The notes under the pieces are model-generated. The model was not told the DNA's origin and did not search any database. It worked only from the letters and a program-made list of their open reading frames with translations. The position numbers and the translations under genes are program-made. Below are positions 1-64,000 of a stretch of 64,000 nt of DNA, piece by piece. Positions within the stretch are counted from its first letter, which is position 1, and every line of letters starts with the position of its first letter. This DNA comes from Siphonodentalium dalli (lineage: Eukaryota > Mollusca > Scaphopoda > Gadilida > Siphonodentaliidae), in assembly GCA_032622095.1 (NCBI GenBank), contig CP136063.1, forward strand, positions 14,177,814 to 14,241,813, read 5' to 3'.

Positions 1-855
1 ACGTATATACCCCCACCCGCTATCGCGCTGCATGATGCGTTGTACGCACTTTGAATAACAAAACTAAAGTACAGTAACAGGCAACGGGCAGCGCGCGCAC
101 ACACCGAAACCCGCGAAATAAAATTAAAGACATATTGTGTACTTATTCGGGTGCGTGAAACTGATAAGTTAGCATTAATGTGCTATGCCAACTGGAGGGA
201 TGTAGCATTCTACTAACAAAACCGAAACTTCAAGCAAATCAACCGTACCGCTCCATAGAAAACATTGTCAGAACTACGCTAAATTGTAAATATTTACTAC
301 TCGATTCGGGACGCATCTATCGGCGATAAACTAACGAAAATGTTTTCGTCGTCGACAGTCACTGCATTTAATTAATATATAAGAATGACGTTATATGTTG
401 TCAATATACATATAATATTTGTAAACATAACAACTTTGAACAAGATTGTTCTCCATTTCTATTTGATCACCCTCCCGGAGTGTTTCATATCACTTTAAAT
501 GCTATAATATGTCAGTTGACGCAATCGATACACAATGGGATTTTATATAGTCCGTTTTCAATAAGTATGCGACAATTCTGCATGCTTTCATTTGGCACCG
601 TGACCGCGATGTACGTTCACGGGGAACATTGATTGACTGGACATATATTTGTTTAATGTCTCGTCCGCGGGAATAGCGATGAGGAGGGCGTTTACCTGCT
701 GCGTAAATTTGAGTTTAGGTGGCCGATGACGGGTGGGGGGCTCAGAATAACCAGCCTGCTGACTGACAGATTATAACTGTGTTCAGACTGGATGTAATGT
801 AGTCATTGTAATTTCGATTTGATCACGTCTTTACCTGGGTGCAATATAGGCCACA
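1..855. other. No gene recognised
   Basis: AT-rich sequence with no coding region, RNA gene or clear repeat that I can support. It ends at the left terminus of the MITE beginning at 856. Confidence 0.5.
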
Positions 856-1654
856 TACACTCTTATAACTAATGTGTAGAAACGATTACACATCAAATGT
901 GTAAATCCGGTTAATACACATAGCAATGTGTAGTTTTACATACAAATACATTGACAAGTGCCGTTCTACACATAATGTGTATATTTTTTTACACATAATT
1001 GTGTAAGAACGTAGACATGCGCATTGCGGTGCCTTCAGTTTCATAGTCTGCTACGTGACGGCCATATTGTTTGAGTATATTTTTTGGAATACAATCTACA
1101 GCGATCGTAGACAAGGACGTAAGTTCAGAATTCCAATGTGTGGGTTTAGTATTAATAGTATATGAGGATTTATTTGTTAAAACTTTCATGGCGATTTCTG
1201 CCCTTAGACTCTTGTTATGATTGTTGTAATAATACTAATATTATGCAATCACGCCTCGACTCTGGTTTGTTCATTCAAAGCAAAAACTCATAGTACAGAA
1301 CAAAATACTACATACCACAATGCGCCATGAAAGTTTTAACATATAAATCTGCATATATCTTTAATACTATACCCACAGGTCGGACTACTGAACTTGCTTT
1401 TCTTGTCTACAAACTGTGTGTGTAAGAACCTACACAAAATGTGTAAGGGATATGTGTTGATTTTATACACACAGTTGTGTATAAATGTGCAAACAATTAC
1501 CCATTTATGTGTAAAAATTGTTACACAATTTGTGTACAAATATGAAACTACACATATACTACACAAATATGTTTAAGATCAAAATTGAATAATGATTGTG
1601 TAGCAGGGCTACACATTTTGTGTAGAAAACCTACACATTAGTCATAAGAGTGTA
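856..1654. mobile_element. TA-flanked non-autonomous DNA transposon (MITE) with long inverted arms
   Basis: The left end reads TA-CACTCTTATAACTAATG and the right end is its inverse, CATTAGTCATAAGAGTG-TA, so the element is bounded by TA dinucleotides as in Tc1/mariner-type insertion. The arms continue inward: the block at about 1138-1196 (GTGGGTTTAGTATTAATAG, then AAAACTTTCATGGCG) recurs inverted at about 1322-1378. Both subterminal regions are full of short TGTGTA/TACACA motifs. No transposase is encoded. Superfamily assignment rests only on the TA duplication and is tentative. Confidence 0.75.
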
Positions 1655-1661
1655 CAATATA

Positions 1662-1752
1662 TATAAACGATTAATCGATTAATCGACTAACCGTCGACTA
1701 TAGCGGTCGATTAGTCGATTGTGAAAACTCATAGTCGTGGCAACCCTAATCA
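1662..1752. repeat. GATTAATCGATTAATCGACT dispersed repeat, possible hAT end
   Basis: A run of overlapping ATTAATCGA/ATTAGTCGA motifs is followed by CATAGTCGTGGCAACCCTAA. Read in reverse this ends in a TAGGGTTGCCACG-like sequence, resembling hAT terminal repeats. Only one end is visible, so this is at best a solo or truncated copy. Confidence 0.4.
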
Positions 1753-1914
1753 GGGCATGTGGGATATCGGAGATTCACAATGCAAACAGACTACGAGTTC
1801 ACCACGTCAAACTTAAAACCTAAAAAACACTTTAAAAAGCTGTATACCGGTATACCTTTTGTACAAATTATTATAGAATATAAACTCCCAACATCTAACA
1901 GTGTTCAAAAGATT

Positions 1915-2300
1915 TAGTCATGCAAAGATTAAAATCTAAGATGGCCGCTGGCGGCCATGTTTTTTCCCTAATGACCCCAAAATGACTCGTTCCCATCTAC
2001 ATGTCAATATTATGATCCATGACACATTTCATGATGATCAGACAAACAGTATGGCATGTAGCCCGTGCGATTAATTTTGAAATCCAAGATGGCCACGGTC
2101 ATGTTGTTTTGCCGCATGACCCTAAAATGACTTGTACCCATCTGCATGTCAATGTCAACAGCTATGACAAATTTCATAATGATCCGACCAAAGGTACGAC
2201 CTGTAGCCTGTATTGTTGACGCATCACACACATACACACGGACGACGGATACTAAACCATGGCTTTACAAAGTAAAGTTGAGCTAATAAGGTTGGTATGC
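1915..2300 (+). repeat. AAGATGGC/GGCCATGTTTTT dispersed repeat with LINE/SINE-like tail
   Basis: Two tandem subunits carry 'AAAATCTAAGATGGCCGCTG', 'GGCCATGTTTTTT', 'ATGACCCCAAAATGACTCGT' and 'GACAAATTTCATAATGATC'. They are followed by GACGCATCACACACATACAC and a tail ending AAAGTTGAGCTAATAA. The same subunits and tail recur at 34.56-35.94 kb. The tail style is known from bivalve LINE/SINE families. No reverse transcriptase is present here. Confidence 0.7.
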
Positions 2301-2639
2301 ATACATGTACCGGTACATGTATACTAGTGGATTTCTGAAAATTTGCGAAAACCCTCACATCTATTTACATGCAGAAGAAAATACATTCGCTAACAATATT
2401 TACCTCAACCTTGTAAGCCAGTGCATTCTCTTATATATACGAGGCTCCTTACGTGACACTCGCATATACACCGTAAGAGAATGCACTGTAGTGCGATCTG
2501 GCCATTAGTTCCCAAGAAACCAGTCTGTCCATGCAGATATGACGTCAAAATGTGAAAATGGAAAGAAACCAGATGCAGACCATGTTACACAAAGTGCCGA
2601 AATACATACATGTACGGTACATGTATCGGTGTAACAGGA

Positions 2640-4100
2640 TTTCTCCCCCTGGATATCTCACCCCCCCCCCACCCTGGATATCGCCCCCCATATATGACTA
2701 ACAAATCATTTCACTCATTTGATATTGTTTGACCCTGAATTGGCCAGAATTTTTTTTTTTTATGATTTACATGTAATATTGTTTTTATATATTTCAAAAA
2801 AAAAATTTCAAATGTCCAGACTTGATATATATGATTATATAAAGCAGAATAAGCGATAAAACCATAAGATGATTTTTTTGTCATTATGGTGCTGGGTGGG
2901 GGAGATATCCCCCAGAAGTAAATTTCTCGCTGTTTGATGACTATATAAAGCAATAAAATGATAAGGTGATTTTTTTGTCATGTACATGTAGGTGCTGGGT
3001 GGCGGGAGGGGGGAAATACTGGTATCCTGACCTGGACATCTCATCGCCCCAACCCAAACCCTGACTCAAACAACTTTTTCTCCGAAGAAGTTAATTTCTT
3101 GCTGTTTCAACTTTCATGACTATATAAAGCAAAATAAGCAATAAAACCATAAGATGAGTTTTTGTCATGTACATGTACATGTAGGTGCTGGGTTGTGGGA
3201 AGATATCCTGACCTGGACATCCCCCATAAAACCATAAGATGAGTTTTTTGTCATGTAGGTGCTGGTGGGGGGGGGGGGGGGGATATCCTATCCTGGACAT
3301 TTCCCACCACCACAAACCCTGACTCAAACAACTTTTTTCTTGGAAAAAGTTCTTTGTCACTGTTTCATGACTATATACAGCAAAATAAGCGATAAAACTA
3401 TAAGATGATTTGTTTGTCATGTTGGTGCTGGGTGGGGGGATATCATAACCTGGACATCTCCACCCCCAAACCATGACTCAAATAACGTTTTCGCAAAAGA
3501 AATTAATTTCTCGCTGTTTCATGGGTGGGGGGAGATATCCTGACCTGGACATCTTCTCCCACCCCAAACCCTGACGCGAACAATTTTTCTCAGAAGTAAA
3601 TTTCTCGCTGTTTGATGTCAGACTATATAAAGCAATAAAATGATAAGGTGATTTTTTTGTCATGTAGGTGCTGGGTTGGGGGGGGGGGTGAAATACTGGT
3701 ATCCTGACCTGGACATCTCACCGCCCCAACCCAAACCCTGACTCAAACAACTTTTTCTCCGAAGAAGTTAATTTCTTGCTGTTTCATGACTATATAAAGC
3801 AATAAAACCATAAGATGATTTTTTTGTCATGTACATCACTGTACATGTAGGTGCTGGGTTGGGGAAGATATCAAGACCTGGACAATTAAATAAAAATAAA
3901 TTTAAATCTCAAAAGTCATTTTTCTGGCCATTTCTGGATTAAACTATGAAAAGTGTGAAAAAAATAATTGTCACTTGAGATATATTAAATCTCCAAAAAA
4001 ACAATTCTGGCCATTTCAGGGTCAAACAATATCAAATGAGTGAAATTATTTTTTAGTCATATATGGGGGGAGATATCCAGGGTGGGGGAGATATCCTGGG
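2640..4100. repeat. Imperfect tandem block: 'gctgtttcatgactatataaagc' family
   Basis: Six or more diverged units carry, in order, 'CTCGCTGTTTCATGAC', 'TATATAAAGCAATAAAA', 'CATAAGATGATTTTTTTGTC', 'GTAGGTGCTGGGTGGGG', 'ATATCCTGACCTGGACATC' and 'AACCCTGACTCAAACAAC'. Unit length varies (about 95-260 bp) because of internal deletions and G/C-run changes. The block is bounded at both sides by a TGGATATC/GATATCCAG-type sequence plus a 'TCATTTGATATTGTTTGAC' segment in inverted orientation. A shorter copy lies at 7.43-8.05 kb. Open frames here follow the repeat period and are not genes. Confidence 0.75.
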
Positions 4101-6180
4101 GGAGATGATGTGGTACACCGGTATCCATGCCAAATTTCATCGCAGTCCGTGCTGAAATGTGGATGGCTTGATGTACCGGTACGTATGCATATGGAACATA
4201 CCACTATGATCAAAGTCAAAAAGTGATACCCCAGTAATGACCACGGTATAACCGGTTGTATTACTGTATCCACAGCAGTATCAAAATGGGAACTCCGGTG
4301 GAGTTACGGTACCATTTGGTTATGATACCACGGTCGTCACACCAAAAATTGAAGAAAATAATATGTCCATGAGGATCTTGTTAAAGATACGATAAGTGTT
4401 GCCGGTGGGTACATGCACATGTATACATGTATATTGTACCGGTACATGTACCGGTATGGTTAAAATAGTCACATCGGTTAAAACCGCCATAAACAGAAAT
4501 ATTATACATGTATTATAGACAAACATTGTTCTTAAACAAATCATAAATATTGTGTAAAGTGCGGCATGTTATTGGCATGTTAGTACCCTGTGTTATGTAA
4601 ACAAACGCCATGTTATGTAAACAAACAGTACATGTACATAAAAATTATGTGATAAGCAAAACACTCAACACTAAGGAGACACCCACTTTTTGAACTTGTG
4701 TTAGAAATGCCCACTGGCACAAGTTGATTACAACATACAGGTACATGTATATCTATCGCTTATCTTCACCTCTCAAGATTTTTGTGTTGAATGGGTCACC
4801 ATGAATCACTCTCGACATGAATCACTCTCGCCACAGTGTTGCATGTTTTGCTTATCGCTCACTATTTACATGCTGTACCATAACAGTATATAAACAAACA
4901 ATCGGCTCATACATGTACAAAGTGTGATTTGTGGATAATAATGCATTCATAATATGATCATTATTCTATATTATTAGTATATTTTTGGGGAAATTTTCAT
5001 AATTTGGTATTAAACTGTTATTTATAAATTACAACCTATAACGAAGGCCATCCATGTCTTTAAGTGCCACAGATATGAGGAGAATCAGTGCATTTTATTT
5101 TCATGTATGCGAACCAGGACCGCATGTGTCGTGGTGCAACCAAGGTACATGTAGTGTTCAAGCGGTAACCTTATCCCAGTATTGGAGGTTACTGCAGTAT
5201 TACTGGGATAACATCAGTTTACATCACGTTATACATGTACCGGTACCGGTAGGTGGTCAATTACTTTTAAGTACCGTTATAGCTGGACATACATTTACAT
5301 GTACTGAAGAGAAAGAGAGAGGGTCAGAGACACATTCGCATTTATATATTATATACATGTACAGGCATTGTATTAATGTGCATTTTGGGCAATTAAAAAT
5401 AAATTGAATTAGATAAATTGAATTAAGAGATACCGTATCGGTACGGTAGCAATTTCCTATATAAATACCACTCGAATTTAATTAAACCAAGTCTTCTCAT
5501 ATCACAACAACTTATGACACTGTATGATATTGGTTGGGGTCGATGCTGCTTTGGACCGAGTCCCGTCCCGTTACTCTTCTACCGGTATATAACAGACTTT
5601 ATGCTCAGAATCGTGGGCGTGAGTTAACTTGCTTGTATGTCTTCGGATTACATGTACCGGTACAGTAATGGTCTAAATAAACGACCCCTTAACCACAGCA
5701 GAATTATTAGTATAAACTTTTCAGGATTTAGTTGGAAAAATGGCTTGTTGCCATTCATCGGAAAGCTCTCAGTGAGATCCAAGATGGCTGTCAGCATCCA
5801 TGTTTTTCATCTGAAATTGTACAAATTCAATAGCTACCATCTAGAGTTGATCCAAAACTGCCTGTAATTTTTCAATGCATTTCACTTTATATAATAATTG
5901 TAGGCTGACTGGTATAACGATGGATTAAAATTTGAAATCCAATATGACCAACGGTGGCCATGTTTTTAAAATAATTCTGAAAAAATGGTAAGCTCCCATC
6001 TAGAGGACACCCCGAACTTGGGCCGAAGATCTACATTTGTATATATGAAGTAACGGTATCCCAATATAACTTTTAAATATGGCTTATACATTGAAACAAT
6101 TGTATATTATAAATATGACATTTAAATTTCTGATTTAAAAATTCAACATGCAAATGAAGGCTGTATTGCAATGGCAGACT
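4101..6180. other. No gene; scattered TACATGTA/ACCGGT palindromes
   Basis: No coding region with recognisable similarity. The stretch holds many copies of palindromic ACATGT and ACCGGT motifs (for example near 4430 and 5239), plus a degenerate 'CCAAGATGGCTGTCAGCATC' fragment near 5780 and another near 5945. Confidence 0.5.
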
Positions 6181-6328
6181 TTTTATTTACATTGCATATT
6201 GTTGAATTGCTTTGAAAATTCAGGTTGACTCACCACTAGGAATTTGGGAGTCATTTGGGCTTCTCGAGTTTGGGCGCCCATACCTGTAACAGGTATCAAA
6301 AGTACAAAACAACCATAGAAATGTCCCT

Positions 6329-6790
6329 GTATACTGTGGTAACTTCCAACACGGCGGTAAGGTGTACCCCGCTGGACAAAACAAGTGTCCGTTGGCACCG
6401 CAGTGTACATGTATTTGCCGTTCGGCCGCGGTGTCAGAGTTTGTAACTGCAATTGAGCACCGCGGCCGAACGGCAAGTACACCGTGGGCCGTGGCCCAAC
6501 AGCAAGTACACTGCGGCCGAAAGGCAACTACACCGCAGCTGAATGGCATGTACACCGTGGTTAGATTTCTGGTTTGTATCATCTTTTTTCAGTTTATTGA
6601 ACATACACCGCGACAACTACACCATGGCCTAACGGCAAGTACACCGCGGCTCAACTGTAGTTAGCCGGTGGAGCCGCGGTATAGTTGCATTTCAGCCGCG
6701 GTGGCAACGCTAACTGCACCGCGGTTAGGTGGACAGTTGTTTTGTCAAGCAGGGTATACTGTGTGCACCGGGGTTGCACCACGATGCATG
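6329..6790. repeat. GC-rich 'CCGCGGCCGAACGGCAAGTA' repeat, copy 1
   Basis: A cluster of short alternating-orientation blocks related to GCCGAACGGCAAGTACACCG, with a 'GGTTAGATTTCTGGTTTGTA' spacer and end segments CTGGACAAAACAAGTGTCC / GGACAGTTGTTTTGTC. A second copy lies in inverted order at 9.6-10.2 kb. All six frames are partly open because the sequence is short-period and palindromic; no protein family is recognisable. Confidence 0.7.
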
Positions 6791-7429
6791 TGGTCCCAGT
6801 TAAAAGATAAAATGCAGTGATTCTCCTTATATCTGTGGTTCTTAAATGCATGGATGGCCTTTGTTATACATGTACAGGTTATAATTTAGATTTGTTTTTA
6901 CCAAATTATGAAAATTTCCCCAAGAATATACTAAGACTACATGTATACAGGTACCGGGTAGAAGATAATAATGATAATATGAATGCATTCTTATCCACAA
7001 AAGTTGAAACACACTTTGACTTTGTGTGAGCCAAGCGTTTGTTTACATGTATATACATGTACAGCACGTAAACAGTGAGCGGTAAGCAAAACACTCCACA
7101 CCGTTACGATTCTTAGGAGAGTGATTGATGGTGGCCCATTCAACACAGATATCTTGAGATGAAGATTAGCGATAGCTACCGGTATACCGGTATGTTGTAA
7201 AAAACTTGGTGGCATTTCTAACAAAAGTTCAATTACATACATGTAGTGGCGGTCTCCACCGTGTTGAGTGTTTTGTTTATTGCACACCCTGTATGTACCG
7301 GTACTGTTTGTTTACATAACATGGCATTTGTTTAAATAACACTAGACTCACAGAGTACTAACATGACAATAACATGCTGCAATTTACACTATACATTTAT
7401 GAATGGTATGTACATGTATACATGTAAGA

Positions 7430-8050
7430 ACAAGGTATCCTGACCTGGACCTTTCCCCCCCCAAACCCTGACTCAAAAAACTTTTCTCATAAGAAGTTAA
7501 TTTCTCGCTGTTTCATGACTATATAAAGCAAAACAAGCAATAAATCCATACAATGATTTATTTGTCATTTACATGTAGGTGCTGGGTGGGGAGTGGAGAT
7601 ATCCTGACCTGGACATCTCCCCCCCACCCCAAATCCTGACTCTTTCTCGCTGTTTCAAGCAAAATAAGCGATAAAACCATAAGATGATTTTTTTGTCATG
7701 TAGGTGCTGGGTGGGGGTGGGGGTGGAATATCCAAGCCTGTACGTTTGAAAGAAAAGAAAAAAATCGAATTAAAAAAAAAAAAATTCTGGTCATTTCAGA
7801 CAATCAAATTCGTGAAAACACTAATTTTGTCACTTTTGTTTTATTTATAAATAAAAAAAAAATTTTTTTTTTATTTTTTTAATCTCAAAAAACATTTTTC
7901 TGGCCATTTCAGAACCAAACAATATCATATGAGTGAAATCATTTTTTAGTCGTACATGGGGGGGGGGAAATATCCAGGGTGGGGGGAGATATCCTTGGAC
8001 ATCTTCCCCCGGGCGGAACATACCCAGGGGGAGGGGAGATGACGTGTTAC
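7430..8050. repeat. Second copy of the 2.6-4.1 kb block family
   Basis: Contains 'TATCCTGACCTGGAC', 'CTCGCTGTTTCATGACTATA', 'CATAAGATGATTTTTTTGTC', 'GTAGGTGCTGGGTGGGG' and the closing 'GATATCCAGGGTGGGG' boundary also present near 4080. Confidence 0.75.
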
Positions 8051-8097
8051 ACCGGTACTAGTACATGTAACTACACATGTACATGTATCGGTACATG

Positions 8098-8631
8098 TAC
8101 CGCTATTCTCAAAGTAATTGACCAGAAAAACGGGGTGATACCCCGGTCATGACCGCGGTGATACCGGTAATAAACGGTAACGGCACAGAAATTGGAATCA
8201 CTGACTTTTATGCAATTTTTTAGGATTTTTTTGGAGTTATAGGTATATAGGATCTATATACCTATAACTCCAAAAAAATCTCAAAACATTGCATAAAAGT
8301 CAGTGATTCCAATTTCTGTGGGTAACGGTATCGAGATGGTCATGGCGGTGGAGTTACGGTATTGGGTGATAATGATACCGCAGTCTTTTAGCGGGCACCG
8401 CATTAATTTTTTTGAATACCGCGGTCTTTTAGCGGGCACTGCATTAATTTTTTTGAATACCGCGGTGATTTTCATGGAACCCTTTGAGGGGAGGTATTTA
8501 CTCCCACATACTTGTTCGCATTAACAAGCGGTATCAGTACCGCGGTATTGGAGGATACCGCGGTATAGTAACGCGGTATTAACGGGGTGACACCACGTTA
8601 TTGGTGGTCAATTACTTTAAGTATAGCGGTA
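8098..8631. mobile_element. MITE of the CCGCTATACTTAAAGTAATTG family, copy 1
   Basis: The left end TA-CCGCTATTCTCAAAGTAAT and right end ATTACTTTAAGTATAGCGG-TA are inverted repeats flanked by TA. The interior has GATACCGCGGTATT-type palindromes and contains a nested hairpin at 8184-8320. It encodes no transposase. Confidence 0.75.
8184..8320. mobile_element. 137-bp hairpin element with 8-bp target duplication
   Basis: The two arms (starting CACAGAAATTGGAATCACTG and ending with the inverse) are near-perfect inverted repeats of roughly 60 bp around a short TATAGGATCTATATA centre. The flanks are GGTAACGG (8176-8183) and GGTAACGG (8321-8328), an exact 8-bp duplication. The element interrupted the surrounding MITE. 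An 8-bp duplication fits hAT-type insertion, though P-type elements also make 8 bp. Confidence 0.85.
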
Positions 8632-8705
8632 TGACAATTTAGCCAACAACTATAGCTATCCTTAATGTAATTGGCCACCGATAACGTGGTGTCACCTCGG
8701 TAATT

Positions 8706-9098
8706 TACCGCTATACTTAAAGTAATTGACCACCAATAACGTGGTGTCACCCCGTTAATATGGTGGTACTATACCGCGGTATCCTCCAATACCGCGGTAC
8801 TGATACCGCTTGTTAACGCGAACAAGTATGTGTGAGTAAATACCTCCCCTCAAAGAGTAGAGTTCCATGAAAATACCGCGGTATTCAACAAAATTATAGC
8901 GGGCACCGCATTAATTTTGTTGAATACCGCAGTGATTTTCATGGAACTCTTTTAGGGGAGGTATTTACTCACACATACTTGTTCGCGTTAACAAGCGGTA
9001 TCAGTAACGCGGTATTGGAGGATACCGCGGTATAGTACCGCCATATTAACGGGGTGACACGACGTTATTGGTGGTCAATTACTTTAAGTATAGCGGTA
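8706..9098. mobile_element. MITE of the CCGCTATACTTAAAGTAATTG family, copy 2
   Basis: TA-CCGCTATACTTAAAGTAAT at the left and the inverse ending GTATAGCGG-TA at the right. Almost the whole unit is a palindrome: the blocks ACCACCAATAACGTGGTGTC, CCTCCAATACCGCGGTA and TTAACGCGAACAAGTATGTG each recur inverted in the right half. Confidence 0.8.
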
Positions 9099-9352
9099 GC
9101 CCCAACTAATATATACCTAAGATAATATAATGCTATAATTATGCTATCACGAATCGCTCCAACTAAAACAGAAGGTGATACTATTGCGAGTCAGCCATTT
9201 TGATAAAGAAGTTGGGCTAGCTCCCTACCCATCCAAACCAATGAAACCAAGAAGTGACATGTCAATAGGAATTAATGAACTAAGTTACCGGTACCGGTAT
9301 GGAGAAACCTACATGTATTTATTCACCAGGGGTGTTGTTACATATAACCATG

Positions 9353-9573
9353 AATTGCGCATAAGCGCAATTAATTGCGCTTAAGCGCAATTGATTGTGC
9401 TTAAGCGCAATTGATTGCGCTTAAGCATAATGATTGCGCTTAAGCAGCGCAATGATTGCGCTTAAGCGCAAATGATTGCGCTTAAGCATAATTATTTGCA
9501 CTTAAGTGCAATTAATTGCGCTTAAGCGCAATTGATTGCGCTTAAGCGCAATTGATTGCGCTTAAGCACAATT
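9353..9573. repeat. Palindromic 20-bp tandem array (GCGCTTAAGCGCAATTGATT)
   Basis: About eleven copies of a 20-bp unit built from TTGCGCTTAAGCGCAATTGA. The core GCGCTTAAGCGC is self-complementary, so both strands read nearly the same. Some units lose or gain a few bases (AAGCATAATG, AAGCAGCGCAATG). Confidence 0.9.
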
Positions 9574-9599
9574 AAAATTATTAAATGTGAATTTGGCCT

Positions 9600-10205
9600 C
9601 CCATAGCGGTGCAGTTAGCATTGCCACCGTGGCTGAAATGCAACTACACTGCGGCTCCACCGGCTAACTACAGTTGGGCCGCGGTGTACTTGCCGTTCGG
9701 CCATGGTGTAATTGCCGCGGTTTACGTTAATTAAACTGAAAAAAGACGATACTAACCAGAAATCTAACCACGGTGTACATGCCGTTCGGCTGTGGTGTAG
9801 TTGCCTTTCGGCCGCAGTGTACTTGCTGTTGGGCCACGGTGTACTTGCCGTTCGGCTGCGGTGCTCAACTGCAGTTACAAACTCTGACACCGCGGCCGAA
9901 CGGCAAATACACTGCGGTGCCAATGGACACTTGTTTTGTCCGGCGTGGTACAACGCGGTCGAATTCACCGTGGTTAGATTTCTGGTTTGTATCATCTTTT
10001 TTCAGTTTAATGAACGTACCGGTACACCGTGGCAACTACACCATGGCCGAATGGCAAGTACACTGCGGCCCAACCGTAGTTAGCAGTTGGAGCCGCAGTG
10101 AAGTTGCATTTTGGCCGCTGTGGCAATGCTAACTGCACCGCGGTTAAAACTTAACTTAAGTGGACACTGAGTGTGACTTGTTTTGAACTTTTGTCCAGCA
10201 CTGGG
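9600..10205. repeat. GC-rich 'CCGCGGCCGAACGGCAAGTA' repeat, copy 2 (inverted)
   Basis: Carries the same blocks as 6.33-6.79 kb, much of it in the opposite order, including the 'AACCAGAAATCTAACCACGG' spacer and a second forward 'GGTTAGATTTCTGGTTTGTA'. The two copies differ by scattered substitutions. Confidence 0.7.
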
Positions 10206-11800
10206 CAGCAGGGTACCTACTAGTAGTTGGCTAGTATCTCATAAATATTTATCCAATTACATGTGAGAATTTTCTCGAAATCATTTAAAATGTGCATTTA
10301 GGCTATAGGCTATAAAAGTTCTACAAAAACCGAAATAGTCAGATAGTTTTCCCCATTTCCGAATGATTTAGATTTTCACAGCATTTGATTTGTGCCAAAT
10401 TGTGGTGAATTTTCTCTCAAATTGTGTGATAAATACAAGAAATCCGACTTACCTAACTCAGAATTAATAACATGAAGATTTCCAATAGCCGTAAATAGGA
10501 ATTGTAACAGTAACATCCCTTCATTCATTTAAACGATGTGTAATTTCAGAATTTGGAACAGAAAACATGACCTCTTTCAGAGCGCTGCGACTAAACAAAC
10601 ATCTCCGTCAGGTGTCCATGACCTTGTCTTACATGTATCTTCGTAAATTCCTGTGTTGAGTATCGCAGCACCTCTGATTCGGTTGAGCCATAGTTGAATT
10701 GATTTCATGAAGTCTGAATTTCATACGATTATCAGACATAACCAGTAATTCAGTAAATTCACACAGCCGCGGATGTGATTAAAATTTCCAACTTCAATGC
10801 TTCGTAAAAATTACTGGAACAATAACGCATGCGCGTTGGCCTTATTTTCAGCTTCCGTTATCTCGGTTATATCCCCGGAAGGACAAATAAACAGACAAAT
10901 AAACAGACAAAGACACGAGCCGAAAACATTACTTGCGTCCAGCATGGACTGGCGCAAGTAATTATCCACATATAACCAACCCAACCTCTAATCCCGGTCC
11001 AATTTATTTATTTCTTTCATCGGTATATTCACGTTACGAACGGTTACGTAATATTTTAATATTTGATCACGTGATATTTGTACTTATATGTCTATGGTAT
11101 TACTATAGTATACTGTATACGTATATCAATTGCTATTCCTCTCTATATAATCCTGGTGCCATCTATAGAGATAGAAAAAACATATAGAGCCCCCCCCCCC
11201 CCCCAATTTTATATAATTGCTGCTTTAGTACAGTCGCGATGCAACATCGCTCCACTAATTTATGTCAGTTCATCAGTACAAACCACTTTTTCTCCGAGTC
11301 CAATCAGTCCATATAACCAACCCAACATCTTATAGATGACTATTCTGGCACTATATAGAGATGACTAAGATTCTGACACCCCCTATTTTATAGCCATGTT
11401 GCAACAGTAGAATTCAGATGCATAATATGTCAACATCGGTCGTGATCGCTCTACAAATTTATATCGGTTCAACCCTTAGTTCCCTGTAGTTCCTTAGTTC
11501 GCCCACCCCTCCCTCAGTTTATTTTTTCAGTTGTATTATAGTCTCATTACGTACACATTTTATCTTTTCTAACTTTTGCTTCAACGTGTTGAGTTCCGCT
11601 GCAGACAATATAAAGCTGACAACATTTTGAAATGTAAGCAGGCTTCAAACTCATCTTATCCAAGAAAAACTCTGGTTACATAAGAAATGTGTGTATAAGG
11701 TGTACGCGCATTTGTCGCGTTAAAAACAAAAGGTCCCAAGTCAAGGTCCAAATCCCCAACACACTGATGTGAGGTTTAACTCCATCTACATAGAGTAATG
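10206..11800. other. No gene; retroelement-like tail near 10.87-10.96 kb
   Basis: No coding region is recognisable. Around 10,870-10,965 there is 'AAATAAACAGACAAATAAAC', GACACGAGCCGAAAACATT and a paired ACTTGCG..CGCAAGTAAT, resembling the 3' tail of mollusc non-LTR or SINE elements. A pure C run lies near 11,191. Confidence 0.4.
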
Positions 11801-11804
11801 TCCA

Positions 11805-12112
11805 ACAAAGTAATTGATCACTTAACCACAGCAAAATAATGGGTATTTTTTCATGATTTTAAATATTACTTTGGGCATTACTGTAACCAATATAAGGATT
11901 TGAGGTGTAATGATAACTCAATCCTCATACAGTAATGTACAAAGTAATTGACCACTTAACCACAGCTGAATAATGGGTAATTTGTCAAGATTTTAAATGC
12001 TGAAAAATTACCAATAATTCTGACGTGGTTAAGTGGTCAATTACTTTGGGCATTACTGTAACCAATATAAGGATGTGAGGTTTAATGAAAACTCCATCCA
12101 CATAACTAATAA
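11805..12112. repeat. Dispersed repeat with inverted AAAGTAATTGACCACTTAACC ends
   Basis: Contains direct repeats (ATTACTGTAACCAATATAAGG twice) and inverted blocks: CAAAGTAATTGACCACTTAA near 11,940 and TTAAGTGGTCAATTACTTTG near 12,025. The AAAGTAATTGACC motif is shared with the MITE ends at 8.1, 8.7 and 40.0 kb. Confidence 0.6.
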
Positions 12113-12880
12113 ATATGTGTGAAAATTAAACCAAAAATAAAAAATTCCATGATAGCGTCCAATATGGACTGCCTAATTCTGCTCCAAAACATGTATATTG
12201 AATATATGGTTGTTTATTGGGGGAAACCGATTATTTCAATGATATTTTCATTAACTGCATAGGATCCAAAATCCGACTTACGGGAGCTCGCTTCATGCGC
12301 GACTGTATCTTAAGCATATGTGCATATTTAATGAGCCAACAATTGGAATCCAAATAGAGAAGATTGGCACGTCGACCCTAGGCATAGACATCATTGATGA
12401 TCTCTATGGGAATCAAAATTGACATTTAATAGACAATTTCGATTAACCGCAATAACTTAAGGAATCTCTAATTATGATTAAGCCAAATGAGAATGCAATA
12501 AGACATTTCTTATTACCCTTAACCGCAATTACTTCCCATTGCACTTTAACACCATTAATATATCCCCCCAACAGCTTATCAATACCACTCAGGACAGTGG
12601 GTGTTTTTCCTCAATTGATTGAATTTCTTGTTTACACGGGATTTACGTGTAATCAAACAACGGGACCTCCATTGATCCAAAAACGAAAAACCTTGCCACG
12701 ATAGTGTGTGGATAACTAAATATCTAAAATTGTCATTGTTGATATCTTTCATGAGCACTTGAAGTGAAAACATTCATACCCAAGTATTAATGGTTTGTGT
12801 TTTACATGTGCGGACAGTGTAAATGCACGTGTTTTATACAGAAGCGGGATCTCCACGCCCCAAATACGCAAATAGTTAAT
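12113..12880. other. No gene recognised
   Basis: No open frame with family similarity, no RNA gene and no clear repeat boundary. Confidence 0.4.
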
Positions 12881-12889
12881 ATGTAAACG

Positions 12890-13125
12890 TACACGTGTGC
12901 CATGTTCAATGTCTGCCATTTAGTAGTCCGTCCGTCCGTTTTGCGTTTGATTTCCGCGAGAGATCTTTATATGTCTCACCTGGATGCCATTACGTGTGTG
13001 TACGGATACTTAATGTGACAAAATACAACTTAAGTCAGAATTTAGGTTTTCGCTCGCCGATGTTCACGAGTTATGACCCTTTGTTTTAAAAGAGGTGCGA
13101 TTTTGCCATGCCCTGGTGACGTGTG
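12890..13125 (+). repeat. Retroelement-derived fragment ('CCGTCCGTCCG..GAGTTATGACCC')
   Basis: The stretch AGTCCGTCCGTCCGTTTTGCG followed 150 bp later by TTCACGAGTTATGACCCTTT is typical wording of bivalve non-LTR-derived repeats. No protein domain is seen in any frame. Confidence 0.4.
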
Positions 13126-13499
13126 TACACATGTAGTTGTAAGTCATTCCTTAAGTTTTGTTTGGTGTTTTACCTTGTTTTAACTTATATAACTACAATT
13201 AATGTCATTCTGACTGGTCTATAAATTATATTGCTCACAACGGACATGGGCAATATGAACCCCAACAATTTTACATATACATAGATGAATACTGTTAGTC
13301 CAATTAAGGTATGCTAGGGTGTTAAATTCTATTATTTTTGTTTACCTTTATCTTGACATTTGTAAACTGCCGCAAGGTAGACTGCTCTGGACATCATTAG
13401 TGAAGTTTCCACTTCCGGAGTCCAAGACAGGGGCGCCTCTACTGCAGGATCGTGATACGAGCTCCCTCCCCGCTCATTAATTATGGGCATAAAAAAAGC

Positions 13500-14040
13500 A
13501 AGATTGATGCTTTATTCTCATGATTACATAGAGAACTAGAATGCACTCAGAGAGATGCCAACGTGCGCAAAAATGTAATAAAAACAATTTCGCTGTATTT
13601 TACTTAATTTATTTAATTTAATTTAATGTTAGCAAAATAGACAATTACAATCTTCAATAATTTTATTTAGGGGATAAAAGTGTGGTGTTTTGTGATTTCG
13701 GAAAGGTACATGGCGAATATACTGTGGCAAATTTAGGGGGGGGGGGGCTTAATTCTGCACATTATTGGTCAGAGTGATAGGGACTTGGCAACTTCAGGGG
13801 TCGGTGTGTATCGATCGACGGCCCTCCCCCAAACTTTTCAACAGCTGGAAATTTCGTAACATAAATATGTTGAAATTGGTCTATTATGACTTTTTATTTT
13901 AAATTTAATGCGCTAGATAAAATATAGTCCCCCAATTACCATCGCTCTTATCCTTAAAAATACGGATAAACATGAAAAATTGCCACCTCAAATATAAGTA
14001 ATGTAGATCAATGTACATATATTGTATTTTTATGCTATCT
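13500..14040. repeat. Dispersed repeat R, copy 1
   Basis: Blocks here recur elsewhere in the window. AATGCACTCAGAGAGATGCC recurs inverted near 38.2 kb. ATTTTACTTAATTTATT and AATTTTATTTAGGGGATAA recur at 19.97-20.05 kb. TTTAATGCGCTAGATAAAAT and CCCCCAATTACCATCGCTCT recur at 20.05-20.10 kb. GGTACATGGCGAATA recurs at 18.66 kb. It therefore belongs to an interspersed family; its superfamily is unknown. Confidence 0.65.
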
Positions 14041-14194
14041 TATGATTTACTGGCTACTGTCTGGTCAATTACATCATTTTACATGACCTAAAATGCGAAC
14101 CTATATGCAAATCCATTTAACAGAATCAACAGGTCACTCTTTGCACTGGTCTACACCACCGCAAATCAGGTATTCCCTAAATGTCCAGGTGATA

Positions 14195-14350
14195 TGTCAG
14201 GTGGGGGGGGGGGGGCGGAAAAAACTGCAGACACAGGGTGGAAAAAACTGCAGACACAGGGTGGAAAAAACTGTTTCTTCGGTTTGGGTACCCACCCCCC
14301 AACAGCAAAAACTGCAGTTTTTTTCCACTGATCATTGACCCCACCCCCCC
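14195..14350. repeat. Short 22-bp tandem repeat, AAACTGCAGACACAGGGTGG
   Basis: Three direct copies of GGAAAAAACTGCAGACACAG lie between a poly-G and a poly-C run. An inverted AAAAACTGCAGTTTTTTT palindrome follows. Confidence 0.7.
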
Positions 14351-15290
14351 CCCCCCAGAAAAATCAAATCTACCCCAGCCGGACAACAACTCGGTTTGAC
14401 CGGAAACCGAAAAAAAACACCGGAGTGTATATCGCTAAGACTGAAGTTGAGAATTATCTCCCTTCTAAAATTCCACAAAATACACGTTGTTGATCTGTGT
14501 TGATCAGCGATTACAATCAAAATATAACCATAAAGGTTATTAAATAACAATCCTTCGAACGTCCCTTGTATGCAATTGGTGTGTAATATTATTAATCGGC
14601 CCGCAACGACATCAATTTGAATATTTTGCGAGATTATTTGGTGTCAATGAATTTAACATTTGGGTTCCCCCAACATTGGTCAAGTTTCATGTTTGCATTT
14701 TATTATTTCTACGAAGGACAGAGGGCAAATGCATCAAAATACTGCTGGCAACATATTAGTTACTCACATCTATTGGGCGCACATCTATATTGATGGATTG
14801 TTGATGCCTTTGCACTCCATCCTTCAACTATTCATAATAACATGTGAACAACCAAGAACTGTGCCATTTTAGAGATAATATCACACAAGAAGTCACCAAT
14901 TGTTTGAGAATCCTGGAGAATCACTAAGAATGTGGTTTTCTGTAGTTCACGGTCCATTTTTTTGTTTGGGTCATCCAACCACATTTATCGTTACATTCAT
15001 GATTTAACAGATGATGAGAATCCATAATGTTTTTATTTTGAATTTTAATTTTACGTTACTTTACTCACTCCTGCTCACTCTGCTTTTAATACTGATTAAA
15101 CAATGTGAAGTCTGAAATTATTTATCATAAATTGTTACATTACAATTCACGAGAAGGTGCTTGGTAACTTAGTTTAGATTATTATGACTAAAATGGTCAT
15201 TGTCTACCAGTAGAACGCCGATTTGTACCTAGTGATGTCATGAAATGTACAAACATGTATATTGGTGATCGCAACGCTTTGTATGCACTT
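14351..15290. other. No gene recognised
   Basis: AT-rich sequence with only short open frames that lack recognisable motifs. Confidence 0.4.
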
Positions 15291-15296
15291 TAAAAA

Positions 15297-15614
15297 ATGA
15301 CAACTAGTCATTACCTCGACTTTGAAAAAGATGCAAATGAGATACCAGCATACAACTGTTTTCTGATATCATTGGAGGAGAAATTGTTTAATACATGGGA
15401 TAGTTCTGCAGTAAAAATTTGCCAGATAAGCGATCGCAGGGTAGAATTCTGCATTCGACTGGCAGACACTGACAGTGTCGGCATTATTAGGAGGGTTAAT
15501 GGGGTCAATATCACATGTAAACCAAGACAGTGGTTATCCAAAATTGTTTTATGTGGATTGTACTATTGTATATATGATTTGGATATTAATGTTAATCCAT
15601 ATTCTATAAAATGA
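15297..15614 (+). CDS. Uncharacterised 105-residue open frame
   Basis: An ATG-initiated frame preceded by AAAAA (A at -3) and ending at TGA. The translation is soluble-looking with no low-complexity bias, starting MTTSHYLDFEKDANEIPAYN and containing DRRVEFCIRLADTDSVGII. I recognise no family. It is not made of the tandem repeats that explain most other open frames here, so it may be a genuine exon or an old transposon fragment. The frame ends without an obvious donor site. Confidence 0.25.
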   Translation: MTTSHYLDFEKDANEIPAYNCFLISLEEKLFNTWDSSAVKICQISDRRVEFCIRLADTDSVGIIRRVNGVNITCKPRQWLSKIVLCGLYYCIYDLDINVNPYSIK

Positions 15615-16180
15615 GAGAAAATTGAAGTTGTGAGTCTAAAAATACATATTTGGAAAAAAATTACATGCAAATTTTTTCCGACAACCCCCCCCTAAATGAA
15701 TAAGGAAAACATTTACGTGTAAATTTTTGACGCCTAGGTACCCCCCACCCCCCGGTATGTTGTGTCCCGCAGTTTCCCCCCACCCCGGTGATGTATGCAA
15801 ATTCATGTGGTCTCAATATATCTAAGACAGTTTGTGATTTGAGATTGTGCCCCATAACTGGAATGTTAGTATGAAAAACCAAGTCACAAACCAACTGAGA
15901 AATAGGAGACAACGCGGATGTACACAAGTCACCAGATACAACAGCTTAGATTGACCAAGTGGTAAAAGTGTGTAAATAAATGACTTTAAAATTTACTGGA
16001 TACCAGCAGACTTTGTTGGTAGTTGTTACAGATGCACAGTATCGACAACAGCTGAATACTCCCTACAGAGAACTTAAATTAAAAAGAGTTAAATAAATTT
16101 TATATTTTTAATTTGACATAACGGTTTAGTAAACATATAACTCAATAAACATTTGAATTATTAACGATATATATAAATAC
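15615..16180. other. No gene; C-rich runs
   Basis: Holds C-rich runs at about 15,685 and 15,740 and AT-rich sequence up to the first retroelement-like unit. Nothing else recognisable. Confidence 0.4.
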
Positions 16181-16181
16181 T

Positions 16182-17995
16182 AGAAGGTGACCCGACTTCG
16201 TCCGGGCTATTCAAAAAGCAAATTTCAAGTCGATAGCTCCACCCGTTTCCGAGATATATAGCCCAATGTCATTTGCGGATACCTCGGCCGGTGATGAGTT
16301 AACGCGACATCGGCCGGTCAAGAGTTAACGCGAACACGTCACGATATGTTGATGGCGTAATATATTTTTTTACGCAATGATTTTCGATGAGCGAAGCATG
16401 GTCCTGCGTTCTTCCCGATAATTAAGGTAGAAACTTTAAACGTACACAGGCATGTGATGCATCATTGGAAAGATGAAGAGCCACAGATTCTAACCGTGCA
16501 AATTATATGACTGGCAATTTATTATTCGCGCTATATCGAATCGATTTGTGAGCACCGAACTGCAATATATTAGCGCAAAACGGCGTAAAAACAAATTTGA
16601 CCTCGGCACGTGAAAAGTTGACCTCGGATCTGAAAATTAATAGGCCTATGTTACTCGTGGCCCGAAAATACCCCCACATACCAAGTTTCATCGAAATTGG
16701 CTCAGCCGTTTTTGAGTCCATCGATTACACACAAACACACACACAGATCTTCCAAAATATATAATAGACTAGAAGGTGACCCGACTTCGTCCGGGCTTTG
16801 ACCTTGAATTGTCTAATTTGAAGGCCAAGGTCAAGTGGGGTCACGATTTGACCCATCCAAAACACTGCACGAACAAAAGTACCCGTCGAAATCCATCCGG
16901 TTTTACCCGATTTGACCTTTTAACCCGATTTGATTTCCACTCAAGTATATAAACGCGCCACATTTACACACGTAAAGATAAATTACCATCGGTGCCCGAG
17001 ATATCACCAAGACGTCTGAAACAGTCAAATGCATCGGCCGGTTGAGCGTTAACGTGATCTAACGTTATGAACTCTAACGACGTCATAGAAGTTACGCATT
17101 GTTTTTACCCTGATAGAAGATCGTACCACTTCTTAATAATTGAGGCAGATAACTAAAACGGATACATACATATTATATATCGTTGGAAAGATGAAGCCAC
17201 ACAGATTCTAACCGTGCAAATTATATGACTGGCAAGTTATTATTCGCGCTATATCGAATCGATTTGTGAGCACCGAACTGAAATATATTAGCACAAAACG
17301 GCGTAAAAACCGATTTGACCTCGGCACGTGAAAAGTTTACCTCGGATCTGAAAATCAATATGCCTATGTTCGTCTCCGGCCGAAAATACCCCCATATACC
17401 AAATTTCATCGAAATTGGCTTAGCCGTTTTTGAGTTCATCGCGATCAAACACACAGATCTTCCAAAATATATAATAGACTAGAAGGTGACCCGACTTCGT
17501 CCGGGCTATTCAAAAACCAAATTTCAAGTCGATTGCTCCACCCGTTTCCTAGATCTGGTCTGCGCATGCGCGAAGCTGGTGTCGCACGTGCTCGGCGACC
17601 CGATAAAATTCGTATCCGGGGCAAGATACATTCACATACCAAATTTCAAGTCGATAGCTACACCCGTTTCCGAGATATATAGCCCAATGTCATTTGCGGA
17701 TACCTCGGCCGGTGATGAGTTAACGCGAAACAGTCAAATGCAATGTATTATTCGCGCTATATCGAATCGATTTGTGAGCACCGAACTGAAATATATTAGC
17801 GCAAAACGGCGTAAAAATAGATTTGACCTCCGCACGTGAAAAGTTGACCTCGCACGGACAAATAAATATGCCTATGTTCGTCGCCGGCCGAAAATACCCT
17901 AAAATACCAAATTTCATCGAAATTGGCTTAGTCGTTTTCGAGTTCATCGATTACAGACACACACACAGATCTTCCAAAATATATAATAGATAATT
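16182..17995 (+). repeat. Three head-to-tail retroelement-like repeat units
   Basis: Each unit opens CTAGAAGGTGACCCGACTTC then GTCCGGGCT (16,182; 16,770; 17,480). Each closes with TTTCATCGAAATTGGCT, an ACACACACAGATCTTCC segment and AAAATATATAATAGA (16,765; 17,475; 17,990). The close of one abuts the opening of the next. Units 1 and 3 share AAATTTCAAGTCGATAGCTC and all share ACCGAACTG.AATATATTAG. The GC-box start plus 'CATCGAAATTGGCTNAGCCG' tail resembles SINE/RTE-like 3' sequences of invertebrates. No reverse transcriptase is seen. Confidence 0.7.
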
Positions 17996-18319
17996 TGGCA
18001 CACGATTCTCTATCACAAGTTTATGTTACAGTTTTACTATCAAAGACCATTCAATATATTTCCAATAGACTGATTATGCACATGTAAATATCAAATATTG
18101 GAAGGACATTTTAAAGATATTTCAGTAGATAAGATAATTATGCCTGACTCATCTTTCATTGCTGGAATACTGGTCGGGTGTGTGTATTTTTTGAGAAATC
18201 AGTTCATAATTAGGAGAATAAAAATGGAAATCCCGATTAATTGGGGATAATTTCCCGGGTCCCGGAAAATAATTTCAACCTTTCCCGGGTCCAGGTGGAA
18301 TTCTGTTCCCGGTGTCCCG

Positions 18320-18560
18320 AAAATAGCCCCCCCCTCGTATAACATTGTGGTGTTTTGTATTTTCTGAAAATACATGTATACAGGGCGAATGTACTGACTG
18401 TCAATTTTCGACAAAAGCCACATCGCTGGTTTGTTTATATAACAACGAGCTAGTAACGGAAGTCAGTGCCAAGGGAGTCAACTCTATAATCTACTCCGTA
18501 ACATCGCCGGCATGTACTGCGTAAGGGTGACGTCATGGAGTGAAATCAGTAGGGTGACAC
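18320..18560. repeat. Dispersed repeat, copy 1 (paired with 20.34-20.58 kb)
   Basis: Shares GTGGTGTTTTGTATTTTCTG, ACATGTATACAGGGCGAATG, AACTCTATAATCTACTC and GCATGTACTGCGTAAGGGTG with 20,355-20,580 in the same orientation, with scattered substitutions. Confidence 0.75.
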
Positions 18561-18620
18561 CAACGTACGTACCTACGAATCGGACTGATCGCCATACTGT
18601 TGCGCGAGCGCACGTAATAA
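18560..18620. repeat. Dispersed boundary motif ATACTGTTGCGCGAGCGCAC, copy 1
   Basis: GATCGCCATACTGTTGCGCG and AGCGCACGTAATAAT also occur at 52,720-52,755 (same strand) and 37,257-37,295 (inverted), each beside a GGTGTCACCCT-type segment. Confidence 0.7.
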
Positions 18621-18629
18621 TTTTATTTA

Positions 18630-18797
18630 GGGGATAACAGTGTGGTGTTTTGTGATTTCGGAAAGGTACATGGCGAATACACTGTGGCAAATTTAGTTAA
18701 TGGGCGACGGCGGAGCCGGAGCCCATTAACGGGTATTTGCCACAGTATATTCGCCATGTACCTTTCCGAAATCACAAAACACCACATTGTTATCCCC
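18630..18797. repeat. 168-bp foldback (GGGGATAACAGTGTGGTGTT)
   Basis: The left arm GGGGATAAC..GTGGTGTTTTGTGATTTCGG..GGTACATGGCGAATAC is repeated inverted in the right arm ending GTTATCCCC. The loop contains GGGCGACGGCGGAGCCGGAG. The left arm is shared with repeat R at 13.67 kb. Confidence 0.85.
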
Positions 18798-19178
18798 ATT
18801 CTATTGCTCTTCGAACTTAAAAATGTTATTTAGACAAACAAATGGCTCGTAATTATCAACTAAATGTGCGGCCATAGAAGTATAACTGGATTATTATCAT
18901 GGCAGTAAAATATGCATATTCCGTGGGAACACTATGGGAACAAACAAAACAGAGAAGGGGAAGGAATAAGGAATACCCCTATTTATATGATGCAAGTCCA
19001 CGTAACGTTGTCCAGCAACTAAGCTAGCATAAAATATGCTAAGGCATCCACTGAGCTCTATCAGCCTACGTGATATGGCACCTCGCCGATTGTAAACTTG
19101 CTGTGCTGTCGGATTCGATTCTCACGCTCCTCATGCACTTCTCGGACACCTCTGTTCTCCACAGAATCCGGATCTTCT

Positions 19179-19913
19179 CTATTCTTCCACCATATGTCTA
19201 CTGTTGCATAGTCCACTGTGACCATCGGTGTTAAGCAACAACATTACAAGATCATGGTCAGAATAGTACGTGTCTCGAACACAAGCAGAATAGTGGATGG
19301 TCGGGTCATTTGACTTGACATAGATATGGTCAATGGATGAACCGTAATCTGTCGTGGCATCCACTACCAGCTGTTCGAACCCCAAATCTGTCAAAGCGAT
19401 CTTCCCATCAGCAGCGTCTATATTAAAGTCGCCAACAATAATATTAGGCATATCCTTTGGAAGACATCCAGTGAGTTTGTCCACATACAAGGAAAAACCA
19501 CTGATGGGAACATTTGGAGGCCTGTAGACAACGGCGAGACAGAATATTTTCCCGTCCAAGTCAATGGTGGCTATCGCATGGTCAATCCCATTTGGCTTAG
19601 CAACATCAATCGGCGTTATGATTCTGTGCGTTTGGATCATGACACCACCACCTGGTCCTACACTTCTGTCAGATCTTACAGTCTTCAGTGTAGTTGTCAA
19701 TTGATGATGAAGGGCTAGGTGGGTCTCTGTGGATGCCATCACATCCATGCTATTCACGTCTGCATCAGCCTTGACGTCTTCTATGTGCGTCAGGTAGCCT
19801 CTGACGTTTAGCACACCAACTTTCAGACATCGACCACAGGTTGGCTGCATGACGGGCTGCATGCAAAATTATCCCCGAAGGCGTGCCATTTCATTTGCCA
19901 CGTTTTCACCAGC
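19179..19913 (-). CDS. Helentron exon 21: C-terminal EEP endonuclease, with in-frame stop
   Basis: The acceptor TTTTTTACAG at 19,914 opens AGENVANEMARLRG, then TAA (19,869-19,871). The frame then stays open through an EEP/APE-like endonuclease: GVLNVRGYL, STETHL, a GGGVMI segment, VYRPPN, IIVGDFNID (about 19,420), SSIDHIYV and YYSDHDLV (about 19,255). The Asn, Glu, Asp and His residues expected of the family are all present. Such domains resemble those of non-LTR retrotransposons and mark Helentrons. After HSGLCNSRHMVEE the frame stops at 19,179, while an overlapping frame stays open to 19,061. Confidence 0.93.
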
Positions 19914-19964
19914 CTGTAAAAAAGTTATCAAGTAATTATTATCACATGCAGTTAATATTGTTTT

Positions 19965-20150
19965 CATTATTATTTTACTTAATTTATTAAATTTAATGTA
20001 ATGTTAGCAAAAATCTTCAATAATTTTATTTAGGGGATAACTTTTTATTTTAAATTTAATGCGCTAGATAAAATATAGTCCCCCAATTACCATCGCTCTT
20101 ATCGTTAAAAATACTGATAAACATGAAAAATTGCCACCTCAAATAGAAAT
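19965..20150. repeat. Dispersed repeat R, copy 2 (in Helentron intron 20)
   Basis: Shares TTTTACTTAATTTATTAAAT, TTTATTTAGGGGATAA, TTTAATGCGCTAGATAAAAT and CCCCCAATTACCATCGCTCT with 13.6-14.0 kb, lacking the middle segment. Confidence 0.7.
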
Positions 20151-20339
20151 AAATATGCTCAACAATTAGTTTTTGCATGTACCTGATGTCTTTTTCAGAT
20201 GTTTACCACTTACAAATTGCGGTTTTGATTTTACCGCGATCTTGAATTGAAACAAAGGGAAATTGTTTACTCAATGCGATGTATTTCATGCCGTGTCTGT
20301 CGCGGTTTCATGTCAAGAAATTTGGTCAAATGATATCGA

Positions 20340-20590
20340 GACACTGACATTGGTGGGATATAACGGTGTGGTGTTTTGTATTTTCTGAAAGTACATGTAT
20401 ACAGGGCGAATGTACTGACTATCAATTTTTTCGACAAAAGCGGCGTCGCTGGTTTGTTTATATAGCAAGTTTAGCAACGAGCTAGTATCGGAAGTCAGTA
20501 GCAAGGGCGCCAACTCTATAATCTACTCTGTAATGTCACCGGCATGTACTGCGTAAGGGTGACGTCATGGAGTGAAACTGAACAGTGAGC
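20340..20590. repeat. Dispersed repeat, copy 2 (in Helentron intron 20)
   Basis: Same orientation as 18,320-18,560: GTGGTGTTTTGTATTTTCTG, ACATGTATACAGGGCGAATG and GCATGTACTGCGTAAGGGTG. Confidence 0.75.
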
Positions 20591-20938
20591 GGGGCTGGAT
20601 TGGGCATGGCCGATATTAAGAATTCAGCTAACGGCAATATTGCTGCGATATCTAACATTGAAGTGGTGAACCAGACTATACATTGCAACAGGTTATTGAA
20701 TGAATAACCCCCGCAAATATGTGGTGTTTCCGGGGGTATATTGGCCCAAGTGCATTAGAATGGGTATTTAATTAAGTAACAAAATGCGAAAATGTGAATA
20801 TATATAGAGTTGATTTTAAACTTAATAACCAATGTGTAGTAAAATCTATGTAGAAGTGGGAAATTAACATTACTACATTATACAATATTTAAAACATATC
20901 TTTTGGACAAAATTGTATACCAGAGATATGATTCCTAC

Positions 20939-21072
20939 CTTAATTTTCTTTCGCATGAAGTCAAGGATGAAAAGACCTTTCAACGACTTCACTCTGCTAA
21001 ACGCCACATAAGCTTGTCCTTTCCCGAAATGTCTTGATTTCATGGAGACCACAATGTTATTCACAGTCAGTC
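20939..21072 (-). CDS. Helentron exon 20: helicase motif VI
   Basis: Encodes LTVNNIVVSM and FGKGQAYVAFSRVKSLKGL, the arginine-finger motif VI of PIF1-like helicases. Acceptor TTTCCAG, donor AAG|GTAGG. Intact. Confidence 0.92.
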
Positions 21073-21788
21073 CTGGAAATAAATTTATATACATATGATG
21101 TCGGTAATGAGTAAAATGACCGTTTGTAACCTTCCATCAATAACATTTTGAAAGAATAATTCTGTCTTTTGTAATACATCATTTTTGTCATGCGAGATTG
21201 TCCATTCAAGTTCAAAATTATATTTACAGATACAGTAATGCAAAAACAAAATTTTAATCTGCACAGTTCAGTTAGCCTATGAAAATAATACTTGTGATCG
21301 TATCTTCCAAATGAAGTTATAGTAAAATTGGAAAATAATTTGTATAATTTTATAGATCACTATAAGGCCTAAAAAAAATATGTTTGTTTCCGCTAACCCG
21401 ACCCTATTTTAAACCGCAGACCCTAAACTCTTTATTGCCATTGCAAAAAAAAAAAAAAAAATTGGACCAAAAAAAAAACAAATATATATATTTTGATTTA
21501 ATTTTTTTTTAATTTAGGTCCCAATTCATATCATAACAAGATGCAAAACATTTATATATTTATATATATTGACATAAGAAATTTAAGTTTACAAAAAGAT
21601 TTAAGTTTAACAGTTGGAATCATACTGTAAAGTATGTTTGAGTTCAGGTACGGTGTGTTATCATTCAGCGTTCAGACTTCAGTATTTCAATCAATTACAC
21701 CACAGGAACATTAACAATTTGATCAAATCAACCTGGTTATCAAGTGGGATCTCATAATACCAAATGAAAAATTAACATAGAGATTAGT

Positions 21789-22698
21789 CAGGGATTCCGC
21801 TATACCGGCAGGGGGTCCCTTTGACGGCCCTGTTCCCCTAGCCAAGTTTTCCCCTAGCAAAGTTTTTCTCTGACTCCCCCTGACGCATTCCCCTCCCAGG
21901 GCCCTTGAACCCTTTGTTTTAATGCAAACTCCTTGAAAACCCTGGAATTTCGTGTAACCGTAAAAACCTTCAGTATATCGATTCGTAATATATAGCCGGA
22001 AACGATATATTTTGTGTACGATGCGATATTTGTGACGTAACTCTAACAATGAAGCGTCATAGCTTCGTTGGTTACCAAGTACAAATATTTCCCGCCGATA
22101 GCAATTATCTCGAGTCAATATCAATTGTGTGACCCCCCTCTCCCGCCCAATGAAGCATCACTTTCCCGCCGATAGCAGCAATTCTCTCGAGGTAATTTCA
22201 ATTGTGTGACCCCAAATGATTGAATGCAACAACAAAATAGTTCCGAGCTTTTTAAACCAGTGTTCGTAGATCGAATGAATTTTTAAAAGACGAGTGAATG
22301 TTACGGTTGGTCATGAACTTCCCTTGATGACTTGGCGAGGCACCTCCTCAAGAGTATAGTTGACTTTTAACTGGTACGAAATATCATAGTACATTTAATT
22401 ATTCTACCGGAAATAAAAAATAAATCTAAATTTAGTCTCAGTTAAAAGTTTGTTTTTATTTCACTCAGTTCAACCACAATAATGTGGTTAATCAACTTAA
22501 TTGACTGACTGTTGTATCACATAAATTGTTACATTTCTTGTTTTAATTTTTAGAATGTATACATACCAGAATTATAATCGTAATTCGCGTTCTGCTGGAC
22601 AATGCATTTCTAGTGTTGCACTTTTCTAAATTTTCGAAGCAGGTGTTCGTGTTTTCCCCTATCTACAAACCGGCCCCATTCCCCTAGCGGAAACACTG
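21789..22698. mobile_element. hAT-like non-autonomous element with target duplication (Helentron intron 19)
   Basis: The left end CAGGGATTCCGCTA and the inverse of the right end CAGTGTTTCCGCTA are imperfect terminal repeats. The direct 7-bp duplication GATTAGT lies at 21,782-21,788 and 22,699-22,705. CAGNG termini and a 7-8 bp duplication fit hAT. The interior has a direct repeat (CCCGCCGATAGCA at about 22,091 and 22,162) and no transposase. Confidence 0.65.
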
Positions 22699-22736
22699 GA
22701 TTAGTACCATATATAGTCATTACTATCTTAATACAT

Positions 22737-22907
22737 AGAGGATCTCACATGAGTTACTATTGTATACGGAATTTATCAACCGAGTTCACTAAATTTGATT
22801 TGAGCCGAGGTTTACCGAGGCTCAAATAGAATTTAGTGGACGAGGTTGATAAATTACGTATAAAATAGGACGAGTGTGAGATACTTTTTATCACATGATC
22901 AAATAAA
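22737..22907. repeat. Foldback family P, copy 1 (Helentron intron 19)
   Basis: GGATCTCACATGAG.. ATTTATCAACCGAGTTCACT and a GAGCCGAGG/CCTCGGCTC-type centre, then the inverse arm ending TTTTTATCACATGATCA. The copies at 41.83 and 47.57 kb are closely related. Confidence 0.75.
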
Positions 22908-23377
22908 CGCGAAGCAATGCGAAATATCCATCGAAAACAACGATAAAAACCGCAGCGATCGCAAGTCATTTGAAGAACGATGTGACGTCAACGCACGCGC
23001 TGTTATTAAACGTGTCTTTTATCGATAATTATGAAACTGCTTTTATGGGCAAATTATGTGATAAATGTACATTGTTTATGTACTACATGTATGATTTCTG
23101 TATTACATGTACATGTAGTATATTATGTATGGTATGTGTCTCACTTGAATTTTATAAAATAGCCTAAGTGATGATGGCAAGTCTAATTTCAAGCAGGATA
23201 AGGCTTCCGATAAGCATAATCCATAGAACCAAAAGATATCTGACAATAACTTATAAGCATTTCCAATCCATACATATATAAAAAGTTCCAAAGTTATGCT
23301 TGAGAAACTTGATAAAATTGACCTCTGTAAATTCAAAATACTGACTCAAAGAGCCTTAGATTAGATCTAAATGCAAT

Positions 23378-23560
23378 GGATTTTCAAAAAATTTCCAGGG
23401 GAAGAACCCCCACCATCATCAGGGGGTTACCCTTCCCAAACATTCCTCCGATCAGGCCTTCAGGTTATGCCTTCGGCATATCATTGCCCAAAAACAGGTG
23501 TCCCCAAAAAATACCTAGATCCTTCACTGAATGCGGAGAAGGTGGTGTTGTGAACCCATC
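23378..23560 (+). repeat. Dispersed repeat fragment ('CCAGGGGAAGAACCCCCACC')
   Basis: Block containing CAGGCCTTCAGGTTATGCC, TTCGGCATATCATTGCCC and AACAGGTGTCCCC. It resembles a common bivalve interspersed repeat of 'GGACCCCCA..AGGCCTTCGGCT' type. Open frames across it are not protein-coding. Confidence 0.5.
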
Positions 23561-24068
23561 CTTAAGAGACCGGTACAAGACGGTCACTCCAATATGTGTA
23601 CAGTGCAGTGGTGCTGGACTGACTCCAGTTGTCGCCAGACCATATAGGAAATATTATAGGATAATAAAAGACTATCTTAGTATATAGACTAGTATCTATG
23701 TAAATATTAAAGCATATGTAAGATTGAATTGGAGTGTCTAGTTCCTTTGTCATCTGGGTTAACCTGATTGGGGCTAAGAAGTGCATAGTTTGGGTTATTG
23801 ACAAGTATTATACAGTTATTTTTAAAGATATTGAAAAAAAAAAGTTAAAAAAAAAAGTTGAGCCTACCTACCTACCCTAATTTTGTTTAGCTCGTTAGCG
23901 GAAACAAAGGTATTATTTGTTTAGGCCTAAGTAAGGAACAATATCTACAATATCTACGTCACATTATTTGAAGTTAAAATTCTGCTTATTAACTATCAAC
24001 TAATTATATTACATGCCACAAAATATGTAAAAAAAAATGGACTTTCTCACGTCGTGTAATAAAAATAT

Positions 24069-24098
24069 CTGTATTCAACATAATTATGTTGAATACAG
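24069..24098. repeat. Perfect 30-bp palindrome
   Basis: CTGTATTCAACATAA followed directly by its exact inverse. It lies in Helentron intron 19. Confidence 0.85.
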
Positions 24099-24411
24099 GA
24101 TGTTTGACGTCATGATGTCAGAATGGTGTTGAATTCAATGAATTGTCCAGTTTAAGTGCTGTTTTTTTTTGGAAGATATTGCGTTTCCTGATGCTGTTTA
24201 ATGATGCAATTTATAGTTCTAATGATGCATGTAATAAATACAGAACGTCACGCATTTGATATGTGAATGTTAATTGCACTTGATCAATATTGGGCAAAGC
24301 ATTATTGAACTGATGTGGCTTCTCGTTCAATATTATCCTTCCGCCAAAATTGATCTTGTGCAATAAAATTTTTCAGATCAAACGCGCATGAAATTCTGTC
24401 TATTTATTTAC

Positions 24412-24715
24412 CTTGAACTTTATGGATGGTCAACGCCCAAGCCAAAGTCAATGGAAACTGGACTCGGGTTGTTGAAGCAGTGCGACGCTGACCATGTGGG
24501 ATTGTCGATTCATGTCTCTTGATTGGTACAGCATTGGGAAACCTTTCCTTGTATGGGCTTGTCAGTTTCGCATTCTCTCCAACGTTGTTGTCTTCAAAGT
24601 TGACAAGAATCGCAACAATTTCTTGCTTCACCTGATCGACATCAAGGTAGACAACGTGACCCCGGGCACCATTGACTAGTCCGTCAGAGACATCACAATT
24701 GACGGTTAGCATAAC
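24412..24715 (-). CDS. Helentron exon 19: helicase motifs IV-V
   Basis: Starts VMLTVNCDVSDGLVNGARG and ends FPLTLAWALTIHKVQG, the conserved PIF1/Helitron helicase motifs. It is bounded by ATTACAG and AAG|GTAAAT and is intact. It ends phase 1 and joins exon 20 inside the 'KVQGLT' motif. Confidence 0.93.
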
Positions 24716-25477
24716 CTGTAATAAGACAGCGATAAATTATACACTATTATTGAAATTTTACTATCTGTGACTGAGATTATGTCATAAAAGATTAAAAGTG
24801 CTGTTGATATTAACATACAGATAAAAAAAAGTTATATCAATAATGTAAATAACATGGTGATGAAAGTCCCTCTTCATGGCCATATTTTTCATATTTCATC
24901 TTACTATGTATTATATAAATAATCGAACAAATTTGATTTTACTAAATAGTGATGTAAATAGCTTATAAAGGGCGTCCCCTTTTATAAGAAAACTGAGACA
25001 ATAAATAATATGATTTATAGTTTAGGCAACATGATCTATCTGGGTGCAGGATGTTTCGGCACTTGGTTGTTTCGGCCCAGGTACTTGGACTTTTCGGCAC
25101 TTCATCAGAGACATTTCGGCACTTATTTGATTTTCTTTTCATATATAATATTTGATGTTGCATTTATATTCGCCGTTTTTTATAATTGGGTATAGTACAT
25201 ACTAAAGCGTGTTTACACAGTCAAATAGATGCAACATTGAATGCAGATGTTCATCGTATGTTATTACAAACAATGGTGGTTCCGTTTGATGTGGTTCCCG
25301 TTTGATGTTCCATCAGAACACCTATTTAAACCTGACATTTACATCTCGGCGGCATATCGGCTGGCGTGTTTTCACAATCCCATCTATAAAGGGGCAAAGT
25401 AAGTTTTGCAACTTGTCCCCAATCCCTTTTGTATTATTCGATATACAAATAAAATATATTTAAAGAAAAAAAGAACC

Positions 25478-25684
25478 ATGTCTTCTGAAGATAGTGCTAT
25501 CTGCATCGACTGTTCCTCAGAAATCGTCGGCCGCCAACAAAGTGTGCAATTTAATTCTTGTAGTAGATGGCAGCATCGAACATGCAGCAGCAGAATTTCC
25601 CAATCTGAATACCGACAGGCCAAGAGACAACAAACGCCAATCACATTTACTTGTTCGTCATGCCCCAACCTGGTATATATATAA
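25478..25684 (+). CDS. PHD-finger-like exon, antisense in Helentron intron 18
   Basis: The ATG at 25,478 (A at -3) begins MSSEDSAICIDC. It continues with FNSCSRWQHRTCSSRIS, a QSEYRQAK segment and FTCSSC, the pattern of the PHD-like zinc finger found at the start of many mollusc MULE/FLYWCH-type transposase-derived proteins. The zinc ligand normally just before 'NSC' is Phe (QFNSC), so one Cys appears lost. The frame either stops at 25,684 or is spliced at CCTG|GTATAT (25,672/25,673). AATAAAG near 25,783 is a possible poly(A) signal. The rest of the protein is not visible downstream. Confidence 0.5.
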   Translation: MSSEDSAICIDCSSEIVGRQQSVQFNSCSRWQHRTCSSRISQSEYRQAKRQQTPITFTCSSCPNLVYI

Positions 25685-26097
25685 TTTTTTGTTTCTAATA
25701 TCAATCCTTTGCTTTGTATATGTTCACCATCGTTTATTGTTTATTTTTGTTATCATGTTACATGTTTTATCATATTTTATTGAAATAAAGAATAAAAATT
25801 AGCAAAAACCCAAACGTCCAGGTGCCGAACGCAAACCCCAGGATCATTGGTTGGTATTTATGTCTTCCCACATATTTTTAAACACAAAACCACATATTTT
25901 AAAAAATCATGTCACAAAGAGGTTCTGGCGCTTTAAAGTGCCAAACATTTATATGGGCTTTGTTTGTTAAATTTACTAATAATTCGCATAACTCACAATC
26001 AAGTAATTTTTGTCATTTCCTTTTTGATAAAGCAAATAACAGGTGATTTATTTAGTGATTTATTTAGGCTACTAAATTTCTATCTAAATGATCTTAC

Positions 26098-27191
26098 CTT
26101 TGCACCAACAGATATCTTGAGAATGCTCCACAACCCACCACTTTCAGACAGCTTTTCAGGACGGTCGGTAATGTTGAGGAGACTGGTTTCGATATCTTTG
26201 GATCGGTCATATGCATGCATCTCATGGATGTGATTTTTCAGAGAAGCAAGTTGTTCCTGATTATGCCTGTCCACTTCAGAGTTCTCACAGAAGACATGCA
26301 ACGCATCCTTCGGATAATCGGTCCGCTGTCTCTGCTTCAGAATGTTGGCATCGTCATCTGTAATTCCACCTTCTCTCACACGATCCAGCAGCTCTGCAAA
26401 GGTCTTGTCATCCTTCTGTCTCATGATCTCGTCCAGTTCTAGCATTTGAAACAGACTCCATCCATTTCCACTGGCGTTGATATTTGCCATATTGTTAGTC
26501 ATTGGCATGAAGATGTGCCGTTGCTTTACAGGTGCAAGCTGGAACAAATCGCCCACAGCTAGCACTGAAACACCACCAAATGGAGCAGAGGATCCCTTGA
26601 TTTCACTCAAGCGTCGATTGACATGGTAGAATGTATCTGTTCCAGCCATGGAGACCTCGTCAAGAATGAGCAGATGGAGATTTCGTAGCATATTGTCTAA
26701 CCGGGCCAGCTTCGCGGAGCAAGTGATAAATAGTCTGTGCCAAATTTCTGTGGAGTTAAACAGAAAGCGGAGTGAATGGTCATCCCACTAACATTGTAGG
26801 CGGCGACACCAGTGGGTGCAGTGATCATCGATGTCGCATCTCCAGGATCGATACCAGGAACCAGCTTCAGCAATCGCAGTGTGTCGTGTTGAATGAGCTT
26901 GATGACATGACTCTTGCCAACCCCTCCAGATCCACTAAGGAATGTGTAGTATGGTTTCGGTTGATGTCCTTGCTTCAGGCGAATAACGGTCTCCTTACAC
27001 CATTTTCTGTGGACTTCTAACATCATTCTCTGCTTGCTGTTTAGAGTACGCATCATTTGGCAGTAATGCTGATGAGACAGGACATGCTTCTCTGTCTCTA
27101 TGGTGTATAAGAGAGATGAGCGTGCTTGTCTGTCTCCTGCAATCAGTCTGGCGTTGTCATCCAAGTCCTCCTGCTCAATATTCCGTTCAAC
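26098..27191 (-). CDS. Helentron exon 18: PIF1-type helicase core with a frameshift
   Basis: Encodes the SF1B helicase N-terminal half: Walker A GSGGVGKSH (about 26,905-26,935), TAPTGVAAYNVSGMTIHSAF, Walker B ILDEVSMAG (about 26,643-26,668) and GDLFQLAPV. Between motif Ia and Walker B the frame shifts near 26,711-26,720; a one-base loss restores both phase and the KLARLDNMLRNLHLLILDE reading. Acceptor CTATTCCAG, donor AAAG|GTAAG. Confidence 0.93.
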
Positions 27192-27650
27192 CTGGAATAG
27201 CCAGATATAAAAAACAATTATTCAGCATGTTCCGGTTCTGGAATATATCAATCACAAAAAATCTGTTGCATCAATTAATTCATGGGCTTCCACACATGCA
27301 TATATGTAACTATATGCATGAATAATCCATCAGATTTACTTCAGTATACAGTATACTTTTCCACTGTTTCAATATAGGGATGTATATCATGGTATGATGT
27401 TCATGATATGTCCTTATTTAGGTTGTTAACTTGTTAGTATGCGTATGTTTTATGTTTGTTTTAACGATAAATGTAATGCTCTGTACGTAATACCTCTTGG
27501 GGGCCCATATGTTAATTGGTCAATAAATTTCTATTCTATTTATCATAAAAATTCTTATATGCAGATATATATATGACCAAATGACAAAAATGAGCAATGA
27601 CCAGTTTTGAATTAATTGTTACATCAACTTAATGTAATAGTTGTTCATAC

Positions 27651-28142
27651 CTGATGGCCCTGTTGTTCCTGATCAATGCGTTCCTCCTCTGCGCCCGGGG
27701 CAACCGCAGCCCATGCGTGCTCTGGGGGACCATGCGCTTCCAAATCAGTGAGGGCCTGGTCGATCTGGTCACCATTTACGGTATATTTCATCTCGTTCCT
27801 ACTGATGACCTCGCTGTGCTGTTGAAAACTATTGACGAAGCTCCCATGGTGTCCAATGAGGTCAACATCTTCGTCCCTCCAGGGAAGGTACAACATCAGC
27901 TGCGATCTACAGTAACCCTCGGGATCCTTCGTCCTACTTTTCTTGTGGAAACGCAGAATGGCCTCTTTTCGACGCTTATACATTCGTCCGAGTCCATTTT
28001 AAGCACAATTTCGGATTCGCTGACCTCTTCACTGTCGCTCCCACTTCCGTCCTCATCAGTGTTGACATGAACCTTTGGTTGGTAGTTTGCAGCAAATTCT
28101 GTAAGGCAAAGATCACCCAGCATGTCTGGTCTTGCAGCATAC
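27651..28142 (-). CDS. Helentron exon 17: linker with a frameshift
   Basis: Begins YAARPDMLGDLCLTEFAANY, then an acidic stretch. At about 27,980-28,000 the frame must change to continue as RRKEAILRFHKKS and QLMLYLPWRDED, a conserved Helitron block. The exon length is one base short of keeping phase, consistent with a single-base loss. It ends GHQ| at CAG|GTATG. Confidence 0.88.
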
Positions 28143-28405
28143 CTAAAAAAATAATAAAATCAGAATAATTTATTTTACAATTCATGTGAATTTATGCCTC
28201 GCGGATGAGGGGTGTATCGACTTAAGTCACTTCCGGTTAATTTTGCAGTGTCCTGTTTGCCATATATATATATAACATCCATAAATTATTCATATATTAT
28301 ATCTTTTTTATATATAGTTATCATGTAGAGTATGTTCTAAAGTTTAATATTTAAAAGTATAAACTATGAACACATAAAATTTGTTAAATAAAAGTATGAT
28401 ATAAT

Positions 28406-28980
28406 TAGGAGATAAACATACCCTGTTTTGTACATTCTGGGATTCGAGCATGAAAACAGTTCACAAACTGTTTTCATGCTCGAATCCCAGAATGTACAAC
28501 GAAAGAGGGTACGTTTATCTCCATTGTAATTCAATCTAGCAAGGAATTTGCAAAAAAAACTGTACAAAAAGTATCATTTAGTCATTTTCATGACACGAAT
28601 CGAGACTTTCATTTCGCTGTTGTAACCGTGCACAAATCATTGGGTTTGTTCATTGCGTTACTCGGAACACTGCTCCGTAACCATTTCCTGTGGGGCGGTT
28701 TGACTCGTTTCGCTACTCCGTTCTGCGCCGATCAAATTGTACCGTGCCACATTCAGATTTGATGCACGCTGAAGCGGCCGATGAACGGTATCTATACTAG
28801 TATAGACAACAATGCGCGGGTGTGCTCGTTTCGCTACTCGTTCTGCGCCGATGAAATTTGACCGTGCTACATTCAGATTTGATGCACGCTGAAGCGGCCG
28901 ATGTCGGTGAATCGAAAACGAAAGTTAGCCGCTCTCGGTCAATCAGAATGCTTGACAAATACTCAATTGAATTACAATAG
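28406..28980. repeat. Foldback family H, copy 1 (Helentron intron 16)
   Basis: Opens with a hairpin (AGGAGATAAACATACC .. GAAAACAGTTCACAAACTG .. GGGTACGTTTATCTCC). A body follows between TTGTAATTCAATCTAGC and TCAATTGAATTACAAT, which are inverted ends. The body has a direct repeat (ACATTCAGATTTGATGCACG twice). Other copies are at 41.0, 43.4, 44.9 and 46.7 kb. Confidence 0.8.
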
Positions 28981-29100
28981 TTGTTAATAAGAAGATTATT
29001 TCCCATGATGACATCATCTATAAGAACTGATTTGTACAGGGATGGATACAATTATCCCTGCCTTTAATAGGGCTTAAATTATGCCAATAAAAAGTATACA

Positions 29101-29951
29101 GAGGTAATAAGGGGAGGGCTGGGACCCTATAGAGGTAATAAGGGGAGGTAATAAGGGGAGGGCTGGGACCATATAGAGGTAATAAGGGGAGGGCTGGGAC
29201 CATATAGAGGTAATAAGGGGAGGGCTGGGACCATATAGAGGTAATAAGGGGAGGGCTGGGACCCTATAGAGGTAATAAGGGGAGGTAATAAGGGGAGGGG
29301 TGGGACCCTATAGAGGTAATAAGGAGTGTAATAAGGGGAGGGCTTGGACCATATAGAGGTAATAAGGGGAGGGCTGGGACCATATAGAGGTAATAAGGGG
29401 AGGGCTGGGACCATATAGAGGTAATAAGGGGAGGGCTGGGACCCTATAGAGGTAATAAGGGGAGGGCTTGGACCCTATAGAGGTAATATGGGGTGTAATA
29501 AGGGGAGGGCTGGGACCCTATAGAGGTAATAAGGGGAGGGCTGGGACCCTATAGAGGTAATAAGGGGAGGTAATAAGGGGAGGGCTGGGACCCTATAGAG
29601 GAAATAAGGGGTGTAATAAGGGGAGGGCTGGGACCATATATAGGTAATAAGCTGAGGGCTGGGACCCTATAGAGGTAATAAGGGGAGGGCTGGGACCCTA
29701 TAGAGGTAATAAGGGGAGGGCTGGGACCATATAGAGGTAATAAGGGGAGGGCTGGGACCATATATAGGTAATACGCTGAGGGCTGGGACCCTATAGAGGT
29801 AATAAGGGGAGGGCTGGGACCCTATAGAGGTAATAAGGGGAGGGATGGGACCATATAGAGGTAATAAGGGGAGGGCTGGGACCCTATAGAGGTAATAAGG
29901 GGTGTAATAAGGGGAGGGCTGGGACCCTATAGAGGTAATAAGGGGAGGGCG
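29101..29951. repeat. 31-bp minisatellite (Helentron intron 16)
   Basis: About 27 direct copies of TAATAAGGGGAGGGCTGGGA plus CCCTATAGAGG, with point variants (CCATATAGAGG) and inserted half units (GAGGTAATAAGGGG). The plus strand is G-rich with runs GGGG-A-GGG-CT-GGG. Open frames here are repeat-derived. Confidence 0.95.
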
Positions 29952-30050
29952 CGGCCAATACAAAAATATCTTTTCCCCCATATATTCACAATTCAGATAT
30001 TAATTTTTTGGACAAAATTAACCAAATTAATATAAAACAAATTAATATAC

Positions 30051-30206
30051 CTCTCAATTATGTTACAACAGAAGATGTCATCACTATCCTCTGGGAGATC
30101 TCGTATCACACTCATGGGCTTCATCATGGACACTCGAGATTCTTTGGGATCTGAGTTCACGAAAATAACCTTGCTGCTCATCTGCTTTAGAGGGATGGAC
30201 AACAAC
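30051..30206 (-). CDS. Helentron exon 16: Rep-helicase linker
   Basis: Encodes LLSIPLKQMSSKVIFVNSDP and ends NIIER, bounded by TTTCAG and AG|GTATATT. The 'YRLL..PL...S..V.FVN' and 'ERYAARP' junction sequences are standard Helitron landmarks between Rep and helicase. Confidence 0.9.
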
Positions 30207-30642
30207 CTGAAATTGAATGTATAATTGTTCTTTAAATAATGGACATAATGCTTAACTGCTAACTTTTAATTTGGTGATACGTTAGTATTAACAAAACATT
30301 TATTCAAATAGAATAAATTTGCAAGCGTGTGTCTCGGACATGAGTATTTCAAAGGACTAAGACTAAAACTTATATAGACATAACGTATTACAGTCTGTAT
30401 TTATTACACATCCCATACTTCTTGGCATTCATTGGTTGAGTTGAATATAGTTCCTAATAAATAGTTCCAGCTTGTATTTCACACATGTTGAATACAAAAT
30501 ATTTTATTCGATGCCTGAATTTAATTGAATAAGTGAGATTCTTATGCAACGGATGCATAATAAATGCGTTTTATATATGTGCATTTCCGAAAACATATCC
30601 TTGTCTGTTATAATGGTCTAAATAGTGATTGACTATGTTTAC

Positions 30643-31349
30643 CTGTATGATGCCTCTTGTGCTGAAACCTCCCTTTTATTTAAGAAGGTGGTCTTGATAT
30701 TCTGGAGCTGTTTCTTCATCTCCATTCCTCTGGACTCTATGGAAGTTTTTAGAAGTTCCCCCATTTCCTTTTCCGACTTCATCATGTATGATGCTACGTA
30801 CATCACACAGGCATAGGCGTCCGTGATGAACTGGATGTCCATGTTAGCCCTCCACGCACGGAGAATGTCTGGATTGTAATTATTTATCCATTGTTCGCAA
30901 GGTTTTCTTTTCAGTACGACAGTGTGACCACGTTTTGATGTCCCAACTGCATTCACATAGTCATCCATGTTGACCCCGGCTGTTTGTAGAACATCTTCCA
31001 CGGATAACTCTTCAGTAACCTGCAGTGTAGAGATTGAATCGTTGACCTTCTTCAGTATGTTCTGCGCCCTGGTTACATCCTCTGGAGATTTAGGATCTGC
31101 GAAAAGAGTGGAATTGCTAGCAGGTTTTGGGAAGCTGAAGCGACATCCTTTGTTCTTCTTGCAGGCAGCAGAATGAACATGCGTTTGAAGCTTCTTCACC
31201 AGCTCACGGAGTTCGGGGTCAGATTCCGGCGGCAACTGACAAGAGACCATGCTGTTGATGAATGCCACAATGGTTTCTCTGTCTTCTCTTCCAAGTTTCG
31301 GGGCATCCTTCGTCCAGATGACAGTATGAGCATGAGGAGAACCTCTGGC
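30643..31349 (-). CDS. Helentron exon 15: HUH Rep nuclease
   Basis: Starts [12 protein letters not shown], the HUH metal-binding motif (two His around 31,325-31,340). Further on it has [15 protein letters not shown] at about 30,778-30,805, the two-tyrosine catalytic motif YxxxYxxK of Helitron Rep. These residues nick DNA and form the covalent 5' link. The exon ends EASY plus two bases at AG|GTAAAC, matching the conserved 'EA.YRLL' junction with exon 16. No lesion is seen in this exon. Confidence 0.95.
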
Positions 31350-32185
31350 CTGCAAAAATCACAAAAAAGTGTTGTTTATTTCTTCACAATGAACAGTGCA
31401 ACATGATTATGCCAGAAAGCAACATTAAACCCTTTCTACACCATAACCAGCAGAAAAAATAATTAGAACGAAACAGAGATTTAGCCAGTAATTGAAAACT
31501 GGTCCGCCGTCGTAATGGCGACAGTTATACCAGTATCATATCATATGGTACAGAAATACCATCAGGGTGAAAGTATCAGTACTATAGTATGTGTATGTTT
31601 ACTTAATATTGCCTCTCCATAAAGGATTATTTATCACACTAAATGTCCTGAGTGACATTCATCCACTAATCAGTCAGACACTATACAGCCCTCATAATTG
31701 GCTACAGCAATCAGCAATGCCGAAGCCATTTGCTGAAGCAAACTATCGCCATATTAGTGGTTGCCGTAGCATTCGCGAAGCCAAACAATTTGAATTATGA
31801 GGGCTGACTATATAATATACATAACATTAAATATTGGCAAAAAAAATGTTTTTTTAATTTTGGTGGTCCAAAGCCCTGGTAACTGGTAACAGGCCTTCCA
31901 AATGACATTCGGATGGCCCTCTGGCTAACCCTATGGAATGAAATATACTTAAATTTCATCTATATTTGTTGTTTAAACTCTGATGAAAATAAGTTGTACC
32001 ATATTGAATTGCCTTTCATAAAATGGTTGATGAAAATATTTTAGAATATGCTTCACAATTACAATGAAATTATTTTTGAAAGCTGAATACTGTCACTTCT
32101 AGTTCGAATTGACCATAAACATATATGTTCATTTATGGCTCACACTCAGTTGGCAAGGAATTAGAATATGGTAAATTATATTTAC

Positions 32186-33649
32186 CTGAAATTCAATTCG
32201 AACAACAATCTCAAGCACCTCTGACAGCGGACCCAATTTGCTCTTGATGATCGTTTTCATGAATAGCTCAAGTCTGTGCTGAAAATGGCGAGCAGCAGTA
32301 ATTGGGTTTTTGCGAAGCCAAGCACTTCTCTGCTCAAAGTCCATTTGAAGAATGGCTTCTTCGGTAAGCTCCACCCCATGCTGCTTAGCAATGATCTGGA
32401 TGACGTCTGGCCATTGCAGATCAGCGGCAGAGAGGGTTAAGAATACTGATGGTATATCCTTCTGTCGGAGATAGGCCAAGAGGTCATATAGAGTTCCTGC
32501 CCAGAAAACTGGTGATCCCCGTATATTCTTCAGGAACTTGTATGCCTTGTCACTGCGCATCAGCTTCTGCAGATTTCCTGGTTGCCTGACGAAACCCGCA
32601 TTTATCTGTGCCCCGGGATTTGTTCGACCGCGTGTCTGTCTCAGCATGATGTTGGCGCTATCGGCAACTTGCTTGCTCTCAATGTTGTATTGCGACGCCA
32701 ACAAGTACTCAATATCCTGCGCAAACCGAGGATCAACATTGAGAAGTCGCTGATTGAAATAACGTCTATGGGTTATCCTGGTAGGTCGATCAGCTGTAAA
32801 CCCACCTGTTCCCTCTGGATAGTGGTTGGGATAGGCGAGTTCCTCAAAGTGATCCTCCCGGAAGATGTCTTCTGGTTTTTCACCCTCACCAGGAGCTAAT
32901 GTGTACACATTCCCTTCATGGGTTTCTGGTTGAAGGCAGGAGTCATACTGCAGGCCCCTTAGACCAGTGTCGACTACATCATCATCAACATCCATTCCAT
33001 CTGCTTATGTACTGGTGCTGGCTGGATAGTGGTTGGGATAGGCGAGTTCCTCAAAGTGATCCTCCCGGAAGATGTCTTCTGGTTTTTCACCCTCACCAGG
33101 AGCTAATGTGTACACATTCCCTTCATGGGTTTCTGGTTGAAGGCAGGAGTCATGCTGCAGGCCCCTTAGACCAGTGTCGACTACATCATCATCAACGTCC
33201 ATTCCATCTGCTTCTGTACTGGTACTGGCAGTACGATTGGAAGCTGCAGGCTGTTCAGGTTGGAGAAATGTGTAGTGGTACTGGCCTATCAACCCCAGCA
33301 TCACCGTTGTTCTGTATATTCCATTTTTAGGTATTATCGATGTCGGTTCTGCATTCGGAATTCCTGTTGTAATGATGAGAATCTTAATGCGTAACATCTC
33401 ACTCAGGCCTTGTACAGCAACATGATCCCCCCAGTCATTTTGGCGAACACCAGAAAGGAAATCGTTCCAGGAAGATGCACACACAAAGTCCATGTATAGC
33501 TGGCTGTGGACTTCCAGGAAAGTAGCCAATTTCTCGCGCATGTCTCTGATGGACGATATGCTCTGGATGACTTCTTTAGATGAAGAATGTTCCAAGAAGG
33601 CGATGACGGCAGAGTATAGGCAGTGTCCATCTCTTGGAACGTTGACAAC
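32186..33649 (-). CDS. Helentron exon 14: OTU protease and Helitron N-terminal domain, with in-frame stop
   Basis: A 488-codon exon. It opens with the OTU catalytic-cysteine box DGHCLYSA (about 33,606-33,632), then NDWGDHVAVQGLSEML (about 33,400) and the histidine box LIGQYHYTFL (about 33,265), so all parts of an OTU cysteine protease are present. An acidic linker containing a 69-residue exact-period duplication follows. Then comes the Helitron N-terminal domain with FEELAYPNHYPEGTGGF and SVFLTLSAADLQWPDVIQII. Codon 33,005-33,007 is TAA where the sister duplicate has GAA. The exon ends EFQ|, phase 0, joining ARGSPHAH of the next exon. Confidence 0.92.
32817..33230 (-). repeat. 207-bp in-frame tandem duplication inside exon 14
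   Basis: Copies at 32,817-33,023 and 33,024-33,230 differ at about five bases. Each encodes 69 residues from the acidic linker through FREDHFEELAYPNHYP. The period is an exact multiple of three, so the frame is kept. The stop codon lies only in the lower-coordinate copy. Confidence 0.95.
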
Positions 33650-34559
33650 CTAAATAAAATGATAGAGATGGTTAAGTTTATTAAATAATAAAGGATAATT
33701 TCAGTTTGATTAATTTGATTCACAACGAATTGAAGACGAGTCATGAATAAAATTAATCAAATGAGTTTCATAAAATAAGATATACACCAAATATAACGAG
33801 TGGTACATTCTGTATATCACATCAAAAATAACTTATTTGATCTCATTAGAAAACAGATTACTGTATAAGAAGTCTTGTCTGTATAAGAGAAATATCCTGG
33901 GTCAAAACTAAACCGCAAATCATATAACTGACGACGGCGATGGGTTAAATATAGTTCCACAATTTGCGGTGTACCAATGTTAGGTGAATTTTTATCTAAT
34001 GCATTCAAAATTGTTGTCATTACAACAATGGATAACAATACTACATGGTTGAATTTCATGTTGAAAAATATAATTGTATATCTGATATGTTGGCGTATGG
34101 ATTTCCTCATTTGCATTTAGGTTAGTGATAATTCGCTATTAATAATATCAAGAAACGTAACATGGCTTTTTAAAGCAATGTGAGCTGATCAAACCCCCAC
34201 TAAATTTGTTTCCCCTTTATAAAGATTATTTAAGTACTAGTACAAAGAACCCCATACCACCCCCGTCTAAACGCATATATCGTCAATTATCAGCATTGGT
34301 TAGTTATTATTTTATGGCTTCAAACTTATCTTTAAGGACCCCAAAGATAAGCTAATGTTCTGCAATGTCATAACCGTTTAAGGATACGTTCCCCGTTCAA
34401 TCGCATGTGTTTCACCATAAACACGTCATCATTTGTATAGGATATAAATTTGAAGCTGATTATAAACACTATATGAAAGTGTCAATGACACTGTAGCTCA
34501 ACTTTGTAAAGAAGGTAATTTTTTGTGATGAGCAATGAATAGAGAGGTTAATAAGGAGT

Positions 34560-35945
34560 GTAAAAATGAGCAGTAAAGGATTTAGTCACACACAGTGTAA
34601 AATCCAAGATGGCTGCTGGCGGCCATGTTTTTTAGCCGAATGACCCCAAAATGACTCGTTCCAATCTACATGTTTTTGTTAACATCCATCACAAATTTTA
34701 TGATGATCAGACTAAAGGTACGACCTGTAGCCTGTGCTAAAGGATTTAGTCATGCAAAGAGTAAAATCCAAGATGGCTGCTGGCGGCCATGTTTTTTGGC
34801 CGATTGACCCCAAAATTAATCGTTGCCATCTACATGTCAATATTAACATCCATGACCAATTTCATGGTGATCAGACGAATAGTACGACCTGTAGCCCATG
34901 CTAATGCATTGAATTTTGAAATCAAAGATGGCCACTGGCAGCCATGTTTTTTGCCCGAATGACCCCAAAATGACTCGTTCCCATCTACATTCCAATTTCA
35001 ACAGCCATGACAAATTGTATGATGATCCAACCAAAGGTACGACCTGTAGCCCGTGCTAAAAGATTTAGTCATGCAAAGAGTAAAATTCAAGATGGCTGAT
35101 GGCGGCCATGTTTTTTGGCCGAATAACCCCAAAAAAACTCGTTCACATCTAAATTCCAATTTCAACAGCCATGACAAATTTCATGATCATCAGACTAAAG
35201 ATACGACCTGTAGCCTGTGCTGAAGGATTTAGTCATACCAAGAGTAAAATCCAAGATGGCTGCTGGCGGCCATGTTTTTGGGCCGAATGACCCCAAAATG
35301 ACTCGTTCCCATCTACATGTCAATATTAACATCAATGACAAATTTCATGATGATCAGATAAACAGTACGACCTGTGGCCCATGCTAATGGATTGAATTTT
35401 CAAATCCAAGATGGCCACTGACGGCCATGTTTTTTTTCCGAATGACCCCCAAAATGACTTGTTCCCATCTACATTCCATTTTCAACAGTCATGACAAATT
35501 TTATGATGATCAGACTAAAGGTACGACCTTTGGCCGTGCTAAATGATTTAGTCATGCAAAGAGTAAAATCCAAGATGGCTGCTGGCGGCCATGTTTTTGT
35601 GCCGAATGAACCCAAAATTACTTGTTCCCATCTACATGTCAATATTAACATCCATGACAAATTTCATGACGATCAGACGAACAGTACAGCCTGTATCCCA
35701 TGCTAATGGATTGAATTTTGAAATCTAAGATGGCCACTGGCATCCATGTTTTTTTCCGAATGACCCCAAAATGAATCATTCCGGTCTAAATGTTGATGTC
35801 AACAGCTATGACAAATTTCATAATGATCCGATCAAAGGTACGACCTGTAGCCTGTATTGTTGACGCATCACGCACACACGTACACATGCACGCACGGACG
35901 ACAAAGCCATGGCAATAGCTCAAACTTTACAAAGTTGAGCTAATA
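34560..35945 (+). repeat. Tandem AAGATGGC array with LINE/SINE-like tail (Helentron intron 13)
   Basis: About eight subunits of 150-180 bp, each with AAAATCCAAGATGGCTGCTG, GCGGCCATGTTTTTTGGCCG, ATGACCCCAAAATGACTCGT, GACAAATTTCATGATGATCA and GGTACGACCTGTAGCC. The last is followed by GACGCATCACGCACACACG and AAAGTTGAGCTAATAA. It is an amplified form of the 1.9-2.3 kb repeat. Confidence 0.85.
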
Positions 35946-35996
35946 ATATAATGATATAATGGGGGTTTCATTTGATATAAAATAAAACATAATTAC

Positions 35997-36116
35997 CTTT
36001 AGCCCTCTATTTGCAGCAAGGGTACTAAGTTCTCCATAACCAGCTGCATAGAGTTCTTCAGCTGCTCCAGCGTTAGGGACATAGTCATCCGGCAACACGG
36101 TTCCTTGTGTCTTTTC
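35997..36116 (-). CDS. Helentron exon 13: lead-in to the OTU domain
   Basis: A phase-0 exon of 40 codons between TTGCAACAG and AAG|GTAATT. It contains LPDDYVPNAGAAEELYAAGY and ends NRGLK, joining directly to the exon-14 start VVNVPRDGHC. Confidence 0.8.
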
Positions 36117-36687
36117 CTGTTGCAATAGAAGATTAACATTAAAGTGATTTGTTCCGTTCCAGTGTTTATATCGTCAAATTTGGGTGAAATATACCAAGTT
36201 TTGACATTGTATATCATTAGAAAGTTTTCACCTGGCAGATTATAGCGTACCCACTTGTTGCGGGGGCATAAAATGCACCAAATAGCTATAAACCGGATTT
36301 ATACCTTAAAATTTATACAATACAATGCGAACCTATCCGTAAACGCTCTTTATACTGCGAAACATCATGCACAATGATTGTAATGATCACAACTTACATA
36401 ATTAATGTTTATGAACTTTATCATATGACACCCTTATATATAAATATAAAAATATCCAACAATTAGTGAAATTTACATCAGAATAAGTCTAAAATGATGT
36501 GATCATATGATACAGGCTATATTATATATTTTCTGAATCCAATTTCCATTACTTTCAGTGACCTTCAAGACTTGGAGCTAAGTTCACAGTATGCATCATT
36601 ACAATTAAGTTGCCAGTTTACATAGAATCTGATACAAATCACAGTACAGATGAAAACATAATCATGATAACCTGTATTTATTTAAGA

Positions 36688-36834
36688 AATGGATGTTGAT
36701 TTTGTTGCGTTCCATAGAGTATGGATGCAAGTTGGTCTGACATTTTGTGTGGGACGCGAAAGCGTTCCACACATGAAAATGTCAGACCAACTTGCATCCA
36801 TACGCTATGGAACGCAACAAAATCAACATTCATT
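36688..36834. repeat. 147-bp near-perfect hairpin (Helentron intron 12)
   Basis: The left arm AATGGATGTTGATTTTGTTG.. ATGCAAGTTGGTCTGACATT is matched by an inverse right arm with one or two mismatches. The loop is GTGGGACGCGAAAGCGTTCC. No target duplication was evident. Confidence 0.9.
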
Positions 36835-37139
36835 ACTTATATTTACACTCAATCGAGTCAACTGGCAGATTAAAAGAGTTTTAAGCGTCTATTTCCAGCG
36901 TTATTATCGTGGCTCGGAGCAAGTTGCGTCTACACTAAAATGGATGCAAGTTGGGGTCAGCGCGCGACGTCATGTGACGTAATTTCGACCAACCAACATC
37001 CTGAATTCATGTTCCACAACGCGAATGCATGTTTCAGTGTAAATATTGAACAATATTATATATAATCACCAGATATTTCTGAACATGTTTAAAATTTACT
37101 TTGATGCCAGATATAGATATTATGTAATAACTACCGTAC

Positions 37140-37199
37140 CTGAACTGTCGGTGGTATCCGTCCTATTTCAAAGATTTCGATCTCACCAATTCGTCCAAT
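37140..37199 (-). CDS. Helentron exon 12
   Basis: A phase-0 exon of 20 codons between TTTACAG and CAG|GTACGG, encoding IGRIGEIEIFEIGRIPPTVQ. It is a short linker before the OTU domain. Confidence 0.7.
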
Positions 37200-37249
37200 C
37201 TGTAAACAAAGTCATTTAATATAGAATGGTATTCACAAGCCATACTGAT

Positions 37250-37400
37250 AGCGTATTATTACGTGCGCTCGCGCAACAGTATGGCGATCAGACAGATTCG
37301 TAGGTTGGTGTCACCCTACTCCGTTTCACTCCATGACGTCACCAAAAACGACGTAAAACCTCGTGGCGTTCTGACATTTTTACTCTGCCGCATTTTTGCT
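37250..37400. repeat. Dispersed boundary motif, inverted copy
   Basis: ATTACGTGCGCTCGCGCAAC and ATGGCGATCAGACAGATTCG, then GGTGTCACCCTACTCCG and CACTCCATGACGTCA: the inverse of 18.53-18.62 kb and of 52.66-52.75 kb. Confidence 0.7.
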
Positions 37401-37999
37401 ATGTTTATTTTATGTGTTGTTTTCGATTATTTGTTTGTCGCCGATATCGCCATTTGTCGGGATTCCCTGTTTCTATATTTAAAACTGACATGTCGTAATG
37501 AGCCTCGATTTTGATTTTTCTCCCAGGTCAAAATACGCGAGTTATGACAAAAATAGATCGACCTACATTTTCTCCATCAGAACTCTACATCACAGAGTCT
37601 ATAGACTCCTTCAGGACCTACATAGACTCCTTCATTCGGGTATTTTTACTTATAATTGGGAAGTTTTATCATTTTTGGTTTGTGCGAAGACCTCTTTTTA
37701 TCGTGTGGGGTAAGAGAGACATTCAAAACGCGATTTCGTAATTTGACGCAATAGGCTGAATAGCCTAACCTTCAGTCGAGTTCCGGGTCAAATACGACGA
37801 ATGACGTAACACAAAACAAAACGCATTTGTTGACACAAACACCGTTTGAAGAGTTTATTATTAAATGAAGGTTATTGATTAATTATTGATTAATTATTGA
37901 TATTGGCTGCTATCAATATTTACACAAATAGTATTAATTATTTCTTATAATTGCTCCATTGGTCAACTTTGACTATCGGAAAATGAAAATATGCTGCTG

Positions 38000-38260
38000 A
38001 AAAAAATGTAATCGATATTAAAGTCTCATCCTTTCGGCAACATGGAATTGGTTTTAATTACTTTAAATGATTAATATAGTAATTTGCATTTATCTGTTAT
38101 GAAATGAGAAATGGTAATTTTTCTAACATTAAATTAAATAAATTAAGTAAAATAAAGTGAAATTATTTTTTAAATTATTGTTTATTACATTTGGCATCTC
38201 TCTGAGTGCATTCTAGTTGGTATTAGCATTATTGCTCTCACATGATCAAGACATGGCCAG
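38000..38260. repeat. Dispersed repeat R, inverted copy (Helentron intron 11)
   Basis: GGCATCTCTCTGAGTGCATT and AATAAATTAAGTAAAAT are inverses of blocks at 13.54-13.62 kb. Confidence 0.6.
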
Positions 38261-38466
38261 AAAACATTTTGTGAATGATAATTGTCTATTTTACTAAATG
38301 GCATAAATATAATTGGCTATAAATATTAATTTGACTGTTTGTTTGAGTGGTTAAGGAAGAAATTGGGTCAATTTTTTATTCAACAGTAATATGAATAAAT
38401 ATTGTAATCTTTTTATAGAAAACTATGCAAAAATACACCATAAAAATATAAGTATGTTAAACACAC

Positions 38467-38577
38467 CTGAACAGTTGGCTGGACTGTTGTTGATGGCACA
38501 ACATCACACATCTCGATGTGACCAATTCTCTCATTGATGTGTGGAATCAATACACCTTCAGATTCCTTCGGGTTTCG
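38467..38577 (-). CDS. Helentron exon 11
   Basis: A phase-0 exon of 37 codons between TTATTTAG and CAG|GTGTG. It encodes RNPKESEGVLIPHINERIGH and ends VQPTVQ. It shares a pattern (RIG.IE......PTVQ) with exon 12, so the two look like old duplicates. Confidence 0.75.
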
Positions 38578-39108
38578 CTAAATAACCAAATAAGATAAAT
38601 ACGTCAAAGCAAGCAACATAATATTATATGTATCACATAATACTAAATAAGCACTTCCTTATAAATTAATTAAGTAGAATTTCATTGATTGCAATAGTTT
38701 TCGTAAATAATGGGTGTTAAGGCTCAAAATAAGCTATGACATTTGCAGAAGGTTCCTAGAGGGTGAATTTAGTGATACTACCCTGCATAGCAGGTTAGCA
38801 TCACCAAATTAACCCTCTGGGGACCTCATTCTGTTCAGACATTGAACACAATAATCAGTGTTCATGGTTGTGATAGCATTTAGTGAGACCTTATTCTGAG
38901 TACAGAAATGTCAGACATTTTGAGGCCTGAAAATTGGGTGTTTAAGTATTAAAATATGTACTGAATTAAGACTTTTAATAGTGTGAAGGGTAAAGAACTC
39001 TAATTGAATGATAACTCCATATATAGAGGATTCATACCTCCAATAAGTTGTGAATCAAATTCATCAAATCAGTTTTATAATGATATCAAAATAGTAAATA
39101 CAACTCAC

Positions 39109-39955
39109 CTTTGATTCACCAGCAAGGGTTGTAGAACATCCCTCGGTCACTGTTGCTGGCTTTGTGTTGTGCGCCCTATCCTCCTTCGGGTCGTACATCA
39201 ATGCTTCCCAGACGTCCGGATCTGCCTCCTTCCATTTATCCTGCCAATCAATGTTGAGCGTTGTCTGACGGTATAGGTGGTTGTTTTTCACCAGCCATTT
39301 TAGGGCACTCATCACCTTCTCTGGCCGGATATACTGGTAGATGTAGTGGCCTTTATATACCAGTCGGCGTTTCAGCTTGATGGGCACCACTTGAGATGAG
39401 GAAGGCAGTCGGGGAAGAAGAGAGCAGATTGCCTGCAGTTTAGTTGGGACGTTAACTGCAGGACCAACTATCTTCTTCTGTTTACCTCTGGGAAGCGCAA
39501 TAATTTTCATAAAAGGAATCTTTTGGGATATCAGGAGTTTCTCCAAGGAGTTAAGACCCTTGAGGGTCGGAGGAATCTCTGGGAGACGTAGATTGTTTGC
39601 CGCAGCCTGCGATGGTAACTTTTGTCTTCTGATGGAACACTTGCAGGTACGGCATACCCACTCCTTGTCACCCCTCTTAATTCTATTGATGGCCTCAAAC
39701 ACTGCTGCTGTGGGCTGATGTTCCTTGATGACATTGGAATATTGAACATCTTTAAACTCCACTACAGATGTTCGATACATCAGCCTGTGGCAGCAAGTGC
39801 ATACGTAGGTTGGACCATTGAAAACCTCCTTTCGGAACGCCTGAATGAGGCTGGCCAGGGTTGCCGGTTGTTTTTGGGCCCGATTTCTCCTATTCCTCGT
39901 GACAACACCACTCAGCCTTCTGGCATCGGCCCCCGGCGATAATGCTGCCTGAGAT
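39109..39955 (-). CDS. Helentron exon 10: CxxC pairs and DUF6570-like region
   Basis: An uninterrupted 282-codon exon. It contains two Cys pairs (CTCCHRL near 39,795 and CRTCKCS near 39,645), likely a zinc-binding unit. Then come LNSLEKLLISQKIPFMKI, LPRGKQKKIVGPAVNVP, a run of basic KLKRRL and the RPEKVMSALKWLVKNNHLY segment typical of the DUF6570 region seen in animal Helitrons. Acceptor TTTCAG at 39,956; donor AAAG|GTGAG. The function of DUF6570 is not established. Confidence 0.9.
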
Positions 39956-40042
39956 CTGAAACAGTCAAGAATATAATAATAATTCACCTCACTGCTTCAC
40001 ATAAGGAATAATATTGTGTTGCATGATTTGTAATTTTGATCA

Positions 40043-40345
40043 TACCGCTATTCTCAAAGTAATTGACCAGAAAAACGGGGAGATACCATGATATCATGGG
40101 TGGAGTTATGGTATTGGGCGATAATGATACCGCGGTCTTTTTTTAGCGGGCACCGCATTAATTTTGTTGAATACCGCGGTGATTTTCATGGAACTCTTTT
40201 AGGGGAGGTATTTACTCACACATACTTGTTTGCGTTAACAAGCGGTATCAGTAACACGGTATTGGAGGATACCGCGGTATAGTACCGCCATATTAACAGG
40301 GTGACACCACGTTATTGGTGATCAATTACTTTAAGTATAGCGGTA
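40043..40345. mobile_element. MITE of the CCGCTATACTTAAAGTAATTG family, copy 3 (Helentron intron 9)
   Basis: TA-CCGCTATTCTCAAAGTAAT at the left, ATTACTTTAAGTATAGCGG-TA at the right. The interior GATACCGCGGTATAGTACCG and TTAACAAGCGGTATCAG match the 8.1-9.1 kb copies. A smaller internal deletion derivative. Confidence 0.8.
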
Positions 40346-40677
40346 TGTGTGTATATATGTAATACTTCCCAACTATTAAAATAAAAATAGCAGCTTCATT
40401 GTATCATGTTGATAATTTTAAAAGATGGCGAGTTGAAGGGGTGTGGGGTTTGAAGAATTGAAAATTTGGGCATAGCCTGCGGCCACTATTGACTTTTGGT
40501 AAAAAAAAATGCGTATTTCTTATTGGACCGAACACATATCTGGATGCATGTGATATGTAGAACAATCTTATTGGGCATAATTTGGCACAAAACAATCTAA
40601 TGTTACATGGCAAGATGTAGGTTTTAAAGATATCATATTATGAATAATCATGGAAAGATATAAAATAAATTCCTTAC

Positions 40678-40746
40678 CTTTTATATGTGTCCCTTCTCTG
40701 ACTGAGTTTCTTCGATTTTGTTCCTGGTGTCTCTAACTATCTTGCT
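40678..40746 (-). CDS. Helentron exon 9 (repeat exon C) with in-frame stop
   Basis: A diverged 69-nt relative of exon B (LETPGTKSKKLSQRRDTYK) between GATTCAG and GTAAGG. The codon at 40,737-40,739 is TAG where the sister exons have CAG after AR, an apparent C-to-T nonsense change. It ends phase 2 and joins exon 10 exactly. Confidence 0.8.
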
Positions 40747-41006
40747 CTGAATCAATTAAGACACATATTTTATTAATAAATATAATATTGATGTCAATAG
40801 GGTCATATTCAAAGTTTGTTCAGAGTACCTGTTTCTGGCTGTCGCATTCGAAATCACCCAAAATCCAAATAATACTCATAATATAAATTCCAAAATTAAG
40901 ACTGTTTAAGGTTTCCCTTAATAAATTTATATTGTCATAATTATCCGAAAATAGTACTTGACAACAGAAAATATCATTTGTTTAGTACCGTTATATGTTA
41001 TTGTAA

Positions 41007-41570
41007 ATCAATTGAGTATTTGTCACTAAAAACAAGCATTCTGATTGGTTGAGAGCGGCTAACATTAGTTTTTGATTCACCGACATCTGCCACTTCAGCG
41101 TGCATCAAATCTGAAAGTAGCACGGTAACATTTCATCATCGCAGAACAGAGTAGCGAAACGAGCACACCGGCGCGTTGTTGTCTATAGATACCGTCCATT
41201 GGCCGCTTCAGCGTGCATGAAATCTGAATGTAGCACGGTCAAATTTCATCGGCGTAGAACGGAGTAGCGAAACTAGCCAACCCGCCCCACAGGAAATTGT
41301 TACGGAGCAGTGTTCCGAGTAACGCACGGTGACAACGGCAAAATGAAAGTCTCGATTTGTGTCAAGAAAATGACTAAATGATGCTTTTTATACAGTTTTT
41401 TGTTTGCAAATTTCTTACTAGATTGAATTACAATGGAGATAAACGTACGTACCCTGTTGAGTTGTACATTCTGGAATTCGAGCATGATTCGTCGGCAAGC
41501 CGGCTCGTTCTCAAACTGTTTTCATGCTCAAATCCCAGAATGTATAACATGGTACGTTTATCTCCTAAAT
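41007..41570. repeat. Foldback family H, inverted copy (Helentron intron 8)
   Basis: Same elements as 28.4 kb in reverse order, including GCGTGCATCAAATCTGAA twice-related blocks and a closing hairpin bounded by GGAGATAAACGTAC and GTACGTTTATCTCC. Confidence 0.8.
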
Positions 41571-41829
41571 ATTATAGAGTTCTATAGTTCTTAAAGGCCA
41601 CAACCTCTTCATGTACAGATGTCTCTGATCGTCGCGCACTGATTAAAATATAAAGATACATATTTTATTTATAAATGCCATAATATTGATGTCACTAGTT
41701 GATATCACGAGATTTTTGGGGGGTACCTGTTTTTGGCTGCCACCATCCAGAATCCAAATAATTACACAACTGCATGATATAATATAAATTCCAAAATTAA
41801 AATATAAGGCCAATAAAGGTTCATATATA

Positions 41830-42185
41830 TATAAACATATATATATAGAGGATCTCACATGAGCTTCTATTTTATACGGAATTTATCAACCGAGTTTACT
41901 AAATTCGATTTGAGCCGAGGTTTACCGAGGCTCAAATAGAATTTAGTGGACAAGGTTGATAAATTCCGTATAAAATAGAATGAGCTTGAGATACTTTTTA
42001 TCACATGATCATATAATCGCTAAAATTTTATCGAAAAGAACACCAATTAACTGCAGCCAGCGAACATTGTCCCAAAGAGCAGCGTGACGTCATTGCACGC
42101 GACGATATTACACGTGTCTATTACGCTCGAATATTACATCGGAAAATAGTGCTAATCATGTGATAAATATATATATTTATCTACC
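41830..42185. repeat. Foldback family P, copy 2 (Helentron intron 8)
   Basis: TATATAGAGGATCTCACATG at the left, AATCATGTGATAAATATATA at the right (imperfect inverse). The central GAGCCGAGG / CCTCGGCTC-type palindrome is preserved as TGAGCCGAGGTTTACCGAGG. Confidence 0.75.
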
Positions 42186-42816
42186 GAATACATAAAAACG
42201 CTACTGGAAACTCTGTAATACAGCAAAAGTTACTAGTACAAATATCGACCTTGTATTGTTCCTATAGTAACAAAATATCGACCATATGACGATGCACACA
42301 CAAGGTTAACGTTCAATAATACGAACTATTTCATTAATTTGTTGTTTACAAACTGAGAAATGCTTCGCTCTGGAAAATAAGCAAAACGTGCTTACGTACT
42401 GGTTGGGACATTATTTCTTCTACAATTTGAGATAAATAACACGATTTTTATAATGAATTATAGCGCACTATATCTTTGCACTCATAATATTTGTTCAATG
42501 TCACCAGGCGTAATGGAACTTCCGGTGACCGTGTTACGTGAAATCCGCGGGGACCTGTTTATCGCTGAACTCGACATTATTTCTTCTACAATTTGAGATA
42601 AATAATGTTCACGACTATTTCTTCTACAATTTGAGATAAAATAACATGACTTTTATAGTGAATTATGTTGATACGTTCGGTAGATAAATGTGTTACATAC
42701 AAATGGTTGCGATATCGAATGTGACATCGCAACTCGGAGAAATCTCCTCATTTTTGTGGTAGTTTTTGAGGTGAATATCTTAAATAATTTTGGAAAGATA
42801 TATTTAAATTTCTTAC

Positions 42817-42885
42817 CCATTTTTCTTTTGCCTTTTCTGGGCCAGACTTCTGGAGTGTGTCCCAGGTGTCTCTGACTGTCGTGCA
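42817..42885 (-). CDS. Helentron exon 8 (repeat exon B3)
   Basis: Third copy of exon B, 1,343 bp from B2, starting ARQSETPGTHSRS. Donor GG|GTAAGAAAT is intact. Confidence 0.8.
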
Positions 42886-43225
42886 CTGAATAAAATAAGA
42901 TAGATGTTTTATTTATAAATACTGCAGCAGCCGCACTTCTTCGTCAACTTGGACTCTACTAGTATACCTGTGCATGTTCGGCTGACAGTGGTTATAAAAC
43001 TTGTAATAACATACTATTCACCTATAAATAGTTATCAAATAATTTATATTACACCATATGATAACACTCAGCAATGTGTAATAACAGTTTGACAATAAAA
43101 AAAATGAAGCAATATATGTAACAAATATTAAAATAACCTCATGTATAGTGATAATGATCAAGTTTTTACTTTGTAAGAACTATAAGATTGGCATCCTCAG
43201 CAACTATAATTATAATTTTTCTTAC

Positions 43226-43294
43226 ATTCTATATTTGTCTCTTCTCAGCGCTAGCTGGGTATTTCTTGTGTTTGGCGTCAATGACTGTCGAGCT
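43226..43294 (-). CDS. Helentron exon 7 (repeat exon A3)
   Basis: Third copy of exon A, 1,343 bp from A2, with the same acceptor and donor. Encodes ARQSLTP..LRRDKYR. Confidence 0.8.
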
Positions 43295-43399
43295 CTGTGC
43301 AAACAAATGGAAAAAAACATAAAATCCAATATTATAAGATTATATATTTGAGAAAAAGAATACCAGAGAAATCAATGTTTATGAAACATACTTCCCAAA

Positions 43400-43793
43400 T
43401 TATGACACGAATCGAGACTTTCATTTCGACGTTGTCACCGTGCACAAATCATTGGGTGTGTCCATTGCGTTACTCGGAACACTGCTCCGTAACCATTTCC
43501 TGTGGGGCGGGTTGGCTCGTTTCGCTACTCCGTTCTGCGCCGATCAAATTGTACCGTACCACATTCAGATTTGATCAACACTGAAGCGGCCGATGAACGG
43601 TATCTATAGACAACAACGCGCGGGTGTGCTCGTTTCGCTATTCGTTCTGCGCCGATTACATTTGACCGTGCTACATTCAGATTTGATGCACGCTGAAGCG
43701 GCCGATGTCGGTGAATCGAAAACGAAAGTTAGCCGCTCCCAGCCAATCAGAATGCTTGATTTTAGTGACAAATACTCAATTGAATTACAATGA
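43400..43793. repeat. Foldback family H, truncated copy
   Basis: Body segment only (GACACGAATCGAGACTTTCA to CAATTGAATTACAATG), without the opening hairpin, between exon A3 and exon B2. Confidence 0.75.
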
Positions 43794-44159
43794 ATTATAG
43801 CGCACTATATCTTTGCGCTCATACCGGTAATATTTGTTCAATGTCGCCAGGCGTAATGGAACTTCCGGTGACCGTGTTACGTGAAATCCGCGGGGACCTG
43901 TTTATCGCTGAACTCGACATTATTTCTTCTACAATTTGAGATAAATAATGTTCACGACTATTTCTTCTACAATTTGAGATAAAATAACATGACTTTTATA
44001 GTGAATTATGTTGATAGGTTCGGTAGATAAATGTGTTACATACAAATGGTTGCGATATCGAATGTGACATCGCAACTCGGAGAAATCTCCTCATTTTTGT
44101 GGTAGTTTTTGAGGTGAATATCTTAAATAATTTTGGAAAGATATATTTAAATTTGTTAC

Positions 44160-44228
44160 CCATTTTTCTTTTGCCTTATCTGGGCCAGACTGTTGGAGTG
44201 TGTCCCAGGTGTCTCTGACTGTCGTGCA
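44160..44228 (-). CDS. Helentron exon 6 (repeat exon B2)
   Basis: Copy of exon B1. The donor here reads GG|GTAACAAAT rather than GTAAG, a weaker splice site that may cause skipping. Confidence 0.75.
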
Positions 44229-44568
44229 CTGAATAAAATAAGGTAGATGTTTTATTTATAAATACTGCAGCAGCAGCACTTCTTCGTCAACTTGGACTCT
44301 AATAGTATACCTGTGCATGTTCGGCTGACAGTGGCTATAAAACTTGTAATAACATACTATTCACCTATAAATAGTTATAATATAATTTATATTACACCAT
44401 ATGATAACACTCAGCAATGTGTAATAACAGTTTGACAATAAAAAAAATGAAGCAATATATGTAACAAATATTAAAATAACCTCATGTATAGTGATAATGA
44501 TCAAGTTTTTACTTTGTAAGAACTATAAGATTGGCATCCTCAGCAACTATAATTATAATTTTTCTTAC

Positions 44569-44637
44569 ATTCTATATTTGTCTCTTCTCAGCGCTAGCTG
44601 GGCATTTCTTGTGTTTGGCGTCAATGACTGTCGAGCT
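44569..44637 (-). CDS. Helentron exon 5 (repeat exon A2)
   Basis: Nearly identical to exon A1, 1,801 bp away, with the same splice signals. One visible coding difference among the copies is at the NTRN(T/A)QLA position. Confidence 0.8.
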
Positions 44638-44903
44638 CTGTGCAAACAAATGGAAAAAAACATAAAATCCAATATTATAAGATTATATATTTGAGAAAAA
44701 GAATACCAGAGAAATCAATGTTTATGAAACATACTTCCCAAATTATTAAAATTAAAATGGGGGGTGGGGTGCGAAAGGGGTTGTGGGTTACCCGATTTGA
44801 ACAATTTAAAATTTGGGCATAGCCTCCGCCCACCATTTGCACTTTTGGTTAAATATATGTTTTTGGACCGATCACATATTTGGATGGTAGAACAATCCTA
44901 TTT

Positions 44904-45155
44904 AGGAGATAAACATACCCTGTTGAGTTGTACATTCTGGGATTCGAGCATGAAAACAGTTTGTGAACGAGCCAGCTTGCTCGTTCACAAACTGTTTTCA
45001 TGCTCGAATCCCAGAATATACAACGAAACAGGGTACGTTTATCTCCATTGTAATTCAATCTAGCAAGGAATTTGCTAAAAAACTGTATAAAAAGTATCAT
45101 TTAGTCATTTTCATGACACGAATCGAGACTTTCATTTCGCTGTTGTCACCGTGGA
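44904..45155. repeat. Foldback family H, 5' part fused to family P
   Basis: The opening hairpin (AGGAGATAAACATACCCTG .. GTACGTTTATCTCC) and first body bases are intact. At GTTGTCACCGTG the sequence jumps to GGACGAGGTTGATAAATTCC of family P. Confidence 0.8.
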
Positions 45156-46020
45156 CGAGGTTGATAAATTCCGTATAAAATAGAACGAGTTTGAGATACT
45201 TTTTATCACATGATCATATAATCGCTAAAATTTTATCGAAAAGAACAACAATTAACTGCAGCCAGCGAACATTGTCCCAAAGAGCAGCGTGACGTCATTG
45301 CACGCGACGATATTACACGTGTCTATTACGCTTGAATATTACATCGGAAAATAGTGCTAATCATGTGATAAATATATATATTTATCTACCGAATACATAA
45401 AAACGCTACTGGAAACTCCGTAATACAGCAAAAGTTACTAGTACAAATATCGATCTTGTATTGTTCCTAGTAACAAAATATCGACCATGTGACGATGCAC
45501 ACACAATGTTAACGCGCAATAATACGAACTATTTCATTAATTTGTTGTTTACAAACTGAGAAATGCCTCGCTCTGGAAAATAAGCAAAACGTGCTTACGT
45601 ACTGGTTGGGACATTATTTCTTCTACAATTTGAGATAAATAACACGATTTTTATAATGAATTATAGCGCACTATATCTTTGCGCTCATAATATTTGTTCA
45701 ATGTCGCCAGGCGTAATGGAACCTCCGGTGACCCGTGTTACGTGAAATCCGCGGGGACCTGTTTATCGCTGAACTCGACATTATTTCTTCTACAATTTGA
45801 GATAAATAATGTTCACGACTATTTCTTCAACAATTTGAGATAAAATAACATGACTTTTATAGTGAATTATGTTGATACGTTCGGTAGATAAATGTGTTAC
45901 ATACAAATGGTTGCGATATCGAATGTGACATCGCAACTCGGAGAAATCTCCTCATTTTTGTGGTAGTTTTTGAGGTGAATATCTTAAATAATTTTGGAAA
46001 GATATATTTAAATTTCTTAC

Positions 46021-46089
46021 CCATTTTTCTTTTGCCTTATCTGGGCCAGACTGTTGGAGTGTGTCCCAGGTGTCTCTGACTGTCGTGCA
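46021..46089 (-). CDS. Helentron exon 4 (repeat exon B1)
   Basis: A 69-nt phase-2 exon between TTTATTCAG and GTAAGAAAT. It encodes 23 residues starting ARQSETPGTHS and ending RQKKNG, the partner of exon A1. Confidence 0.8.
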
Positions 46090-46369
46090 CTGAATAAAAT
46101 AGGGTAGATGTTTTATTTATAAATACTGCAGCAGCAGCACTTCATCGTCAACTTGGACTCTACTAGTATACCTGTGCATGTTCGGCTGACAGTGGTTATA
46201 AGACTTGCAATAACATACTATTCACCTATAAATAGTTATAATATAATATGAAGCAATATATGTAACAAATATTAAAATAACCTCATGTATAGTGATAATG
46301 ATCAAGTTTTTACTTTGTAAGAACTATAAGATTGGCATCCTCAGCAACCATAATTATAATCTTTCTTAC

Positions 46370-46438
46370 ATTCTATATTTGTCTCTTCTCAGCGCTAGCT
46401 GGGCATTTCTTGTGTTTGGCGTCAATGACTGTCGAGCT
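46370..46438 (-). CDS. Helentron exon 3 (repeat exon A1)
   Basis: A 69-nt exon between TTTGCACAG and GTAAGAAAG. It encodes 23 residues starting ARQSLTP and ending LRRDKYR. Both splice phases are 2, so it can be duplicated or lost without a frameshift. Confidence 0.8.
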
Positions 46439-46704
46439 CTGTGCAAACAAATGGAAAAAAACATAAAATCCAATATTATAAGATTATATATTTGAGAAAA
46501 AGAATACCAGAGAAATCAATGTTTATGAAACATACTTCCCAAATTATTAAAATTAAAATGGGGGGTGGGGTGCGAAAGGGGTTGTGGGTTACCCGATTTG
46601 AACAATTTAAAATTTGGGCATAGCCTCCGCCCACCATTTGCACTTTTGGTTAAATATATGTTATTGGACCGATCACATATTTGGATGGTAGAACAATCCT
46701 ATTT

Positions 46705-47310
46705 AGGAGATAAACATACCCTGTTGAGTTGTACAATCTGGGATTCGAGCATGAAAACAGTTTGTGAACGAGCCGGCTTGCTGGCGAGTTCACAAACTGT
46801 GTTCATGCTCGAATCCCAGAATGTACAACGAAACAGGGTACGTTTATCTCCATTGTAATTCAATCTAGCAAGGAATTTGCTAAAAAACTGTATAAAAAGT
46901 TTCATTTAGTCATTTTCATGACACGAATCGAGACTTTCATTTCGCTGTTGTCACCGTGCACAAATCATTGGGTTTGTTCATTGCATTACTCGGAACACTG
47001 CTCCGTAACCATTTCCTGTGGGGCGGGTTGGCTCGTTTCGCTACTCCGTTCTGCGCCGATGAAATTGTACCGTGCCACATTCAGATTTGATGCACGCTGA
47101 AACGACCGATGAACGGTATCTATAGACAACAACGCGCGGGTGTGCTCGTTTCGCTACTCGTTCTGCGCCGATAAAATTTGACCGTGCTACATTCAGATTT
47201 GATGCACGCTGAAGCGGCCGATGTCCGTGAATCGAAAACGAAAGTTAGCCGCTCTCGACCAATCAGAATGCTTGTTTTTAGTGACAAATACTCAATTGAA
47301 TTACAATGTG
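46705..47310. repeat. Foldback family H, full copy (Helentron intron 2)
   Basis: Complete unit from AGGAGATAAACATACCCTG to CTCAATTGAATTACAATG, closest in structure to the 28.4 kb copy. Confidence 0.8.
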
Positions 47311-47448
47311 GCATAATTACTAGTAGGCACACAATAATCTAATAAAATTTGGCACAAACATCACTCTTTAGATAACTTAATTAATTAGGTCTGTAAATTG
47401 GTTAGGTATATTGAGTTTCTATGGTGTAAATTAAATACCAGTACTTAC

Positions 47449-47516
47449 TTTCTACGATATTCTGCTCTCCTACATGTAGCTAGTTCTAGTTGTTTGCGTT
47501 CTGCGGCAGTAGGAAC
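47449..47516 (-). CDS. Helentron exon 2: first N-terminal repeat
   Basis: Bounded by TTTGTAG| and |GTAAGTAC. It encodes VPTAAERKQLELATCRRAEY and RR, the same pattern as the later repeats (small/Thr-Pro start, basic RR.YR end). It begins in phase 0 and ends with two bases of a codon, feeding the phase-2 repeat exons. Confidence 0.8.
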
Positions 47517-47559
47517 CTACAAATCAGATTACAGGTCACAATTAATGGAACCTATTATA

Positions 47560-47785
47560 TATATATTTATCACATGATTAGCACTATGTAATATTATATT
47601 ATATGATCATGTGATAAAAAGTATCTCAAACTCGTTCTATTTTATACGTAATTTATCAACCTCGTCCACTAATTTCTATTTGAGCCTTGGTAAACCTCGG
47701 CTCAAATCGAATTTAGTGAACTTGGTTGATAAATTCTGTATAAAATAGAAACTCATGTGAGATCCTCTATATATAGTATATTTAA
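47560..47785. repeat. Foldback family P, inverted copy (Helentron intron 1)
   Basis: TATATATTTATCACATGATT at the left and CTCATGTGAGATCCTCTATA at the right, the inverse of 41.83-42.18 kb with an internal deletion. Confidence 0.75.
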
Positions 47786-47923
47786 TGTGCGCATTTGTAC
47801 AAATAATCAGGTTGATTCTCCATGATTATTATTATATTAATACTTTGGAAATACGGTACAATAATTACACCCACTTCATTCTCTATAGTAAATTGCGGTT
47901 GAGTTTATCAAACCCAGTCCCCT

Positions 47924-48003
47924 AGATCATGCCATAAATCTCTACTCTGGCTGACGCCCATGTCTACGACGTCAACCAGAGTAGAGTTTCATGGCATGAC
48001 CTA
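47924..48003. mobile_element. 80-bp foldback insertion with 9-10 bp target duplication, copy 1
   Basis: Inverted arms AGATCATGCCATAAATCTCT and its inverse (ending GGCATGACCTA). Flanks CCAGTCCCCT (47,914-47,923) and CCAGTCCCCG (48,004-48,013) agree at nine of ten bases. A sister copy lies at 49,473. Confidence 0.8.
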
Positions 48004-48013
48004 CCAGTCCCCG

Positions 48014-49180
48014 TGAGAAAACCGCAGCAGCTTTTATCACATTCGGCCCATGCAGCATGTTTCTTCGCCGCGTTTCAGTGTAATGATATGTTGCAAAGTG
48101 TTATGAAGTGTAAGTTGTAACCGGTATGTGTTAAACACATTGTGTTTAATACAAATAATGTAAAGCCCTAGAAAACCGCAGCATATTTTTAAAACTCATC
48201 TCAATGCAGAGATATGTTACAAAGTGTTACTTAAATGATTTCTGAGACACCGCTCGTAGACAGTTGCTACAAATGATGTAAAGTCCCTTTGAGAAAACCG
48301 CAGTATATTTTTTCATATCATCCGAGTGTAGTGATAAGTTATGTTACAAAGTTTTACGAAGCATTATGCCTAGGCAATATTTTTGCTTAGGTGAAAGAAA
48401 TCGGCCTAGGCAAAAACAGATTTTACCTAGGCAATTTTGCAACAATATTGCCATCTCAAATCAATATGATTCAATAATAACCTGAAATGCTTAGTTATTT
48501 TGGAGAACATTTCCAGGCCACTACTCATCATATATATACATTCCAAAAATCATCTCCAAAACTAGTGCCCTTATGGGTAGCTAGTTAATGGCCCAGTGCT
48601 ATGGAAACAATTTTAGGACAATATATGTAAAGAGTAATTTAAGGAAGTCATTTTGGCTAAAGAGGTTCTATTTCTGATAGACATAAAATCAATTTTAATA
48701 ACTCAAAGAACTTGTAATATAATTGCCTAGGCAAACTGATTTTGCCTCTGGTTTTACCTAGGCATTGCCTAGGCTAATTCCCAGGGCTGTTATGTTGTGT
48801 AATTTATGAGATCCACAGAGACTGCTCGTTGGTGTGTGTATGCAAATGATGTAATTAAAGTCCCTATGAGAAAACTTATGGATATTTCTTCAACTTATCT
48901 CAGTGTAGTTACGAAGGTTTATGTGATTTATGAGATTCCACATATTGATGTACCGCTCGTAGACGGGTGTTCAAATTATTGTTCAATGCGAAGCTCCCAA
49001 GTCCCCACGAGAATAAAAGCAGAATTTTGCGACGATATTTGGCATATCAATTTAGCAAGGCATCTGTGGGAATGTTACCAAATCCTGTTTTTAATAACTG
49101 TAATTTCTATATTTCATAGAAAACACAAAGTGACAAACATGACGATGATCAACCACGTGATGAGAATGAACTTTAAATTA
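48014..49180. repeat. Diverged tandem repeats 'AAAACCGCAG' with an inserted CCTAGGCA element
   Basis: At least four diverged units contain AAGTCCC.TGAGAAAACCGCAG, CTCA.TGTAGTGATA and GTTACAAAGTG (near 48.02, 48.17, 48.29 and 48.86 kb). Between 48,366 and 48,780 sits a segment rich in the palindrome TGCCTAGGCA with inverted ends (ATGCCTAGGCAATA and ATTGCCTAGGCTAA). An open frame at 48,806-49,183 runs across repeat units and is not treated as a gene. Confidence 0.6.
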
Positions 49181-49472
49181 TAGATTTGATCTTGATTAGT
49201 TAATAATATTTCAATGCATATAATTAAATCATTACAATTACCACCAAAAAAAATTTGAGCTTTACTGACTTATGATCAGCACAAATCTACAATGATACAT
49301 TTATATCTTAAGATGAATGTAAACTAGTTTTTGAACAAAATCAACAATCACTTGAAATTTGACCCATGATTAAAAATAAGTTTTTGAAAAATAAATATTT
49401 AATCTTACTATAAATATTCCATAAAAACCATGATGGTTTATTCTTCTGAAAACTTGTTTCTCGGTTCAATCT

Positions 49473-49544
49473 AGATCATGCCATGAACCTCTACTAAGGC
49501 TAACATACGGACTTAGCCTTAGTAGAGGTTCATGGCATGATCTA
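49473..49544. mobile_element. 72-bp foldback insertion with perfect 10-bp target duplication, copy 2
   Basis: Near-perfect inverted arms AGATCATGCCATGAACCTCT and inverse, loop AACATACGGA. Flanked on both sides by GGTTCAATCT (49,463-49,472 and 49,545-49,554). A 9-11 bp duplication is typical of Mutator-like elements. Confidence 0.88.
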
Positions 49545-50344
49545 GGTTCAATCTGGAAACAAAATTGACTGAATGCCGACAGATATCGGATAATTCCTGT
49601 AAGAAAATGTTCACTAAACTTACTAATTATCGCATGCTAATGAGTCCCAGTAAACATGGAAACTAAAATATGTGTTCCTCTTCCAATATTTTGCTGATAA
49701 TGTTATTATTTCGTCGAAAGTTTATCAATTTTACGATTCATTATCGGCCATGTTTTGCTCTGTCCTTGACATAGCTTCGGGGAAAAACCAACTCGATCGA
49801 TTGATCGATATTAAACGGAAGTGAAATGGGGCGAGTTGCCTTCGGCCCAAGTCGTCACATTTTCTGTTCGGACAGTGGGTAAGTTTCGGCCCGTTATTTG
49901 AGAACATATAGTTCCTTGCTTCAACCGTCTTTGACGAGCGAAAATGTTTTTAAAATCAATATTTAACAATTAATTGTATAAGTATAAGTAATAATCTCGG
50001 TTTCCCAATGTAATTACAGTCTAAAGGCATATACCGAATCACAAAATCTTATAAATAAATAAATTGGGTTCCTTAAATATCTCATATGCATATTCTAATA
50101 GGATATGGTGTCATAACAACTGGAGGGGGCAAAAGTTTGGAAAACTATATAACTAAATAAATAGATATATACATTTATAATATTATTCATGTCGAAAGGC
50201 AACAGAGTGCCATTTTAAGATTCTCTTTTCAGAAATATGTATGTATTGTAACCCCCCCCCAATAAATTATGCTTCATACACACATGTAAATCATGTACCC
50301 GGTATGCCCCCAGTGTATGGTGAAATTGGTTGCCATTAACTTAC

Positions 50345-50450
50345 CTGTGACTTATGATGGCCATCATTCTCATCATCACTTAACTCTGCCATACATGTAC
50401 CTCAATCAGAATTCAGTACTAGGCTGAACAATGTGCATGAGATGTAAAAC
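50345..50450 (-). CDS. Helentron exon 1: 5' UTR end and start codon
   Basis: The ATG at 50,390-50,392 begins MAELSDDENDGHHKSQ, an acidic 16-residue start ending at a CAG|GTAAG donor (phase 0). Upstream, TTTTCAG at about 50,451 is a plausible acceptor, so the 5' UTR itself seems to be spliced and an earlier non-coding exon would lie above 50.45 kb. The start is chosen because it reads straight into exon 2 in phase and no other exon with the right phase is visible upstream. Confidence 0.7.
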
Positions 50451-52640
50451 CTGAAAATGAAACATTCACATATAGTATATACTATATTAAATATTACGGT
50501 ACATTGTCCACCGGTATGATTGTCGTGATTTCAGACTCGAGTCAATACATTCAATTAATTATTTTGAGGTAGTGAGGAATCAGCCGCGTAAAATATCATA
50601 TGGTCTGATCTGTGATTGTATCCGCTACGATCATACCATATGTAATCAATGATCTTAAGTATTTATTCATCGAAATGGGACCGTATCTACGAAATACAGA
50701 CTGAATTGTATTTGTAAAACATGTACACTATACTACATGGCAGTACTACACTACAGTAGTTGAAATTCATAAATATTTTTCTCATGATTTATTCGGATCA
50801 GATTTAATCTATTACTTACAGTATTAGGCCTAGTAGTTTGTGAACTTAAAAAAAAAAACATAATTATGCTGTAGCATGTATAGTATAGCACTAGAAGAGA
50901 ACCTCCTGATTTATTTCAGGCCTGACCGTTTGAAAATCATCATGGCAGCCATGATCGACTCAGTCATGCACTAAATCAAGTCACTGATTCAGACGCCATG
51001 TTGTTCTGAATGAAAACATGTGATCGCCGCATGATCAGCTTAAGAGTTGAATCTGATTGGCTACTTACTGATTGGCTAAATCGTACAACTCGATCGTAGA
51101 AAATCAAATTATTTGATTCCTTGTGGGGCCGATCGTGCGACAAAATGTCGTACGATTTTTCACCGCACATGCTGCGATCTGACCCGTAACTGGTACCCGA
51201 TATTTGTCGTACGATATATATCGCATCGTGTGTGGCGGCCTTTACTCTCAGACCCTGCCCTGGGACTAGTGCCAATAATAAGTTATAACTATAAGTCAAT
51301 TTTACAGCCAGAAGTACTAACAATTGGAATAGTCTCCCTGAACATTTGGTGTCGGCCGGTTCGGTGAATGATTTTAAATCAATTTTAAATGACCAGTGGC
51401 AAGGGAAGCCAAACAAATTCTGCTATGTATTCTGAATAGAATTTGGGCGCACTGTAATTAAAATAGAGTAAATATGATATTATACTACGACAATTGGCCA
51501 ATACAACGAAAGCTTAAAATAGGCCTGAAGATCACAGGTAAATCACAGGTAAATAAGTATTGGGAGGCTGGGAGTCACAGAACTCACATCCATGATCCAC
51601 AGTGTATTTAATACTATTTATAATTTGTATTATTATTAACTATTATGTATAGAAATTAGTCAGTTAATTTAGGCCTAGTGACACTGAATTACCTCAATAC
51701 CTGTGAGTGTGACAAGTGGTGTAAGTTGTAACTTTAATTTACAATTAGAATTATCCGATCAAACATCGATTCATAATTTCAATTTTCATTTAAATTTTTG
51801 CCTAATTCTAGTAAATTGATATTCAAACTCAAAATTAAAATAAAAACTATAAAAACTTTTTAAAAGGTTTCAATTATTTAATAAATGTTCCGCTTCTGAA
51901 GTTCTATGTAATGATGCGGCTATTTCGCAAATTCGTGCATGTTTACATTAGTTACCAACAGTGCAACACCAACTTTGAACTTACGCTGGCCGGTGCTGTC
52001 AGATTGTACATTGCATTTTTTGTTAAATTAACACGCAAAATGTAACTTTTCCAACTAAGTTCGATCGTGTATCTTTTGGAAATGCGCCTATGATCAATTT
52101 AGTAAATGTGCATGTGTAAAATACATATTAGTGTATATATTCATTGAATCGAACTTACCTGAGATTTTCTGTGAACAAATCAAATTTACCGGTAATTACG
52201 AACAGAAAAATGCGCGCATTGATACGACTTCCAGCTGTCAAAATATTCTCGTTTATAAATTATCAAATACTAATTACATTACTATTGTAAACGTAAAGGA
52301 CGAAAATTATTTATATTATATCACATATATGTCCCATTGTTACTGGAAGCATATGTGGTTTGATATGTGCATGCAATATGTGGAACTATTTTTATTTCCA
52401 GATGAAAATGCGTGAGTCGGTTAATTATAGGTGTAACGGAAAGAAACACGCGCTCACCCAGGTTCACCGCTCATTAATATCTCGATAGTTATTTGAAGTA
52501 GATACGAACTTCAAGTTAATCTGAGTTTATTACATAATAGATATGTCTTAAATGTGATTTTTAATCTGTGAAGTTATTCTGTTTTAATGCAGCATTGTTT
52601 TTGGAAAGTACGCAGTGCACTGTTATGTGGAACTATATTT
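50451..52640. other. No gene recognised; upstream of the Helentron
   Basis: No protein family is visible on either strand. The Helentron's first 5' UTR exon, promoter and 5' terminus should lie here, but I could not identify them. A GTCGTACGAT-rich dispersed repeat (GTCGTACGATATATATCGCA) is present near 51.14-51.24 kb. Confidence 0.4.
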
Positions 52641-52654
52641 TTGATCATAAGTGA

Positions 52655-52755
52655 ATCGGCAGGGTGACACCAAGCTACCAAGCTACGAAGCTCCGAGCTA
52701 CGAAGCTACGAATCTGTCTGATCGCCATACTGTTGCGCGAGCGCACGTAATAATC
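52655..52755. repeat. Dispersed boundary motif with short GCTACGAA repeats
   Basis: AGGGTGACACCAAGCTACC, then four to five copies of AAGCTACG/GAGCTACG, then ATCGCCATACTGTTGCGCGA, shared with 18.6 and 37.26 kb. Confidence 0.7.
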
Positions 52756-52900
52756 AATTGGTGTCGATGATTACGTGACATAATTCACGAGGGGAGCCGG
52801 GCCTGGTAAAACCCGAGTGAGCGGAGCGAACAAGGGTTTTACCAATAGGACCGGCTACAAGAGTAAATCATGTCACGTAATCATCGAAACCAATTGATTA
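52751..52900. repeat. 150-bp foldback TAATCAATTGGTGTCGATGA
   Basis: Inverted arms TAATCAATTGG..CGATGATTACGTGAC and their inverse ending CCAATTGATTA. A second inner inverted pair TGGTAAAACCC / GGGTTTTACCA lies around a GAGCGGAGCGAAC loop. Confidence 0.85.
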
Positions 52901-53659
52901 TTCTGTTTATTACACACTTTCAACCTCTAAAAGTTGCTAATTCTAAAGAGAAGATGTGACAAAATAAGCCCAGATCAGCTTACCCCAACGTACAGTTGCG
53001 CGTTCAGTTACGCGGATGGACACATAATTTAGATAATTGTGATGTAACGATACCGATTGACCTCATTATTCTGATTCACTTTGGTGGGATTCACTTTTAG
53101 GAAATGTTCTGTCAAAATTGTATTTATTCTGACCGAACAAGCATGACACTTGGAATGGGATATTGTGTAGATTCTGATGGTGTGTGTAAATAATGTTGGT
53201 TCTTACAGGAAATGTTTGGAAATCGAGCTAACAGTGGAAACCTAAGTTTCGAAGTGACGATATTTTAATCATCGACGTAAACAAACACCCGAAGGGCAAC
53301 ATTCAGGAAATTCAACTCGGAACTGGATAAATTCATAGTTCATTTGACTGGAATATGACATAGTTCAGATCACCGGAGTCGATAATAGGTAAGATTCTTC
53401 TTCATTTTACCGGTTTATTAACTGCTTCTGCATCATTCGTTTCTGTTCAACTTCAACCATGTTTGAGCCGAAGAAAGTGAAAATAGTTCCGGCTTAGATC
53501 GGAACTGTCAAAAATCGCGTGCTCTCACCAGTGACGTAATTCACAGGTGTGACATCACTTTTCATTCACCAAGAACTCCCTATAAATCATGACTAAGTGT
53601 GTAATAAAAATGAATATTGAGAAATACAGAGTGATATTTACAAAAGGATTTGAAGATAT

Positions 53660-53800
53660 ATACACATACTATATACATGTCTCTGGTGCAATGGCGATAT
53701 ATACTACATGTGCTTCGCTTCGTACAGGGACAACTACAAAAAGCTCACGCATACTATATACATGTATCTGGTGCAATGGCGATATCAAGATTACACTTAG
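53660..53800 (+). repeat. 83-bp direct duplication
   Basis: CATACTATATACATGTCTCT + GGTGCAATGGCGATAT near 53,664 recurs as CATACTATATACATGTATCT + GGTGCAATGGCGATAT near 53,748. The open frames across this stretch follow the duplication and are not assigned as genes. Confidence 0.8.
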
Positions 53801-53954
53801 CAATTTTGTTTGTTGTTTTTTTCTTATTGTACGAAGATTTCACAGTACGTTTTTATACGCGAATTCCGAAATGGTTTATATATGGAATAGGGAATAAGTT
53901 CCAAATGTCATGTTCGTTAAAACTTTGATATTTAAAGATGGATTATCTCTTTAA

Positions 53955-54445
53955 CTAACAAATTTTAAATAGTTGCGTGGGTATAAAATAATAGATATGA
54001 ACTGAAGACCTTTGTCCGGAAAAGCTTCTATCAATTAATATTGATTTTATTTCGAATATTAAATCGGGCCCATTTATGTTACTATTTTTAGAACCGACCA
54101 TTCGGATGAGACCGTATTGCGATATAGAGCACTGGGCTGTTCCTACGGCTACGCAACGAATGTCAAATGTCACAGATTGGTTGTTAGTATTGTTTTGTTC
54201 CACAGATATATGCGATAATGAGTATAATTAACGTTTATTTGTGACAAAATTGCACAATATAATTTCTGGTCTCTGTTAACAGTAACCATTATTGTTCGTT
54301 AGCTGAACAAACACACCTTTTTAGACCAGAAAATATTCGAAATAAAATGAATATTAATCGATAGAAGCATTTCCGGACAGGAGTCTTCGATTCAAATCTA
54401 ATATGTTATACCCCGGTAACTATATAATACATGTTTACAAAGAGA
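53955..54445. repeat. Left inverted block, itself a foldback
   Basis: Its own ends are inverted: GTTGCGTGGGTATAAAATAA..TCCGGAAAAGCTTCTATC on the left, and TCGATAGAAGCATTTCCGGA..TATACCCCGGTAAC on the right. The whole segment is repeated inverted at 62.29-62.83 kb. Confidence 0.75.
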
Positions 54446-55780
54446 TAATCCACCTTTAAACGTGTGAAGAAATGAAAAAACTATTTTCTGTATTGATGAT
54501 GTCTGACTTATAACTGCTCAATATGTTCGGTTGTTAGTTGACTTTAGAAAAATAAAATGAAAAAATAAAATAGAATGCAAATCGCCCGCCAGCGATTTCA
54601 AAGTAATAATAGTATTTCTCCGCGTGATCATTCAGGTCAGACGTTCAGTGTTATCAATATAAATGGAGTGTAGATACCGTGTTATAATAACAGTGTCGCA
54701 CAAAAGTACACCTCTACGACATGTCTACTCGAACACAAGAAATGCAATTATTTTACTTTTATCTGTGTCACAGTAATTTCGTCGACCACGAAAATAAAAA
54801 CAAAACTAATTGATTTCAGAGAGCTGACGCCATGTGAATGTAATATACGTGGATTTTATTATGTTACGAATGATCATGTTTGATTTATCACCAGTAAATC
54901 ATACCATTATACATTATCATAGTAGAACATCTCATTATAGGTTAACACCTTATTAATTAACACCAAATGGTATAGATTAACACTAAATGATGTTTGGGCT
55001 CCCTGTCACCCAATATTGTATATCCATTCTACGAAACCAAATTTGGAAATGTTACTTCTAACAGTGGGATTGAACTCTCGGAATGATGCAGAATAATAAT
55101 GTAACGGCAATATCGTATAATAGCCCCTGGATTCTAAGAAGTTAGATTTTGCAAATAAACAAACCAAACAGTTCCCTGCTCTGCCTCGCTGTGTCTAGGT
55201 GAAAATAATGGCGTCGGAGGAAATAACAAACTGAAATACTTTGTTATAGACATAGGAATTCGCTGAAACGAATTTATTTATTTTTTACCGGAAACTTCTA
55301 TTCCGTTATATTTAAACGTTTCTTCACATGTTAGTTATTACTTCGGTTGATGTTATCATTAATATGTTGTCGCCAATTTATTAAAAGTGAAGGTACGATA
55401 ATTGTTGAGATATTTATCCAAAAATATTACAATCTAAAACCGTCATCATCAGAGCTATACGTAGGCTAAATATAGCTAATGGGTTTTTCCATTTGATTAA
55501 CATATCCCAATTTAATAGCCAATCAAATTTAACGTTATGCACCATGCTGACCAATGACAGTTTCCGTAGTTTTTTTGACGATGAAGCACGATGTTGTGGA
55601 GTAATGTTGACTCATGGAAAAAAAGTCAACAAAATTTTACTTCTTACAGACTATTTACGAGCACGGTAAGGAGTGTTATATAGTACAATAAACACCGTAT
55701 TAGTTTATCTGTCATTTATCGTCCAATTAAACGTCAATAACTGAATAACCCATTATTGATAGGATATTTTGGTAGTAAAT
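54446..55780. other. No gene; single 43-bp unit and mirror block 3
   Basis: AT-rich. Near 55,065-55,140 there is one unit of the 43-bp repeat (GGGATTGAACTCTCGGAATG) followed by GGCAATATCGTA and AGCCCCTGGATT, then CTGCCTCGCTGTGTCTAGG and a short ATGGCGTCGGAGG. These correspond, inverted, to 59.96-60.12 kb. Confidence 0.5.
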
Positions 55781-55781
55781 A

Positions 55782-58492
55782 ATAACTAAATAACGGGTAT
55801 GCTATGACAGTATGAGGGTGATAATGTCTGAGATGAGCACATTAATATCCACGATCGCTGTCAAAAAGGCTAAATGTGCTCCTTTGACAGATTATCACTC
55901 TCCTAGCAAAAATACCCGTTATTTAGTTAATATTAAATAAATAACGGGTATGCTATGAGGGTGATAATGTCTGAGATGAGCACATTGACATCCATGATGG
56001 CTGTCAAAAAGGCTTATTGTGTTCCTTTGACGAATTATCATTCTCCTAGCATGCCCGTTATTTAGTTAATATTTACTAAATAACGTGTATGCAAGGAGGG
56101 TGATAATGTCTGAGATGAGCACATTAACATCAATGATGGCTGTCAAAAAGGCTAAATGTGCTCCTTTGACGAATAATCATTCTCCTAGCATACCCGTTAT
56201 TTAGTTAATATTTACTAAATAACGGGTATGCTAGGAGGGTGATAATGTCTGAGATGAGCACATTAACATCCATGATGGCTGTCAAAAAGGCTAAATGTGC
56301 TCCTTTGACGAATTACCATTCTCCTAGCATACCCGTTATTTAGTTAATATTTACTAAATAACGGGTATGCTATAAGGGTGATAATGTCTGAGATGAGCAC
56401 ATTAACATCCATGATGGCTGTCAAAAAGGCTAAATGTGCTCCTTTGACGAATAATCATTCTCCTAGCATACCCGTTATTTAGTTAATATTTACAAAATAA
56501 CGGGTATTCTATCAGGGTGATCATGCCTGAGATGAGGACATTAACATCCATGATGGCTGTCAAAAAGGCTAAATGTGCTCCTTTGAGACATTATCAGTCT
56601 CCTAGCATACCCGTTATTTAGTTAATATTAAATAAATAACGGGTATGCTATGAGGGTGATCATGCCTGAGATGAGGACATTAACATCCATGATGGCTGTC
56701 AAAAAGGCTAAATGTGCTCCTTTGAGACATTATCAGTCTCCTAGCATACCCGTTATTTAGTTAATATTAAATAAATAACGGGTATGCTATGAGGGTGATA
56801 ATGTCTGAGATGAGCACATTAACATCCATGATGGCTGTCAAAAAGGCTTATTGTGCTCATTTGACGAAATATCATTCTCCTAGCATACCCGTTATTTAGT
56901 TAATATTTACTAAATAACGGGTATGCTAGGAGGGTGATAATGTCTGAGATGAGCACATTAACATCCATGATGGCTGTCAAAAAGGCTTATTGTGCTCATT
57001 TGACGAAATATCATTCTCCTAGCATACCCGTTATTTAGTTAATATTTACTAAATAACGGGTATGCTAGGAGGGTGATAATGTCTGAGATGAGCACATTAA
57101 CATCCATGATGGCTGTCAAAAAGGCTAAATGTGCTCCTTTGACGAATAATCATTCTCCTAGCATACCCGTTATTTAGTTAATATTTACTAAATAACGGGT
57201 ATGCTATGAGGGTGATAATGTCTGAGATGAGCACATTAACATCCATGATGGCTGTCAAAAAGGCTTATTGTGCTCATTTGACGAAATATCATTCTCCTAG
57301 CATACCCGTTATTTAGTTAATATGTACTAAATAACGGGTATGCTATCAGGGTGATAATGTCTGAGATGAGCACATTAACATCCATGATGGCTGTCAAAAA
57401 GGCTAAATGTGCTCCTTTGACGTATTATCATTATCCTAGCATACCCGTTATTTTGTTATTATTTACTAAATAACGTGTATGCTAGGATGGTGATAATATC
57501 TGAGATGAGCATATTAACATCCATGATGGCTGTCAAAAAGGCTTATTGTGCTCCTTTGACGAATTATCACTCTCCTAGTATACCCGTTATTTAGTTAATA
57601 TTAACTAAATAACGGGTATGCTAGGAGGGTGATAATGATTGAGATGAGCACATTAACATCCATGATGGCTGTCAAAATGGCGTATTGTGCTCCTTTGACT
57701 GAGATGAGCACATTAACATCCATGATGGCAGTCAAAAAGGCTAAATATGCTCCTTTGACGAATTATCACTCTCCTAGCATACCCGTTATTTAGTTAATAT
57801 TAACTAAATAACGGGTATGCTAGGAGGGTGATCATTTCTGAGATGAGCACATTAACATCCATGATGGCTGTCAAACAGGCTTATTTTGCTCCTTTGACGA
57901 ATTATCATTCTCCTAGCATACCCGTTATTTAGTTAATATTTACTAAATAACGGGTATGCTAGGAGGGTGATAATGTCTGAGATGAGCACATTAACATCCA
58001 TGATGGCTGTCAAAAAGGCTAAATGTGCTCCTTTGACGAATAATCATTCTCCTAGCATACCCGTTATTTAGTTAATATTTACTAAATAACGGGTATGCTA
58101 TAAGGGTGATAATGTCTGAGATGAGCACATTACCATCCATGATGGCTGTCAAAAAGGCTAAATGTGCTCATTTGACGAATTGTCATTCTCCTAGCATACC
58201 CGGTATTTAGTTAATATTTACTAAATAACGGGTATGCTAGGAGTGTGATAATGTCTGAGATGAGCACATTAACATCCACGATGGCTGTCAAAAAGGCTAA
58301 ATGTGCTCCTTTGACTAATAATCATTCTCCTATCATACCCGTTATTTAGTTAATATTTACTAAATAACGGGTATGCTATGAGGGTGATAATGTCTGAGAT
58401 GAGCACATTAACATCCATGATGGCTGTCAAAAAGGCTAAATGTGCTCCTTTGACGAATTATCATTATCCTAGCATACCCGTTATTTAGTTTA
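55782..58492. repeat. 139-bp hairpin-module tandem array, about 19 units
   Basis: Each unit reads AAATAACGGGTATGCTAGGA, GGGTGATAATGTCTGAGATG, AGCACATTAACATCCATGAT, GGCTGTCAAAAAGGC, TGCTCCTTTGACGAAT and then the inverse TCCTAGCATACCCGTTATTT. Every unit can fold on itself and every unit junction (TAACTAAATAACGGG and mirror) is also palindromic. Variation is by point change, with one partial unit near 57,700. No unit-spanning coding frame is conserved. Confidence 0.95.
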
Positions 58493-58496
58493 TATT

Positions 58497-59710
58497 AGGG
58501 ACTATTAATCATGAAGAATAGTCCCTAATGTGGACTTCATTGTCTTACGTATAACCCCCGAAATATACCTAAACCCCTGTTTCGTTCTCTATCCCCAACG
58601 GAGACCCTTGCCTTGAAAGCAATTAATGATTGTTTTTAAACATCGTCTTCTCTATATATATTCGTATTATAGTCCCTATTAACGTGCTAACTGTACACAT
58701 AACAGTGAAATATGTAGAAGTCGTTTTAAGTCAAAGTAATTATAAATAGGGACTATAATACGAATATATATAGAGAAGACGATGTTTAAAAACAATCATT
58801 AATTGCTTTCAAGGCAAGGGTCTCCGTTGGGGATAGAGAACGAAACAGGGGTTTAGGTATATTTCGGGGGTTATACGTAAGACAAAGAAGTCAACTTTAG
58901 GGACTATTCTTCATGAAGAATAGTCCCTAAAGTTGACTTCTTTGTCTTACGTATAACCCCCGAAATATACCTAAACCCCTGTTTCGTTCTCTGTCCCCAA
59001 CGGAGACTCTTGCCTTGAAAGCAATTAATGATTGTTTTTAAACATCGTCTTCTCTATATATATTCGTATTATAGTCCCTGTTAATAATTATTTTGACTTA
59101 AAACGACGTCTACATATTTCATTTTTATGTGTACAGTTAGCACGTTTATAGGGACTATAATTCGAATATATATAGAGAAGACGATGTTTAAAAACAATCA
59201 TTAATTTCTTTCAAGGCAAGGGTCTCCGTTGGGGATAGAGAACGAAACAGGGGTTTAGGTATATTTCGGGGGTTATACGTAAGACAAAGAAGTCAACTTT
59301 AGGGACTATTCTTCATGATTAATAGTCCCTAAAGTGGACTTCTTTGTCTTACGTATAACCCCCGAAATATACCTAAACCCATGTTTCGTTCTCTATCCCC
59401 AACGGAGACCCTTGCCTTGAAAGCAATTAATGATTGTTTTTAAACATCGTCTTCTCTATATATATTCGTATTATGGTCCCTATTTATAATTATTTTGACT
59501 TAAAACGATTTCTACATATTTCACTTTTATGTGTACAGTTAGCACGTTAATAGGGAGTATAGTACGAATATATATAAAGACGATGTTTAAAAACAATCAT
59601 TAATTGCTTTCAAGGCAAGGGTCTCCGTTGGGGATAGAGAACGAAACAGGGGTTTCGGGGGTTGTACGTAAGACAAATAATTAAACTTTAGGGACTATTA
59701 ATCAGGACAA
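58497..59710. repeat. Three ~400-bp foldback monomers in tandem
   Basis: Junction palindromes AGGGACTATTCTTCATGA + inverse lie at 58,497, 58,899 (perfect over 30 bp), 59,301 and 59,690. Between them each monomer has long arms (CTTACGTATAACCCCCGAAA, CCCCAACGGAGACCCTTGCC, TTAATGATTGTTTTTAAACA) and their inverses. The non-palindromic centre (GTGCTAACTGTACACATAA..) is in one orientation in monomer 1 and inverted in monomers 2 and 3. Confidence 0.93.
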
Positions 59711-59838
59711 ATACTCCCTTAAGATATATAATAAATTTGTCTGGGATGCAATAGTGTCAAAACTAGTTATGTTTGTTTTGCCTCGAACATGAGTGTTACT
59801 TTAATTAATGTTTATTATTTGTTGCAGATCAGAGTTGG

Positions 59839-60027
59839 CTATGATAAAAAAAACCCGCCGTGGAGCAACAACAAAGAAGAGTGTTCCCGAAATGCATTTA
59901 TTAAAATTTTATTGAAACATATTCCGTCTTTTAGATTAAATTTCGTTTCGGCTGGTTCAGTCACTCGTGGGGAAATTCCATTCCGTGGTTTTTGTTTCCC
60001 ATTGCCCTTCATATCCGCTGCCATTGC
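59839..60027 (-). other. Possible short coding exon or 5' exon remnant
   Basis: A minus-strand frame starting MAADMKGNGKQKPRNG, with PRVTEPAETKFN following. A similar sequence context (GCCTCGSTGTGT then ATGGCGTCGGA) lies inverted at about 55,180-55,225, where the frame quickly stops. The frame resembles no family I know and may be a relic of the composite element's original gene. Confidence 0.2.
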
Positions 60028-60116
60028 CTTCCAACACACCGAGGCAGTGTTTACATGAATCAGTTAGAGAACAACACTGCCGTTGAATCCAGGGGCTGTT
60101 CTACGATATTGCCAAT

Positions 60117-61236
60117 GTAACAATGGGACTGAACTCTCGGAATAATACAGAATAATAGTGCAACAATGGGACTGAACTCTCGGAATAATGCAGAATAATA
60201 GTACAACAATGGGACTGAACTCTCGGAATAATGCAGACCAATAGGGTAACAATCAGACTGAACTCTCGGAATAATGCAAAATAATAGTGTAACAATGGGA
60301 CTGAACTCTCGGAATAATACAGAATAATAGTGTAACAATGGGACTGAACTCTCGGAATAATACAGAATAATAGTGTAACAATGGGACTGCACTATCGGAA
60401 TAATGCAGAATAATAGTGTAACAATGGGACTGAACTCTCGTAATAATGCAGAATAATAGTGTAACAATGGGACTGCACTCTCGGAATAATATAGAATAAT
60501 ATTGTAACAATGGGACTGAACTCTCGGAATAATGCAGAATAATAGTGTAACCATGGGTGTGAACTCTCGGAATAAAGCAGAATAATAGTGTAACAATGGG
60601 ACTGAACTCTCGTAATAATACAGAAAAATAGTGTAACAATGGGACTGAACTCTCGTAATAATACATAATAATAGTGTAACAATGGGACTGAACTCTCGTA
60701 ATAATGCAGAATAATAGTGTAACAATGGGACTGAACTCTCGTAATGATACAGAATAATAGTGTAACAATGTGACTGAACTGTCTGAATAATACCGAATAA
60801 TAGTTTAACAATGGGACGAAACTCTCGGAATAATGCAGAATAATAGTGTAGCGATGGGACTGAACTCTCGGAATAATGCGTAATAATAGTGTAACAATGG
60901 GACGTAACTCTCGTAATAATACAGAACAATGGTGTAACAATGGGACTGAACTCGTAATAATACAGAATAATAGTGTAACAATGGGACTGAACTCTCGTAA
61001 TAATACAGAAAAATAGTGTAACAATGGGACAAAACTCTCGGAATAATGCAGAATAATAGTGTAGCGATGGGACGGAACTCTCGTAATAATACAGAATAAT
61101 AGTGTAACACTGGGACTGAAATATCGTAATAATACAGAACAATAGTATAACAATGGGACTGAACTCTCGGAATAATGGAGAATAATAGTGTAACAATGGG
61201 ACTGAACTCTCAGAATAATGCAGAATAATAGTGTAG
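60117..61236. repeat. 43-bp tandem array, about 26 units
   Basis: Unit TGTAACAATGGGACTGAACT + CTCGGAATAATGCAGAATAATAG with scattered variants (TCGTAATAATACAG). On the minus strand the unit has no stop in any frame, so a 378-codon open frame and several overlapping ones run through it. These are period artefacts, not a gene. Confidence 0.95.
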
Positions 61237-62285
61237 TCTAGTAAAGGCTTGCATGCTTTATTCTCTCATCCAAATTAATACATGTATAACATAATGGATA
61301 TTGAGATACAGAAGTATATACACTAGACATATAGCAATGTAAACAATATATATGTGTATATGGTTCCGGGTCGTGTTGAAATTCGATGAATACATTCATA
61401 GTGTTATTCTGACACTTCTGGTTACACTGGTGTAAATAAGGTTCCGAGTGACATGTAGCGGATGCGGGAGGATTATATAGGAGGGAATAAAATAGACACT
61501 GGGCCCTGATTGGTCAATAGCCTTGTGTGCTTTTGGCATTAAAAAATCATCAAACCTCTTTCCTATGATTTCCCATAGGTAAAATAGCCACTGGCACAGG
61601 AATTAACTCTTTGTAGTGATGTTTGAATTTTTTGGTGCAGTCTAAAATATGACAGTGTTTGTTTATGCGGATCTGACACTAGTTACGAAAACACAAGATT
61701 TAAAGGCGAATTCCCTGCTAGACAGACATAATTTTTGTATGTAAAAAGTTTCCCCAAATGTCAAATTTTCAGATTTAAAAGAAAATTTGGTCCCAATAAT
61801 TATATAGCCAACAGCATACGCTAAAACGTTAGCACTGAGGCCTATGGAAAACATTTTCACCTGTGTAACCTTCTACTAATACATTCATAGTTTTATTCTG
61901 ACACTTCTACTCGCATATTATCGCCAGGAGTTAACACGGCGCACTCTCGTGTGAAACCTTGTTGGATGGATTAAACTAATCGATCGCAACGCGGAAATAA
62001 AAGTGGTTGTCGTCAGTCACACACGTGTGCTTACTTTTAGTTACACATAATAGGTATAATACATACAGGTCGTCAGTTTTATAATTTATACCACCGACGA
62101 TTGCCTTATCGCTCACTCGTTCTGACCATCGTATAATTGATTCCGGGAACCATACATATATATTACTATACCAACATGGAAGCCAAGTATTAATATCATA
62201 ACATTACTATTTAAATAATCGATTATAGTCAATATAAATGTAAATATGCTAGATACTCATTGTGCTTGTTGGCAGGTATTTAGTT
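61237..62285. other. No gene; one direct repeat
   Basis: AATACATTCATAGTGTTATTCTGACACTTCT-like sequence occurs near 61,390 and again near 61,881 (CATTCATAGTTTTATTCTG). Otherwise nothing is recognisable. Confidence 0.4.
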
Positions 62286-62289
62286 TTAG

Positions 62290-62830
62290 ATGATCTATCT
62301 ATTTGTAAACATGTGTTATATACACATGTAGTTACCAGGGTACAAAATAGTCGATATGGATCGCAGAACCCTGTCCGGAAACGCTTCTATCGATTAATAT
62401 TACTTATATGTCGAATATGTTCTTGTAAAAGGGTGTGGTTGTTTAGTTGACGAACAATAGTGGTTACTTTTAGCAGAGAAAATAAATGTTATTGTGTAAT
62501 TTTGTCACAAATCGGCGTAATTAGACTCGTCGCTTATAACTATGGAATTAAACAACACAAACAATCAATATGGGACATATGACGTTAGGAGCATAGCTAT
62601 GGGACACCCTAATGATCTCTGTCGATATATGGTAGCGCCTTAATAGTCTGTTCTAAAAGTAGAACACATCTGATATAAGTGTCTCATCTAATCATCTCAT
62701 TTTTATAATAACATTTTCGAAATAAAATCAATGTTAATTGATAGAAGCGTTTCCGGACAGGGGTATTCAATTCAAGTGTGTTATTTTACATCCACGCAAC
62801 TATTTCAAATTTGTTATATAAAGTTATTAT
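62290..62830. repeat. Right inverted block, mirror of 53.96-54.45 kb
   Basis: Contains GTCCGGAAACGCTTCTATCG, ATTTTGTCACAAATCG, AATTGATAGAAGCGTTTCCG and ATCCACGCAACTATTTCAAA, in the opposite orientation to the left block, with roughly 70-80% similarity by eye. Confidence 0.75.
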
Positions 62831-62833
62831 ACA

Positions 62834-63061
62834 ATGTTGTATACAGTATGTGTTTTTCTTGAACAAGTCCAGCTTGTGGTGAAAAGTCACATTGGACGAG
62901 ACACGTCACAACCTGATCGATTACAAGACAAGACAGTCAATGACTGTGGAGACGCTCGCCAGACTGTAAAGACTGAGAAGTCTGGGACTCGGAAGACAAT
63001 AAGAGTTAGTACTTGTCAAATGCACTTAAAACACGTAGTCATAAAGAGGGACGTAGCTTAG
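62834..63061 (+). other. Unassigned 75-residue open frame
   Basis: Translation includes EQVQLVVKSHIGRDTS and KSGTRKTIRVSTCQMH. Base composition (62,870-63,060) is less AT-rich than its surroundings and the frame is not repetitive. No family is recognised and splice context is unclear, so it could be a captured exon fragment. Confidence 0.2.
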
Positions 63062-63335
63062 AGAGTCTCCTTTGAGCAGTGGGTGTCCACATTGAAATAT
63101 GGTCCAGATCCCCCCAACCCACATAGTCCATAGTCTAGTTTAAACAAAATTCAATATATGTTAATTTACAAATTTTATATACATGTATACATAGTAAATA
63201 AATTGCGCTCTGTTCCATTTGCATATCATTATTATATATGTATAGACATATGTATTTGGTTGGAAAAGGAACGACAGTAAGCGTGAGCTTTTTGTAGTTG
63301 TCCCTGTACGAAGCGAAGCCCACACAGTATACGTT

Positions 63336-64000
63336 TTCATTAATTATAAATCGTTTATCACAATAGTAGTCAGTGGGCGCGACAGTTGTAGTCCAGCGGC
63401 CAAGTGTCGAATTTTGGCCTGACCCAAAATTATCTGTTATAGTTTGTTTCTTTGCTGATTATTCATGGGGATGGTCTCTGTAACATTTTCTAGGGTAATG
63501 TGGACCCCTCACCATTGAGCAATTTGAGAAATTCAAGATGGCGTCCAAGATGGCTGCCAAAATATGCTAGTTTTAGTTTGAAGCTGATATTTTCTTTCCA
63601 AATAACAATACGGTTGCTATTTGGTCCCTAAATATAACCTAATATATTACCTGAGTGCCAATATGGAATGTCGGTGTCATGAATAAAGAATGGCTTCCAA
63701 AATGGCCGCCAAATATATGAAAATATAAAAAATATATAACGATATGCTAAATTAACTGAGTTTGGAGCTGCAATGGTGTGGCTCAATTGGTTATTTTGCA
63801 TGTGGTTGTCCATGTATATTAAACTATGGAGTGTTATGTCATTAACACATCATTATTTTATTGTATATGTCACAATTGTTTTGAATGCGATTAAGTTGTT
63901 TCAGGTGAGATTTTTCTCGGCAATCACATTCGTGTCACATATTATACTCTTGGTTGATGACTGAATTACTAATTGATTGATATATATATTTCGGAGTTTG
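63336..64000. repeat. No gene; AAGATGGC-type fragments
   Basis: AAGATGGCGTCCAAGATGGC, AATGGCTTCCAAAATGGCCG and related words at 63,535-63,710 belong loosely to the AAGATGGC repeat style. The rest is AT-rich without identifiable genes. Confidence 0.4.

Follow-up and report, generated by a model that had tools for sequence, protein, structure and literature searches.

Repeated exon duplication in the basic 23-residue repeat array of a decaying Helentron-type gene of Siphonodentalium dalli

Symmetric exons, Helentrons, and 23-residue repeats

Tandem duplication of symmetric exons is known from nebulin and titin, in which phase symmetry allows exons to be copied without a frameshift. At the locus described here, by contrast, the duplicated exons belong to a transposase gene, and nested non-autonomous elements are found at the breakpoints. 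In the literature, judged mainly from the titles listed, no repeat-exon array in a Helitron was found reported.

The host element resembles the Helentrons, with which it has in common, as far as the available portion of PMC4067079 describes them, a Rep, a PIF1-like helicase, an endonuclease, and an OTU-like protease. According to the same portion, the Rep/Helicase frames of mite and oomycete Helentrons are intronless, whereas the present element encodes its N-terminal array in separate exons of one repeat each. A further point of comparison is Helraiser, which neither binds ssDNA nor cleaves once its N-terminal 489 residues are removed (PMC4778049, in excerpt). Residues 1-89 of this protein, taken from the sequence of PDB 7lcc_A, contain a 42-residue repeat (autocorrelation 2.79, against 1.53 for the best of 500 shuffles). 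Like the present array, the Helraiser N-terminus has basic short repeats ahead of a Cys-rich stretch, and its period of 42 equals 23 + 19; the similarity of the two does not go beyond composition, 299 of 1000 shuffles being as good.

The repeat length itself recalls the STPR, a tandem 23-residue DNA-binding repeat with a pI of 11.4, in which a Glu4-Arg9 pair is reported to be important for the rigid form taken on DNA (PMC4821344, in excerpt). The STPR occurs in FMBP-1 and ZNF821 and binds DNA in the known cases (excerpts of PMC4821344 and PMC13362889), and the STPR of FMBP-1 is like the present array in consisting of tandem basic repeats of exactly 23 residues.

The repeat exons and the gene that carries them

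The window, that is, the whole stretch of DNA analysed, comprises 64,000 nt of S. dalli (assembly GCA_032622095.1, contig CP136063.1, positions 14,177,814-14,241,813, forward). When coordinates, phases, and splice sites are read on its minus strand, seven exons of exactly 69 nt are found, each in phase 2 at both ends, and exons A and B are each present in three near-identical copies, as a first-pass annotation of this DNA had proposed. The array exons, together with a remnant, are the following:

47449-47516, minus strand: exon C, 68 nt, phase 0 to 2, VPTAAERKQLELATCRRAEYRRK; AG acceptor, GTAAGT donor, in register with A3
46370-46438, minus strand: exon A3, 69 nt, phase 2/2
46021-46089, minus strand: exon B3, 69 nt, phase 2/2
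44569-44637, minus strand: exon A2, 69 nt, phase 2/2, identical to A3
44160-44228, minus strand: exon B2, 69 nt, phase 2/2, same sequence as B3; its donor is GTAAC, not GTAAG
43226-43294, minus strand: exon A1, differing from A2/A3 at 1/69 nt (one residue, Ala/Thr)
42817-42885, minus strand: exon B1, differing from B2/B3 at 3/69 nt (two residues)
41616-41678, minus strand: R, remnant of a B-type exon in which only the acceptor side and the 5' part are preserved
40678-40746, minus strand: exon D, 69 nt, phase 2/2, related to B and older, with an in-frame TAG as its third full codon
39064-39955, minus strand: exon E, last, diverged 23-residue unit, two CxxC pairs, and DUF6570 (PF20209, E 1.8e-20); 39955 marks the acceptor, 39064 the end of the open frame and not a mapped donor

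All seven 69-nt exons have an AG acceptor, and all except B2 a GTAAG donor. The in-frame TAG of the seventh, exon D, is a caveat that the first-pass annotation did not carry, and exon C is an eighth array exon beyond the seven counted there. Exon C is not symmetric, because it is 68 nt long and runs from phase 0 to phase 2; it likely forms the start of the basic array, with no canonical 23-residue unit. Among the open segments upstream of C, judged by eye, none was convincing as a start exon.

In the predicted spliced product, eight [T/S]P motifs fall at residues 29, 52, 75, 98, 121, 144, 167, and 190, always 23 apart, and the array leads on to the exon with DUF6570 in a Helentron-type gene. 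Most of the 23-residue units have an exon of their own, and the periodicity is no chance pattern. The product stays in frame, in agreement with the earlier proposal that each round of A plus B adds 46 residues without a frameshift. A six-frame protein profile scan of the window recovered the eight units from which the profile had been built, at 34-43 bits, and no further repeat unit above 3.6 bits, while DNA profiles run across the window found only the known exons and R.

The array has a pI of 12.0. No Pfam family reached its cut-off with it: the best was GAGA factor (E 0.0012, 19.4 bits against a cut-off of 20.2, over three stretches), which, together with the equally sub-threshold IML1 and Mhr1, was judged a match of basic composition and set aside. 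Against the PDB, one de novo protein (E 2.1) was rejected, and there was no other match.

The other Helentron parts, identified mainly with Pfam, stand in order on one strand:

33005-33649, minus strand: OTU protease-like part (PF02338, E 3.4e-8), ending at an in-frame TAA that falls in copy two of a tandemly duplicated 207-bp segment
32129-33004, minus strand: Helitron_like_N part (PF14214, E 1.9e-19)
30639-31358, minus strand: Rep (HUH) part, QARGSPHAH motif read; Pfam REP_ORF2-G2P below cut-off
26080-27221, minus strand: PIF1-like helicase part in two overlapping frames; PF05970 matches one at E 3.3e-15 and the other, slightly short of the cut-off, at E 1.5e-5
19179-19868, minus strand: endonuclease part (PF03372, E 9.9e-9)

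These parts identify the host mobile element as Helentron-type, which is how it had first been annotated. The HUH Rep motif and the PIF1-like helicase are both present, as is the OTU-like protease described for some Helentrons, and the PF03372 match shares strand and order with Rep and helicase, with which it would form one putative gene. An endonuclease is the feature separating Helentrons from canonical Helitrons. No RPA was detected among the 9 frames scanned against Pfam. In the PDB, the Rep part gave a weak match to Helraiser (E 0.26), with an alignment covering QARGSPHAH; the best match of the Helitron_like_N piece had E 0.49, and the DUF6570 exon had none up to E 1. Relatives were sought with the DUF6570 exon and the Rep and helicase pieces, the array itself not being a query. 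The three queries gave 1, 15, and 18 pattern matches, respectively, in viral contigs, and the DUF6570 exon gave 13 in genome contigs, with no relative confirmed in either set. Rfam and tRNA scans of the window gave no match.

Older and recent rounds of duplication

Judged by alignment, exons A, B, and D are related at the DNA level, and B and D share their flanking intron. The two are 71% identical over 166 nt, intron on both sides included, and this homology through the introns scores 66.5, compared to 19 for the best of 300 shuffles; the intron after D is likewise homologous to the intron before A (93 against 32.5, best of 300 shuffles). R was found by DNA profile (E 1.5e-9) and is alignable with B and D. 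The B/D profile also matches the three A exons (E 2.7e-5 to 5.5e-5), extending 9-10 nt past the splice sites on each side, while the pairwise DNA comparison of A1 with B1 scores 23.0, barely over the best of 300 shuffles (21.0). At the protein level, the similarities A/B, A/D, and B/D were each matched by 0 of 20,000 shuffles, D/E by 7, B/E by 210, and A/E by 1002 of 20,000. Furthermore, with the stop codon omitted, B and D differ in the reading frame at 8 of 14.3 synonymous and 15 of 48.7 nonsynonymous sites, an excess not seen in the two other frames. As in tandem exon duplication, the copies take in the exon, its splice sites, and flanking intron. The relationship of A, B, and D, the intron shared by B and D, and the partial copy R thus indicate that exon duplication was repeated, at clearly different times.

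The most recent round produced three units, U1 to U3, with a core that is 98.0-98.6% identical at ungapped sites (U1/U2 14/948, U1/U3 18/888, and U2/U3 12/888 differences, with 1, 2, and 3 indel events, respectively). The span first given for it, 42455-46905, starts where one junction has its left breakpoint (in the range 42452-42455), but the full units are wider, extending from about 41946 to 47308. The three copies of the segment are confirmed; they do not, however, form one simple tandem repeat, because breakpoints differ between the two junctions, and one junction coincides with the end of a nested Helentron-like element:

43789-43792, no strand: junction J1 (U1/U2), microhomology of 4 bp, AATG; a nested HINE-like element has its 5' end here, at 43791
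45151-45153, no strand: junction J2 (U2/U3), 3-bp GTG microhomology; nested-element interior against a foldback element, Y
46704-47307, minus strand: nested HINE-like element in U3, with 12-bp subterminal repeats ATTGTAATTCAA and a long palindrome; low end approximate

The meeting of J1 with an element end is suggestive: for four breakpoints and three element ends, the chance that one or more breakpoints lie no further than 2 bp from an end is about 0.024, in a test framed after the result had been seen.

The nested element has five copies or parts in the window and is alike in architecture to the HINEs of the available portion of PMC4067079, having subterminal inverted repeats (12-15 bp in HINE) and a palindrome near the 3' end, which is much longer here. 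Both 12-bp repeats are present in three copies (at 28.4 kb, at 41.0 kb with 1 mismatch, and in U3), and one repeat each in the truncated copies of U1, without the 3' part, and U2, without the 5' part; palindrome arms occur in four of the five. The homologous intron after D is without the element, but with a similarity of only about 74% in the best 126 columns it is too diverged for single bases of the insertion site, T-rich in HINEs, to be assigned. A scan of the window with the nested-element repeat gave 8 matches, all inside nested-element copies, and no ends of the large element, where a Helentron would carry subterminal inverted repeats and a 3' palindrome.

Growth of the array and its meaning

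The locus probably represents the 5' end of a Helentron of autonomous type, now in decay, with a basic 23-residue array that grew by the copying of exon plus intron. The A, B pair was recently triplicated, with 3-4-bp microhomology at junctions that lie in introns full of nested elements, and the phase 2/2 exons kept the frame through copying. The encoded protein would have begun with a basic, probably helical 23-residue array, mostly with one repeat per 69-nt symmetric exon, which preceded the Cys-rich module, DUF6570, and the OTU, Rep, helicase, and endonuclease parts. As with the N-terminus of Helraiser, the array likely binds DNA, and may help the transposase to hold the element ends or AT-rich DNA. 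Template switching during replication, or end joining, may have produced the growth within the introns, with splicing hiding the imprecision of the breakpoints. The order U3, nested-element interior, U2, nested-element 5' end, U1 could reflect one event with two backward template switches. Such an event predicts about equally diverged core copies, as observed. Two observations are not predicted by it if it was recent: between U1 and U3 the element block has diverged more than the core, and the count of sites with a state common to U1 and U3 but different from both other copies is zero.

Whether the enlargement mattered for the protein is a separate matter, and we give only slightly less than an even chance to the view that the triplication was neutral: the older array of A, B, and D would have worked, and the triplication of A and B would have come only after the element had broken, as an accident without consequence for the protein. 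The copy is decaying and looks broken, as shown by the TAG in D, the TAA beyond the OTU region, and the break in the helicase frame; the GTAAC donor of B2 is likewise in keeping with neutrality. Among the recent copies, the exons differ by four nonsynonymous and 0 synonymous changes, so that use of the enlarged array is not supported, and the exons are no more conserved than the introns (U1/U2, 4/138 against 10/810, P 0.13). Between U2 and U3 the exons differ at 0/138 sites and the introns at 12/750, numbers too small to tell whether selection or conversion was at work. On the other hand, four exonic differences are too few to tell relaxed from ordinary evolution, the order of events is undated, and the six recent exons are all still open with their AG acceptors kept. 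Neutrality concerns the consequence only and is compatible with template switching or end joining as the mechanism. The intron-mediated growth proposed at first stands as copying of exon plus intron, with homology crossing the splice sites, but its relevance to a working protein is not supported, in view of the stops, the frame break, and the nonsynonymous differences.

Somewhat less probable, though still a serious candidate, is a history in which, instead of one event with two template switches, two separate tandem duplications took place, after which one unit was lost and gene conversion acted among the units. The two different breakpoint pairs speak for it, and the element block of U1 has a history different from that of the core (U1 against U3, 20/390, entered in the Fisher test as 20/382, compared to 18/888 in the core, P 0.0035). 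However, reasoning from the block order, four units and a later deletion are required, and the core copies are about equally diverged.

We regard as unlikely that the array is a true STPR domain of the FMBP-1 family captured from a host gene. Its 23-residue period, its strongly basic character, and the Glu at position 1 in B and D are in keeping with such a capture, as is the tandem basic nature of the STPR itself, but, by eye, Glu4 is found in 0/8 and Arg9 in 1/8 units, so the Glu4-Arg9 pair is absent. A more speculative extension of growth in the introns, which we consider improbable, is that the array was enlarged by the Helentron's own parasites: nested non-autonomous Helentrons in the introns would supply new cut sites for the transposase, nicking or read-through at a nested 5' end would copy the repeat exons next to it, and the transposase gene would thereby rewrite its own repeat number. 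Finally, false joining of allelic or paralogous copies during assembly is very improbable, for although two haplotypes of a variable species can also show 1-3% divergence, the window has no N, the junctions are clean, with short microhomology, and touch nested elements, the copies differ structurally (element present, truncated, or partly deleted), and the older B, D, and R exons show the same process without near-identity.

What is new here is the repeated exon duplication at different times, the microhomology joins, the decay of the copy, and a likely DNA-binding role. The tandem-repeat nature of a Helitron N-terminus is visible also in the Helraiser chain of PDB 7lcc, and no description of it was found in the available portions of two Helraiser papers. 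If other copies confirm the growth of the array by exon and intron copying, the transposase would have a putative DNA-binding tail that is modular at the level of exons, so that imprecise copying of intron DNA could alter the number of repeats with the frame undamaged. Repeat number could then be compared with activity among the copies of one element.

The transposon gene and its repeat exons

A single long gene of a rolling-circle transposon is represented on the minus strand of the window by the following parts:

19179-19868, minus strand: endonuclease (Pfam)
26080-27221, minus strand: PIF1-like helicase (Pfam; in two frames, one of which falls marginally short of the cut-off)
within 30639-31358, minus strand: HUH Rep motif QARGSPHAH, read in the sequence
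32129-33004, minus strand: Helitron_like_N (Pfam)
33005-33649, minus strand: OTU protease (Pfam)
39064-39996, minus strand: DUF6570 (Pfam)

An endonuclease alongside Rep/helicase is, in the excerpted text of PMC4067079, the mark of Helentrons. The OTU and DUF6570 parts are separated by a 164-bp tandem array of 8 copies (34574-35852); a G-rich tandem array with a 31/62-bp unit lies at 29101-29945, and the 28-30 kb bin has the strongest GC skew among the window's bins (0.283). Elsewhere, 55811-58496 holds about 19 tandem copies of a 139-bp unit with an inverted repeat around AAATAACGGGTAT, and 60116-61235 about 26 tandem copies of a 43-bp unit with a minus-strand open frame of up to 401 codons.

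The repeat exons stand at the 5′ end of the transposon gene, upstream of the domain-coding parts. The first-pass annotation had proposed seven exons of exactly 69 nt with phase 2 at either side, and this is borne out: exon C, of 68 nt and running from phase 0 to phase 2, is followed by A3, B3, A2, B2, A1, B1 and D, and then, in matching phase, by the DUF6570 exon E, which starts at 39955. This predicted gene model rests on splice signals, phase and homology, and the window contains no N. Joined, the exons encode eight [T/S]P motifs spaced by exactly 23 residues, the eighth within E. The likeness of the A, B and D units exceeds all 20,000 shuffles for each pair, and the unit in E is a weaker member, its scores being reached by 7 (with D), 210 (with B) and 1002 (with A) of 20,000. 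When the window was scanned in all six frames with a profile, the eight units were recovered and no further one scored above 3.6 bits; since the profile was derived from these same units, the absence of others is its informative part.

Growth of the array

Three near-identical copies of the A+B segment account for the recent growth:

about 41946-43792: U1
43789-45153: U2
45151-47308: U3

Their shared cores differ at 14/948 (U1/U2), 18/888 (U1/U3) and 12/888 (U2/U3) ungapped sites. Sequence comparison indicates that exon copying is older than this triplication. B and D are 71% alike across 166 nt spanning both splice sites and the intron on either side, a further B-type exon survives at 41616-41678 as a remnant with its acceptor side and 5′ portion, and the intron following D is homologous to that preceding A (score 93, against at most 32.5 in 300 shuffles). 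A B+D DNA profile also matches the three A exons (E 2.7e-5 to 5.5e-5), running 9-10 nt past the splice sites on each side; in plain pairwise comparison, A1 is above shuffles with D (35 versus 25) and hardly so with B1 (23.0 versus 21.0). In our reading, the exons of the array would go back to a single exon-plus-intron unit that was copied on occasions clearly separate in time.

The intron preceding A3 contains a nested element of ~600 bp, which resembles HINE elements, as described in the excerpts of PMC4067079, in having subterminal inverted repeats of 12 bp and, at one of its ends, a long palindrome. Truncated copies occur in U2 and U1, and the intron following D, which has none, is an empty site. 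Further nested copies are:

28402-28978: same element, palindrome and subterminal repeats (12 bp) included; situated between the parts for Rep and helicase
41000-41584: same element, likewise with palindrome and subterminal repeats of 12 bp
41832-42176, 47557-47784 and 22694-23083 (limits approximate): Y, a second family, with a long foldback palindrome

AATG is common to both sides of the U1/U2 junction, and GTG to both sides of the U2/U3 junction. The former coincides with the 5′ end of a nested element (probability ~0.024 by a simple model devised after the fact), and the latter break falls inside Y.

The element part of U1 is equally far from its U3 counterpart (20/390 differences) and from the independent 28-kb copy (18/381), to which U3 is closer (12/381), and no site groups U1 and U3 against the two other copies. 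Divergence in the element part also exceeds that in the core (Fisher P 0.0035). These counts speak against a simple history. One event with two backward template switches would account for the block order; it may instead have taken two events, together with loss or conversion.

Coding state and likely function

The CAG codon of A and B is TAG in exon D. Between the OTU and Helitron_like_N parts, 32815-33229 is an in-frame tandem duplication of 207 bp (69 codons; 98% alike), the second copy of which contains TAA, and the helicase is divided over two overlapping frames. D could be skipped without loss of frame, because the neighbouring exons are also phase 2; this would leave the TAA and the helicase frame split in place. 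Between B and D there are 8 synonymous changes at 14.3 sites and 15 nonsynonymous ones at 48.7; the other two frames lack this pattern. The recent exon copies show four nucleotide differences, none synonymous. On these counts, we read the older array as having been under coding constraint, a reading that does not extend to the triplicated array.

Residues 1-89 of the Helitron transposase Helraiser (sequence checked against 7lcc_A) form a 42-residue tandem repeat, divisible as 23 + 19, of which the consulted portions of the Helraiser papers make no mention; the array has no sequence similarity to it (299/1000 shuffles equally good). Nor do we grant the array membership of STPR, the 23-residue DNA-binding repeat of FMBP-1. 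In Pfam, GAGA factor, which binds DNA, gives a weak match to the array (E 0.0012, short of the cut-off); this fits a basic DNA-binding stretch and proves nothing. The array is strongly basic, with a pI of 12.0 and a charge of ~+41 across 210 residues (stop omitted from the computation), and its mode of action is probably that of a basic repeat array that binds DNA.
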